In this document: positions 1 through 42,015 of the stretch, in pieces
Layout: each line of letters begins with the position of its first letter
How positions within the stretch are numbered: position 1 is the stretch's first letter
Source of the DNA: Candidatus Manganitrophaceae bacterium
GTDB taxonomy: Bacteria > Nitrospirota > Nitrospiria > SBBL01 > JAADHI01
Direction of reading: 5' to 3'
NCBI GenBank assembly: GCA_013151935.1
Contig: JAADHI010000056.1
Coordinates: forward strand, 1-42,015
Length of the DNA stretch: 42,015 bases
Made by a program: the position numbers and the translations under genes
The notes under the pieces: generated by a model
What the model saw: only the letters and a program-made list of their open reading frames with translations
Databases searched by the model: none
What the model was told of the DNA's origin: nothing

Positions 1-3000
1 GTGTAGAGGAAGGTGCCCAAAAACTGAGGATTCGCTCCGGTAAAGTCGACCGTGGCATTCCCCGATGCAAAACCAAGCAATTGCTGATTATCTTGCAACT
101 GCAAACCGTTGGTGGCGGTGATGTTGCCCGTGCCGTCTTCAACGAGGAAGAGCATATCTCCGGCCGCGCTATTTGTCTCCGCAAAGTCGGCGCTGGCGCG
201 GCTGTTGGCCGTACCGGTGCCGCCGCCTGTAGCATCAATGAAGAAAAAGTTGCCGCCGAATCCGGTGGCGGTCGCCAAGTTGTTGTCCTTCGTGATGGTC
301 GACCCGGTGAAATCATAAGTGCCGTTGGTGACACCCACGGTGTTGACCGGAATGCCTGCGTTGATCGTGCCGTTCCTAAAGGTAAGTGTGGCGTTGGAAG
401 CTGCATCAAAATCAAAACCGGTAACGACGTTTTGAATCGTCCCCGCGTTGGTGACGTTCAAAACCCCGGTTGCCCCGCGCATGTCCACGCCCGTCGAATT
501 TGCTGAGCCGGTGCCAGTTATATCCAGTGTGTTCATGGTGACGGTGGCGCTTGAACCGTTTAAGCTCAGCCCGGTCATGCCGCCCAAGGTTGTAATATCG
601 ACGTCGTTGAAATTGACCGTATTTGTCGCGCCTGCCAAGTTGATTCCAGGACCGGTTAACCCACCATCATCGATAGGGACATTGCCAAAAGTGAAAGCGC
701 CGGCCGAACCGTTCAGGATATCGATGCCTGCATCACCACCGTTTAAGGTCATCGTGCCGCTGAAATTATAAATGCCATTGGCGTTGTCGAATTGTAGACC
801 GTTTCCGTTTGTGGCGCTGATCGTACCATTCTGAAAAGTCACCGTGCCCGTGCTGTGACCGCCGTTAATCGAGATGGCAGAAGCGTTGTTACCTTGGGTG
901 ATATTACCGTTGTAGGTGATGTTGGCCGTACCGCCTGTGATGTTGAAAGCGGTGCCGGTGGTTCCGGCGATATCAGCATTCGTGAAGTTGAATGTACCAC
1001 TTGAATTTTGGATGTCGATGCCGATGAGGGTGTTGTCGAGGTCGAGTGAGGCTCCATTAAAATCGAGATTGCCCGCGGCGTTATTGATGCGGATGCCGCT
1101 ACCCCCGTTTTGCGTGATGCTGGATGTGCCGGTGAAGTTGAGGAAGCCGCCGGTGGTGCCATCCATATTCAAAACAAAACCACCCGCGTTGCCGGTGAGT
1201 GTGGCGTTGTTTAAGGTGATTTCTGCCGAACCGCCCGTGACATTCATGTTGGACATGCGGACGTTGGTGAGCGCAAGGGGGCCGGTTTCATTGGTGAGGT
1301 TGAGGCGGGCGATATCCAGGATGCCGTCGGTGAGACCGTTTGTGATGGTGATACTGCCGGTGTTGCCAGTGGTGGAAACAGTACTGCCGGTGACACCTCC
1401 GCCTTGCGCTTCAACATCGCCTAAAATAATCGCGCCGGATGTCCCGCTGATATTGACCCCATCCCCGCCGACGGTATTAAAAATGCTGTTGGTGACTTGG
1501 GTCGAGGTGGTGCCGTCGATGTCAATGCCGTCGCTCGCGATATTATTAAAGGCAGTTCCGGCAATGGCGACGCTCGTTGTGCCTGCCGCGCCGGCAGTGA
1601 TCTGTATGCCGTCGCCTGTGCTGCCCGCTCCGTCAATTTGGCCGTCGGAAAAAATGAAGCTGCCCGTGTTGTTATCCACACGAATGCCATCGACACCGTA
1701 GTTCTGGATTTGCACATCGTTTAAAGTCAGCGCGAGGCTACCGCCGCTGAGGTTAATGGCGGCGTTACTGCCCGAAAGGGTGCCGCCATCACCGAGTGTC
1801 GACCCCCCGTTGATGGTAAGTGAACCTGTGGTGTTCACCAAATTCAAGCCGTTTGCACCGCCGGTGGCGTCGATGCGGGTGAGCACAATGTTTAAATTGC
1901 CGCCGAAAGCGTTGATGGCCGATCCGCCCGTGGCACTGATACTGCCGTTTTGAAAACTCAGCGGGGCATTGGATGTGGCATCAAAATCTAAACCGGTCAC
2001 AACGTTTTGAATTGCACCCGCATTGGTGACGGTCAGCGAACCAGTGGCGCCCCGCATGTCCACACCCCTTGAACCCGCCGCACCTGTGCCGGTGATGTCG
2101 AGCGTGTTCATTGTGACGATCGCGCTCGAAGCATTTAAACTCAGACCCGCGCCGCCACCCAGGTTCGTCAGGTCAACATCGTTGAAAACAACTGCGCCAC
2201 TGGCCCCACTGAGATCAATGCCACCGGATGTGGCATTGTCAATAGACACGTTACCAAAAGTAAATACACCTGTGCTGTTATTGATTTGAATGCCCTGTGC
2301 GCTGTTCGCGATGATGGTATTGCCCACCGTCACTGGACCCGTCACGCCTTCAAAGAAAAAAGCGCTCCCGCCCACGTTTTGAATGTTGAGTTCAGAGATG
2401 ACCAGTGCGGTGTTTGTATTTTGAATATGGATGCCGTGATTACCTGCACCCGTGATGTTGAGGTCACGAATGCTTGCACTCGTCACGCCGTTCGATGCGA
2501 TTGCGGTGCCGGGCGCATTGATATCAAACCCAAAAATGAGGGCATCTTCGGATAATTGCACCGAGCCTGCCAAGGTCGGCCGGCCGCCCAGCCCTGTGAG
2601 ATTGAGGGTATCGCCACTCGAAAGATTCAGTGCGATATCTCCGTTTCCGCCCACGAGTTGTCGCCGCGCCGTGCCTTGTCCGGCAACCGAGGTGGTTAAA
2701 TCAACATCGCCGATGACGTTACCTGCGGCATCCACCAAGACAATGACATCTCCCGCGCCATACAAGGCGTCGCTTTGTGCAGTCGCAGGCGCGCAGGGGG
2801 CGGACTGTGTGCAATTCCCCGTGCCGCCGTTGCTCACGATGTAGACATTTAATGGCTCGCCGGTTTCAGGATCGGTGACGATGCGCGCCCCCGCTGAACC
2901 GCCTTCGACTTCGGGGCCGAGCAAACTGCCGACCGGTGCGTTGATGTCTTGCGCAAAGGTGACAATATCGACATCACGCTGGACAAATTCCGTCATTCTG

Positions 3001-3881
3001 CGATCCAAGCCCCTGCGTTTCGTTTTTCTTCCGGGACCAAAAGGGATACTAAAACGGACGAGGGCCAGGCCTTCAGTGCCGTTGATGTCATCTTCTTTTA
3101 CTTCTCCGCCGAGCGTGAGTTCACTGCCGATCCAATCAAAAAGGTCGTGCATGCGATATTCCAAGCGGCCGCGCGGACCGTCGATCTTTGGCGTTCCAGA
3201 GCGCTCAAAACGGAAATAAGCGCCATAGAGCCAGAGTTCGTGGTTTTCAAGGGTGCCGAAACGCACACCGGCTTCGACATCAAAACCGGGCAACGCGCGT
3301 TCTCTCGCGGCAAGTAATCCGCCGCCGCCCAAGATAACGGTGGTGCCATCCAGTGAAATACCGCCATCTCCGGGGCTTCCAATTGTGGCCAAGGTTATCG
3401 TCTTGCGGTCAGGGAGATAGCCGTTGCCTCGGAAAGACCAATTTTTGCCGGACAACTCTGCGCCGAGTGTGAATTGTGAAAAATAGTTGCGGTACGCGGT
3501 ACGGCGGCGGTCGGCAAAAACATAGGCCCCCCACATCCAGTCGCTTCCCGAGAAGACGAAATTGGGGCGTATCTGACGCAGACCGAAACCCAGGTTGCCT
3601 TCCATACCGGCACCGGAGACGTCAATGAAGCGGATGTCAGAAAAAAACAGAGTATTGCGATTTTGTGCAAGAGGGAGGAGCAGGTCAAAACGTCCGAGCG
3701 TGCGGTTGTCGCCCGACCTCAGTTCGGAAGTAAACTTCCCTGGCTGTTTTGTTTGACCGGATGAACCCTCTTCAGGGTGCCCCAAAACAGGGATTGAAAT
3801 AGTGAATAGAAAAATAAATAAAAACATGAGACACGATTGAAAAAAATGGCCCTTAAACGTATTGGATTTATGTAATAAAAT
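1..3881 (-). CDS. Giant inverse-autotransporter-like surface protein, N-terminal part (runs off window)
   Basis: The minus strand is open in one frame from the window edge to about 3881, giving roughly 1290 residues with no stop. After a hydrophobic signal (LMFLFIFLFTISIPVLG) comes a stretch of about 210 residues like the invasin/intimin inverse-autotransporter barrel: it contains GRFDLLLPLAQN, LFFSDIRF, GNLGFGLRQI, WGAYVFADRR and LGAELSGKNWSFRGNGYLP. From about 2900 downward the protein is a Gly/Asn/Thr-rich series of short beta-strand repeats (forms such as GVTSASIRDLNITG and SIFNTVGGDGVNISG) typical of a right-handed parallel beta-helix passenger. Likely role: outer-membrane anchored adhesin or surface fibre. 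No in-frame ATG gives a charged signal-peptide start; ATG at 3827 is possible, but an ATT at 3881 has a strong ribosome site. The C-terminus is outside the window. Frame and fold class are clear; ligand unknown. Confidence 0.85.
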   Translation of the reverse strand, partial: MLLHKSNTFKGHFFQSCLMFLFIFLFTISIPVLGHPEEGSSGQTKQPGKFTSELRSGDNRTLGRFDLLLPLAQNRNTLFFSDIRFIDVSGAGMEGNLGFGLRQIRPNFVFSGSDWMWGAYVFADRRRTAYRNYFSQFTLGAELSGKNWSFRGNGYLPDRKTITLATIGSPGDGGISLDGTTVILGGGGLLAARERALPGFDVEAGVRFGTLENHELWLYGAYFRFERSGTPKIDGPRGRLEYRMHDLFDWIGSELTLGGEVKEDDINGTEGLALVRFSIPFGPGRKTKRRGLDRRMTEFVQRDVDIVTFAQDINAPVGSLLGPEVEGGSAGARIVTDPETGEPLNVYIVSNGGTGNCTQSAPCAPATAQSDALYGAGDVIVLVDAAGNVIGDVDLTTSVAGQGTARRQLVGGNGDIALNLSSGDTLNLTGLGGRPTLAGSVQLSEDALIFGFDINAPGTAIASNGVTSASIRDLNITGAGNHGIHIQNTNTALVISELNIQNVGGSAFFFEGVTGPVTVGNTIIANSAQGIQINNSTGVFTFGNVSIDNATSGGIDLSGASGAVVFNDVDLTNLGGGAGLSLNASSAIVTMNTLDITGTGAAGSRGVDMRGATGSLTVTNAGAIQNVVTGLDFDATSNAPLSFQNGSISATGGSAINAFGGNLNIVLTRIDATGGANGLNLVNTTGSLTINGGSTLGDGGTLSGSNAAINLSGGSLALTLNDVQIQNYGVDGIRVDNNTGSFIFSDGQIDGAGSTGDGIQITAGAAGTTSVAIAGTAFNNIASDGIDIDGTTSTQVTNSIFNTVGGDGVNISGTSGAIILGDVEAQGGGVTGSTVSTTGNTGSITITNGLTDGILDIARLNLTNETGPLALTNVRMSNMNVTGGSAEITLNNATLTGNAGGFVLNMDGTTGGFLNFTGTSSITQNGGSGIRINNAAGNLDFNGASLDLDNTLIGIDIQNSSGTFNFTNADIAGTTGTAFNITGGTANITYNGNITQGNNASAISINGGHSTGTVTFQNGTISATNGNGLQFDNANGIYNFSGTMTLNGGDAGIDILNGSAGAFTFGNVPIDDGGLTGPGINLAGATNTVNFNDVDITTLGGMTGLSLNGSSATVTMNTLDITGTGSANSTGVDMRGATGVLNVTNAGTIQNVVTGFDFDAASNATLTFRNGTINAGIPVNTVGVTNGTYDFTGSTITKDNNLATATGFGGNFFFIDATGGGTGTANSRASADFAETNSAAGDMLFLVEDGTGNITATNGLQLQDNQQLLGFASGNATVDFTGANPQFLGTFLY
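370..715. repeat. Internal duplication in surface protein, copy A
   Basis: This stretch is an imperfect copy of 1945-2290, offset by 1575 bases (525 codons, in frame). On the minus strand both copies encode close variants of the same beta-helix segment, with MNTLDITGTG, GVDMRGATG and NAG-IQNVVTG in each. It shows that the passenger grew by duplication of a long block. Confidence 0.8.
1945..2290. repeat. Internal duplication in surface protein, copy B
   Basis: Second copy of the block at 370-715, in the same frame and orientation. Translated similarity is clearly higher than between neighbouring beta-helix turns, and the DNA is also alignable, for example the shared 11-mer gcatcaaaatc at 403 and 1978. 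Confidence 0.8.
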
Positions 3882-3887
3882 CGTAGT

Positions 3888-3893
3888 ACCTCC
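3888..3893 (-). promoter_or_regulatory. Strong ribosome binding site before a predicted ATT start
   Basis: GGAGGT on the minus strand, six bases upstream of an in-frame ATT at 3881-3879. No ATG, GTG or TTG of the surface-protein frame lies at a suitable distance. Starting at ATT gives an n-region with Lys and His before the hydrophobic core, which a proper signal peptide should have. Confidence 0.55.
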
Positions 3894-4013
3894 GTGGCGG
3901 TATGCTTTTGCACATCACGACAAAAGATTGTTGTTGAAATAAAGGGATAATACGCGAGAGAGGGAGGAATAAGAAAAAGGCATAAAATTTAAAGAAACGT
4001 ACCATAGTGGTAT

Positions 4014-4043
4014 TGTATAGGACATTTATTTGAATCATGTCAA
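4014..4043 (-). promoter_or_regulatory. Sigma70-like promoter for the surface protein
   Basis: The minus strand reads TTGACA (4043-4038), an 18-base spacer, then TATACA (4019-4014). Transcription would begin near 4007, leaving a leader of about 125 bases before the predicted start at 3881. The remainder of the gene-free stretch 3882-4224 is AT-rich and I see no other gene in it. Confidence 0.6.
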
Positions 4044-4224
4044 TATTCCTTAAAGTTATTCTTTTGACGTGAGGGAAAATATACAAAATTAATTGAATTA
4101 GTCTGAGAGATTGAAACAACACGAAGATTTCAGATCACGCGTTTGAGGCATTTATAGCAGGTGCTCAGGGTTTACGGTCGGTGATGATTTAAGTGCTGGG
4201 GTAAATCTGAAAGCACTTTTGCGA

Positions 4225-4482
4225 TCAAAGCTGCTTTTCCTTCGACTTCTGTTTACGATAGGCCGTACCCAAATATTCTTTTACGGTGTCAATTGAAAGC
4301 CCCAAGACCTGCGCCATTTCTTTGCGTTGTTTGCCTGCGATGGCCAAGGTACCGAGCTGTTTTTCTCGGGGAGAAAAGCGATGTTTTAGGCAGAAATCAT
4401 TGAGCACTTTTTTAGGAATCAGAGATTTGCTTTCCATCTGTTCCCAAGTGATGCGAAAAAGGGTTGATTCGAAACCCCTCAA
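4225..4482 (-). CDS. Small LuxR/GerE-type helix-turn-helix protein
   Basis: An 85-residue frame from TTG at 4482; an ATG at 4437 gives 70 residues and is perhaps the real start, though neither has a good ribosome site. Residues 37-78 (SPREKQLGTLAIAGKQRKEM, then AQVLGLSIDTVKEYLGTAYRKQ) match the LuxR/GerE DNA-binding domain: the SPRE start, the turn, and the recognition helix STVK-like IDTVKEYL. There is no receiver or ligand domain. It lies upstream of and in the same direction as the surface-protein gene, so it could regulate that gene. A stop codon shortly upstream means it is either a stand-alone HTH or the remnant of a longer regulator. Confidence 0.6.
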   Translation of the reverse strand: MRGFESTLFRITWEQMESKSLIPKKVLNDFCLKHRFSPREKQLGTLAIAGKQRKEMAQVLGLSIDTVKEYLGTAYRKQKSKEKQL

Positions 4483-4598
4483 GCCAAAGAGAGAGCATCT
4501 TTTTTAAAGCCTGCAATAAGCGTGGATCTTGTTTCTGTGTCTGCTCAAGTTCCGGGCCGATACAAATCAGCTCTCCTTAGGAGGTCTGACATGGAAAA

Positions 4599-4793
4599 GT
4601 GAAAGCCCTTGAGAGTTGGGTCGGTTTGGAAAATACTTACAATCTTCAGACACCGGAGTTCCTTGAACGCCTTCAAGATCCCGATAAATTCAAAGAGGAA
4701 GCAGCATTACTAGTCGATTGTGATATTTCAAGTCGAGTAAAAAAATCCGATGGTGACCTGAGTTCGATTAAATTCGACTTATCGGATTTCTGA
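4599..4793 (+). CDS. Unidentified 64-residue acidic protein
   Basis: Starts at GTG 4599 and ends SSIKFDLSDF. It is Asp/Glu/Leu-rich with no signal peptide or recognisable motif. The good ribosome site (GGAGG near 4580-4584) belongs to an ATG at 4591 whose frame reads only Met-Glu-Lys-stop, and that TGA overlaps the GTG (GTGA). The arrangement would suit coupled re-initiation, or it may mark a one-base frameshift near the start of a decayed gene. I do not recognise a family. The following 290 bases (4794-5083) hold nothing I can support. Confidence 0.35.
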   Translation: MKALESWVGLENTYNLQTPEFLERLQDPDKFKEEAALLVDCDISSRVKKSDGDLSSIKFDLSDF

Positions 4794-5083
4794 GAAAAGG
4801 GCAAAGTGATTGTGCTTCTCAGGCTTCCTTCTTAACCGTCATCCATGATCAACCTGGGATGACCTATCGATACCTCTCCCGATGCTGTCCTCCGAAATGA
4901 CGCGGAGTATGGAGTAAACTTGATTTTCTGGGAGAAAACGGCTGCAATCAGTGCCTTTTACGGTTGCCTATTAACTATTGACAGTCTTCAAGTGACGGAG
5001 ATACAATTAAGTTGGAAATGGCTCGAATCCGAATTGTCACCGGACGGTGTGCGTGGCCCTTGGGGTCTAGGGTTCGAGCCGAA

Positions 5084-5812
5084 CTATTTGGGCCATCTTT
5101 GGACATTTATTTCGCGTGGCCGGATAATTCTTCTGTAATCCTCTGAATCTTTCTTCCCCTTTTTATAGCTTCTTGCAATGGCCCCACACACCATATCCGC
5201 CAATTGAATCAAGTTGTTTCTTTTTGAATCCTGAATTTTGACCTTCTTTATCTTTTCGCTCGAATTAGGTGAGTTGATTCGTTTTTTGAGGTATCTTTGT
5301 AGTTGAGATCGAAAGTCTTTGCTCCCGCTTCCATCAAGAATGACGGTCGCTCTGTCGAGATAAGGTTTCGCATTTTCAAAAACAAGGCCACTGAGATACT
5401 TATAAAAAGATTCTTTGTATTGGAAACCTTCTCCAGTGAGTTTACGTTTATTGATGATCACGCCGAAGTAGAAGAAATTATAGGGCATTACAGCTTCAAG
5501 AAAACGCTTCCGCACAGATGGTCGGCACTTGTTGAAATGAAATTCGGCATTCTGACTCGAAAATACTTCTTCCTTGAGAAGTTGAATCCTATCATCCGTC
5601 AAGTTTGCCTCATCATCATCTTCAAAGATGATCAAAGCGACAACAAAATGATCAGAAGACCCTGAACCAAATTTTAATCCGGCATCCCCCGATTCATCGA
5701 CAAAAACTAGCATTGACCTAACCTCAACCGAGTCGCATTCCTCAAGAATGCTCTTCGAGTGATTTTTAGCACGAAGTGGAGTTCGTTCATAGGACAAATA
5801 TGGTTTATTCAT
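5084..5812 (-). CDS. DUF3800 domain protein
   Basis: A 242-residue protein. The core begins at residue 34 with MLVFVDESGDAG, the acidic beta-strand motif of the DUF3800 family, and continues through HFVVALIIF, a central charged part, DGSGSKDFRSQL and the closing QDSKRNNLIQLADMVCGAIAR, the other family hallmark. These conserved acidic residues give the family an RNase H-like look, but no activity is established. The ATG at 5812 has a GGGAGGG ribosome site very close by; the ATG at the start of the conserved core is a weaker alternative. The gene stands alone in a gene-poor stretch beside tRNA-Arg. DUF3800 genes are frequent in mobile and defence-rich regions, which fits this context but does not prove it. 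Confidence 0.8.
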   Translation of the reverse strand: MNKPYLSYERTPLRAKNHSKSILEECDSVEVRSMLVFVDESGDAGLKFGSGSSDHFVVALIIFEDDDEANLTDDRIQLLKEEVFSSQNAEFHFNKCRPSVRKRFLEAVMPYNFFYFGVIINKRKLTGEGFQYKESFYKYLSGLVFENAKPYLDRATVILDGSGSKDFRSQLQRYLKKRINSPNSSEKIKKVKIQDSKRNNLIQLADMVCGAIARSYKKGKKDSEDYRRIIRPREINVQRWPK

Positions 5813-5940
5813 ATCCCTCCCTTTTGCTGAAGGAGGTCGATTTTATGTTCTGCTGCCTACACCTTGACTACATTGAACTTCATCGGAGGCAGACATTCTA
5901 GGGGAAAGTGTTAGAACATGTTGAAAATATAAAGAAAAAA

Positions 5941-6017
5941 TGGTGCGCCCAGAGAGATTCGAACTCCCGACCCCTTGATTCGTAGTCAAGTACTCTATCC
6001 AACTGAGCTATGGGCGC
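5941..6017 (-). tRNA. tRNA-Arg (anticodon ACG)
   Basis: Reading down from 6017, the acceptor GCGCCCA pairs with TGGGCGC, followed by discriminator A and encoded CCA. The D arm is AGCTCAGTTGGATAGAGT, the anticodon stem CTTGA/TCAAG encloses CTACGAA (anticodon ACG), and the T arm contains GTTCGAATC. All stems pair. ACG, read as ICG, is the usual bacterial arginine isoacceptor for CGN codons. Confidence 0.97.
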
Positions 6018-6026
6018 GACACATTT

Positions 6027-6578
6027 TTAAGAGGGGATGACGTCTTTAAGGGTCACCGCGAATTGATCATGCTGAAAGGAGTGCATCCCGGGAAAAAGCG
6101 AGAAGAGCCAGCCTGTGAAAAGTTCTTTTCCTTTTTCCGAGATAATAACGTGGATCGCAGGATTTTTTAGCTCATTGCTGACCGATGTGAAAATCGTCCC
6201 CTGAATAATCAGGTCGGGCAGGAAAATGTCTGTCTTTACTTTGATGTCTGAATTGGGGATGGCCCATTCATCACCAATGTTTACAGTGTGTTCTGTAATG
6301 GCGTGACTGACTTTGTCTTCCAGCATAAAAACAACACCCTTCCACTTGCCCTTGACCATGTCAGGCACAATAACTTTTCCACCGCTGAGATCTGGAATAT
6401 CATCGTGCGCACCGCCACGTAAAGGGGGAGGCATAGGCGACTGAATGGGTGTAATCTCGATTTGAACCGATGAGACGGGGCCACTGGACTCCTCAACAGA
6501 ATAACTCGGTTCACTGTTGTTACAAGAAATTAAAAAGATAAAAGTCAGTGTAAGGAATATGTATTGTACTTGTTTCAT
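6027..6578 (-). CDS. DUF2155-like lipoprotein between two tRNA genes
   Basis: Start chosen at ATG 6578, with GGGAG four bases upstream; a longer frame would start inside tRNA-Ser and is rejected. The 183-residue product has a lipoprotein signal (FIFLISC, Cys around residue 19), a Pro-rich linker, and a C-terminal domain with FLPDLII, NPAIHVIISEKGKELFTGW and LFSLFPGMHSFQHDQFAVTL. This GWLF-P-H pattern resembles DUF2155 (family assignment by eye). The gene starts 23 bases after the end of tRNA-Ser and stops nine bases before tRNA-Arg, so it is probably co-transcribed with both. Function is unknown; location is likely the periplasmic face of a membrane. Confidence 0.8.
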   Translation of the reverse strand: MKQVQYIFLTLTFIFLISCNNSEPSYSVEESSGPVSSVQIEITPIQSPMPPPLRGGAHDDIPDLSGGKVIVPDMVKGKWKGVVFMLEDKVSHAITEHTVNIGDEWAIPNSDIKVKTDIFLPDLIIQGTIFTSVSNELKNPAIHVIISEKGKELFTGWLFSLFPGMHSFQHDQFAVTLKDVIPS

Positions 6579-6601
6579 GACGCTCCCTCTTTCGGAAATT
6601 C

Positions 6602-6694
6602 TGGCGGAGAGACAGGGATTCGAACCCTGGGTAGAGGTTAACCCCCTACGACGGTTTAGCAAACCGTTGCCTTCAGCCGCTCGGCCATCTCTCC
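6602..6694 (-). tRNA. tRNA-Ser (anticodon GCT)
   Basis: Reading down from 6694: acceptor GGAGAGA paired with TCTCTCC, discriminator G and encoded CCA; D arm TGGCCGAGCGGCTGAAGGCA; anticodon stem ACGGT/ACCGT around TTGCTAA (anticodon GCT); a long variable arm typical of serine tRNAs; T arm GGTTCGAATCC. It reads AGC/AGU codons. Confidence 0.97.
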
Positions 6695-6770
6695 TAGGTG
6701 TTCACAGATCGTATCGCTTTTTAAGCCAGCCATTTAAGACATGCTTTATATCATAAAGAATCGAGGGAAT

Positions 6771-6817
6771 CTAGGAGCCTGCCTCGCTACGACTCCCTAA
6801 GTTCGACAGGCTCCCAG
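6771..6817. repeat. Long-stem inverted repeat
   Basis: CTAGGAGCCTG (6771-6781) and CAGGCTCCCAG (6807-6817) are complementary at 10 of 11 positions, around a 25-base loop. There is no T-tract, so a simple terminator is unlikely. It lies in the 256-base gap between divergently transcribed tRNA-Ser and ribD. No FMN riboswitch consensus is visible in this gap. Confidence 0.6.
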
Positions 6818-6914
6818 GAACCCGTCGGAGAAATAAAGGATCTGGTGTCTACCTTGTGACGACCTCTCTATTGTCAAAGGTGCGCTCCGTTTCTTTTTTG
6901 AGGAAGCGCTCAGA

Positions 6915-6944
6915 TTGACAGAGTGCGCGTAGGATTCATATAGT
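6915..6944 (+). promoter_or_regulatory. Consensus-like promoter directly upstream of ribD
   Basis: TTGACA at 6915-6920, an 18-base spacer and TATAGT at 6939-6944. The -10 box ends six bases before the ribD ATG, so the predicted transcription start falls at or next to the start codon, implying a leaderless message. Confidence 0.65.
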
Positions 6945-6950
6945 GAAAAG

Positions 6951-8054
6951 ATGCTAAATGATTCAGATCTTTTGTATATGAAACGTGCGCTTCGTCTTGC
7001 GAAAAAAGGCCGGGGTCACACAGCCCCTAATCCCATGGTGGGTGCTGTCATAGTGCTTCAGGGAAAGATTGTGGGGGAAGGTTATCATCATGCGGCTGGA
7101 AAAGCCCACGCGGAAATATTGGCCCTAGAAGCTGCCGGGGAATTGTCCAAAGGGGCAACACTTTACACGACACTTGAGCCTTGTTGTCATACAAAAAAAA
7201 GGACGCCTCCCTGTACCGAAGCCCTCATAAAAAGTGGTGTTGTGAGAGTGGTTTCGGCAATGAACGACCCAAACCCCAGGGTATCAGGGAAGGGCTTCAA
7301 ACAACTTAAAGATGCAGGGATTCAGGTGGAGCAGGGTTTGCTTCGTGAAGCAGCAGAGGTTCTGAATGAAGTTTTTATAAAAAATATGGAAACAGGTCAG
7401 CCCTTTGTAACCCTGAAGGCGGCGATGACTTTAGACGGCCGCATCGCAACGGCATCGGGTGAATCCAAATGGATTAGTGGGGAGAGGGCACGTCTTGAAG
7501 TGGATAGGCTGCGTGCCGAGGCTGATGGCGTTTTGGTGGGTATTGGCACGGTGCTGGCTGATGATCCCATGCTCAGGCTTCGGAAAACGAAGGGCAAAAA
7601 TCCGATACGTGTCGTCCTTGATCCCCATTTAAAAATACCCCTTTCTGCTCGATTGGTGGAGACGGCTCGGGAGACCCCAACAGTCATCTTAACGACAGAG
7701 GCGGCCGCAGCTTCACAAGGCAAGGCCTTGGAGCGAAAGGGTGTGCTTGTCCGAAAAATCGCACTCCAAGGAAAAGAGATGCCCTTTAAGGTTATTTTGC
7801 ATGATTTGGCCAAGCAGGGGATCACGCATCTATTGGTCGAAGGAGGGGGGGGCGTGAATGGTATTGCCTTGCGTTCAGGCTGTGTGGATCGTGTCATTTT
7901 TTATATCTCACCACGGTTTTTATGTGGTGCGGATGCAAAGGGCGTGGTAACAGGGACGGCCCTGCCCAGTCTTGCCTTGGCTCCCACCCTTAAAAATATG
8001 ACGGTGCGGCGTATGGGAAACGACATTCGGATTGAGGGGCGACTGGGAAAATAA
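6951..8054 (+). CDS. ribD: Bifunctional riboflavin biosynthesis deaminase/reductase
   Basis: This 367-residue enzyme performs the second and third steps after GTP cyclohydrolase II in riboflavin synthesis: deamination of the diaminopyrimidine, then NADPH-dependent reduction of the ribosyl side chain. The N-terminal cytidine-deaminase-like half shows APNPMVGAV, the zinc motif HAE (residues 53-55) and EPCCHTKKRTPPC (zinc Cys around 78 and 88). The reductase half begins near residue 147 with TLKAAMTLDGRIA and SKWISGERARLEVDRLRAEAD, and ends with the LVEGGGGVNG cofactor-region motif. The start fits the family: about ten residues before the first helix. No ribosome site precedes it, consistent with the adjacent promoter. 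The reading direction and a later ribE suggest one riboflavin operon interrupted by an esterase gene. Confidence 0.96.
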   Translation: MLNDSDLLYMKRALRLAKKGRGHTAPNPMVGAVIVLQGKIVGEGYHHAAGKAHAEILALEAAGELSKGATLYTTLEPCCHTKKRTPPCTEALIKSGVVRVVSAMNDPNPRVSGKGFKQLKDAGIQVEQGLLREAAEVLNEVFIKNMETGQPFVTLKAAMTLDGRIATASGESKWISGERARLEVDRLRAEADGVLVGIGTVLADDPMLRLRKTKGKNPIRVVLDPHLKIPLSARLVETARETPTVILTTEAAAASQGKALERKGVLVRKIALQGKEMPFKVILHDLAKQGITHLLVEGGGGVNGIALRSGCVDRVIFYISPRFLCGADAKGVVTGTALPSLALAPTLKNMTVRRMGNDIRIEGRLGK

Positions 8055-8133
8055 GTTTTTTCGGGATCATCAAGACTTTGCATAAGCTATACTTGGGATA
8101 GAGATGACGCACTTTAATCGAGGGGGGATGGCA

Positions 8134-9429
8134 ATGATTAAAAGGATCAGTTTGTTTTTCATGACCTTCATGGTTTTTTTGAGTGCGACCGTCGATGTGA
8201 ACGCGAAGACGGCCTCCAGTACGACGGAGGACTTCAATCTTGTTGTGCAACAGTACCTGCTCTCAAATGATGCCGCGCAGTCGGCGGTTTTTTTAAAAGA
8301 AGTGCTGGCGTATCCGGCGCTTACAATATCAAACTTGGAAGATGCCATAAAAACAGGACGGGTTTATCCTGCAAAGCCTTCTACTGGATTTTTGCATAAA
8401 TCGATTGAAGTGGCAGGCTTCAAAATGAGCTACGCCATGCATGTTCCTCCAAATTATGATGTTAAAAAAAGTTATCCCTTGATTGTTTGTTTGCACGGGG
8501 CGGGTTTTGTGGGAGATTCTTATATCGACCGCTGGCAGTCTCGTTTGGGATCGGATGTCATTTTGGTTTGCCCAACGATTCAGGGTGGAGCCTGGTGGTC
8601 TCCGCAGGGAGAAAATCTAGTTTTGGATGTGATGGATGCGGTTTCTTCTGAATATCATGTCGATCCCGAAAAAGTTTTTTTGACGGGCATGTCGAATGGG
8701 GGCATTGGGGTTTACTTGGTCGGCATGTTTCACGCGGATCGTTTCGCGGCGATCGCACCCATGGCTGGGGGGATTCCCAATGAGATTTTTCCTTTTTTAA
8801 AAAATTTTTCCGCGACGGGAATTTATATTATTCATGGTGCACACGATCAAGTCATGCCCGTGCGGCTTTCGCAAGAGTTGAGCGCTTATCTTGAGGATGC
8901 GGAAATTCCCCACACCTACCGCGAACATGGCAAGGAACATCCTCGGGCCGGTGGTCATTTTTTCCCAAGAGAAGAATTGCCTGCACTGGTGAAGTGGTTT
9001 AATGGGCAGCGTCGCATTGCAACACCTGTCCGGATTGAATCGGTTCGGGATGTGAATCACTTGGCTCCGTTTTATTGGACACAAATCAATCAAATCTCAG
9101 GCAAAGTTGCGGATGTGCAGAAATCTCTTTTTAATAACGATGAGGTTGAGTTGGTCAAAAACGGCTCTTTTGCCAGCCTGACGACTGAAGTCGAGGGCAA
9201 TACCGTAAATGTTGAAAGTGCGCGTGTGGGGAAGTTCACGCTTTTTTTTAACAATCGCCTGGTTGATTTCTCCAAACCCGTGCGTGTTGTGGTGAATGGG
9301 AAAACGTATTTTGAGGGGCGATTGACAGAAAGCCCGGCGTTCTTACTGGAGGAAGCCAAACGTCGGGGGGACGGTGTGTCTTTTTATGCGGCCTCCGTCC
9401 AGATTGATTTGTCTAAAGAAAAACACTAA
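8134..9429 (+). CDS. Secreted alpha/beta hydrolase (esterase or peptidase-like)
   Basis: Start chosen at ATG 8134, six bases after a run of GAGGGGGG; upstream ATGs at 8104 and 8128 are in frame but badly spaced. Residues 1-25 form a Sec signal peptide ending near VNAKT. The alpha/beta-hydrolase core shows LIVCLHGAGFVGDSY (oxyanion region), the nucleophile elbow TGMSNGG, IHGAHDQVMPV (Asp) and RAGGHFF (His), as in predicted secreted peptidases/esterases of the COG4099 type and PHB-depolymerase-like enzymes. A C-terminal beta-rich domain of about 110 residues contains LVDFSKPVRVVVNGKTYFEG, likely an Ig-like accessory domain. Substrate unknown. It sits between ribD and ribE, with 12 bases to ribE, so it is probably co-transcribed. 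Confidence 0.85.
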   Translation: MIKRISLFFMTFMVFLSATVDVNAKTASSTTEDFNLVVQQYLLSNDAAQSAVFLKEVLAYPALTISNLEDAIKTGRVYPAKPSTGFLHKSIEVAGFKMSYAMHVPPNYDVKKSYPLIVCLHGAGFVGDSYIDRWQSRLGSDVILVCPTIQGGAWWSPQGENLVLDVMDAVSSEYHVDPEKVFLTGMSNGGIGVYLVGMFHADRFAAIAPMAGGIPNEIFPFLKNFSATGIYIIHGAHDQVMPVRLSQELSAYLEDAEIPHTYREHGKEHPRAGGHFFPREELPALVKWFNGQRRIATPVRIESVRDVNHLAPFYWTQINQISGKVADVQKSLFNNDEVELVKNGSFASLTTEVEGNTVNVESARVGKFTLFFNNRLVDFSKPVRVVVNGKTYFEGRLTESPAFLLEEAKRRGDGVSFYAASVQIDLSKEKH

Positions 9430-9441
9430 ATAAGGGGTGGC

Positions 9442-10056
9442 ATGTTTACTGGAATCATCGAAGAAATGGGGCGCGTTGAAACCTTTGTCGAAGAAGGCGA
9501 AATGCATCGTTTGAGCATTACAGCAAAGGAGGTCATGGAAGGGCTGACAACAGGCGAGAGTGTGACGATTAACGGGGCCTGCATGACCGTGCTCAATTTG
9601 ACGGAAAATCGTTTTTCCTGTGATGTTTCCCCCGAAACGCGTCGCTTGACGAACTTGGGAGATTTAAAATCTGGAGATTCGGTTAATCTTGAACGGGCAA
9701 TGTGTTTGAATGATCGTCTGGGAGGACATATGGTTTCAGGGCATGTCGAAGGTCTTGGCCAAATCGTCTCAAAAAGACCTTCGGAGAATGCAATCCTCAT
9801 GACGATAGAGGTGCCGCCTCAAGTCCTGAAATATTGTGTGTCAAAAGGCTCAATTGCCCTTGATGGTGTGAGCATGACCATTAACCGGATTTCTGAAAAA
9901 GGCCTGGAAATCTGTATGATTCCTCATACGGCTAAAATGACGACTTTGGGCATTAAGATGCTTGGGGAAAGCCTAAACGTGGAAAGTGATTTGATTGGCC
10001 GCTATGTTGCGAGACTGCTGGAAGGTGGGCTTGTGAGGACCCCTTACGCGACATAA
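9442..10056 (+). CDS. ribE: Riboflavin synthase, alpha subunit
   Basis: The 204-residue protein joins two 6,7-dimethyl-8-ribityllumazine molecules to give riboflavin. It has the family's MFTGIIEEMG start and two lumazine-binding repeats: the first with SVTINGACMTVL and FSCDVSPETRRLTNL, the second from about residue 93 with LGGHMVSGHVEG, SIALDGVSMTI and IPHTAKMTTLG. An AAGGGG ribosome site precedes the ATG. It lies 12 bases after the esterase gene. The C-terminus is standard in length and overlaps the convergent phosphatase gene by 13 bases. The lumazine synthase (ribH) and ribBA genes are not in the window. Confidence 0.96.
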   Translation: MFTGIIEEMGRVETFVEEGEMHRLSITAKEVMEGLTTGESVTINGACMTVLNLTENRFSCDVSPETRRLTNLGDLKSGDSVNLERAMCLNDRLGGHMVSGHVEGLGQIVSKRPSENAILMTIEVPPQVLKYCVSKGSIALDGVSMTINRISEKGLEICMIPHTAKMTTLGIKMLGESLNVESDLIGRYVARLLEGGLVRTPYAT

Positions 10057-10784
10057 GAGAGCAATAACACCGTAATATTATCTTCTCCCCCCGCCTGAAT
10101 GGCCTTTTGAATCAGGTTTTTGCTGGCGGCATCCAGGTCTTCGCTTTCTTCAACGATCTGACACATGTCAGCACTGCTCAATTTATTGCTTAACCCATCG
10201 GAGCAAAGTAGGTAGGTATCTCCAATTTGTGGTGTACGCGAGCAGACTTCTACTGCGACTTCTGGGCCTGTTCCTATGGCTCGGCTTAAGACGTGTTTTT
10301 GTGGGTGATGTTCCGCCGCTTCTGGTGTAAGCAAGCCTTTTTTGACATAGTCATTGACCATGGAGTGGTCGTGTGTTAACTGCTCAATGGTATCGTTTCG
10401 GAGTAGGTAGAGACGGCTGTCCCCCACAAAGCCCACGATGGATTCTTCTTGGTTTGCGAGCAGGGCAACAACGGTTGTGCCCATGCCATTGAGCTTTGGA
10501 TCAGAATTCCCTGTTTTGAAAATTTGAAGATTGGCATACGAAATGGCTTTTGAGAGGCGTTCTTTGTTGTCCTGTGGTTCCCCTGAGGAGGCGATTTCCG
10601 CCGTTTTTCTGAAGTAACTTTCGATCTGATCAACGACCATTTTACTGGCCACTTCTCCCGCGGCGTGCCCCCCCATGCCATCTGCAACGACAAAAAGATC
10701 TAAGTTGTGAAACAGCCCAAAGCTATCTTCGTTCGACGCACGGACACAACCGACATCACTCATTCCTGACGTAACGATCCTCAT
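10044..10784 (-). CDS. PP2C-type serine/threonine protein phosphatase
   Basis: Start chosen at ATG 10784 (MRIVTSGMSDVG); an upstream GTG would add 14 residues without homology or a ribosome site. The 246-residue protein has the full set of PPM-family motifs: RASNEDSFG, VVADGMGGHAAGE, MGTTVVALL, FVGDSRLYLL, LTHDHSMV, LLCSDGLSN and GGEDNITVLLL, so both metal-binding Asp residues (DGMGG, CSDG) and the closing GGEDN are present. It is a single soluble domain like Stp1/PrpC and would remove phosphate from Ser/Thr kinase substrates; no partner kinase is in the window. It is convergent with ribE. Confidence 0.93.
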   Translation of the reverse strand: MRIVTSGMSDVGCVRASNEDSFGLFHNLDLFVVADGMGGHAAGEVASKMVVDQIESYFRKTAEIASSGEPQDNKERLSKAISYANLQIFKTGNSDPKLNGMGTTVVALLANQEESIVGFVGDSRLYLLRNDTIEQLTHDHSMVNDYVKKGLLTPEAAEHHPQKHVLSRAIGTGPEVAVEVCSRTPQIGDTYLLCSDGLSNKLSSADMCQIVEESEDLDAASKNLIQKAIQAGGEDNITVLLLSYVA

Positions 10785-11001
10785 CGTATTCAACCTTTCT
10801 GCTGTTGGGTGTTGTGTAGAGATCACAGGGGTAATCGCGTAAGTTTATAAAAATTAGCCTATACTTGTCTACTGTAATATGTCCACATCTATTGCTCGGA
10901 AAGTATTCGACTCAATTATGCCAACTGGGATGTTTTTGTGAGAGCCTTGCTGGGGTTTTTATGATGAACCGAATTGTCTTATTTTTGATTAGCCAATACT
11001 T

Positions 11002-11139
11002 TTATGCGTCATCTTTGTCGATCTCGGACTTCCTGGTCTCTTCCGATTTCTTTTTTGTTTTTTCGAGCAATTCTTGATTCAGTTTATAGAAGTATTCTTC
11101 TTCCTTGCTGTAGCCCTGTTTTTTTAGGTCATCCTCCAA
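11002..11139 (-). CDS. 45-residue conserved-looking charged protein downstream of tolC-like gene
   Basis: I place the start at TTG 11139, eight bases after an AAGGA ribosome site and 16 bases after the tolC-like stop. A longer frame starting at ATG 11208 would overlap that gene by 53 bases. The product (EDDLKKQGYSKEEEYFYKLN, then QELLEKTKKKSEETRK) is a single charged amphipathic helix. It resembles small proteins with a GYSxEEEYFYxxNxEL pattern that I recall as hypothetical proteins, but I cannot name the family. The 218 bases between it and the phosphatase start hold nothing else I can support. Confidence 0.5.
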   Translation of the reverse strand: MEDDLKKQGYSKEEEYFYKLNQELLEKTKKKSEETRKSEIDKDDA

Positions 11140-11155
11140 GGTCGTAGTCCTTTTT

Positions 11156-12667
11156 TTATCTTGAAATGGTTTCGATTTGGTATTTTTCCCCAAGGGTGCC
11201 GGTGACATGGCTCAAGTTTGCGAGCGATTTATTATAGTCTATGGTGGCTTTGAGTGCATTGCCTTTGGCATCGGCAAGGTCGTCCTGAAATTCGAGCAGG
11301 TCATGGCTGCTGAGCAGGCCCAGTTTAAAGCGTTCATTACCCGCTGAAAGTTTTTCTTTTGCGAGTAGTTGTGCACGTTTTGTCGCTTTAATGCGTTGTA
11401 AGTCCGTTTTGACACGTCGCAGGCCTTCCTTTGTCTCACGCGTAATTTCTTGAATACGTTTTTTTTGATCAAACATGGCCTGTTTTAATTTGATGTGTTC
11501 TCGTTGCAAGTCTGCACGCGCTGCATGATTACCAATCGGAAATGAGAGGATCAGGCCTGCTTCCCATTGATTAAAACTGCCGGATGTCAGTTGCTCTCTT
11601 TCATCTGGAAAATCTTTCCCTAGACCACTTAGGCCGAGGCTGCCAACAAGATCGAGCGAGGGCGAGAGACGGTTTTTTGCGATTTTTGTGGAAAGTCGTT
11701 GATTTTGAAGCAGGAGATGATTCTCTGCAATCTCGGGGCGTTCTGTGAGTGCTGTTTTCAGCAATAGACTGGCTTCAGTGTTTCGGGCTTTTTCCTGGGG
11801 ATGATCCGTCGGTTGAATGGGGGGTGGAGATGTCATGTTTTGTTCAGGCAGGTTCAAGAGGATTCTGAGCTCATCTTCCGTATCCTCCACGCCTTTTTTT
11901 GCGATAAAAACGGCCTCTTCGCGTGAGGCGACTGCGGCTTTAGCGACCAGGATTTCGATGGGTGGCAAAAGACCCAAATCCACCTTGGTTTGACCCGAAA
12001 TGAGTAGCTGTTTGGTCGATTCCAGGGTTTGTTGTTGGACCTGAAGGTTCTCTATTTGAAAAACCAAGTCCCAATAAGCATTGCTGACGTCTCTGATGAG
12101 ACGGCTTATTTCAGATTCAAAAACGGCTTGAGAAATTGCGATATTTGTATTGGCCAGACGCAAGGGGCCTTCCGTCATTTCTGATCCAAAATCTTTTAGC
12201 AAGGGCTGGGTAAAAGAGAAAATAAGATCTCCGTTAAAAGTCGGGTTGACCGATTGAAAAGAAGCGCTTGATCTGAATTGCCGGAAGTTGAGGTCAGCAC
12301 TTCCCCCTGTACGGAAGCGCTGTTGAATTCCGGTATTGAAACGCTGACTTTCTTGAATGATACGGTTTGTCCCACTGGGACCGGTTTCAATGAGGGATCT
12401 TGAGCTGCGAACGGTGCGATTTGAGTGCAGCTCAAGAGAAAGAGTCGGATCGAATTGTGCCGCCTCCCAATTGAAGGTTGTGGTTTGCAAACGGACCTTT
12501 TCGCGTTCAACTTGGATATCAATATTGTTAATGAGTGCCGTTTTGACTGCTTGGGCCAGTGAGAAAGCTTGCGGGGGAAGCTGTGCCCGGACGGCGTATT
12601 GACCCGCAAGTGAAAGGGTGCAGTAAATAAAAAAGGAAAACAAACAGGTTTTTCCGTTTTTGTGCAT
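11156..12667 (-). CDS. TolC-family outer membrane efflux protein
   Basis: A 503-residue protein with a Sec signal peptide (residues 1-28, cleaved near VRAQL). It has two outer-membrane-efflux-protein halves: FSLAQAVKTALINNIDIQVEREKV opens the first, and a second long alpha-helical coiled-coil region runs through LLLKTALTERPEIAENHLLL and GLILSFPIGNHAARAD. The TRETKEGLRRVKTDLQRI and ALKATIDYNKSLANLSHVTG stretches are typical of the TolC tunnel helices. It would form the outer-membrane channel of a tripartite exporter or type I system. No inner-membrane pump or adaptor gene is adjacent, so it may serve distant partners. A GAGGG ribosome site lies three bases before the ATG. Confidence 0.9.
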   Translation of the reverse strand: MHKNGKTCLFSFFIYCTLSLAGQYAVRAQLPPQAFSLAQAVKTALINNIDIQVEREKVRLQTTTFNWEAAQFDPTLSLELHSNRTVRSSRSLIETGPSGTNRIIQESQRFNTGIQQRFRTGGSADLNFRQFRSSASFQSVNPTFNGDLIFSFTQPLLKDFGSEMTEGPLRLANTNIAISQAVFESEISRLIRDVSNAYWDLVFQIENLQVQQQTLESTKQLLISGQTKVDLGLLPPIEILVAKAAVASREEAVFIAKKGVEDTEDELRILLNLPEQNMTSPPPIQPTDHPQEKARNTEASLLLKTALTERPEIAENHLLLQNQRLSTKIAKNRLSPSLDLVGSLGLSGLGKDFPDEREQLTSGSFNQWEAGLILSFPIGNHAARADLQREHIKLKQAMFDQKKRIQEITRETKEGLRRVKTDLQRIKATKRAQLLAKEKLSAGNERFKLGLLSSHDLLEFQDDLADAKGNALKATIDYNKSLANLSHVTGTLGEKYQIETISR

Positions 12668-12861
12668 GATCCCTCTGGGCTTGCTGAAGCGTTTGAAACG
12701 CCTTCTTAATTTACGTATGAATGTTTAGTCAATTTCTCTTCCACGGAGAAGAATATCAAAAGCAAGATGAACTTTCAATTTGTCCTACTGGCGCTGGTTT
12801 CTCCGGTGCTTCTGTCTGGTTTTTTGCAGAGATTAAGGTGATCTTTCGTGATAAAAAGAAG

Positions 12862-12891
12862 TTGTCTTAATTCTGAGTAGGGTGCTATAAT
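12862..12891 (+). promoter_or_regulatory. Promoter of the PCP_red operon
   Basis: TTGTCT (12862-12867), an 18-base spacer and a perfect TATAAT (12886-12891). The predicted leader is about 70 bases before the first gene at 12968, which has a GGGGGAG ribosome site. The divergent gap 12668-12967 holds no other feature I can support. Confidence 0.65.
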
Positions 12892-12967
12892 CCGAAAAAT
12901 TTTCTCGCGATCCAGCGTTATTTTAGACCTAGCTAAGGATGAGATTAAAGAAGGGGGAGTTCAGTCT

Positions 12968-15679
12968 ATGTACAAGTCAATCTATATCCCGGTGGACAAC
13001 TCGGATTTTTCAAATACGGCGATCGACATTGGGATGACTCTGGCCCAGAAATTTGGGTCAAAGGTCATTGGCAGCCATGCTTATGCTGCAAAACTACATG
13101 ATAAGCGCTTCAAGCAAATGGAGGCTGGCTTGCCTGAAGAGTATCATGATGAAAATGAGTTGGAGCGTCAGCGCAAAATTCACGACTCTTTGATTACGCG
13201 GGGCTTGGAAATCATTACCGATTCCTATCTTGACATTATTGATCAAAAGGCCAGCGAAAGTAATGTGCCTGTCGAGCGGGTTTCTCTCGAAGGAAAGAAT
13301 TATAAAGTCCTGGTCGAAGACATCGTTAAAAATGGCTACGACTTGGTGATTTTAGGTGCGCTCGGTGTGGGTGCGGTCAAAGAAAGTTTAATTGGTAGTG
13401 TCACAGAGCGGACGATTCGTCGTGTCCGGCAATCGGATATTTTTGTGGTTAAGGAACCGACACTTTCGATTCCAGAAAATATGAAAAACCGAAAAATTGT
13501 TGTCGCTGTAGATGGCAGCCATCATTCCTTTGGTGGCTTCAAAACGGGATTGGCGCTTGCAAAGGCCTATGATCTGCCTTTGGATATTGTTTCGGCTTTT
13601 GATCCTTATTATCACTATGCGGTCTTTAATTCGATTTCAGGTGTCCTAAATGAAGAAGCGGGTAAGGTTTTCCGTTTTAAAGAACAAGAAAAATTACACG
13701 AAGATGTGATCGATTCGGGGCTTGCGAAAATTTATCAAAGCCATCTTGAGGTCTGCACAACACTTGCAAAAGAGGAGGGGGTGAAGATCAGTACCTCTCT
13801 CTTGGATGGCAAGCCTTTTGAAAAAGTGTTGCAATACGTCAAAAAAGAAAAACCTTGGTTGTTGATCGTCGGTCGTATTGGGGTGCATTCTGATAGCGAC
13901 ATGGATGTGGGGAGCAACTCTGAGAACCTGGTGCGCATGGCCCCTTGCAATGTCCTGATTTCCAACAAAACGTATATGCCACCCATTGACGCGATTGCTG
14001 AATATACGGTGGCTTGGACAGAAGAAGCCTCAAAACGCATGGAAAAAGTGCCGATCTTTGCGCGCGGTGTGGCCAAAACCGCCGTTTATCGTTATGCCGT
14101 CGAAAAAGGGTATTCCATCATTACGAACTCTGTTGTGGATGCTGCGATGGGTGACATCCTGCCGCAATCTTCCATCGACATGATGAAAAATATGGGCAAA
14201 ACCTTAGACGAAAAAGGCATTGACCGAAACAAAATGAAGGCCGATGATGCTGTCGTCGAAAGTTTAAAAAGTGGTGGTATTGCAGGGATGATGACGAATA
14301 TCGTCAAAGATCGTGATACCGAACGTGCCGAAAGTTATGACGAAAAAGCGAAAAATGATTTTTATGTTTGCAGCAACTGTGGTTATACGGCAAAAGGGGC
14401 AAAACCTGTCGAGTGTCCGATTTGCAGCGCAGACAGTGAGTCCTTTAACTTTTTGGATAAATCGCTCTTTGAGTCGGCAGCCAAGGCAGAAGGCGGACTT
14501 TCTTTGGAAGTCGGCTACGATGGTGTGCCTTTGAATTGGACGGAAGATGCAAAAAACACACTACGAGCAGTTCCTGCGGGTTTTGAGCGTCGTCGGGCAA
14601 AGGCAAAAGTTGAAAAGACCGCGCGAAAAATGGGGTTTCAAACCATTGCAAATGAGTTTGCAATTCGCATGATTAAAGGGCTTGATGAGATGCTGGACGA
14701 GGGTGTTGAAATTGGAGGAAATGCGATTTCAAAGGCCGTCAGCCAAATGAAAGCTGAAAAAGAGGCCGCGCAAAAACCCGAAGTTACCAAAGCCAAACCG
14801 ACAAAACCTCAGTTTACCTGGAGTGATGAAGGCATGGCGCGTATTGAGCGTGTGCCAGTGGGTTTTATGCGGGACGCGACTCGTCAGCACATTGAAAACT
14901 ATGCATTTTCCAATGATATTACACATATGACGCTTGAGGTTGTGGAAGCGGGAATTGAAAAGGCAACCTCTGAAATGGAAGCAGTGCTTTCTGGCGCGTC
15001 CAGTTTAGACGAAATTAAAAAACAAATGGCCAAAATGGCGGGGAGTGACGACGCGGTATCTGAAAACGAGAAGCCGCTGCACTTCTGTGGGATGTGTGGA
15101 CATGTTGTGCGAAACCTCCCGGAATCCTGTCCTGTTTGCGAAGCGAAAAGTGCCCGTTTTGTCCTGATGCGTGAAGAGATTGATTATTTTATCTGCATGG
15201 TTTGTAGTCTTGTTTCAGAAGAAAACGCGCCGGAGCCGTGTTCGCTTTGTGGTGCGGGAGGTGAATACGGGCTAAAGCTTGAGCGAAAAGAAAGTCTCGT
15301 TAAGGATGAGGCACAAATGTCTTGGACGGAAGCAGGCACAGCGATTTTGAGAGAAATTCCAGAGGGTTTCATGAGAGATATGACCCGTTGGCGTATTGAG
15401 GCCGATGCCCGAAAAAAGGGTGTGTACCAGATTGACCCTTCGGTCGTGCAGGCAAAATACACGCAGTGGACGCAGGTCTCTAAAAAAGTTGAACGGCGTC
15501 TTTCATGGGATGATGAGGCGATCACGCGGATTTCACGTATTCCTTCTTTTGTTAGAGGGACTGTTGTGCAGGAGATTGAATCCTGTGCTGATGAAAAGAA
15601 TCTGACACATGTGACCGTAACATTACTCGATGAAGTGACTGAACGCTGGGCCGAAACAATGCGTCGCCAGGGATTCTAA
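12968..15679 (+). CDS. Tandem universal-stress protein fused to five PCP_red domains and three rubredoxin-like knuckles
   Basis: A 903-residue soluble mosaic. Two universal-stress (Usp) domains, about 1-170 and 176-335, each keep the nucleotide-binding signature: GALGVGAVKESLIGSV and GRIGVHSDSDMDVGSN. Five PCP_red-type domains follow (Trp at 350, 524, 618, 786, 847), each of the form W-x3-A/G-x3-(6 to 8)-P-x-F-R and then a charged helix. This is the domain that ends subunit B of light-independent protochlorophyllide reductase. Three C-x2-C...C-x2-C knuckles start at Cys 468, 707 and 743 and resemble the rubredoxin-like end of rubrerythrin; they could hold iron or zinc. It is the first gene of the operon, 35 bases before the radical SAM gene. 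Function unknown; an ATP-sensing redox scaffold is inference. Domain calls are by eye. Confidence 0.88.
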   Translation: MYKSIYIPVDNSDFSNTAIDIGMTLAQKFGSKVIGSHAYAAKLHDKRFKQMEAGLPEEYHDENELERQRKIHDSLITRGLEIITDSYLDIIDQKASESNVPVERVSLEGKNYKVLVEDIVKNGYDLVILGALGVGAVKESLIGSVTERTIRRVRQSDIFVVKEPTLSIPENMKNRKIVVAVDGSHHSFGGFKTGLALAKAYDLPLDIVSAFDPYYHYAVFNSISGVLNEEAGKVFRFKEQEKLHEDVIDSGLAKIYQSHLEVCTTLAKEEGVKISTSLLDGKPFEKVLQYVKKEKPWLLIVGRIGVHSDSDMDVGSNSENLVRMAPCNVLISNKTYMPPIDAIAEYTVAWTEEASKRMEKVPIFARGVAKTAVYRYAVEKGYSIITNSVVDAAMGDILPQSSIDMMKNMGKTLDEKGIDRNKMKADDAVVESLKSGGIAGMMTNIVKDRDTERAESYDEKAKNDFYVCSNCGYTAKGAKPVECPICSADSESFNFLDKSLFESAAKAEGGLSLEVGYDGVPLNWTEDAKNTLRAVPAGFERRRAKAKVEKTARKMGFQTIANEFAIRMIKGLDEMLDEGVEIGGNAISKAVSQMKAEKEAAQKPEVTKAKPTKPQFTWSDEGMARIERVPVGFMRDATRQHIENYAFSNDITHMTLEVVEAGIEKATSEMEAVLSGASSLDEIKKQMAKMAGSDDAVSENEKPLHFCGMCGHVVRNLPESCPVCEAKSARFVLMREEIDYFICMVCSLVSEENAPEPCSLCGAGGEYGLKLERKESLVKDEAQMSWTEAGTAILREIPEGFMRDMTRWRIEADARKKGVYQIDPSVVQAKYTQWTQVSKKVERRLSWDDEAITRISRIPSFVRGTVVQEIESCADEKNLTHVTVTLLDEVTERWAETMRRQGF

Positions 15680-15714
15680 AATGATGAAGCCGGTTTTAAG
15701 AGCAGGTCAATAAT

Positions 15715-17097
15715 ATGGCGTATCAGGCCTATTCTGTTTCATGGAATTTAACACAACGCTGTAATCTTTTTTGTACGCACTGTTACATGAGTGCTTTTCC
15801 GAATGCCGATGTTTCTGGCGATCTTACGACGGAAGAGTGTTTTAAGGTGATGGACGACATCGAAAAGGTTAACCCCAATGTCTTTCTTATTTTGACGGGC
15901 GGGGAACCGCTTGTTCGAAAAGATATTTTTGATATTGCCGGATATGGTTCGGACAAGGGTTTCACCTGTGTCTTGGGTACAAATGGTGTGCTTTTGGGTA
16001 AAACCGAAGCACGTAAAATGCGTGAGAGTGGTTTGCAAGGGGCATCAATCAGTCTTGATTCGGTTGATGCTGTCAAGCATGACCAATTTCGCCAGCTTCA
16101 GGGTTCGTGGAAAAATGCCATTCGTGGGATTGAACATTTAAAAAACGAGGGACTTGATTTCTCAATCCACATGAGTGTCATGGATTGGAATGTTTCTGAA
16201 ATTCCCCTAATGATTGACTTGTCGCGGAAACTGGGTGCAAAAGTGCTCAACTTCTTTTTCCTCATTCAAACGGGGCGTGCCGAAGGCATCACAGATATCA
16301 ATCCCAGACAGTATCGAGAGATTCTGACCTACCTCGCACGGGCACAAGGGGTGGGTTCTGAAAAAATGAGTGAAGAGAATATTTTTACGCAATACGATGA
16401 TCCCTGGACGCAGCCTGCTGGACGCAGTCATGATTTGATCCTGCGTGCCAAATGTGCCCCGCATTTTAGAAAGGTGATTTATGATCTTGATCCGGAATCC
16501 CCTTTACTCAAAAATTATGCGCAAGGCAGTTGCCCTGCGGGCAAATATTATTGCCGCATCACGCCTGAAGGCGACATTACCCCTTGTCCTTACATGCCGG
16601 TCAGTGCCGGAAATCTAAGAGAGCAGTCTTTTGATGATATTTGGCACAATTCGCCTATTTTGAATGATTTAAGAGATCCCGTTTTAGGTGGACGTTGCGG
16701 CGAATGTGAATTTTCGGAAATGTGTAGTGGGTGTCGTTGTCGTGCTTATGCTGCCCACGATGATTATTTGGCCGAAGACCCGGCGTGTGATTATCAGCCA
16801 GGGCAATATGGCGGAGAAAAAATTTCACTGGGTGCGGATCAGACCTTTGGACTGGAAGTGAAGATGACCTTAGCGTGGGATGCCGCTTCGCTTGAGCGTT
16901 TAAATGGGCTGCCTTCATTTGCGCGCGGCATGGTTTCAGGTGGTGTAGAGCGTTATGCCAAGGAAAATGGCATCACCCACATCACGCCGGAAGTGATGCA
17001 GATTGTACGTGAGGCGGCGGAACTTCGGATGGGACGACGTTTCAATTTTACAGAATTTGATCGTGGTGTTCCTGAAGGTTCTGTATCTAAAAAGTAA
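15715..17097 (+). CDS. AhbD/NirJ-like radical SAM-SPASM enzyme with C-terminal PCP_red domain
   Basis: The 460-residue protein opens with SVSWNLTQRCNLFCTHCYMS: the radical SAM cluster Cys are 16, 20 and 23, followed by TGGEP at 61-65 and GTNGVLL. The pattern (HDQFRQLQGSWKNAIRGIEH, TGRAEGI) is that of the heme-pathway enzymes AhbC/AhbD/NirJ. The SPASM part carries Cys at 273, 280, 290, 328, 331, 337, 340, 342 and in DPACDY, with ITPEGDITPCPYMPVSAGNL strongly AhbD-like; it should bind auxiliary Fe-S clusters. After about residue 385 it adds a PCP_red domain (Trp388, LPSFARGM, ERYAKENGITHITPEVM), which is not part of AhbD or NirJ. Substrate unknown: tetrapyrrole or peptide modification are both possible. 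Next gene follows after 13 bases. Confidence 0.88.
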   Translation: MAYQAYSVSWNLTQRCNLFCTHCYMSAFPNADVSGDLTTEECFKVMDDIEKVNPNVFLILTGGEPLVRKDIFDIAGYGSDKGFTCVLGTNGVLLGKTEARKMRESGLQGASISLDSVDAVKHDQFRQLQGSWKNAIRGIEHLKNEGLDFSIHMSVMDWNVSEIPLMIDLSRKLGAKVLNFFFLIQTGRAEGITDINPRQYREILTYLARAQGVGSEKMSEENIFTQYDDPWTQPAGRSHDLILRAKCAPHFRKVIYDLDPESPLLKNYAQGSCPAGKYYCRITPEGDITPCPYMPVSAGNLREQSFDDIWHNSPILNDLRDPVLGGRCGECEFSEMCSGCRCRAYAAHDDYLAEDPACDYQPGQYGGEKISLGADQTFGLEVKMTLAWDAASLERLNGLPSFARGMVSGGVERYAKENGITHITPEVMQIVREAAELRMGRRFNFTEFDRGVPEGSVSKK

Positions 17098-17110
17098 TCA
17101 AGAGGTTTTT

Positions 17111-18100
17111 ATGTTTGGATCAAAAAAAGAAGTCTCGCCCATTACCTGGACCCCAGAGGCTGAAAAACGTCTCAAAAAAGCACCTTTTTTTCTGCGAAAA
17201 ATGGTACGCAGTCTTTCTGAAAAAAAGGCGACCGAGCTTGGCATTACTGTTATTACCCCGGAAGTCTTGGCGCAGTTTAAAGATAAGATGATGACTCCAA
17301 TGGCGGCTCAGGGGACGGGTGCGGTCCATGATGAAGCAGGTGTTGAAACAAAGGCCCTGGCTTGGACACGTGAGGCGACCGAACGTCTTGAAACCGTTCC
17401 TCAATTTATGCGGAGCATGATCAAAAAAATCGCGGAAGAAGTTGCACTTGAACGCGGACACCTTGAAGTGGACATGGAATTGCTTAAAAAGGCTGAATCC
17501 CTTGGTGATGCAAAAGACGAGCAGGCGGGCCCCGCCATGGCCTGGACAGATGCCGCAACTGTGCGACTTGAACAAAAAATCGCAGAAGCACCGGAAATGG
17601 CACGTGATTTTGTGCGAGACATGTTGAAAAATGATGCCGAAGATTTAGCCCGAGAAATGGGGATTGAACGGATTGATTTGGCTGCGGCGACCCAGATTTG
17701 GGATTCGCCCAAGAGTGATATTACTTGGAGTGTGGAAGCGGAAAAGCGCCTGATGACCTCCCCTGATTTTGTGCGCAGTGGCATCAAAAAAGCGGCTGAA
17801 CGCCGCGCGCGTAAAATGGGCTTGACCACCGTGACCTCTGAGCATTTGACCCAGTTTAGAAACAAAGCCATGATGAAGGCCATGAAACGGCTGCGGACCT
17901 TTGGTTATGATGAGATGACTTTTGATGGTTTTGAAGATGCAAAAGAGAATATACGTCGTCTTCAAAACAATCCCGAAGCTGCAAAACGACTTGACGATAT
18001 TAAAGACTACATGGGGAAAAAGGGCAAAGTCGGTCTTATTGATGAAGAGATGCTTGAGCAGATGAAGGATTATCTTAAAGATCCTTCAAAAAAAATGTAA
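17111..18100 (+). CDS. Protein of four PCP_red repeats
   Basis: Start at ATG 17111 after AAGAGG; the frame continues upstream into the radical SAM gene but has no ribosome site there. The 329-residue protein is almost entirely PCP_red-type domains, beginning at ITWTPEAEKRLKKAPFFLRK, LAWTREATERLETVPQFMRS, MAWTDAATVRLEQKIAEAP and ITWSVEAEKRLMTSPDFVRS. Each keeps the Trp, the acidic-Ala pair, the Pro and an Arg-rich helix. The third has a short insertion before its Pro. A last 70 residues are charged helix (GFEDAKENIRRLQNNPEAAK). There are no Cys, membrane segments or signal. Together with its neighbours this makes ten PCP_red copies in three consecutive genes. Role unknown: substrate or partner-binding scaffold is inference. 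Confidence 0.85.
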   Translation: MFGSKKEVSPITWTPEAEKRLKKAPFFLRKMVRSLSEKKATELGITVITPEVLAQFKDKMMTPMAAQGTGAVHDEAGVETKALAWTREATERLETVPQFMRSMIKKIAEEVALERGHLEVDMELLKKAESLGDAKDEQAGPAMAWTDAATVRLEQKIAEAPEMARDFVRDMLKNDAEDLAREMGIERIDLAAATQIWDSPKSDITWSVEAEKRLMTSPDFVRSGIKKAAERRARKMGLTTVTSEHLTQFRNKAMMKAMKRLRTFGYDEMTFDGFEDAKENIRRLQNNPEAAKRLDDIKDYMGKKGKVGLIDEEMLEQMKDYLKDPSKKM

Positions 18101-18132
18101 GTACGTCTTTAATCTATCTTCTGTGAGGTTCT

Positions 18133-18573
18133 ATGGACCCTAAAGCAACGATAATCCATTGGCTACATTTGATGGGGGCAATTTTTTGGATTGGTGGCAA
18201 TGCCTATCAGGTTTTTGTCTTGATGCCCTTTCTGAAGTCGGGTCAACCCCCGAAAGAGATTCTGAAAAAAATATCAAAACGTTTTATTATTAGCTCTTCC
18301 ATTATTTTGATTGTTCTTGTTATTACTGGAGGGCTCAATTTTGGTTATAGGGTTGCGGGTGTTGAAGAAGTTCCAGGGGCTTACGTTTCAGCCCTGGCCA
18401 TCAAAGTTTTTTTAATCGTTGGCATGGGTTCTGTGCTCGTTTTTGGTTTTGTCGGTTCTTCAAACGAAGACAGTGAGACTCCTGTACCCAGTTTGCGTCA
18501 TGCGAAAGTGAGTCTTGTTTTTGGGGTTCTCATTGTTTTTGTTGCGGCAATGCTAAGGCATTGGCGCTTTTAG
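18133..18573 (+). CDS. CopD/HemJ-like four-helix membrane protein
   Basis: A 146-residue integral membrane protein with four hydrophobic helices: about 7-31 (IIHWLHLMGAIFWIGGNAYQ), 50-70 (FIISSSIILIVLVITGGLNF), 84-106 (ALAIKVFLIVGMGSVLVFGF) and 124-142. The His-x2-His and FWIGG in helix 1 are shared by CopD-type proteins and by HemJ-type oxidases, in which His residues bind heme. I cannot separate these two by eye. It follows the PCP_red repeat gene by 32 bases and is probably its membrane partner; the nearby AhbD-like radical SAM enzyme would suit a heme link. Good ribosome site (GAGG) before the ATG. Confidence 0.75.
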   Translation: MDPKATIIHWLHLMGAIFWIGGNAYQVFVLMPFLKSGQPPKEILKKISKRFIISSSIILIVLVITGGLNFGYRVAGVEEVPGAYVSALAIKVFLIVGMGSVLVFGFVGSSNEDSETPVPSLRHAKVSLVFGVLIVFVAAMLRHWRF

Positions 18574-18607
18574 TTCGCATTTAAAGAACCCCTGATTAAG
18601 GTCTTTT

Positions 18608-19168
18608 TTGAGAACTCTTAGCGTTCTTGTTCTTTCTTTCCTTTTTTTCCCAAGTGATCTTTTTGCAATTCATGCCATTTTTAAGGGAGTCATGCCGATT
18701 CCCAGAATTCATGGCACCATCAGTCTTGACATGCCGATCGAAACCTTTCGTGAAACGGTCAAGAATACAGAGGTCAGTCCTGCCGTAGGGCAATTTTTGG
18801 ATGAACATCGTTTTGACCTGAATCTAAGCGTTTTTCCCAGCAAGGTCACACAAGTACTTGCTGATTTTTACAAAGGTCGTCTGTTTCGGATCGAAATCAA
18901 TTATAAGGCTGTTTCTAGCAAAAGCGCTGATCTTGAAAGCTTAATTGTGAACAACAACAGGTCTTTTGGCTCACCACGAGAAAACATCTTGCCTGGCGTG
19001 CGCCTCATCTTCTGGGATGATGGGGCGACGCGACTGATCCTCCAGATTGATGATACGGATGCTGTTCTGAATTATTCCTTGACCTATATTGATAACGATC
19101 TCTTTCACACAGCCAGTCGAGATCGGGTGCAAAGAGAAACGGCTGGCCGTTCGAGCTATGGGAAATAG
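18608..19168 (+). CDS. Secreted protein of unknown function, end of the PCP_red operon
   Basis: Starts at TTG 18608, seven bases after TAAGG. The 186-residue product has a signal peptide (residues 1-20, SVLVLSFLFFPSDLFA) and a mixed alpha/beta body with IPRIHGTISLDMPIETFRET, LADFYKGRLFRIEINY and GVRLIFWDDGATRLILQIDD. The last third is a regular beta pattern. I do not recognise a family. It lies 34 bases after the membrane protein gene; a weak stem (AAAGAACC with GGTCTTTT) in that gap overlaps its ribosome site and could act as a partial terminator. Its membership of the operon is therefore likely but not certain. Confidence 0.7.
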   Translation: MRTLSVLVLSFLFFPSDLFAIHAIFKGVMPIPRIHGTISLDMPIETFRETVKNTEVSPAVGQFLDEHRFDLNLSVFPSKVTQVLADFYKGRLFRIEINYKAVSSKSADLESLIVNNNRSFGSPRENILPGVRLIFWDDGATRLILQIDDTDAVLNYSLTYIDNDLFHTASRDRVQRETAGRSSYGK

Positions 19169-19276
19169 CCTCAAAAAGCCCACCTTTTATTCTCCACATT
19201 CCTGGGGTTTTTAAAACGAAATGATCGACTGATCATGGCTCAACTTTTAAGGCATTTCTATCCAAAATCTTCCCTA

Positions 19277-19302
19277 AAAACAAGACCTTCTGATCTTGTT
19301 TT
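19277..19302. terminator. AT-rich hairpin downstream of the operon
   Basis: AAAACAAGA (about 19277-19285) and TCTTGTTTT (about 19294-19302) are perfectly complementary around an eight-base loop, ending in TTTT. It could terminate the plus-strand operon that stops at 19168, but the stem is weak. Confidence 0.45.
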
Positions 19303-19305
19303 CGC

Positions 19306-19518
19306 TTATCCACAAGAGATGTGGATAACTTGATGATAAACCCTAAAAATCACGCTAAAGTCCACGAATCTATTTGCTTTCCTGCAAAGTGCATAATTAT
19401 GAGGCACTATATTATTTTACAATAAAAACAATGACTTAACTGTATACTAAAAAAGACTTTTTCTCTGTCTTCCTTTTTTGTTTTTAAAAAATGCGGTCAA
19501 GCCACAAGATGTGGACAA
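19306..19518. promoter_or_regulatory. DnaA-box-like cluster in an AT-rich intergenic region
   Basis: TTATCCACA at 19306-19314 is a perfect consensus DnaA box. TGTGGATAA at 19320-19328 is the same box inverted, five bases away, and TGTGGACAA at 19510-19518 matches the variant TTGTCCACA on the minus strand. Between them lies a very AT-rich stretch (about 19370-19490). The whole gene-free stretch is 19169-19619. This may be a DnaA-controlled site or an origin-like element; see findings. Confidence 0.5.
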
Positions 19519-19532
19519 TCTGTTGAAATAGC

Positions 19533-19557
19533 CCCTATATATCGTTTTTTTATAGGG
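19533..19557. terminator. Hairpin downstream of comM
   Basis: CCCTATA (19533-19539) and TATAGGG (19551-19557) form an inverted repeat around an 11-base loop. It lies 63 bases after the comM stop on the minus strand and could be its terminator; on the plus strand the loop contains a T-run but the tail does not. Moderate support only. Confidence 0.35.
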
Positions 19558-19619
19558 TTTGGGTAGGATGAGTCTTGAGCCCATAAAAAATGTGGTCAGG
19601 ACTCTTGGGAGGAGAGCAC

Positions 19620-21152
19620 TTAGGCTAAAATTTTGCGGTCGAGGCTTCGGTATTGTACGGCTTCTGAGATGTCCTGGGTTGAGATGTTTTCCCTTTGTTC
19701 GAGATCGGCCATAGAGCGTGCAACTTTTAATATCCGGTTGTAGGCGCGGGCGGAAAGACCCAGACGTGTCATCGCAAGTTCAACGAGTGCTTTGCTGGTC
19801 TCGTCAATTTTGCAATATTTTTTAAGTTGTTTTGGCCCAAGTTGTGCGTTGCAGCGAACACCTTCCTTTTTATACCTGTTCGTTTGAAAGCTTCTGGCGA
19901 CTTGTACCCGTTTTTGGATGGTTTCGGAGGTTTCGTCTTGGGTTTCGATGGTCAGATCTCGAAAAGGGACTGCGGGAACTTCAATGTGGAGGTCGATACG
20001 ATCAAGCAAAGGGCCGGAAATTTTGGAGCGGTAGCGTTGTATGGCTGTAGGTGTGCATACACAATTGCGCTGAGGGTCGGTGAAATAGCCGCAGGGGCAG
20101 GGATTCATGGCTGCAAGCAGCATGAAACGGGAAGGGTAGGTCAATGAGCCACTTGCGCGTGCAATGGTGACTTCACCTTCTTCTAGAGGCTGTCTTAGAA
20201 CTTCGAGTACGTTACGTTTAAATTCAGGTAATTCATCTAAAAAAAGGACGCCGTTATGGGCTAAACTGACTTCGCCGGGACGAGGGATTTGACCGCCACC
20301 GATCAGTCCCGCGTCTGAAATCGTGTGATGGGGTGCGCGAAAAGGCCGGGTCAGTAAGAGTGGTGTATTGGGTGACAAAAGGCCTGTAACGCTGTGTACC
20401 TGTGTGATTTCGAGGGATTCATCAAAGTGCATCCGTGGCAATATCGAGGGAAAGCGTTTCGCCAACATGCTTTTTCCCGAACCGGGCGGGCCAACCATGA
20501 GGATGTTGTGGCCTCCGGCGGCAGCAATTTCCAGGGCACGTTTTGCGTGAGCTTGTCCTTTAACTTCAGCATAGTCTTCAGCGTAAGTCGATATCTCGGA
20601 GAATAGCTTGGGAATGTCTACAGAAACGGGGGATAATTCATTTTCTTTGTTTAAAAAACCAACAACTTGGGGGAGGGTTTCCATCCCGAATATTTTTACC
20701 CCAGAGACGACGGCAGCTTCTGCACCATTTTCGGTCGGGAGAATGACCCCTTCCAGACCCAGCTGTTTTGCCAAAATAGCAATGGGTAATGCGCCTTTAA
20801 TGGGTTTGATGCGGCCGTCTAAGGAAAGTTCCCCGACAATTAAAAAACGGTCGAGCCGTTCTTTTTTAATGACGCCTTCTGCGGCTAAAATACCCAGTGA
20901 GATAGGGAGATCAAAGGCAGAACCTTCTTTTTTGAGATCGGCGGGTGCAAGGTTTACGGTAATTTTCTTGACGGGAAAACTAAAACCTGTATTTTTTATG
21001 GCAGAACGGAGTCGGTCTTTACTCTCTTTTACCGCAAGGTCAGGTAAGCCCACGATAGAGAGCAGGGGTAGGCCCTGAGACAGGTCAATCTCAACATCAA
21101 TCAAGAGGGCATCGACGCCTGATAATACTGCGCTGTTGATCTTTGCCAGCAT
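19620..21152 (-). CDS. comM: YifB/ComM family AAA+ ATPase (Mg-chelatase-like)
   Basis: The 510-residue protein has an N-terminal ribosomal-S5-fold/Lon-protease-like domain ([13 protein letters not shown]-type start; [20 protein letters not shown]), then an AAA+ module with Walker A GPPGSGKS at 221-228, the Walker B-like strand [11 protein letters not shown], and a Cys motif [17 protein letters not shown] before a helical C-terminus ([17 protein letters not shown]). The family resembles the chlorophyll magnesium chelatase subunit, but ComM is known as a branch-migration helicase in natural transformation. Nothing here suggests a tetrapyrrole substrate, despite the PCP_red genes nearby. The 57 bases to the upstream lipoprotein gene allow co-transcription. 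Confidence 0.93.
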
Positions 21153-21209
21153 GTTTGAATCTTTCCTAAAATGAAGTGAAAGACGGGTGAGATGAGCCTT
21201 ATAAAAAAT

Positions 21210-21686
21210 TTAGAAACGAAGTCTGGCCTGCAAGCGGTCTTTGAGCTCATTCAGACGTTTTTTGTCCGGGGGGTCAGCGACCCAGTGTCCTAATTCCAAG
21301 GAAAAGGCTTCCTGCTGCATATCGAGATCAAGTCGGAAAGGATCTCGACTTGCGACGCGTCCAATTAAACGGCTTCTTTTGACGGGGTTACCGATGAGAA
21401 CGCCAACTTGGTGTGTTTGCCAACTTGTTTGAAAATAACCGGACTTTTTATCTGAAATGACAATGCGGTCATAATAAAGCAGACTGGCTTCCAAGGAAGA
21501 TTTCCATGCCTGATCGTAGGCTACAGGTGAATCGGGAAGTGAGAGTCGGGTCGTGCCAGACTTTACGCAGCCAAATAAGGAAAAAAGGAGCACCATGCAG
21601 ATGGCAATTTTTAGGATACAGAAATATACAAAGGTGTTTGGACTTGATGGGGCGCGTTTTGAATGAGCCAAGCCCAAGACGACCAT
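21210..21686 (-). CDS. Putative lipoprotein of unknown function
   Basis: The ATG at 21686 overlaps the stop of the PilZ gene (TAATG), arguing for coupled translation. It gives a 158-residue product with a long n-region and hydrophobic core ILKIAICMVLLFSLFGC, a good lipobox with Cys at residue 40. An internal ATG at 21596 would start directly before the lipobox but lacks a ribosome site. The mature part has YDQAWKSSLEASLLY, ISDKKSGYFQTSWQ and RSRLIGRVASRDPFRLDLDM, a pattern like BamC/NlpB-type small lipoproteins (resemblance only). No family named with confidence. Confidence 0.7.
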   Translation of the reverse strand: MVVLGLAHSKRAPSSPNTFVYFCILKIAICMVLLFSLFGCVKSGTTRLSLPDSPVAYDQAWKSSLEASLLYYDRIVISDKKSGYFQTSWQTHQVGVLIGNPVKRSRLIGRVASRDPFRLDLDMQQEAFSLELGHWVADPPDKKRLNELKDRLQARLRF

Positions 21687-22060
21687 TAAACAGCGCCAGT
21701 GCTGTTTCTTAGGAAAGAAGGAATTGGTTTTCCCTCGTGGCTGTCCACCCAGCTGTAGAGACAGGGTGATTTCTCTTGGGTTAGATAAGAAATGAAGCGA
21801 ATTCCAAAGGAATTACCGACAGGGCCGCGATGCACCGCGACAATTTTTCCCGTCACCATCTCGCGAAAACTAGTCTCCTCATGCGTTCCAGTGATATTTA
21901 TGACGACTTGTTTACCTAAATCAAAGAGATGCGAGGTGTGAAAAAGAAGCCCCCCAAAACTCATGTTGCTGATGGTGACATCAACGGGAACGTCGTCTTG
22001 CGTGGACAGTCTCGCCTTTCCAGAAAAGGGGACTCGGATGTGTTGTCTTTTATCCACCAT
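21686..22060 (-). CDS. PilZ domain protein
   Basis: The 124-residue protein is a single PilZ domain. It has the RxxxR motif (RQHIR, residues 4-8) and the following NxSxxG motif (NMSFGG), the two elements that bind cyclic di-GMP, with strands KARLSTQDDVPVDVTI and GLLFHTS around them. It would act as a c-di-GMP effector. The ATG is followed without a clear ribosome site. Its stop overlaps the start of the lipoprotein gene, so the two are presumably made together. The only GGDEF-like domain in the window, in a kinase, is degenerate. Confidence 0.9.
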   Translation of the reverse strand: MVDKRQHIRVPFSGKARLSTQDDVPVDVTISNMSFGGLLFHTSHLFDLGKQVVINITGTHEETSFREMVTGKIVAVHRGPVGNSFGIRFISYLTQEKSPCLYSWVDSHEGKPIPSFLRNSTGAV

Positions 22061-22299
22061 AGACGAATTTTATAACATATCTTTTTTCAATAAACAAATA
22101 GGATGTGTGGTTTTTTTGTGTGAGACGTGAATTCTTAGCCTCCTCTGGAATCAATTTCCCCTTCAAGGTTTTGTCGGGTGTAGATGATGATATCGATAAA
22201 TTTCTCGCTTCGAAGAAAGCTATATTTTTCTTTGGCTTAAAATAAGATGACCCCCACCCCCAAAAGTGAGAGAATAAAGCTTATTCTGGATGTATTTAG

Positions 22300-24252
22300 A
22301 TGTTTAAGAAACTGACATTACAGGCAAAACAAAAACTCGGTCCCATCTGGCCCTTTCTGATGGTTTACCTGCTTGGGCTTTTTGTCTTAGGGCTGGCGCG
22401 CCTATTTTTTATGGTTTGGCAGTGGGATCGTGTGACTGCAGTTGATGGGATATTCTCTGTATTTGCCATCGGGTTACGCATTGATACGATCTTGGTCTGT
22501 CAGTTTTTAGCACTTCCTGTGGTGCTTTATTTCCTTGTTCCCGATTGGGGCACTTTGAGTCGTTTTGTTAAAAACTTCGCTCGATTTTGGGTTGTGGGTA
22601 CGAGTCTTTTGTTTGTTTTTATGGAGGTCTCTACACCATCTTACATCCTTGAGTATGGCTCAAGGCCCAGTCGGATTTTTGTCGAGTACTTAATCTATCC
22701 CAAAGAAGTTTTTGGGACCTTGTGGGCAAGTTATAAAACACAGTTATTTATTGCAGCCGTGCTCTTGACCGTGACAGCAATTTACGGTGGGCGTTTCTAC
22801 AAACGTTTGTTTTATGAAGCAATCATCTGGTCATGGCCTAAACGGTTGTTGGTCTTCCCGGTGGTTGCGCTGGTCCTCTTCTTCGGAATTCGTTCCAGTT
22901 TGGGGCATCGTCCGGCCAATCCAAGTATTGCCTCTTTTTCAAATGATCATCTCGTCAACGACCTGGCCTTAAATTCGACTTACAACGTGCTCTTTGCGAT
23001 TTACAATCTCAAACACGAAGTGAAGGGTGATATTTATGGAAAATTGAAAGACGAAGAAATCATTCAAGCGGTGCGAGATGCCACACTGATTGCCCCTGAT
23101 GCGTTCAAAAATGACGAAATTCCTTCGCTCCACCAACAAATTCCCTCTGTTCAGAGAGAGAAATTGCCCAACTTGGTGATTGTTCTTGAGGAGAGCTTAG
23201 GTGCACAATTTGTTTCAACATTGGGGGGAGATGACTTAACACCAGCATTGGACAAATGGAGCAAAAAGGGTCTTTGGTTTACGTCTATGTATGCCACAGG
23301 AACACGCTCTGTAAGGGGGATTGAAGCAATTACTGCGGGTTTTACACCATCGCCCTCCCGCAGTGTGGTGAAGTTAGAAAGATCTCAAACGGGATTTTAT
23401 ACCATCGCACGTACCCTTAAAAACTTAGGCTATACCACAGAGTTTATTTATGGTGGAGAAGGCCATTTTGACAACATGCAGCGTTTCTTTTTAGGAAACG
23501 GTTTTGACACAGTTATTGATATTAAAGACTATGAAGACCCCATTTTTTTAGGGACTTGGGGGGTTTCAGATGAAGACCTCTTTGAAAAAGCCCACACCCG
23601 TTTGCTTGAAAAAGGAAACAAACCCTATTTCTCGCTTGTTTTTACCTCGTCTTTTCATTCCCCCTTTGAATATCCTGATGGCCGTATTGAACCTGTCGAA
23701 GTGCCCGCCTTTACACGCAGAAATGCAGTAAAATATGCGGATTATGCGCTTGGGAAATTCATGGCACGTGCTGAAAAATCTGAATATTGGGAAAATACCC
23801 TTTTTCTTGTTGTTGCGGATCATGATTCCAGGGTTTATGGCGACACCTTGGTTCCCATTAAGCATTTTCATATTCCCGCTTTGATTACGGGTTTAGGCGG
23901 CAAGATTAAGCCCGAGGTCTATTCAAAAACGGCCAGTCAGATCGACTTGCCTCCAACCCTTTTTTCCCTCATGGGCATTGCTTCAGAGCATCCCATGATT
24001 GGACGTGATTTAACACAGGTTCCCGAAGATGTCCCTGGCCGGGCTTTATTTCAATACGAGAAGAATTTTGCTTACATGCTGGGTAATAAAGTCGCGGTAT
24101 TTCTCCCACAGAAAGACCCGCAGTCTTTTGTGTATCAAAATAAAACCTTAGTGCCCTCAGATGACCATTCGCATGCCTTTATCAAAACAGCTTTAGCGCA
24201 TGTCCTTTGGACTTCAAAAATGTATCAAGAACAACGATACCGACTGCCTTAG
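22300..24252 (+). CDS. LtaS-like membrane phosphoglycerol/phosphoethanolamine transferase family enzyme
   Basis: A 650-residue membrane protein. Five hydrophobic helices occupy about residues 17-45, 50-70, 73-95, 145-165 and 178-200, followed by a large extracytoplasmic sulfatase/alkaline-phosphatase-fold domain from about 288. Metal and nucleophile positions look intact: LVIVLEESLG (Glu 297/298), ATGTRSVRGIEAI (nucleophile Thr335), LVVADHDSRVYG and FHIPALITG. This is the LTA synthase family layout, which in Gram-negatives makes osmoregulated glucan or lipid modifications. It is transcribed alone; its substrate is not evident. The divergent gap 22061-22299 contains a C-rich stretch (near 22245-22262) and no clear promoter. 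Confidence 0.88.
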   Translation: MFKKLTLQAKQKLGPIWPFLMVYLLGLFVLGLARLFFMVWQWDRVTAVDGIFSVFAIGLRIDTILVCQFLALPVVLYFLVPDWGTLSRFVKNFARFWVVGTSLLFVFMEVSTPSYILEYGSRPSRIFVEYLIYPKEVFGTLWASYKTQLFIAAVLLTVTAIYGGRFYKRLFYEAIIWSWPKRLLVFPVVALVLFFGIRSSLGHRPANPSIASFSNDHLVNDLALNSTYNVLFAIYNLKHEVKGDIYGKLKDEEIIQAVRDATLIAPDAFKNDEIPSLHQQIPSVQREKLPNLVIVLEESLGAQFVSTLGGDDLTPALDKWSKKGLWFTSMYATGTRSVRGIEAITAGFTPSPSRSVVKLERSQTGFYTIARTLKNLGYTTEFIYGGEGHFDNMQRFFLGNGFDTVIDIKDYEDPIFLGTWGVSDEDLFEKAHTRLLEKGNKPYFSLVFTSSFHSPFEYPDGRIEPVEVPAFTRRNAVKYADYALGKFMARAEKSEYWENTLFLVVADHDSRVYGDTLVPIKHFHIPALITGLGGKIKPEVYSKTASQIDLPPTLFSLMGIASEHPMIGRDLTQVPEDVPGRALFQYEKNFAYMLGNKVAVFLPQKDPQSFVYQNKTLVPSDDHSHAFIKTALAHVLWTSKMYQEQRYRLP

Positions 24253-24287
24253 ACTCTGATCAAGGCTTTCCCTTCGTACTTGATATA

Positions 24288-25460
24288 TCAAGCCATTCGG
24301 CTCATGCCGATTGTGGGTAATTCAGGGCCATTTATGGGCACAATCTGAGTCTTAGGCACGAAATTAAATTCGGTTGCCGTTGCGCTGGTATAGGCACCCA
24401 TCATGGGTGCGATGATGAGATCGCCCAAGTTTAGTTTTGGCAGCGGGATGTCTGTTGAAATGATGTCGATGCTGTCGCAAGTGGGGCCCGCTAAAACAGA
24501 GGCATGTGCTTGCCCTTCATTGAGCGAAAAAATGGGATATTTTGCATGATCAAAGACTTGACCGCTGAAGGAGCCATAAACGCCGTCATCCAAGTAATAC
24601 CAATTTTGTTCATTTCTTTTTGAAATACCGATGACGGAGGCAACACAGGTCATGGCAGGCGCGGCGATAAAACGTCCGGGTTCTGCGATCACCTGCACAT
24701 TTTTTGGCAGTGTTTGTAAGGCTGTACGAATGGGGATACAAAAGCGATCTATATTCATTGCAGTGCCATCATAGTCAATGGGAAACCCTCCCCCAATGTC
24801 GAGCACACTCATGGGTGCGTCATGTCCTGCTCGGCTTTTTTCCAAGAGTGTTGCGCAGGAAGTAATGGCGGCCACATGTGCATCGGGTTCTTTTGATTGT
24901 GAACCCACATGAAAACTCAAACCTTTGATGCGAATGCCTAGTTTTTTGGCTTTAATAATAAAGTTTGGTGCATCCTCGATGCATAGCCCAAATTTTTTTG
25001 AGAGATTTACGACTGCATCACCATTTGAAAATGCAATGCGCAATAACAAACCCACCCGTTCGCGGTAGGGTCTAAACTTCTCTAATTCTGTGAGATTATC
25101 CACAACAAAGGTCGTGCAGCCGTAACGCATTGAGGCGCGGATATCGATGTCCCGTTTGATGGGGTGGGTGTGAATCGTGCGTTGCGGAGGAATAGAAAGC
25201 TGTTCCAGTAATTTTATTTCGCCCTGTGTTGCGATGTCAAAATGACTACCTTCTTGTTTTAAGGTTTCCAGGACAATCTCGTTTGGCAAAGATTTTACCG
25301 CAAAATAAATCGTGACCTTCGGTAGTGCAGAGGTGAGTTTTTTGTATTGGGAACGTAAAGTATTACAGTCAAGCAAGAGCAAGGGCGCACCGTGAGTTTT
25401 GACTAGATTTTCCCAATCGTACGCGGTGCGAAAATCTGTGTGGGTGTCGATTTGATCCAT
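24288..25460 (-). CDS. Fold-type III PLP-dependent decarboxylase, probably ornithine decarboxylase
   Basis: The product (390 residues from ATG 25460; a TTG start at 25517 would overlap speE) is a TIM-barrel amino acid decarboxylase. IYFAVKSLPN holds the PLP lysine, SFHVGSQS and VLDIGGGFP the phosphate region, AEPGRFIAAPA the second substrate region, and GPTCDSID the catalytic Cys with DDGVYGSFSG close by. These are ornithine/diaminopimelate decarboxylase family motifs; GPTCDSxD is the ornithine-type form. It follows speE by ten bases on the same strand, so putrescine for spermidine synthesis is the likely product. Whether lysine is also a substrate cannot be decided by eye. Confidence 0.88.
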   Translation of the reverse strand: MDQIDTHTDFRTAYDWENLVKTHGAPLLLLDCNTLRSQYKKLTSALPKVTIYFAVKSLPNEIVLETLKQEGSHFDIATQGEIKLLEQLSIPPQRTIHTHPIKRDIDIRASMRYGCTTFVVDNLTELEKFRPYRERVGLLLRIAFSNGDAVVNLSKKFGLCIEDAPNFIIKAKKLGIRIKGLSFHVGSQSKEPDAHVAAITSCATLLEKSRAGHDAPMSVLDIGGGFPIDYDGTAMNIDRFCIPIRTALQTLPKNVQVIAEPGRFIAAPAMTCVASVIGISKRNEQNWYYLDDGVYGSFSGQVFDHAKYPIFSLNEGQAHASVLAGPTCDSIDIISTDIPLPKLNLGDLIIAPMMGAYTSATATEFNFVPKTQIVPINGPELPTIGMSRMA

Positions 25461-25470
25461 GGTGGATATT

Positions 25471-26349
25471 TTAGTTTGCACGTTCGTGAGTCGTGTCGGT
25501 TTTTCCGATATTTTCAAGTACAGATTGTGGTAGAGCGAAGGCCGCTTTGTGGATGGATGGATTGTAGTACTGTGTTGTAATTCTGGATTTGTGGTAACGC
25601 ATTTCGAGTGTTTCCAGTGGGATTTTTCTGAGCTGAGGATTGTCTGTTCCCCAGCCGAAGACCATGATACCGCCCACGTAGGTGGGAACAGCTGCGCTGT
25701 AAAAGTGCCAGTCTTTAAAAAGTTGCCGAAATAAATCTGCCGTTTTTTTTGCTTCTTCGGCTTGGAAAAAAGCGACGCCGTTTTGTGTTACGAGGATCCC
25801 ATTTTTAGTGAGACAGTTTTTACAGTCCTCATAATAATCATGACTAAAGAGGCTTTCACCGGGGCCAATGGGGTCGGTCGAGTCGGTAATCACGACATCA
25901 AATTTTTCATCCGTTTCCCGGACAAAGGTGGCGCCGTCAGAAATGACGCGTTGAAATCGAGGATCATCAAAAGCCCCTTGTGCGTGATTCGGTAAATATT
26001 TTTTTGAAATTTCGATTACCGTTTCATCAATCTCAACCATTGTGACCTTTTTGACACCCGAATGACGCAGCACTTCTCTCAACATCCCTCCGTCACCGCC
26101 ACCCACGATCAATACTCGCTCCACCGCGCCATGGGCAAAAATCGGTACGTGGCACAGCATTTCATGGTAGATAAATTCATCACGTTCCGTGGTTTGAATA
26201 ATACCGTCTAAGACCATGACCCGGCCAAATTTTGCGTTATGAAAAATAATCAGATGTTGGTGTTCGGTCTTATTTTCGTAATAAATTTCATCCACGCTAA
26301 AGCGTTGTGCGTAGTTATTGTAAAGGGTTTCTTCAAAGTGTTTGATCAT
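25471..26349 (-). CDS. speE: Spermidine synthase (putrescine aminopropyltransferase)
   Basis: The 292-residue protein has the SpeE methyltransferase-like fold: the N-terminal strands YENKTEHQHLIIF and FGRVMVLDGIIQTTERDEF, HEML in the active site, VLIVGGGDGGMLREV for decarboxylated SAM, ITDSTDPIGPGESLF with the catalytic Asp, and VPTYVGGIMVFGW. It transfers an aminopropyl group to putrescine. First gene of a two-gene unit with the decarboxylase; no SpeD (the decarboxylated SAM source) is in the window. The gap 26350-26696 upstream holds a hairpin at its far end and otherwise nothing I can support. No ribosome site is evident except a GAGG 11 bases before the ATG. Confidence 0.93.
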   Translation of the reverse strand: MIKHFEETLYNNYAQRFSVDEIYYENKTEHQHLIIFHNAKFGRVMVLDGIIQTTERDEFIYHEMLCHVPIFAHGAVERVLIVGGGDGGMLREVLRHSGVKKVTMVEIDETVIEISKKYLPNHAQGAFDDPRFQRVISDGATFVRETDEKFDVVITDSTDPIGPGESLFSHDYYEDCKNCLTKNGILVTQNGVAFFQAEEAKKTADLFRQLFKDWHFYSAAVPTYVGGIMVFGWGTDNPQLRKIPLETLEMRYHKSRITTQYYNPSIHKAAFALPQSVLENIGKTDTTHERAN

Positions 26350-26647
26350 GTTTTTGTCCGCCTCTGGAATGCGATTTCATTTTGAACCGATAGGATGCCT
26401 GTTTAGCTTTGGGCTGGGGATCCTAGGATTAAAACCATCCCAATAATATAGCCACCCAATCGCATTTTCATTTCTATTGAATCGCTGGCGCTGGATCAAT
26501 ATCACCTACAGGCCTTGGCATTAAGTAAAAATTATTTACTTTTTTTCTAAGCACTATTTTTCCTAATTGCAGATCTAAGCTCTTTTTCCTGAACAAATTT
26601 AAAATCTTCGTAATCACAAAATAAGCATCCTTTCATGACTCGAATAT

Positions 26648-26686
26648 CGCCCAGTGCTGACTGACACATAACGCTTGCACTGGGCG
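26648..26686. terminator. Perfect 10-base inverted repeat after the HAD gene
   Basis: CGCCCAGTGC (26648-26657) and GCACTGGGCG (26677-26686) pair perfectly around a 19-base loop, just past the HAD stop at 26697 on the minus strand. No T-tract follows, so it may protect the mRNA 3' end or pause transcription rather than terminate. Confidence 0.5.
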
Positions 26687-26696
26687 GATATGCTCA

Positions 26697-27377
26697 TCAA
26701 AGTGCTTCTAAATCGTGTGGTTCAATTTCAGTGAGATTGTCTACAACACGATCCGCTTGTTTTTCCAAGATATCACGCGGGTATGAACTGCACACGGCGA
26801 GACACTTCATGCCGGCGTCGCGCGCCGATTGCAGACCATGCAGAGAATCTTCGATCACCACACATTCTGAAGAGGAGATTGGAGGTTCTGTACGAAGCAA
26901 TTTATTTAACTTTGCCAATGCGGTTAAATATGATTCGGGATGGGGTTTTCCCTGTCTCACATCCTGAGCACTCACAATCACCGGGAAGGCAGAACGAATC
27001 CCGCCCTGATCCAGGGCAAATTTAATTTCACCGCGAAAAGCCCCCGAAGCAATCGCCAAATGGTAATTTCCTACGGCTTTTTTAACAAAATTGACCACAC
27101 CAGGATAGAGAAACAACTTTTCCTCTGATAACTTTTTGTAAATCGGCATCTTTTTCAAAATAAGGCGTTTCAGGATTTTATTGTCAACAGGCCGATGATG
27201 CGCAAGCAGCAGGGCTTCAAATAAACCCTTGTCGTCAAGCGCCAGATATTTTTCGTAATAAGCTTCTTTGGTGAGCACAATGCCTTCTGCTTCTAAAATA
27301 ATCTGGAAGGCCTTTAAGTGATGAGGCTCGCTATCCACAATCACCCCGTCACAATCAAAAATAATCGCTTTCAACAT
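26697..27377 (-). CDS. HAD-superfamily phosphatase (beta-phosphoglucomutase-like)
   Basis: A 226-residue hydrolase with the four HAD motifs: IFDCDGVIVDSE (residues 7-18), the Thr/Ser position in LAIASGA, GKPHPESY (motif III Lys), and VVIEDSLHGLQSARDAGM. A helical cap of about 70 residues lies between motifs I and II, as in subfamily IA phosphatases or phosphoglucomutases such as PgmB and phosphoglycolate phosphatase. The ATG overlaps the M48 protease stop (TAATG), so the two are coupled. Substrate cannot be inferred. Confidence 0.92.
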   Translation of the reverse strand: MLKAIIFDCDGVIVDSEPHHLKAFQIILEAEGIVLTKEAYYEKYLALDDKGLFEALLLAHHRPVDNKILKRLILKKMPIYKKLSEEKLFLYPGVVNFVKKAVGNYHLAIASGAFRGEIKFALDQGGIRSAFPVIVSAQDVRQGKPHPESYLTALAKLNKLLRTEPPISSSECVVIEDSLHGLQSARDAGMKCLAVCSSYPRDILEKQADRVVDNLTEIEPHDLEAL

Positions 27378-28636
27378 TAGATTTTTCTCTCTCTTAAAAC
27401 ACCCGAAACAAGACGAATTGCTCGAATTCGATCCAATAGGGGTGGATGTGAATAATTCAAAAAAGCATACAAGGGATGCGGCGTCAGATTTGAAAGATTA
27501 TTCACTGAAAGCTTTTTCAAGCTTTTAACCAGGTTTTCAGGGGAAGCGATGGATTCAGCGGCAAAATGGTCTGCCTCGTATTCATTTTTTCGGGAGAGAC
27601 GATTCATAAAAAGCGATAAAACAAACTCAATGGGGCGATACAACATCCCAAAAAAAAGTAGCCCTGCATATACCGAAGGCTCTGTCACAAAAAAAGCGGC
27701 GTAGAGCCCTGGATGACTCAGAAAAATAGAAAGCAAATAAAACATCAATCCCACTTGCAAAATAGCGATCACCATCCCTTGGGTAATATGTTTTTTCTTG
27801 TAATGCCCAATTTCATGTGCAAGTACGGCAATCAATTCCGGTGTCGATTGCGCATCAATTAAGGTATCAAATAAAGCAATGCGTTTGTTTTTCCCAAATC
27901 CCGTAAAAAAAGCGTTTGACTTACTGCTACGCTTAGAACCATCCATGACAAAAACATTCTGCAAAGGAAACTGAACGGAACGCGCAAAGGCCATGATGGC
28001 ATCTTTCAGTTCTCCCGATGTCAGTGGCTCAAACTTGTTAAAAAGTGGCATAATCCAGATGGGCGCCACGGCCTGAATCAGCAAGATTAAACTTGAGAGC
28101 GCAGCCCAGGCATAAACCCAAGCATAAACACCTCCCCACTCTAAAAATGCCAGCAATAACGCTAAAACAGGAAGACCAATCATAATCGCAAGTAAAGCCC
28201 CTTTTATTTTGTCTATAAAAAACAGCTTCAATGTCGTTTTGTTAAAACCAAATCGTTCTTCAATCACAAACGTCCTGTAGAGCGAAAAAGGCAGCATCAA
28301 AAGGGACTGAAAAACACTCAAAACACCGATATACAATACCCCAGTGAGTAGGCGACTCAAGTCCCACGATCTCAGCCACTGATCCACAATCTCAAATCCA
28401 CTTAAAAACCAAAAAGCCAGCGTGAGGATCAGCATAAAACTTGCGACAATTCGCCCAAAGCCTGTGGTCACACGGGTGTATTCTTGTGATTTGCGATAGT
28501 CTTCCGGATCATAAGTCCCGACCATCTCTTCAGGGAGCGCCGTTTCAAGGTTTTTAAGATTCAGAAAGTCAGCAAAAAAATTCAGAATATATTCAAAAAA
28601 CAGCATAAAGAGAATGATCATCCCGTAGAGGTTCAT
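27377..28636 (-). CDS. M48 CAAX-protease-like integral membrane metalloprotease (Ste24 type)
   Basis: The 419-residue protein has several membrane helices (about 5-22, 65-80, 95-120, 148-165, 175-195 and two more after the active site) and a zinc site HEIGH at 274-278 with a downstream Glu in NEYEADHFA. SSKSNAFFTGFGKNKRIALF precedes the site as in Ste24/peptidase_M48_N proteins. Bacterial homologues likely cleave membrane or misfolded proteins; a specific substrate is not evident. The ATG has a GGAG site six bases upstream. It overlaps the HAD gene by one base. The gap 28637-28973 to the divergent porin gene is AT-rich with no convincing promoter by eye. Confidence 0.93.
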   Translation of the reverse strand: MNLYGMIILFMLFFEYILNFFADFLNLKNLETALPEEMVGTYDPEDYRKSQEYTRVTTGFGRIVASFMLILTLAFWFLSGFEIVDQWLRSWDLSRLLTGVLYIGVLSVFQSLLMLPFSLYRTFVIEERFGFNKTTLKLFFIDKIKGALLAIMIGLPVLALLLAFLEWGGVYAWVYAWAALSSLILLIQAVAPIWIMPLFNKFEPLTSGELKDAIMAFARSVQFPLQNVFVMDGSKRSSKSNAFFTGFGKNKRIALFDTLIDAQSTPELIAVLAHEIGHYKKKHITQGMVIAILQVGLMFYLLSIFLSHPGLYAAFFVTEPSVYAGLLFFGMLYRPIEFVLSLFMNRLSRKNEYEADHFAAESIASPENLVKSLKKLSVNNLSNLTPHPLYAFLNYSHPPLLDRIRAIRLVSGVLRERKI

Positions 28637-28973
28637 CGTGAACTCCGATATCGGTTCTTAAAAATGTTGAAAAAATTTGATCTTTACTAAATTTCCCCAT
28701 AGTATAGCCCCACAGGGCAATTTGTCCTTCTAAAAATATTATTTTTCTTAAATTTTTATCTTTTATTATTCGACTATGTTTATGTCTCGGGTTCTTTTGC
28801 CTTTTTAAGGGCTGAGGCTTCTGGGACAACCTTTCTTAGAAATTGTTGCCAAACAAGTATTTTAGTCCGCTTTAAGGAATGAGATTGACATTTAGGGACA
28901 GGGATAAACAAACCTCCCCACGAATATAGACTGTTCCATCACCTACATTGTTTGAAAAACCAAGAGGTATCCT

Positions 28974-30233
28974 ATGCCCCTAAAATTAAGACAGATCATG
29001 TTGGTATCCTTCTTGATCACCCTGACTTTTTTAGGGGCAGAGAAAATCGGATATGCACAGGAGAGACTGCAAGTCCGTGGTTATGGGAACACCCATTTCA
29101 TGGATCATGCTGGCACACCTAATGTCATGGATGATCCCAACACCCCTGAGGTCGAAGATGATACATCACTCAATGACGGGTTTTTCCAAGTGAGAGAGTT
29201 CTCACTTTTTTTTGATTTTCTCATTACCGATGAAATCATCGCCTCAACAGAAATTGAAGCCGCCGATAATGGCAATACATACACGGCAAACTATGCTTAT
29301 ATCGACATCCAAGTCAGCGATAATGTCAATATTCGTGCCGGGAAAATCCTTGTGCCATTTCTTTCCTACAATGAAAACAAACCCAGCTTCAAACAAAACC
29401 TGATGAGCCAGCCTTTTACCGCCTTCAATATTGCACCCGTCATTGGCGCCCCATTTGTCAACAGTGGTTTTGGTTGGTCTGATGCAGGTGCGGTACTCAA
29501 CCTTTGCTGTCTCGGTGCAAATATTGGCTTTCTTGACTTAAAACTTGCCATGATCAACGGCTTAGGCTCGAACTCGGATATACTTGATGATAACACCGTT
29601 TATCTCGACGATGGCACGGGCACATCTGTTCGTCCGAGGGATGGACTGATTCAAAATGAAACGTCAACCGAGCTCCGGGACAACAACAATAACAAGGCGC
29701 TCGTCGGGAAGCTCACCTTCAAGGCTGCAGACTTGCCTTTCGACATGGGGATTTCCTGGTATCAGGGCAAATGGGACAAAGCCTCAAGTAAAAACCTCAG
29801 GATGGCGGGTGCTCACCTCAACTGGGTGGGTGAAACATGGACACTCAAAGGAGAATACGTCAAAGCACAGGTAGAACAAAATACAGGCCCAGGTGCGACA
29901 GTGAGCATCAATACGGCCACCGGCGACTACAACATGCAGGCATGGTATGTGGAAGGATCTGTGGTCCCCGCACGCTATCAGAACGATAAATATCTCCGAC
30001 TGATTGTGCGCTATGATGATGTTGACACCAATAACAAGGTTGCTTTTACCCCATGGGATCGTTCACGGATTACAGCAGGCATGGAGTGGCAATTTGCTCA
30101 CAATACACGCTTCCGTTACGAGTGGCAGCGTCATGAAATCGATGATTTTGAAAATGCGCCAAGCCCTTATAAAAATGCAGGGGGAGAAGAGCGAATCAAA
30201 ATGCATATGGTATCGCTCATCTTTTCGTTTTAG
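28974..30233 (+). CDS. Outer membrane porin
   Basis: The 419-residue protein has a Sec signal peptide (1-29, ending at IGYAQ) and then a series of amphipathic beta-strands (FQVREFSLFFDFLITDEIIA, NVNIRAGKILVPFLSYNE, MGISWYQGKWDKASSKNLRM, YEWQRHEIDD) ending VSLIFSF, the Phe-terminated strand that outer-membrane barrels use for assembly. The pattern suits a phosphate-selective or general porin (OprP/OprO-like in strand spacing). A repeated DDGTG/DNNNN loop is presumably extracellular. The next gene, 45 bases on, encodes a small periplasmic protein and may be co-transcribed. Confidence 0.85.
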   Translation: MPLKLRQIMLVSFLITLTFLGAEKIGYAQERLQVRGYGNTHFMDHAGTPNVMDDPNTPEVEDDTSLNDGFFQVREFSLFFDFLITDEIIASTEIEAADNGNTYTANYAYIDIQVSDNVNIRAGKILVPFLSYNENKPSFKQNLMSQPFTAFNIAPVIGAPFVNSGFGWSDAGAVLNLCCLGANIGFLDLKLAMINGLGSNSDILDDNTVYLDDGTGTSVRPRDGLIQNETSTELRDNNNNKALVGKLTFKAADLPFDMGISWYQGKWDKASSKNLRMAGAHLNWVGETWTLKGEYVKAQVEQNTGPGATVSINTATGDYNMQAWYVEGSVVPARYQNDKYLRLIVRYDDVDTNNKVAFTPWDRSRITAGMEWQFAHNTRFRYEWQRHEIDDFENAPSPYKNAGGEERIKMHMVSLIFSF

Positions 30234-30278
30234 CACACCCCACTATCACGATGACCCCTTATTTTGGGAGAGACAATA

Positions 30279-30845
30279 ATGATGGCTTTCAAGCGCAAAA
30301 CAATGAAGTGGATGTCGACCTTATTTTTTGTCATCTTTATTCTTTTAGGACTGATGAATGCAAAGGCACAAGCTGACAACGATATTTCGATTGTCTACAC
30401 AAGGAAAACTGCGAGTCAAAAAAATAAATTGATGGAGGCCCTGCCCAAACGAATTTCTGCAAAGGCTTATAATATAGGGTCACTCTCAATCATGGATTTT
30501 TCGGGAAAAAATAAAGCCTTGCTCCGTATGAACGCGTCGAAAATGGTCATTATGCTGGGTGATGCGCCGATGAAAATACTGAAAAATGCCAAAATCAACA
30601 CAGATTTACTCGTCATTCAATCGATACGACAGACCCTTCATTCTTCCAGATGGACACTTTACATTCTTGGACAAGAGACCGCTCTGAAGACTTTTGATCC
30701 ATCTCTAAAAAAGAAAAAGGTGTCAAAAACCGAAGACTTAGGATCAGAGCAGGATCTTCGTTCACTGACACTGCTCATCGTAGATACACAAACCATCTCC
30801 TTCCAAGAGGTGATTTCAGAAGTCGTGGAGAAAACCCTTCGCTAA
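30279..30845 (+). CDS. Secreted protein of unknown function downstream of the porin
   Basis: The start at ATG 30279 sits six bases after GGGAGAG. A 188-residue product has a Sec signal peptide (MKWMSTLFFVIFILLGLMNAKAQA) and a body resembling a small alpha/beta periplasmic protein: ISIVYTRKTASQKNKLMEAL, KMVIMLGDAPMKIL and LLVIQSIRQTLHSS. This outline recalls ABC-type substrate-binding protein halves, but it is too short and I do not claim that. Its position suggests the porin and this protein work together in uptake or sensing. It converges with the response regulator gene, nine bases away. Confidence 0.6.
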   Translation: MMAFKRKTMKWMSTLFFVIFILLGLMNAKAQADNDISIVYTRKTASQKNKLMEALPKRISAKAYNIGSLSIMDFSGKNKALLRMNASKMVIMLGDAPMKILKNAKINTDLLVIQSIRQTLHSSRWTLYILGQETALKTFDPSLKKKKVSKTEDLGSEQDLRSLTLLIVDTQTISFQEVISEVVEKTLR

Positions 30846-30854
30846 CTGATCGTC

Positions 30855-31250
30855 TTAATCCTCAAGTAATTCTCCCACTTTCGCACCCAATTCATCCAAA
30901 TCGAAGGGTTTGTAAAGAACGACGTCGGCCTGGCTAAATTCGTCAAACATCTTTTCTCGTTCTGGCTCCGCATCCAACTTACGGGCCGTTAAAATAATAA
31001 TAGGGATATTTTTTACAATCTTAGATGAAGCAACATCATCTTTGATCATTTTAGCAACACGATAGCCATTCTCTTTTGGCATCATCACATCCATCAACAC
31101 AAGGTCCGGTTCAATGGCTCTCACCGCACCCAAAGCCTCCCAACCATTAATCGCAGTAAAAACCTCATACCCTTCCTCTTCAAGATGAAATTGAATTCCT
31201 TCTAAAATATCCGGCTCGTCATCTACAATAAGCACTTTTTTCTTTGCCAT
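30855..31250 (-). CDS. CheY-like response regulator
   Basis: A 131-residue single receiver domain: VLIVDDEPD (Asp9-11 region), phosphoacceptor Asp54 in LVLMDVMMPK, the Thr of IILTARK, and KPFDLDEL with the conserved Lys. No output domain. It follows the hybrid kinase by eight bases and is the last gene of the four-gene signalling unit, so it is presumably a phosphate sink or diffusible signal for that kinase. Its target is not in the window. Confidence 0.93.
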   Translation of the reverse strand: MAKKKVLIVDDEPDILEGIQFHLEEEGYEVFTAINGWEALGAVRAIEPDLVLMDVMMPKENGYRVAKMIKDDVASSKIVKNIPIIILTARKLDAEPEREKMFDEFSQADVVLYKPFDLDELGAKVGELLED

Positions 31251-31258
31251 GTCGTCTC

Positions 31259-33196
31259 CTAATGTTGGGCTACTGTTGATAAAGCTTTTTCAATCAATTC
31301 TTTTCCTGTTTCTCCATCCTGGGGATAGGAAACAGGGTTCATAATCATGGGAATAGGTATTTTAATATCTTGAATAGACAGGGTGCTGAGAGAAAAATAT
31401 TGCGTTAGGCGTTCCCTAACCGTCACCGCATTCAAAGAAGATGTGCCCGGCAAAAGACAGGCAATTCGAGCGAATGAAGGCTGTGCAATAAATAAATCAG
31501 AATCGCGTTGAAGCGCTTTTAAAACAAGATCCAAAATATGATCATAAGAATCGGAAGGAGACCTATCTCGGTTTAAAAAAACCTCAGGATCAAAAACAAG
31601 CAGTACCAATGAAAACATGGATCCCTTTTTATAAGGACGAATTGCATTTTCTAGTGCGGCCATATCGATGGCCCGCTCTGAACAAACAGGCAGCGAAAAG
31701 AAAAAACAACATCCCTGTCCAGATTCACTGACAACAGAGATCCTCCCGCCATGTCGCTCAACCAACTCTTTCGCAATGGAAAGCCCCAGCCCCGTGCCTT
31801 GAATCGATTTATTCAAAACATCTCCCACCTGATAAAAGCGGTCAAAAACCCGGGTTTGATCTTCCGGTGAAAGACCCGGCCCCGTATCCGAAACACAAAC
31901 GGTCACCCATTCACCCTCTGTCTGCGCAGAGAGCAAGACACGGCCCCCTTTTGGGGTAAATTTCAAAGCATTGCCTAAAAGGTTAGAAAGCACTTGTTCT
32001 ATACGATCCGAATCAGCATAAACCGAAGACAGATTTTGCGCGATTTCGAGCTCAAACTGTGTTCCACGTTCTAAAGCCTGTGATTGAAAAAGTGCGGTAA
32101 CATTTTTCATCAATGCGCCGAGTGCCAGTTCAGAAGGCTTGATCTCTAGTTTTCCTGCTTCTATTTTTGACAAATCAAGCACGTCATTCACCAAATTGGC
32201 CAAACGATCAATATTCCGACTCGCTATTTTTATAAAACGTTCCTGGGTCTCATTAAAAGGCCCCGCCTTTCCTTTTTCTAAAATCGAAACGGCATTTCGA
32301 ATCGAGGTCAGTGGGGTTCTCAACTCATGGGAGGCATAGGAGAGAAAATCGGATTTCATCTGATCAATCACCTTCAAGGCTTTATTTGATTTTTTAAGTG
32401 TCTCTTCTGCTTCCTTCATCTTGGAAATATCAGTCACAAATGCAAAAATTTTTACGGGAACACCCATACGATTTCGAATACTTGTGGCATTAAAAATTGC
32501 ATGGATGCTGTGTGCATTTTTTGGCTTTAAAATCGTCTCAAAAACCTTTTCTCCGCGGGCAATAATGCTCTCCAGTGCCCCCTTAAATGCAATCTGCTTT
32601 TCTTCTGTGATGAGTGTCTCCGCAGGGCTTGATAAAATCTCTTTTCGAGTATATTGAAGCATTTTACAAAGTGATTCATTCAGATCAAGGGTCTTAAAAT
32701 TAAGATCAAGCAACCAAAAACCTTCCGTTGTGGTATTGATCATCGTTCTGTACTTTTCTTCACTTTCTTTAAGCGATTTTTCCGTTTTTTTACGAAGCAC
32801 TTCGGCGCGGGCAAATTCCATTGCATGTCGAATCGTATTGCAGAGGATATCCACTGAGAGCGTTTTCTTTTTCAGATAATCCCAAGCCCCTTCCTTCATT
32901 GCCGTGACGGCGACCAGTTCATCTCCTTGACCCGTCAGGAGAATCATTGGAGATTGAATCCCGCGTGTCCTTATTTTTTTCATGACTTCCAAACCCGTGT
33001 ATTCACCCAAGTGATAATCAATGAGAAAGAGATCATAGTCAGACACATCAAGTCGTGTTTCAAGCGCTGCCAATGATGCTGCATCATTAATCGTTAAGGC
33101 GACGCCCGAAAAACCCTTTTTGATATAACGGGTGGCAATAAAAACATCATCCGGATTATCATCAACAATCAGTATCTTTATTGAGGCAAAGAACAT
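31259..33196 (-). CDS. Receiver-PAS-histidine kinase with degenerate GGDEF-like tail
   Basis: The 645-residue soluble kinase has an N-terminal receiver (Asp12/13; phosphoacceptor Asp60 in FLIDYHLG), a PAS domain about 150-260, HisKA with His290 in SYASHELRTPLTSI, and an ATPase domain with NLLGNALKF, DTGPGLS and GTGLGLS (about 405-500). Residues 510-645 are extra: LVLLVFDPEVF, LVLKALQRDSDLFI, LLPGTSS, RERLTQYF and YPQDGETGKELIEKA follow the outline of a diguanylate cyclase domain, but the GGDEF position reads PSFAR, so it should not make c-di-GMP. Starts 49 bases after the upstream regulator gene. The receiver-first order means it can accept phosphate from another kinase. Confidence 0.88.
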   Translation of the reverse strand: MFFASIKILIVDDNPDDVFIATRYIKKGFSGVALTINDAASLAALETRLDVSDYDLFLIDYHLGEYTGLEVMKKIRTRGIQSPMILLTGQGDELVAVTAMKEGAWDYLKKKTLSVDILCNTIRHAMEFARAEVLRKKTEKSLKESEEKYRTMINTTTEGFWLLDLNFKTLDLNESLCKMLQYTRKEILSSPAETLITEEKQIAFKGALESIIARGEKVFETILKPKNAHSIHAIFNATSIRNRMGVPVKIFAFVTDISKMKEAEETLKKSNKALKVIDQMKSDFLSYASHELRTPLTSIRNAVSILEKGKAGPFNETQERFIKIASRNIDRLANLVNDVLDLSKIEAGKLEIKPSELALGALMKNVTALFQSQALERGTQFELEIAQNLSSVYADSDRIEQVLSNLLGNALKFTPKGGRVLLSAQTEGEWVTVCVSDTGPGLSPEDQTRVFDRFYQVGDVLNKSIQGTGLGLSIAKELVERHGGRISVVSESGQGCCFFFSLPVCSERAIDMAALENAIRPYKKGSMFSLVLLVFDPEVFLNRDRSPSDSYDHILDLVLKALQRDSDLFIAQPSFARIACLLPGTSSLNAVTVRERLTQYFSLSTLSIQDIKIPIPMIMNPVSYPQDGETGKELIEKALSTVAQH

Positions 33197-33245
33197 AAAA
33201 AAACTCCAATTAACGCTGGCTTAACTTGTTTTTCATTTCCACACT

Positions 33246-33701
33246 CTAATACCCGTTGGAATAGATCACCGTCTTCCAAAAACAGTTCAATCCCTCGACT
33301 ACTTTTAGAAAATCATCAAATTCGACCGGTTTGGAAAGATAGGCGCAGGCACCATTGTTATAACTCCCCACAACGTCTTCCTCATTTTTAGAAGAAGTCA
33401 GTACCACAACACGCAGACGTTTTAATTTCGGATCCCGGGAAAGACGCTCCAGCACCTCTATGCCATTTAATTTGGGCATATTGATATCGAGCAGCAAGAG
33501 CTGAGGTTTAGGATATTTTTCTTTATCCTGATAGCTCTCTCGATTAAACAGGTAATTGATGGCCTCCTCTCCATTTCTAACCACATGAACTTCGTTTTCA
33601 AGTTGTGATTTTTTAAATGCTCTCAAAGCAATTGCAACATCATCGTCATTGTCGTCGGCCAAAAGAATTCTGATTGGGCCATCACTGATGGTTTTGATCA
33701 T
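33246..33701 (-). CDS. Rcp1-like response regulator
   Basis: A 151-residue receiver with an extended LFNRESYQDKEKYPKP loop before the phosphoacceptor Asp72 (LLLLDINMPKLNG), the typical form of regulators partnered to phytochrome-like kinases (Rcp1 group). VVLTSSK and AYLSKPVEFDDF complete the site. The ATG directly follows the kinase stop (GGAGGAATAAATG), with the ribosome site inside the kinase end: translationally coupled. It is the natural phosphate acceptor of the 690-residue kinase. Confidence 0.92.
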   Translation of the reverse strand: MIKTISDGPIRILLADDNDDDVAIALRAFKKSQLENEVHVVRNGEEAINYLFNRESYQDKEKYPKPQLLLLDINMPKLNGIEVLERLSRDPKLKRLRVVVLTSSKNEEDVVGSYNNGACAYLSKPVEFDDFLKVVEGLNCFWKTVIYSNGY

Positions 33702-35774
33702 TTATTCCTCCCTACTCGTTATCGTTTTAGAATTTTCCATGCATTCCGCTTCCGGCTTTTTCGGAATTTCGAAATGGAATGTCGCGCCCTTCCCCAATTC
33801 CGATGCAATCCAGATCTGTCCTTTGTGGTCATCAATGACACGTTTGACAATGCTGAGTCCTGCACCTGTTCCCTCATATTCTTCATTCGTGTGAAGCCGC
33901 TGGAAAATACCAAAAATTCTTTCGTGATATTTCGGGTCAATGCCGATCCCATTGTCTGTCACTGAAAATTGATGGTTTTCCTCTTTTTCCTCATAGCCAA
34001 TCACAACCTTCGCATCGCCCTCTTTATTTTTTCGAGAAAACTTAACGGCATTATTGATCAGATTTAAAAAAACCTCAGTTATTTTGATGCGATCACAGCG
34101 GATCTCAGGAAGGTTCTCTGGGATAACGAGATCAACAGAAGCCTCTTCAAGATCAAACTCCATGCGTTCCGTTACGGATTGAATCAACTCAGTGATTTTT
34201 ACGGCTTCATAAGGATTTTTTTGTCTTGAAACCCTTGAGAGAGTAAGCAAGTCATCAATCAGCTGTGTCATGCGACCCACACCCCTTCGAATCCGAGCTA
34301 AATAATCTCTGCCTTCATCATCAAAAGCATCCGCATAATCTTCTTCTATAAATTTTGAAAAACTGTTAATCCCCCTAAGCGGTGCCCTTAGATCATGACT
34401 GGCTGTATAAACGAAGCTATCGAGCTCCAAATTAGATTTTTCGAGGGCCTTTCGCTCTTCTTCCAGTCTTTTTTCTGTCGCACTTCTCTCTGAAATATCA
34501 ACGATCATAGCCATCACAAATGTTTCTTCTTCATCCCTTTGAATAACGCTTAAGCCAATTTCAACCGGAAATTCTGAGCCATCTTTCCGCATCGCAAAAA
34601 TATCTCTTTTAGGTAAACCACCCCCCATCATTCTTGTTGAAGGGGCTTTATGAAAAGCCTTCATATGTTTTGGATGGTTTTTTGAAAACTGGTGTGGAAT
34701 CAAAATTTCAACGGGCTGTTTTAAAAGCTCAGAGCGTGAGTAGCCAAAAAGCGCTTCAGTCATTTGATTGACCAAAATAATCTCATTTTTTCCATCAACC
34801 ATCACGATGCCATTCGGTGAAGACTCCACGACCGACTCAAAAAACTTTTTTTGTTTATCGAGTTTTCCTTGCTCCTCCTTCAGCGCCTTTTTGTCCTTCC
34901 AGCCCTGGAGAGTGGCCGCCTGTGTTCCTTCAAGCGCACGCTCTAGGTCCGACTCACCTGACTCAGCTTGTTTAAAAAGATCGAACATGGCAATGAAAAG
35001 CCCTTGCATCATGCAGATATAACTGATTTTTTTAAGCAAGTGTGCAGCATCAAACATCGTATCGAATAATCGAAAAGAGAGACTCATAAACATCACTTGC
35101 CCCATAAAACCGACAATCAGGGAGATGATCAGCCAATCATGAAATGCATCTTCCCTCCAATCACCCAGCTTTAAATAACCCAACAAGGCAATCCCAAAAA
35201 AAATCGCAGGGACAAACTCTTCCGGTCGACCAAAAAAGAGCTCTGGGTAATAGGCGCGAGGCAGGGGATAAAAGACAAAAAAGAAAAAACTAAGCAGGGT
35301 CGCAGCCCCCATGCCTGTGAAAACAAACCACTCTGAAACATGCAGCTGAGGCAGGTCTCCATGTCTCCGCGCTTGGAAACTCACCCACCAGCTCAAGGCC
35401 ATCAAAAATGACAAAAAAGCACGGGAGGCCACCCAGCTCCAAGGAATGAGTGAGGTGGGAGGAGAAGGGAAATAGAGATCAAAAAATGCACTGGTGACTA
35501 GGGCATGATAGCCGTCTAAAAATGCCGTGCCGAGAAAACCCGCGCCGATAAACAAAAAGATATTGATCTTTTTTGTATAAAAACGAATGAGCGCCAGGAT
35601 GCCGACGATTAAAGCCAAAAAGGTGGCGATAACCTCCATCAGACTATGAAGCATTTTATTGCCCTGCCACTCCATCTTACGCGCAATCAAAAATGCGATA
35701 AACAGCAGCGTACACAAGACAAAATACCTGATGACCTTGAGTCGAACCTTTTGAGGTCTAGCATTTACCTGCAT
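33702..35774 (-). CDS. Membrane histidine kinase, MASE3-like sensor plus PAS
   Basis: The 690-residue kinase opens with about eight hydrophobic helices (residues 15-265). FIGAGFLGTAFLDGYHALVT at 75-94 is the signature of MASE3-type membrane sensors. A coiled stretch (272-310) leads to a PAS domain (311-428; ILVNQMTEALFGYSRSELL, HKDGSEFPVEIGLSV-like), then HisKA with His460 in YTASHDLRAPLRG and an ATPase domain (LNLINNAVKFS, DNGIGID, GTGAGLSIVKRV). Signal unknown; MASE3 ligands have not been established. It is the first gene of a four-gene unit and overlaps or abuts each partner, so a phosphorelay kinase-to-Rcp1-like receiver is likely. Confidence 0.9.
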   Translation of the reverse strand: MQVNARPQKVRLKVIRYFVLCTLLFIAFLIARKMEWQGNKMLHSLMEVIATFLALIVGILALIRFYTKKINIFLFIGAGFLGTAFLDGYHALVTSAFFDLYFPSPPTSLIPWSWVASRAFLSFLMALSWWVSFQARRHGDLPQLHVSEWFVFTGMGAATLLSFFFFVFYPLPRAYYPELFFGRPEEFVPAIFFGIALLGYLKLGDWREDAFHDWLIISLIVGFMGQVMFMSLSFRLFDTMFDAAHLLKKISYICMMQGLFIAMFDLFKQAESGESDLERALEGTQAATLQGWKDKKALKEEQGKLDKQKKFFESVVESSPNGIVMVDGKNEIILVNQMTEALFGYSRSELLKQPVEILIPHQFSKNHPKHMKAFHKAPSTRMMGGGLPKRDIFAMRKDGSEFPVEIGLSVIQRDEEETFVMAMIVDISERSATEKRLEEERKALEKSNLELDSFVYTASHDLRAPLRGINSFSKFIEEDYADAFDDEGRDYLARIRRGVGRMTQLIDDLLTLSRVSRQKNPYEAVKITELIQSVTERMEFDLEEASVDLVIPENLPEIRCDRIKITEVFLNLINNAVKFSRKNKEGDAKVVIGYEEKEENHQFSVTDNGIGIDPKYHERIFGIFQRLHTNEEYEGTGAGLSIVKRVIDDHKGQIWIASELGKGATFHFEIPKKPEAECMENSKTITSREE

Positions 35775-35969
35775 TTATCCATTCTCAACATGTTTAGAAT
35801 GATGCGGATAAAAGCAAACCATGTGCCATTATAAAATAATATTTTTTCAGGTTTCCAAAAGTGCCTCTTCGTTAATAAACAAAGGAACGACCGAGGCCCT
35901 TAAACTTTCACTTGCAAAGCCATTACAAATTGCAATATACCTTTTCCATAAAACCGAGCAAGAGACAAG

Positions 35970-36659
35970 ATGATCTTCCCGCTTGAAAACAGCCCTCTTT
36001 TTCCCGATCCGCGTCAAGCGAACGCAGAGGGTCTTGTGGCTTATGGCGGAGACTTAAGCCCAGAACGTTTATTGTCCGCTTATTCCAAAGGCATCTTCCC
36101 TTGGCCACAAGAACAAGACGACCCTTTGTTTTGGTTCTCCCCTGACCCCAGAGTCGTGCTGTTACCCCAGAAAATCCACATCGGACGCAGCCTGAAAAAG
36201 GTCTTAAAAAAAGCCCCCTTTGAAATTCGTTTCGATACGGCATTTGAAGCCGTTATCCAGGCCTGTGCAAAGGCAAAACGAAAAGAAAATGAAGGCACAT
36301 GGATCATCCCAAAGATGATCTCCGCTTACAGCCATCTTCACGCACTGGGTTTTGCACATTCCGTTGAGGCCTGGCAGGACGGGATTCTGGTGGGTGGGCT
36401 TTATGGTATCTCTCTGGGTGCAGCCTTTTTTGGAGAATCTCTTTTTACGCAGGAGAGCAATGCATCCAAGGTTGTTTTGGTCACCTTACTTTATCAGCTT
36501 CAGCGCTGGGATTTTCATTTTGTGGATTGTCAAATGCGAACCAATCTTGTGCATTCACTGGGAGCAATCGATTGGGAACGTGAATTTTTTCTGGACGCCC
36601 TACAAAAAGCACTGGAGGTGCCAACGCGACGCGGCCCCTGGTCTAAGAATTTGAGTTGA
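35970..36659 (+). CDS. aat: Leucyl/phenylalanyl-tRNA--protein transferase
   Basis: The 229-residue enzyme adds Leu or Phe from aminoacyl-tRNA to proteins with N-terminal Lys or Arg, marking them for ClpS/ClpAP. Its whole pattern is familial: FPDPRQANAEGLVAYGGDLS, LLSAYSKGIFPWP, LFWFSPDPRVVL, HSVEAWQDGILVGGLYGISL, GAAFFGESLFTQESNASKV and HFVDCQMRTNLVHSLGA. No Clp gene is in the window. It is followed by hemL after 33 bases, probably the same transcript. Upstream, a TTGCAA-type -35 region is only weakly visible. Confidence 0.97.
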   Translation: MIFPLENSPLFPDPRQANAEGLVAYGGDLSPERLLSAYSKGIFPWPQEQDDPLFWFSPDPRVVLLPQKIHIGRSLKKVLKKAPFEIRFDTAFEAVIQACAKAKRKENEGTWIIPKMISAYSHLHALGFAHSVEAWQDGILVGGLYGISLGAAFFGESLFTQESNASKVVLVTLLYQLQRWDFHFVDCQMRTNLVHSLGAIDWEREFFLDALQKALEVPTRRGPWSKNLS

Positions 36660-36692
36660 CTTGTTTTTGTGCCTTCCCTACAATGACCGCCG

Positions 36693-37979
36693 ATGAAACG
36701 TGAAAAATCACAAGCCTTTTTTGAGCAAGCTCAGCGTAGTTTACCCGGTGGCGTCAATTCACCCGTGCGTGCCTTTAAGGCCGTAGGTGGCAATCCGCTC
36801 TTTATAAAAAAAGCCTCAGGCTGCACGCTTACGGATGTCGATGGCAATCAATTTATCGACTATGTGCTTTCTTGGGGGCCCATGATTTTGGGCCATGCCC
36901 ATCCACAGGTAATTGATGCGATTCAGAAAACCGCAGCACTCGGCACGAGTTTTGGTGCACCCTCCCCGCTTGAAATTCACTTGGCTGAACTTGTTCAGAA
37001 ATTTTTTCCTTTGATGGAGCGGCTGCGTTTTGTGAATTCAGGCACCGAAGCCACCATGAGTGCTATTCGGCTCGCACGAGGTTTTACAAAACGTAATAAA
37101 ATCATTAAATGTGAAGGTGGCTACCACGGTCACGGCGACTCACTCCTGGTCAAAGCAGGCTCTGGTGCAACAACTTTAGGGGTGCCCGATTCCCTCGGCG
37201 TGCCGCCGGATTTGGCCCGCGACACCATTACCGTTCCCTACAACGATCTGCATACCCTCAGAAAAATACTCGAAACAGAAGGCAATCAAATTGCCTGTAT
37301 CATCATTGAACCTGTTCCCGGCAATATGGGTACGGTTATTCCAAAAGATGGGTTTTTGCCCGGTCTACGCGAACTCACAAAACCCTTTGGCACCCTACTC
37401 ATTTTTGATGAAGTTATGTGCGGTTTTCGTGCCTCAGCTGGTGGCGCGCAGGAACGCTACGGCATTCGCCCGGACTTGACTTGTTTAGGCAAAGTCATTG
37501 GTGGCGGTCTGCCCGTGGGTGCTTTTGGAGGCAGACAAGACATTATGGATCAGATCGCTCCGCTCGGCCCCGTTTATCAAGCCGGCACACTTTCGGGAAA
37601 TCCCATCGCGATGGCAGCTGGCATCCAGACCCTTGAATTACTCAAAGATTCCGCCGTTTACGAACAACTCGAAGCACGTGCGGCAGCCCTTGAAGCAGGC
37701 ATACATGCGGCAGCCAAACGCGCAGAAACAACCATTCAAACCAACCGTGTTGGCTCCCAGATGACCCTCTTTTTTAATGACAAACCCGTCACCTGTTACC
37801 AGGATGCCTTAAAATCTGATCTCGCACGTTTTGCACGATTTCACCAAAACCTCTTAGAAAATGGGGTTTATTTTCCACCCTCTCAGTTTGAGGCCTTTTT
37901 TCTCTCCACGGCACACACACCGGACGATATCGAAAAAACGGTCGAAGCCGTTTATCAGGCCTTCAAAAACTCCAGATGA
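36693..37979 (+). CDS. hemL: Glutamate-1-semialdehyde 2,1-aminomutase
   Basis: This 428-residue PLP enzyme makes 5-aminolevulinate in the C5 route to all tetrapyrroles. Motifs: SLPGGVNSPVRAF, DGNQFIDYVLSWGPMILGHA, FVNSGTEATMSAIRLARG, CEGGYHGHGDSLLVKAGSG, LLIFDEVMCGFR, and the PLP lysine in CLGKVIGGGLPVGAFGG (Lys267). Its presence shows the organism makes its own heme precursor by the C5 path. The stop overlaps the next start (ATGA). Its distance from the PCP_red operon (about 19 kb) means it gives no direct support for a link to it. Confidence 0.97.
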   Translation: MKREKSQAFFEQAQRSLPGGVNSPVRAFKAVGGNPLFIKKASGCTLTDVDGNQFIDYVLSWGPMILGHAHPQVIDAIQKTAALGTSFGAPSPLEIHLAELVQKFFPLMERLRFVNSGTEATMSAIRLARGFTKRNKIIKCEGGYHGHGDSLLVKAGSGATTLGVPDSLGVPPDLARDTITVPYNDLHTLRKILETEGNQIACIIIEPVPGNMGTVIPKDGFLPGLRELTKPFGTLLIFDEVMCGFRASAGGAQERYGIRPDLTCLGKVIGGGLPVGAFGGRQDIMDQIAPLGPVYQAGTLSGNPIAMAAGIQTLELLKDSAVYEQLEARAAALEAGIHAAAKRAETTIQTNRVGSQMTLFFNDKPVTCYQDALKSDLARFARFHQNLLENGVYFPPSQFEAFFLSTAHTPDDIEKTVEAVYQAFKNSR

Positions 37980-38392
37980 AAAACCCTGCGGCGGAAAAAC
38001 CGCCAAAGGCCACACGTATTCCCATTGATCGAGCACGTTTTCTCGAAAAAACAAACACCTCGCTCAAAAAAATTGAGCGCACCAGCCTTTTAATTTTGCT
38101 TGTCATCAGCTTGGGCGGATGGTTTTTTTCAAAAGAAACGGGGCTCTCTTTGCTCATCGGCGGCTTCTTAGCCATGTTACATTTCCGCAGCCTCCACCGC
38201 ATGTTTCAAAAACGGATTCTCTTTCCCAAACAATGGCTCAAAACAAAGTTTATCTATAGCGTGGGTCTCTTTTTTATCCTGTGTTTTTTCTTTTGGGTCA
38301 TTCAATGGGAAGGCATCACCCGTTCTGGCATCATCACAGGTTTTTTACTCTCAACCGGGGCAATTTTTTGGGAATCCACCCGAAAGAGATGA
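37976..38392 (+). CDS. ATP synthase subunit I-like membrane protein
   Basis: The 138-residue protein has a charged cytoplasmic N-terminus (about 45 residues) and four predicted membrane helices: LLILLVISLGGWFF, GLSLLIGGFLAMLHFRSL, FIYSVGLFFILCFFFWVI and GIITGFLLSTGAIFWES. The general outline and the LLIGGFLAMLHFR segment fit the AtpI/ATP-synthase-I family, which helps c-ring assembly or Mg uptake. The start overlaps the hemL stop by four bases, so expression is coupled. The ATP synthase genes expected after atpI are absent here; the next gene is an unrelated Fic protein, so the family assignment remains moderate. Confidence 0.6.
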   Translation: MKNPAAEKPPKATRIPIDRARFLEKTNTSLKKIERTSLLILLVISLGGWFFSKETGLSLLIGGFLAMLHFRSLHRMFQKRILFPKQWLKTKFIYSVGLFFILCFFFWVIQWEGITRSGIITGFLLSTGAIFWESTRKR

Positions 38393-38493
38393 GATAAACC
38401 CAACGCTTCACCCTCCCTTAGCATTACACACCCAGTCATTTTTTTATTTGCTACAATAAAAAGAAGCACTCCAGCTTATCAAAAGAGGTAGGT

Positions 38494-39654
38494 ATGTATA
38501 TCTCGAAATTTGCTCACAATACGCCCGGACGCTTAGTTCAAGTTGAAGGCGTTTCGGGCATCACACACGCCTTTTTACCCAAATCCCTCCCTCCCAAATG
38601 GTCTTGGCCTACCGCACTCTGGCCCCTGCTGATGGAAGCGCACATGGCTCTGTCCCGTTTAGACGGAATGTGCAAACATTTTCCCGAGGCAAAATTACTG
38701 CTCTCCCCACTGCAAAGCCGAGAGGCCGTAAAATCCTACCAACTAGAAGGACTATTCACGATTCCTGAAAAACAGCTCTTATTTCAAATAAACCCCGAAA
38801 GGATTCGGAGTAAAAAAGATCTGCGCAATACCTATCGCGCAATTTACAACTATGAAAAAACCCTCCAGGTCTACGGCAGTCAAAAAAACCGCACACCAGA
38901 CACTCTGCCATTGATTCGTAAATTACACAAAGCACTGCTCAAAGGCATACAAGAACCAGGTGATACCTCCGGCGTCTTTAGAACACAGCTTTTTAAAATG
39001 TCAAAAGCACCCCACTACGTACCAACACCGCCTGCAGTTTTGATGCGCTGTCTGAATTTTTTCGAAAAATATCTCCGTAAAAAGACACACTACGACCCCC
39101 TGGTAAATGCCTTTCTTATTCATTATCAGTTTGAAGCCATTCATCCCTTCCAAAAATGGAATGGCCCCGTCTCTCGCCTGCTCTTATCGGTGATGCTTGC
39201 AAAAGCGTGTGGTCATTCAAACCCATGGATACATATGAGTGCTTATTTTGATCAACATGCAAAGGAATACAGAAACCGGCTTTTTTATGTCAGCTCTGAA
39301 GGAAAGTGGGAAGATTGGATTGCATTTTGCCTGAAAGGAGTTATTGCACAAGCGAAAGATACAGAAATACGCTATGAAAAATTGCTCGCACTCTCAGATG
39401 AGTTCAAAAAGTCGGTGAGCCGAATCATAGACGGAGGGTCACGTATTCAAATGATCGCCAGGGCCTTGTTCTCAGAACCCATCGTCAATGTCTCCACCCT
39501 GACAAAAACCTACGCCATCAGCAAAAACACTGCAAAATCTTATCTCAACAAGCTGATCAAAACAAAGATGTTATTAGAAATTGATCATCCCAGCGAAAAG
39601 ACCTACTACGCCCCAAAAATTCTGACCCTCATTCACCACGACAATACAGAGTAG
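38494..39654 (+). CDS. Fic domain protein with a degenerate catalytic motif
   Basis: The 386-residue protein has the Fic/DUF4172 layout: EAVKSYQLEG at 77-86 carries the (S/T)xxxE(G/N) inhibitory helix form (Ser81-Gly86), the Fic core runs about 110-290, and a winged helix ends the chain (VSTLTKTYAISKNTAKSYLN). The usual HPFxxGNGRxxR reads HPFQKWNGPVSR at 217-228: the His, Asn223, Gly224 and final Arg are kept, but the acidic metal ligand is Gln220, and the first Gly and first Arg are Trp222 and Pro225. Normal AMP transfer is therefore doubtful; a dead or altered-specificity enzyme is inference. AGAGGTAGGT precedes the ATG and an extended -10 (TGCTACAAT) lies near 38450. Confidence 0.88.
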   Translation: MYISKFAHNTPGRLVQVEGVSGITHAFLPKSLPPKWSWPTALWPLLMEAHMALSRLDGMCKHFPEAKLLLSPLQSREAVKSYQLEGLFTIPEKQLLFQINPERIRSKKDLRNTYRAIYNYEKTLQVYGSQKNRTPDTLPLIRKLHKALLKGIQEPGDTSGVFRTQLFKMSKAPHYVPTPPAVLMRCLNFFEKYLRKKTHYDPLVNAFLIHYQFEAIHPFQKWNGPVSRLLLSVMLAKACGHSNPWIHMSAYFDQHAKEYRNRLFYVSSEGKWEDWIAFCLKGVIAQAKDTEIRYEKLLALSDEFKKSVSRIIDGGSRIQMIARALFSEPIVNVSTLTKTYAISKNTAKSYLNKLIKTKMLLEIDHPSEKTYYAPKILTLIHHDNTE

Positions 39655-39768
39655 CTCTTCAGTTCACTCTCTGAGAGTCAAGCATCTGACCGAAAATGGG
39701 TCATGGAATACAACGAAGAAAGGCTGGGTAGATTTCAATTCTATACTTACAACTTCATGACTGCCATG

Positions 39769-40620
39769 CTAGCCGCGCCAGCAATCCGCAAATTCTTGGG
39801 CGTGTTGCTCAAAGGTAATCGGGAGCCGACCTAAGACCCTCGACACGTCGGGTGAAACAAGCTCGTCCAGTCCGTCCCGCATCGGTTGAAATAGGGACAC
39901 GAATTGCTCGATCAGCGGCTCTGGCGTGCCCTCTTTGGCAAAGGACGCTCGCAAGTCGTCATCGGAGATGCTTGTGTAGCTCACCGATTTCCTTGAGACC
40001 TTCGAGATAATATCTGCGACCTCGCTGTGTGTCATGGCACGGCCACCAGTCACGTTGTAAGCATGGCCCTCATGCCCGCTTTCAGTCAATGACGCGACAG
40101 CCATGGCCGCAATGTCTCGGGTGTCAACGAAGCTGACCTTTGCGTCTGCGGCGGGGAGGCAAATGTCCCCGGTATCGCGGATTGATTGAGCAAACAGCCC
40201 AAAGCTGAAGTTCTGCATGAACCAGTTCGGACGAATGAAGGTGTGTCGCAGGCCGCTCTCCGAGACAATACGCTCAGCACGCGAGAACGGATTGTTGCTC
40301 TGTTCGGCACCCAATGCAGTCATAAGCACGATCGTATCGATTCCCGACGTCTTACTCTCCTCAACGACCCGGGCCACTGTCTTGTCTGGCTCGAGATCAT
40401 CTGCCGGTGCCAACAGAAACACCTGGTCGGCGCCTGCGAGCGCGTTTCCTAAGTCTTCTTTTTGCTCTAGGGATACTTGCACTGCGGATGCGCCTTTGGG
40501 GAGCTTGGCCGTATCGGGGTTCCGCGTCGCGGCTCGAACCACCTCCCCTTTCGCCAGCAACTGCGCGACAACCTCACGACCCACATTGCCCGTTGCTCCA
40601 ACCACTAGAATTGTGCTCAT
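39769..40620 (-). CDS. NmrA-like NAD(P)-binding reductase
   Basis: The start at ATG 40620 has GGAGG upstream; a longer frame is not supported. The 283-residue protein is a Rossmann SDR of the NmrA/QOR2 (TMR) type: ILVVGATGNVGREV, RAATRNPDTAKLPKG, DQVFLLAPADDLE, TFIRPNWFMQNF and VADIISKVSRKSVSY. It probably reduces a quinone or senses NADP(H); catalytic Tyr-x3-Lys is absent as in that group. The gene is visibly richer in G+C than its neighbours and flanked by short genes facing in different directions, so recent acquisition is plausible. Nothing in the 222-base gap after its start (40621-40842) is supportable. Confidence 0.85.
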   Translation of the reverse strand: MSTILVVGATGNVGREVVAQLLAKGEVVRAATRNPDTAKLPKGASAVQVSLEQKEDLGNALAGADQVFLLAPADDLEPDKTVARVVEESKTSGIDTIVLMTALGAEQSNNPFSRAERIVSESGLRHTFIRPNWFMQNFSFGLFAQSIRDTGDICLPAADAKVSFVDTRDIAAMAVASLTESGHEGHAYNVTGGRAMTHSEVADIISKVSRKSVSYTSISDDDLRASFAKEGTPEPLIEQFVSLFQPMRDGLDELVSPDVSRVLGRLPITFEQHAQEFADCWRG

Positions 40621-40842
40621 AAAATTCTCCTCCCTTGGCCCATGAATGAATGTCAGCCAAATGGCCAATCCGTAAACGATCAAGCTAACCCGCGAGCCCA
40701 CGACTCAAAATTGACGCAAGAGTCTAACGAGTCGGGTTGAGCGACTCTCTGATAGAAACCCCGAAACCAAATTCAAAGCTAAATTCTCTAAATATCGCAG
40801 AAGCCATAAATTTTTCTCTCTATTTCAGATTAGCTCCAAAAC

Positions 40843-41406
40843 TTAGAGAGACTCATTTACAATACGTTTAAGTCGTGATAGAAACTTTGGACTTACACGA
40901 GATGAGTCCACTAATCGTTTAAAATGCCTTGCCACTGGAATATTTTCAGGAAATAATTCGATCTGTTTTACTAAATGAGAAACTAGGCGGTGCTCCGCAC
41001 ATAATAAAATTATCTCTTCTTTTTCCAGCAAGCTGACCAGACTATCCGCGAAACGACGATTGATACCTCTGTAAATAGATAGGTGAGGGTTAAAACCGTG
41101 TTTTTTCATTGGATAGCTAGGTTTCCACCAAATTTTTCGGAGATGTGGGCTATCAACCATAAAATATACAATCTCTTCATCTTTGTTAGAAAAGCGCCCT
41201 ACAGGGCCAATCTTCAACACATCATATTTCATAGCTTCCTTGCATTCTTCCAAAATACTTTCAGGGAGTTTTCCTTCATAAGGACCTCGAACCGTCAAAT
41301 GAGGTGCTCGTTTGGGTTTCTCCCCTACCATAATTTCACTTACCATGGAAAAAAAAGCATTAATTTCTGGATCTAATATTTCAAGAAAGATGAAGTATCC
41401 TGGCAT
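40843..41406 (-). CDS. 2H phosphoesterase superfamily protein (2'-5' RNA ligase-like)
   Basis: The 187-residue protein has the two H-x-(T/S) motifs of the 2H superfamily: APHLTVRGPYEG near residue 35 and FNPHLSIYRG near residue 109, separated by a strand-rich core (DVLKIGPVGRFSNKDEEIVY, FMVDSPH). Both catalytic His are present, so a cyclic-phosphodiesterase or 2'-5' RNA-ligase-like activity is plausible. It starts three bases after the stop of the preceding gene (TAG CCG ATG) and has no ribosome site of its own: translationally coupled. Its substrate is not evident. Confidence 0.75.
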   Translation of the reverse strand: MPGYFIFLEILDPEINAFFSMVSEIMVGEKPKRAPHLTVRGPYEGKLPESILEECKEAMKYDVLKIGPVGRFSNKDEEIVYFMVDSPHLRKIWWKPSYPMKKHGFNPHLSIYRGINRRFADSLVSLLEKEEIILLCAEHRLVSHLVKQIELFPENIPVARHFKRLVDSSRVSPKFLSRLKRIVNESL

Positions 41407-41409
41407 CGG

Positions 41410-42015
41410 CTAAAGCACCAAGTAGCGTCGATATTCCATTGGAATATTTGGGTGTGAAAGTACTTTGTACAAAAAACTTGAAAATTTTTCTGCATGGCTT
41501 CGGATAGTCTCTTTATGCTCTCCTTCTTTTAAATACTTTTCTACTTCGTCGTCTTCCTTCCATGTAAGAAAGGACTCGTAAATATTCAGCACTTCTTCCC
41601 ATTCCCCCTCAAGTGAGTCATCATGCAATTCTTCTACGCCAAATGCTAGACGCTCCAAGGGAGTTTTTCTGCAAAGGTTTTTAAACTGAAATGGAGAAGT
41701 AATTGGTTTAACTATGAGAGGAAGTATTGTACTGAATACCGTTAGCATTCGGCTAAACTTGAGATTGACATTTTTCTTTCTCCAAGGTCTATTTGGGTCA
41801 TGACGCCTCTCCTCATAGTTAAGACAAAGTGTTCGCCAATATCGCAAGATATCGTTCAAGAGGAATAAGGGACGAAAAGAACGCTTTCCAGTTTGGTCTC
41901 GGTAGTAATGGTTTAATATCTTTTCTAAACATTGTTCATAAATGTCATCATTTAAAATTGGCTTACTCTCTAACATAAACAAGATGCGAGCTGTAAATAG
42001 GTTTTCACTATCATC
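41410..42015 (-). CDS. C-terminal part of an unidentified protein, possibly nucleotidyltransferase-related
   Basis: The frame is open to the window edge, so the N-terminus is missing; apparent TTG or ATG starts near 41982 are internal. About 202 residues are visible: ENLFTARILFMLESKPIL, then FRPLFLLNDILRYWRTLCLN, NVNLKFSRMLTVFS and a helical acidic end. The pattern (LxTARxLxLLES, FLxNDIxRYWRTLCLNYE, NLKxxFSRxL) is what I recall from proteins with an N-terminal nucleotidyltransferase domain, but that domain is outside the window, so the name is tentative. It is followed by the 2H phosphoesterase with three bases between, so the two form a unit. Confidence 0.55.
   Translation of the reverse strand, partial: DDSENLFTARILFMLESKPILNDDIYEQCLEKILNHYYRDQTGKRSFRPLFLLNDILRYWRTLCLNYEERRHDPNRPWRKKNVNLKFSRMLTVFSTILPLIVKPITSPFQFKNLCRKTPLERLAFGVEELHDDSLEGEWEEVLNIYESFLTWKEDDEVEKYLKEGEHKETIRSHAEKFSSFLYKVLSHPNIPMEYRRYLVL

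Follow-up and report, generated by a model that had tools for sequence, protein, structure and literature searches.

The window, a stretch of 42,015 nucleotides from a non-photosynthetic Nitrospirota bacterium (class Nitrospiria), contains an operon of five genes that carry ten copies of the PCP_red domain (PF08369) (Table 1). Matches to this family number five, one and four in three successive genes (12968-18100), with whole-protein scores of 165.4, 42.4 and 160.6 bits (E=2.7e-49, 7.1e-11 and 8.3e-48, respectively), all above the gathering score of 32.5, which confirms the 5 + 1 + 4 arrangement proposed in a sequence-only reading of this locus. When the genome was searched with the single domain, 9 of the 10 copies, at 34.6-58.1 bits, exceeded the curated cut-off (32.5). 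The three PCP_red genes are followed by a small CopD-like membrane gene and by a fifth conserved gene, and the intergenic gaps are 35, 13, 32 and 34 bases; the sequence-only reading had given the first three gaps correctly for a four-gene operon, overlooking the fifth gene. The start of the four-repeat protein was placed at the ATG at 17111, instead of the TTG at 17003 of the mechanical ORF call. The promoter-like site listed in Table 1 is the best of the region, where such sites are no commoner than in shuffled sequences (10 found, 9.4 expected).

Table 1. Features of the PCP_red operon (positions in the window).
Feature	Position	Strand	Basis
Promoter-like site, extended -10	12862..12891	+	consensus match only; TTGTCT, 18, TATAAT; 10/12
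Gene 1, Usp-Usp-PCP_red x5-rubredoxin-like x3 protein, 903 aa	12968..15679	+	Pfam; orthologues in other genomes
Second Usp domain, aa 174-331	13487..13960	+	Pfam; ATP motif GX2GX9GS, aa 302
PCP_red 1 of gene 1	14015..14146	+	54.1 bits
Rubredoxin-like ribbon 1 (C468, C471, C483, C486)	14363..14446	+	Pfam and cysteine positions
PCP_red 2 of gene 1	14537..14656	+	34.6 bits
PCP_red 3 of gene 1	14819..14950	+	35.8 bits
Rubredoxin-like ribbons 2 and 3 of gene 1	15080..15256	+	CxxC pairs aa 707/721, 743/758
PCP_red 4 of gene 1	15323..15454	+	36.1 bits
PCP_red 5 of gene 1	15506..15634	+	42.3 bits
Gene 2, radical SAM/SPASM enzyme, AhbD/NirJ2 group, C-terminal PCP_red, 460 aa	15715..17097	+	Pfam, NCBIfam, tree
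PCP_red of radical SAM enzyme	16876..17004	+	46.7 bits
Four-repeat PCP_red protein, conserved C-terminal helices, 329 aa	17111..18100	+	Pfam, structure model
PCP_red 1 of repeat protein	17147..17281	+	58.1 bits
PCP_red 2 of repeat protein	17363..17494	+	51.3 bits
PCP_red 3 of repeat protein, divergent, short insertion	17543..17683	+	27.5 bits, E=9e-6, below cut-off
PCP_red 4 of repeat protein	17726..17857	+	50.4 bits
CopD-like small membrane protein, 146 aa	18133..18573	+	weak Pfam/NCBIfam match
Fifth gene, 186-aa protein, N-terminal hydrophobic stretch	18608..19168	+	conserved in orthologous loci
Terminator-like stem-loop 3' of fifth gene	19192..19207	+	consensus match only

PCP_red is known from chlorophyll synthesis and is usually annotated simply as a part of protochlorophyllide reductase. 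By Pfam and by fold, the operon shares this domain with the C-terminal part of BchB/ChlB (2KRU) and with the stand-alone protein Asr4154 (2L09). Unlike in DPOR, however, it occurs here in a non-phototroph, in up to five tandem copies and apart from BchB and the nitrogenase-like part: the operon proteins gave no Pfam match to a nitrogenase-type domain, and of the ORFs that contain the 13 PCP_red matches of this genome, none resembles BchB in size or kind. The top fold matches of the modelled repeat protein were 2KRU and 2L09 (both probability 1.00; TM 0.76 and 0.66 on target length), and the predicted common fold is treated as no more than supportive, the confidence of the model being medium (pLDDT 71.6). 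A histone-like resemblance was dropped, the fold matches being non-significant (E >0.3). Since the alignments contain no conserved Cys or His in PCP_red, the domain itself is unlikely to ligate heme, and this role was rejected. A literature search returned nothing on PCP_red in combination with the universal stress protein, nor on asr4154.

In gene 1, the PCP_red copies are combined with two Usp domains (PF00582; 112.8 bits, above the gathering score), the first of which has the ATP-binding motif GX2GX9G(S/T) at aa 130. The motif of these domains is intact in most orthologues, and a link to the ATP level, as judged from this motif, is possible.

Gene 2 combines PCP_red with Radical_SAM and SPASM domains (Pfam). 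Its best NCBIfam model is NirJ2 (TIGR04055; 306.7 bits, cut-off 500), followed by AhbD (TIGR04545; 299.7 bits, equivalog cut-off 500); its best-scoring families are for the most part tetrapyrrole enzymes, and peptide-maturase models reach 154 bits at most. NirJ and AhbD are tetrapyrrole-tailoring enzymes, and NirJ/NirJ2, AhbC and AhbD, which serve heme d1 and siroheme-dependent heme synthesis, have in common with gene 2 the Radical SAM and SPASM domains, the CX3CX2C motif and the conserved auxiliary-cluster cysteines. The residues C16, C20, C23, C247, C273, C291, C328, C331, C337, C340 and C358 are kept in 37 of 37 module members and in 15 of 15 AhbD sequences, and the CAPH and TGR motifs of AhbD are retained in the alignment. 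On the other hand, gene 2 is not AhbD: it has an additional C-terminal PCP_red domain and a lower score (~300 bits against a cut-off of 500); identity to AhbD and AhbD-like sets is ~30-38%, and all 37 rSAM-PCP_red members form a separate clade (support 0.84). A tetrapyrrole is the more likely substrate of this enzyme.

The membrane protein has the invariant residues W10, H12, G21, P32, T65, G66, G67, N69 and K91. It scored below the cut-off with CopD (PF05425; 16.8 bits, cut-off 32.1), with the NCBIfam CopD model (29.5 bits, cut-off 195) and with DUF4149 (15.1 bits; Pfam), and HemJ (UPF0093) gave no Pfam match at E<=1; the HemJ-like membrane partner suggested by the sequence-only reading is therefore not supported, and the likeness to CopD is weak. 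A relationship of this gene to DUF420 was ruled out, profile similarity being absent. The product of the fifth gene, judging by its N-terminus, is probably secreted; it matched no family, and its AlphaFold model, although good (pLDDT 84), matched nothing in the PDB with confidence (best E 6e-3), so that the gene was left unassigned.

Beyond the operon, the same genome contains two further PCP_red loci, one comprising an Mrp ATPase, a zinc-ribbon-PCP_red2 protein and a diiron HDO, and the other comprising a ferredoxin-PCP_red protein and a B12-radical SAM enzyme that adjoin a cytochrome bd-like gene. The neighbourhood is kept in Troglogloeales, Manganitrophus, Nitrospiraceae, Rokubacteria, Methylomirabilota and a deltaproteobacterial MAG, and this conservation across diverse non-phototrophs supports the proposal that the proteins work together. 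The suggested tetrapyrrole link gains indirect support from the NirJ2/AhbD-type enzyme, from HemY (304 bits, cut-off 97.85), which in three f13 genomes comes after Usp-rSAM within one gene run, and from a fusion of PCP_red to PF06778 (chlorite-dismutase family). A gene of the DUF420 family, which we take to be the CtaM oxidase-assembly family, adjoins the module in two loci (L086 and L285). The sequence-only reading was thus partly supported; it had missed the Mrp, HDO, ferredoxin and B12-radical SAM partners and the strongest association, that with the oxygen reductases described below.

Among 227 sampled genomes, PCP_red was present in all 105 that matched the query for the OR-N cytochrome bd-like oxygen reductase, namely 55/55 in Nitrospirota (148 sampled; Fisher p=2e-22) and 50/50 in Methylomirabilota (79 sampled; p=1e-14), and the co-occurrence extended outside class Nitrospiria (p=1.8e-8), these p values being uncorrected for phylogeny. 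Shared ancestry accounts in part for the co-occurrence within each phylum. PCP_red was found without an oxidase match in 23 Nitrospirota (15 of the f14 single-PCP_red type and 4 of f6) and in 6 Methylomirabilota, some of these genomes being incomplete MAGs. The OR-N label of the reference gene (L042:1372-3264) derives from its bd-like Pfam match and its occurrence in Nitrospira/Manganitrophus genomes. Adjacency is frequent: the rSAM-PCP_red gene precedes the OR-N gene by 4 and 137 bases (L233, L226), a zinc-ribbon-PCP_red gene precedes it by 23-104 bases (L222, L223, L240) and, in Nitrospiraceae, a zinc-ribbon-PCP_red2 gene lies ~1.0-1.2 kb upstream (L077, L284, L285, L288, L289, L302). In f22 (L294), Usp and rSAM-PCP_red are contiguous with OR-N (gaps 15 and 22), and in L223 a single gene run reads cytochrome c, Usp-PCP, rSAM-PCP, a 145-aa gene, Mrp, ZnR-PCP, OR-N and cytochrome c. 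PCP_red and OR-N share a contig in 26 of the 50 Methylomirabilota genomes, as counted from listings. In loci picked by the OR-N gene, PCP_red was nearby in 8 of 20, several of the others being short contigs; in f21 genomes, OR-N was accompanied by the B12-radical SAM/ZnR-PCP_red pair, but no rSAM-PCP_red was seen. The operon in the window contains no oxidase gene; its genome encodes three OR-N homologues, one of them 1.6 kb from the ferredoxin-PCP_red gene. A functional link between the PCP_red genes and OR-N is likely, and because of the co-occurrence and frequent adjacency in two phyla, these genes probably help to build the oxidase.

OR-N enzymes, which include TO_1-TO_4 of Manganitrophus and NIDE0901-like proteins (PMC9040806, PMC12342949, PMC6606698), are described as uncharacterised or poorly characterised (PMC10839748, PMC9040806). 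PMC9040806, PMC12342949 and PMC6606698 deal with the oxidase; in the passages searched they mention neither radical SAM/Usp genes nor a maturation system, and a measured cofactor of an OR-N enzyme was not found in the literature consulted.

We favour a model, with a probability of roughly 0.42, in which the operon belongs to a maturation system devoted to the OR-N oxidases (CydAA'), probably a heme-tailoring one. The radical SAM/SPASM enzyme would most likely tailor a tetrapyrrole (the side chains or ring of heme or coproheme), as do NirJ and AhbD. PCP_red, as a shared portable docking module, would gather the enzyme, its redox partners (the Usp-rubredoxin fusion and the 2Fe-2S ferredoxin-PCP_red protein) and the four-repeat scaffold, and the Mrp-type Fe-S carrier ATPase would join through its zinc-ribbon-PCP_red partner. 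The product would then pass to the membrane oxidase with the aid of the CopD-like and DUF420 membrane proteins. In this model, the domain content, the cluster cysteines, the gene order and the co-occurrence and adjacency with OR-N are computed results; the maturation role, the tetrapyrrole substrate and the docking function are inferences. A more doubtful extension is that the module synthesises a modified heme not described before, possibly chlorin- or d1-like, and inserts it into the OR-N oxidases. If true, a main O2 reductase of Nitrospira, comammox, manganese oxidisers and Methylomirabilota would have a cofactor pathway of its own. OR-N enzymes are regarded as the principal terminal oxidases in nitrite oxidisers, comammox and manganese-oxidising Nitrospirota; as the set is present in all sampled OR-N genomes and often adjoins the oxidase gene, it provides concrete maturation candidates and makes an unusual heme worth seeking. 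The arrangement also suggests that PCP_red serves as an interaction module outside photosynthesis.

If the link to OR-N is granted, maturation appears rather more plausible than regulation. A Usp/rubredoxin/PCP_red scaffold might nevertheless sense oxygen or energy and adjust respiration, or protect oxygen-sensitive ferredoxin enzymes in the reverse TCA cycle, with the radical SAM enzyme making a signal or modifying a protein. The intact Usp ATP motif in most orthologues, the rubredoxin-like ribbons, the diiron HDO that adjoins the module (L041, L082, L086) and a gene resembling by eye a Crp-type regulator before rSAM-PCP in L294 would fit such a role. However, the module is most constantly accompanied by biosynthetic proteins (radical SAM/SPASM, the Mrp Fe-S carrier and the f13 HemY), its constant neighbour is the structural gene of an oxidase, and the Usp and rSAM-PCP_red pair is kept in f7 and f11 genomes, where several heme genes were not found; we regard this role as unlikely. 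It is less likely still that the SPASM enzyme matures a peptide, either a RiPP or an oxidase subunit: peptides are substrates of many SPASM enzymes, but the tetrapyrrole models score far higher than the peptide-maturase models, the operon gaps leave no space for a precursor gene and none is conserved in orthologous loci. The least probable reading gives rSAM-PCP_red the AhbD function, that of heme b synthase, in these organisms. Its second-best family is AhbD, with identical cysteines, and most of the Nitrospiria sampled lack HemN and HemF; on the other hand, most Nitrospiria have a PF06778 protein (~200 bits) consistent with ChdC, two f4/f5 genomes with HemF (G119, G131) retain rSAM-PCP_red (L083, L086), G002 has both a true AhbD (522 bits) and rSAM-PCP_red (343 bits), and identity to AhbD itself is just ~30-33%. 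As a general role, that of a missing heme b synthase was ruled out by a census of HemN, HemY, HemF, ChdC/Cld, HemH and AhbD, made by family searches only; HemY was not found by such a search in the genome of the window, a MAG at 91% completeness in which genes may be missing by chance.

A further proposal, also unlikely, is that the module serves the biosynthesis of methyl-plastoquinone: the quinone ring would be the target of the B12-radical SAM enzyme and HDO, which the PCP_red proteins would organise. The B12-radical SAM enzyme of this genome is nearest to the NCBIfam model NF045585 of the cyanobacterial Slr0320 (460 bits), remaining under the cut-off of 775, and its host lacks a photosystem. 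In an slr0320 mutant, electrons pass slowly from QA to QB, and the authors of that study could not exclude quinone methylation (PMC8065906); methyl-plastoquinones are the sole quinones of Nitrospira (PMC12324825). However, most of the families closest to the SPASM enzyme are tetrapyrrole enzymes, and the constant Usp and rSAM-PCP_red pair is found as well in Methylomirabilota/Rokubacteria, f7, f11 and f13, for which the literature consulted did not establish methyl-plastoquinone. The proposal may hold for the B12-radical SAM/HDO part alone. The HDO gene in L041, which scored 75.9 bits against the HDO/CADD pABA synthase model (TIGR04305; cut-off 200), has the six-ligand diiron set E60, H70, E125, H156, D160 and H163.

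The PCP_red (PF08369) module has a computationally well-supported association with a cytochrome bd-like oxygen reductase. Searches with the bd-like protein of L042, another PCP_red locus of the source genome, matched 55 of 148 Nitrospirota and 50 of 79 Methylomirabilota genomes, all of which (55/55 and 50/50) carry PCP_red; 23 and 6 further genomes, respectively, contain PCP_red only. Fisher tests gave p=2e-22 for Nitrospirota, 1e-14 for Methylomirabilota and, with class Nitrospiria left out of Nitrospirota, 1.8e-8; these values are too optimistic because the genomes are treated as independent. A stronger argument comes from physical linkage. Counting from search listings, we found PCP_red on the same contig as the oxidase in 26 of the 50 Methylomirabilota genomes (binomial p still below 1e-12 at 10% chance sharing), and PCP_red was nearby in 8 of 20 loci picked by oxidase alone. 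Two genomes carry the rSAM-PCP_red gene upstream of the oxidase gene, at distances of 4 and 137 bases, and three carry zinc-ribbon-PCP_red upstream of it, at 23-104 bases; family f22 has contiguous rSAM-PCP_red, Usp, oxidase and cytochrome c genes, in that order. In Nitrospiraceae, the first oxidase gene has zinc-ribbon-PCP_red2 ~1.0-1.2 kb upstream, itself preceded by DUF420 and O-methyltransferase genes. The query is a putative member of OR-N, judged by its occurrence in Nitrospira and Manganitrophus genomes and a bd-like Pfam match; the literature names this family OR-N CydAA' or TO_1-TO_4 and describes it as a probable cytochrome c-oxidising oxygen reductase, still uncharacterised. We assign a probability of roughly 0.75 to a functional link between the module and OR-N.

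The sequence-only reading had placed ten PF08369 domains (5/1/4) in three consecutive genes of a four-gene operon, which Pfam and a single-domain genome search bore out; its intergenic gaps (35, 13 and 32 bases) are also correct, but it omitted a conserved fifth gene. A small membrane protein does follow the PCP_red genes, although its proposed CopD similarity is weak. The neighbourhood is conserved: all five genes occur in the same order in those Troglogloeales/Manganitrophus relatives with long enough contigs (L044-L049, L053, L057; the L043 contig begins within the first gene). A genome-wide PF08369 search detected no BchB in the source genome (2.5 Mb, 91% complete), whose closest named relatives are Nitrospirota/Nitrospiria MAGs, Candidatus Manganitrophus and Troglogloeales.

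The module extends beyond the window to two additional loci, L041, whose HDO-fold protein has a complete diiron ligand set, and L042, and relatives join such loci to the operon genes. G131 (L086) has Usp, rSAM and CopD-like genes facing Mrp, ZnR-PCP_red2, HDO and repeat-protein genes; G119 (L082) has Mrp, ZnR-PCP_red2, HDO and repeat protein in a single run; and in G127 (L075) a B12-radical SAM gene stands ahead of Usp and rSAM. The Usp-rSAM pair is the most widespread part, found in Rokubacteria, Methylomirabilota, one deltaproteobacterial MAG and several further Nitrospirota families. The L042 and L075 B12-radical SAM proteins are nearest to cyanobacterial Slr0320. They may have a role in quinone methylation, since plastoquinone is made by cyanobacteria and methyl-plastoquinone occurs in Nitrospira (PMC12324825). 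All three f21 genomes seen (L176, L177, L186) have a B12-radical SAM gene of another subfamily, then zinc-ribbon-PCP_red x1, then a gene that by eye is leuD-like.

Features of the window and of related loci
Locus	Coordinates	Feature
Window	18608-19168	Fifth operon gene
Window	38494-39654	Fic/DOC family protein
L041		NUBPL/Mrp-type ATPase; zinc-ribbon-PCP_red x2; HDO-fold diiron protein
L042		2Fe-2S ferredoxin-PCP_red; B12-radical SAM; adjoining cytochrome bd-like gene
L042	5453-7042	B12-radical SAM, nearest cyanobacterial Slr0320
L075	2245-3876	B12-radical SAM, nearest cyanobacterial Slr0320
L172 (f14, G028)	5036-6061	PCP_red fused to chlorite-dismutase/ChdC-family domain (PF06778, 69 bits)
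L285 (similar in other Nitrospiraceae)	2281-7558	O-methyltransferase, DUF420, then zinc-ribbon-PCP_red2, unassigned 360-aa gene, oxidase

The best models for rSAM-PCP_red were NirJ2 (306.7 bits) and AhbD (299.7 bits), followed by TIGR04053 (252.3; function unknown), NirJ and AhbC; peptide maturase models reached at most ~154 bits. Every cysteine that AhbD conserves is retained, as are the CAPH and TGR motifs, so the protein is expected to be enzymatically active and to carry auxiliary clusters. It groups in a clade of its own, separate from AhbD (37/37 members, support 0.84), and a true AhbD is present alongside it in G002. This coexistence, and its retention in both ChdC-type and HemF-type genomes, led us to reject the idea that it is simply the final step to heme b. 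Family searches gave HemY and a ChdC-type PF06778 protein, but neither HemN nor HemF, in most Nitrospiria, whereas f4 and f5 genomes have HemF (HemN in one); the heme b route thus appears to switch within the class. HemY follows the Usp-rSAM pair in three f13 genomes and looks like an extra copy, since G049 has a separate hemN-hemH-hemY group on a different contig. Two high-completeness f3 genomes (G081, G065) have HemY and a ChdC-type PF06778 match; no PF00762 ferrochelatase match was obtained in either, so another chelatase may insert iron there.

Given the OR-N link, the module would probably act in maturation of the oxidase rather than in its regulation, and a tetrapyrrole is the somewhat favoured substrate of the rSAM enzyme. 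PCP_red would dock the module parts to one another; docking is more likely than metal binding, because PCP_red has no conserved Cys/His. The repeat-protein model matches 2KRU (TM 0.76) and 2L09 (TM 0.66). A speculative parallel is that BchL, which partners BchB, and Mrp, which shares an operon with zinc-ribbon-PCP_red, both belong to the P-loop Fe-S ATPases. Single PCP_red ORFs in other f14 genomes are similar in length to the L172 fusion.

Follow-up and report, generated by a model that had tools for sequence, protein, structure and literature searches.

A gene encoding a multidomain protein of 903 aa was identified on a contig of a Candidatus Manganitrophaceae bacterium, within the 42,015-nucleotide stretch that was analysed as a whole (the window). 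The open reading frame (12968-15679, + strand) begins with ATG and contains zero internal stops. The protein contains two stretches matching Usp (PF00582; 112.8 bits, cut-off 24), five matching PCP_red (PF08369; 165.4 bits, cut-off 32.5) and three matching the rubredoxin-like knuckle RUBY_RBDX (PF21349; 59.9 bits, cut-off 26.5), and Pfam thereby confirmed the fusion of two Usp domains, five PCP_red domains and three Cys4 knuckles in one chain that had been proposed in a sequence-only reading. The features of the locus are as follows.

12968-15679, + strand: coding sequence of the 903-aa protein, Usp-Usp-PCP1-Rbx1-PCP2-PCP3-Rbx2-Rbx3-PCP4-PCP5 (Pfam)
12968-13456, + strand: Usp domain 1 (aa 1-163), G130-x2-G133-x9-G143-S144 (Pfam, conservation, tandem-Usp fold)
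13487-13963, + strand: Usp domain 2 (aa 174-332), G302-x2-G305-x9-G315-S316 (Pfam, conservation, fold)
14015-14146, + strand: PCP_red 1 (aa 350-393) (Pfam)
14363-14446, + strand: rubredoxin-like knuckle 1 (C468, C471, C483, C486) (RUBY_RBDX; 52/52 aligned rows)
14537-14665, + strand: PCP_red 2 (aa 524-566) (Pfam)
14819-14950, + strand: PCP_red 3 (aa 618-661) (Pfam)
15080-15163, + strand: rubredoxin-like knuckle 2 (C707, C710, C721, C724) (RUBY_RBDX; cysteine conservation)
15188-15274, + strand: rubredoxin-like knuckle 3 (C743, C746, C758, C761) (RUBY_RBDX; cysteine conservation)
15323-15454, + strand: PCP_red 4 (aa 786-829) (Pfam)
15506-15634, + strand: PCP_red 5 (aa 847-889) (Pfam; fold match to 2KRU and 2L09)
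15715-17097, + strand: radical SAM-SPASM protein with C-terminal PCP_red (460 aa) (Pfam, NCBIfam)
17111-18100, + strand: protein with four PCP_red domains (329 aa) (Pfam, own PCP_red profile)
18133-18573, + strand: small CopD-like protein (146 aa), CopD match weak (Pfam, NCBIfam)
18608-19168, + strand: protein of unknown family (186 aa), found at 11/30 loci

The same reading had described the PCP_red domains and knuckles as alternating, which holds roughly because Rbx2 directly neighbours Rbx3. It had also pointed to no named family with this domain order, and none emerged: the best NCBIfam matches of the protein (BchB, nigerythrin and rubrerythrin) are partial and all far under cut-off, and no description of such an architecture was found in the portions of papers covered by a literature search.

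A gap of 35 bp separates the 903-aa gene from the downstream gene encoding the radical SAM-SPASM protein. The best-scoring named models for this enzyme are NirJ2 (306.7 bits, 307 rounded) and AhbD (299.7, 300 rounded), both with a cut-off of 500 bits, followed by TIGR04053 (252 bits) and NirJ (194 bits), and the enzyme falls under every curated NCBIfam cut-off. It has radical SAM and SPASM domains as do NirJ2, AhbD and NirJ; unlike these, it ends in a PCP_red tail. Because greedy ORF choice missed genes (e.g., at L105, L118 and L205), the neighbour was counted by tblastn, and a radical-SAM/SPASM-PCP_red protein was found adjoining the Usp gene in 50 of 64 loci (L135 and L214 are one record, represented by L214). 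It is absent at the other 14 loci, with clear contig ends in only two (L053 and L060). The gene of the four-PCP_red protein directly follows the radical-SAM gene at 12 of 15 loci from the window's order; its frame opens at 17003, and its 329 aa are counted starting with the ATG at 17111. The CopD-like protein is present at 19/30 loci and has conserved W10, H12, W19, G21 and G22.

Several known proteins share parts of the 903-aa chain. The tandem Usp proteins Rv2623 (3CIS), TTHA0350 (3AB8) and UspE (5CB0) likewise carry two Usp domains per chain; their fold is shared, and the ATP motif is kept in both domains of the 903-aa protein. Unlike in those proteins, the Usp pair forms the N-terminal third and is followed by PCP_red domains and knuckles. 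BchB ends in a PCP_red domain, whose sequence and fold are common to the 903-aa protein and to BchB/ChlB of the dark-operative protochlorophyllide reductase (2KRU, 2YNM), whereas the nitrogenase-like body of BchB is missing (TIGR01278, 80.5 bits, cut-off 490.35). The fold is also shared with Asr4154 of Nostoc (2L09), a small PCP_red protein that, unlike the multidomain 903-aa protein, consists of a single domain. The C-x2-C-x11-C-x2-C knuckle occurs in rubrerythrin and nigerythrin, but the 903-aa protein lies under both equivalog cut-offs (25.2/200 and 31.4/340 bits, respectively) and has no ferritin-like domain among its Pfam matches.

Predicted structures agree with these assignments. The model of the Usp part has the tandem-Usp fold (Foldseek, 3CIS with E 1.9e-16 and 3AB8 with E 1.8e-14) and matches ATP-bound TTHA0350 and Rv2623. 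In the C-terminal model, PCP5 was aligned over 60 residues with both 2KRU (Z 8.2, rmsd 4.5) and 2L09 (Z 8.1, rmsd 2.4), with Foldseek probabilities of 1.00 and 0.99, respectively. The full-chain model had a mean pLDDT of 73.1, and the tail model one of 76.2. The specificity of the PCP5 fold rests on sequence and Foldseek, because the RuvB lid (Z 7.4) is tied within 1 of the PCP_red structures. A histone-like or DNA-binding reading of PCP_red was rejected, since the matches to RuvB and further AAA+ lid domains (Z about 7) lie in the score range of common arrangements, and no function was therefore deduced from them.

The Usp ATP-binding motif is G-x2-G-x9-G(S/T). In an alignment of 59 rows (A1; 58 distinct proteins, since genome G205 is present twice), the six motif glycines and S316 are identical in 59/59 rows and position 144 is serine in 56/59. 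The claim that both Usp domains keep the ATP-binding glycine pattern is thus upheld, as G-x2-G-x9-G-S is present twice with invariant glycines. The cysteines of Rbx1 are retained in all 52 rows having that segment, and all eight cysteines of Rbx2 and Rbx3 in 16/16 sequences from the window's order, to which these two knuckles are confined among the aligned proteins. No invariant scaffold cysteines were found outside the knuckles in A1.

Of 113 genomes sampled from the window's class, 111 carry an orthologue of the 903-aa protein. Identity to full-length homologues is 64-85% for those from the order and about 55-61% for those from elsewhere in the class, and chance is therefore excluded. Orthologues in the rest of the class contain one knuckle and three PCP_red domains, and beyond the class the protein is reduced to Usp-Usp-PCP (397 aa in L211) or Usp-Usp. 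The closest named relatives belong to Nitrospiria and Ca. Troglogloeales, including Ca. Manganitrophus. A scan of genome contigs with the C-terminal tail (aa 600-903) as query, used for naming relatives, returned 14 loci, 12 of them at 50-72% identity; of the other two, one lies in a Nitrospirae MAG and encodes the three-PCP_red form, and one lies in the Proteobacteria-labelled MAG NIOZ-UU50, whose protein has four PCP_red domains and no knuckle. The core of the function probably does not reside in the knuckles, because they are absent from the NIOZ-UU50 protein and from the Usp-PCP_red protein in 7/59 aligned rows. The conserved core is Usp-Usp-PCP1 together with the radical-SAM neighbour. 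The two extra knuckles and PCP4-5 occur in the order containing Ca. Manganitrophus, as a manganese- or iron-oxidation device special to its relatives might have them, but the protein is conserved class-wide with relatives in other members of the order and in another phylum, and we consider such a device highly improbable.

The distribution of the Usp part follows that of a cytochrome bd-like oxidase. Among 395 genomes of the phylum of G313, 21 contain both, four the Usp part alone, none the oxidase alone and 370 neither (Fisher 3e-31, with genomes treated as independent). Among 295 Nitrospirota genomes, the corresponding counts are 134, six, three and 152, so that the Usp part is present in 134 of 137 oxidase-positive genomes, and a tally by genus gave 47, five, zero and 83; these tests take genomes or genera as independent, though they are related by descent. 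The control oxidase gene ccoN was found in 8/25 Usp-positive versus 43/370 Usp-negative genomes. Outside the class, an oxidase gene lies within 10 kb of the Usp gene in 16 of 24 oxidase-bearing genomes, where about 0.39 were expected. Within the class, the Usp gene mostly does not adjoin the oxidase gene, and bd-like matches were found at 0/25 Usp loci (window included). The oxidase coupling of the Usp-PCP_red set is not visible from the window itself.

In G021, the oxidase lies about 13 kb from the Usp gene, beyond the stretch examined at that Usp locus. The accessory set and the oxidase occur together at about 2.2-25.0 kb of this contig, which encodes Usp-PCP-Rbx, radical-SAM-PCP, CopD-like, four-PCP_red, CADD-like and zinc-ribbon-PCP2 proteins, Mrp, a cytochrome c/EB_dh protein, the bd-like oxidase and a HemY-like protein. 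At seven of 16 fetched oxidase loci (three of the seven verified by Pfam), a zinc-ribbon-like protein carrying two PCP_red domains is encoded near the bd-like pair. In the window's genome, a 2Fe-2S ferredoxin with PCP_red shares a contig with two bd-like genes. The co-occurring oxidase matches PF01654 (cut-off 26.2) with 46.2 bits in L112, 73.1 bits in the window's genome and 45.5 bits in G021, and a sequence search of solved structures returned only weak matches to bd subunit I. By description, its CydA-like domain and its c-type cytochrome and EB_dh neighbours resemble those of TO_1 of Ca. Manganitrophus in the available text of PMC9040806, and it is likewise similar to the OR-N CydAA' enzymes as described in that of PMC12342949. 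Neither paper mentions 'universal stress', 'radical SAM' or 'protochlorophyllide' in its main text.

The coupling of the accessory set to the bd-like oxidase is well supported. It could also result from passive accretion, in which Usp and small domains were joined in a lineage-specific manner and the link to the oxidase reflects the shared ancestry of core genes. Nearly all sampled genomes of the class have the set (111/113), and any two core genes co-occur there; the architectures also change stepwise between lineages; however, ancestry alone does not explain the 16/24 proximity outside the class and the genus-level concordance, and the cysteines and PCP_red types are under strong constraint, which makes accretion improbable.

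The coupling suits regulation as well as maturation. A regulator would sense ATP or energy through the Usp head and redox state or metal through the knuckles and would adjust the bd-like chain or its cytochromes, while the radical-SAM enzyme would modify the regulator or a peptide. The invariant Usp glycines (59/59 rows), the likeness of the Usp fold to ATP-bound TTHA0350 and Rv2623, and a knuckle number that varies (three, one or none) as sensing add-ons might are consistent with this possibility. No DNA-binding or signalling output domain exceeded its Pfam cut-off in the 903-aa protein, though, and the radical-SAM partner at 50/64 loci points to chemistry; regulation is possible but unlikely.

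The PCP_red domain of the 2Fe-2S ferredoxin could alternatively mark a general docking module of radical-SAM enzymes, ferredoxins and Mrp-type carriers, with the 903-aa protein as a scaffold for assembly of iron-sulphur or metal cofactors. Zinc-ribbon PCP_red proteins adjoin an Mrp/ApbC-type carrier (262 bits against MrpORP, cut-off 450, NCBIfam) at L058, L064, L066 and L069. Except in G021, however, this link was found away from the loci of the 903-aa gene, and A1 has no invariant cysteines besides those of the knuckles; we regard this explanation as distinctly improbable.

Some haem genes also lie beside members of the set. In L104, the start of a HemY gene lies 1 bp past a fused radical-SAM-PCP4 gene. 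In L103, a two-PCP_red gene lies downstream of the Usp gene, with HemY behind it, and in L197 an AhbD-like gene (493.5 bits, cut-off 500) follows the radical-SAM gene. HemY is present at 2/64 Usp loci, both from one genus, and at 2/16 oxidase loci, and the AhbD-like gene at 1/64 Usp loci; these frequencies are little above chance, and a HemY operon as a general rule was rejected on the HemY counts. A role of the radical-SAM neighbour as heme b synthase was likewise rejected, as it reaches 300 of the 500 bits for AhbD and the genome has ferrochelatase. HemY is over cut-off in 18/21 genomes, though none turned up in that of the window (91% complete); with ferrochelatase in that genome and HemY in those 18, ordinary haem b needs no such radical-SAM enzyme. 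A system for haem tailoring and delivery would make an undescribed haem-type cofactor of bd-like oxidases, with PCP_red carrying a tetrapyrrole, the NirJ/AhbD-like enzyme modifying it, Usp providing ATP-dependent release and the knuckles supplying electrons. A literature search found no paper on tetrapyrrole binding by PCP_red, and the available parts of PMC7948495 and PMC7242693 contain no role for PCP_red in BchB. This specific chemistry is rather unlikely.

We tentatively favour the 903-aa protein as the scaffold of an accessory set serving a bd-like terminal oxidase with c-type cytochrome partners, with a confidence somewhat short of even. The set comprises the Usp-Usp-PCP_red protein, the radical-SAM/SPASM-PCP_red enzyme and further PCP_red proteins, and it probably helps to build or tune the oxidase. 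The best reading is an ATP- and redox-responsive scaffold for oxidase maturation, perhaps including haem tailoring, with a chemistry that is putative. The tandem Usp head, in which the motif is observed, would bind ATP. A control of metal or redox modules by nucleotide state, as suggested in the sequence-only reading, is hypothetical. The PCP_red modules would hold substrate or partner proteins, the substrate probably being a haem-type tetrapyrrole, given the occurrence of this domain in BchB. The held substrate would then be modified by the radical-SAM enzyme, judging from its similarity to NirJ2 and AhbD. The knuckles, dispensable in knuckle-less lineages, may serve the enzyme as single-electron donors or act as redox sensors. 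The product would be transferred to the bd-like oxidase, to which gene proximity and co-occurrence couple the set.

The window's own genome contains 13 PCP_red copies across five open frames. PCP_red domains at the loci compared here were counted with a profile built from the copies of this genome, and Pfam was applied to selected proteins. None of the 13 is BchB, which calls for caution where PF08369 is used to pre-screen genomes. In PMC12815261, this family is listed with the Pfam families most prevalent in phototrophs, and such families served there for pre-screening.

Nitrite and complete ammonia oxidisers fall in the window's class, a placement that draws in part on record titles, and manganese oxidisers fall in its order. 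Such organisms are described in PMC12342949 and PMC9040806, and the terminal oxidase complexes of the manganese oxidisers are termed poorly characterized in PMC9040806. A conserved, unnamed gene set that tracks the oxidase provides a concrete handle on how the oxidase is built or controlled. If haem tailoring were true, the product would be a cofactor of the bd-like oxidases presumed to support respiration in nitrite-, ammonia- and manganese-oxidising Nitrospirota.

The open reading frame at 12968-15679 is real and intact and encodes a protein of 903 aa. Two Usp, five PCP_red and three RUBY_RBDX (Rbx) stretches were identified in this protein, each family above the Pfam cut-off, in the order Usp1-Usp2-PCP1-Rbx1-PCP2-PCP3-Rbx2-Rbx3-PCP4-PCP5, which confirms the sequence-only reading of Usp domains, five PCP_red domains and three rubredoxin-like knuckles in one 903-residue chain. 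The architecture is a new variant assembled from known domains. The gene is followed on the same strand by four genes separated by successive gaps of 35, 13, 32 and 34 bp:

12968-15679, + strand: 903-aa Usp-Usp-PCP_red-knuckle protein
First gene after it, + strand: radical-SAM/SPASM protein with a PCP_red tail
Second gene, + strand, start set at 17111 following its relatives: four-PCP_red protein
Third gene, + strand: small CopD-like protein
Fourth gene, + strand: 186-aa protein of no known family

The Usp-Usp-PCP_red protein, the radical-SAM/SPASM-PCP_red enzyme and the further PCP_red proteins are referred to here as the set. The earlier statement that no named family has this order held. 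No name for the set as a system was found in NCBIfam, Pfam or the literature searched.

Mean pLDDT is 73.1 over the full-chain model; two linkers fall below 50, and the Usp part lies largely at 80-93. The model's Usp part has structural matches among tandem Usp proteins, ATP-bound TTHA0350 being one; the modelled PCP5 matches solved PCP_red domains, and the knuckle regions are modelled as short strands and turns. An alignment (A1) of 59 rows representing 58 distinct proteins shows no substitution at any of the six glycines of the Usp motifs. Seven rows, all from outside the class, have no Rbx1 segment; the other 52 all retain its four cysteines. Of the proteins from the window's order, 16/16 retain all eight cysteines of Rbx2 and Rbx3. 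The earlier interpretation is supported in part: the modules themselves stand, and control of metal or redox modules by nucleotide state is a putative role. The domain anatomy suggests putative ATP control of the protein and putative electron transfer via the knuckles.

Within the window's class, 111 of the 113 genomes have a Usp-Usp-PCP-Rbx-PCP match (E 1e-20 or better), in some cases a fragment; elsewhere in Nitrospirota, 29 of 182 genomes do. The whole-chain query gave E 1e-60 or better in 36/41 genomes and only weaker matches in the other five. The nearest named relatives in a scan with the C-terminal tail were MAGs labelled Nitrospiria, Nitrospirota, Ca. Manganitrophus, Ca. Manganitrophaceae and Ca. 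Troglogloeales. Proteins of the window's order contain five PCP_red and three knuckles, and those of the remainder of the class contain three PCP_red and one knuckle, as do two loci outside it (L105 and L106). Simpler forms include Usp-Usp-PCP-PCP (L103, L107-L110 and L116), Usp-Usp-PCP (L111 and L104) and bare Usp-Usp adjoining a radical-SAM-PCP gene (L112-L115). In one further locus set (L172 included), PCP_red occurs in 19/20 Usp proteins, mostly as a single copy. The NIOZ-UU50 protein lacks PCP2 and the knuckles; its four PCP_red match positions 1, 3, 4 and 5 of the 903-aa protein, position 4 being nearly tied with 3. From this series and these positions, sequence comparison indicates that each of the five PCP_red is of its own type and that the knuckles are variable parts added on a Usp-PCP core. 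In L104 (2324-5906), four PCP_red are fused to the radical-SAM gene, giving one chain from what the window has as two adjoining genes.

A radical-SAM-PCP homologue lies within the fetched stretch of 50/64 Usp loci: 20/25 in the window and the first set of class loci, 17/19 in the second set (including four class loci, L118-L121), 12/19 in the third, and L172. Contig ends (L053 and L060) explain some of the missing homologues. Six loci (L107, L111-L113, L115 and L117) encode, close to the radical-SAM or Usp gene, a member of a family of 217-243 aa proteins; the L112 member, which was tested, has no Pfam or NCBIfam match. In four related genomes (L056, L063, L068 and L071), the Usp-PCP-Rbx gene comes directly after an slr0320-like B12 radical-SAM gene and a gene for a UbiE-like methyltransferase, the latter named by eye.

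Outside the class, Usp loci often adjoin a cluster encoding c-type cytochromes, a cytochrome c/EB_dh protein and a cytochrome bd-like protein. The bd-like gene was found in 24 of 27 genomes searched and lies within 10 kb of a Usp-PCP gene in 16 of those 24, with about 0.39 expected from genome size. Co-occurrence was counted on the assumption that the Usp and oxidase searches of each phylum covered identical genomes, their number and handles being equal. In a second phylum (that of genome G313), 21 genomes have both, four have Usp alone, none has the oxidase alone and 370 have neither, uncorrected for descent; in one Usp-alone exception (G513), a cytochrome c/EB_dh gene adjoins the Usp gene at a contig end. 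The corresponding counts, likewise uncorrected for descent, are 134, 6, 3 and 152 in Nitrospirota, 23, 6, 1 and 152 in Nitrospirota outside the class, and 47, 5, 0 and 83 by genus in Nitrospirota. The control gene ccoN showed a far weaker link (8/25 Usp-positive versus 43/370 Usp-negative genomes). Inside the class, the oxidase is beside the Usp gene in 0/25 loci and the two are usually distant, and a small two-PCP_red protein lies near the oxidase in 7/16 fetched oxidase loci. A ferredoxin-PCP protein shares a contig with the oxidase in the window's genome, and its homologue in L222, which matches Fer2 only and not PCP_red at the threshold applied, is also near the oxidase. The entire constellation of set and oxidase occurs on a single contig in genome G021. 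Functional coupling of the set to the bd-like oxidase is fairly probable and is the best-supported step of the interpretation. Two papers provide a lead that this oxidase may be TO_1 of Ca. Manganitrophus or OR-N CydAA'.

The coupling could, by analogy, be a maturation involving a tetrapyrrole, a tentative and rather doubtful reading suggested because PCP_red occurs in BchB and the radical-SAM protein is nearest to NirJ2 and AhbD. The nearest NCBIfam models of that protein are NirJ2, AhbD, TIGR04053 and NirJ, none at cut-off. NirJ, AhbC and AhbD are described as modifying haem-type tetrapyrroles at their side chains (PMC7242693). The same reading draws on rare neighbours, namely HemY or HemY-like genes (L103, L104, L228 and L230) and an AhbD-like gene (L197); in L104, a protoporphyrinogen oxidase gene begins 1 bp after the radical-SAM-PCP4 fusion gene.

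In the window's genome, PCP_red was found in thirteen copies. The 903-aa, radical-SAM/SPASM and four-PCP_red genes together encode ten, a zinc-ribbon-like protein on contig 70 contains two and a 2Fe-2S ferredoxin on contig 164 contains one. On contig 70 (L064, 5361-7719), genes for an Mrp/ApbC-type carrier, the zinc-ribbon-PCP2 protein and a CADD/PqqC-like protein are consecutive, and the Mrp and zinc-ribbon-PCP2 pair was seen again in L058, L066 and L069. Contig 164 (L065, 480-10041) contains two cytochrome bd-like genes, the PCP_red-tailed ferredoxin and a radical-SAM gene of B12 type, whose nearest family is cyanobacterial slr0320 (460 of 775 bits). PMC12815261 counts PF08369 as one of the Pfam families with the highest prevalence in phototrophs and describes a genome pre-screen built on families of this kind. 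With their numerous PCP_red copies, members of the window's class would pass a phototroph pre-screen of this type without BchB.
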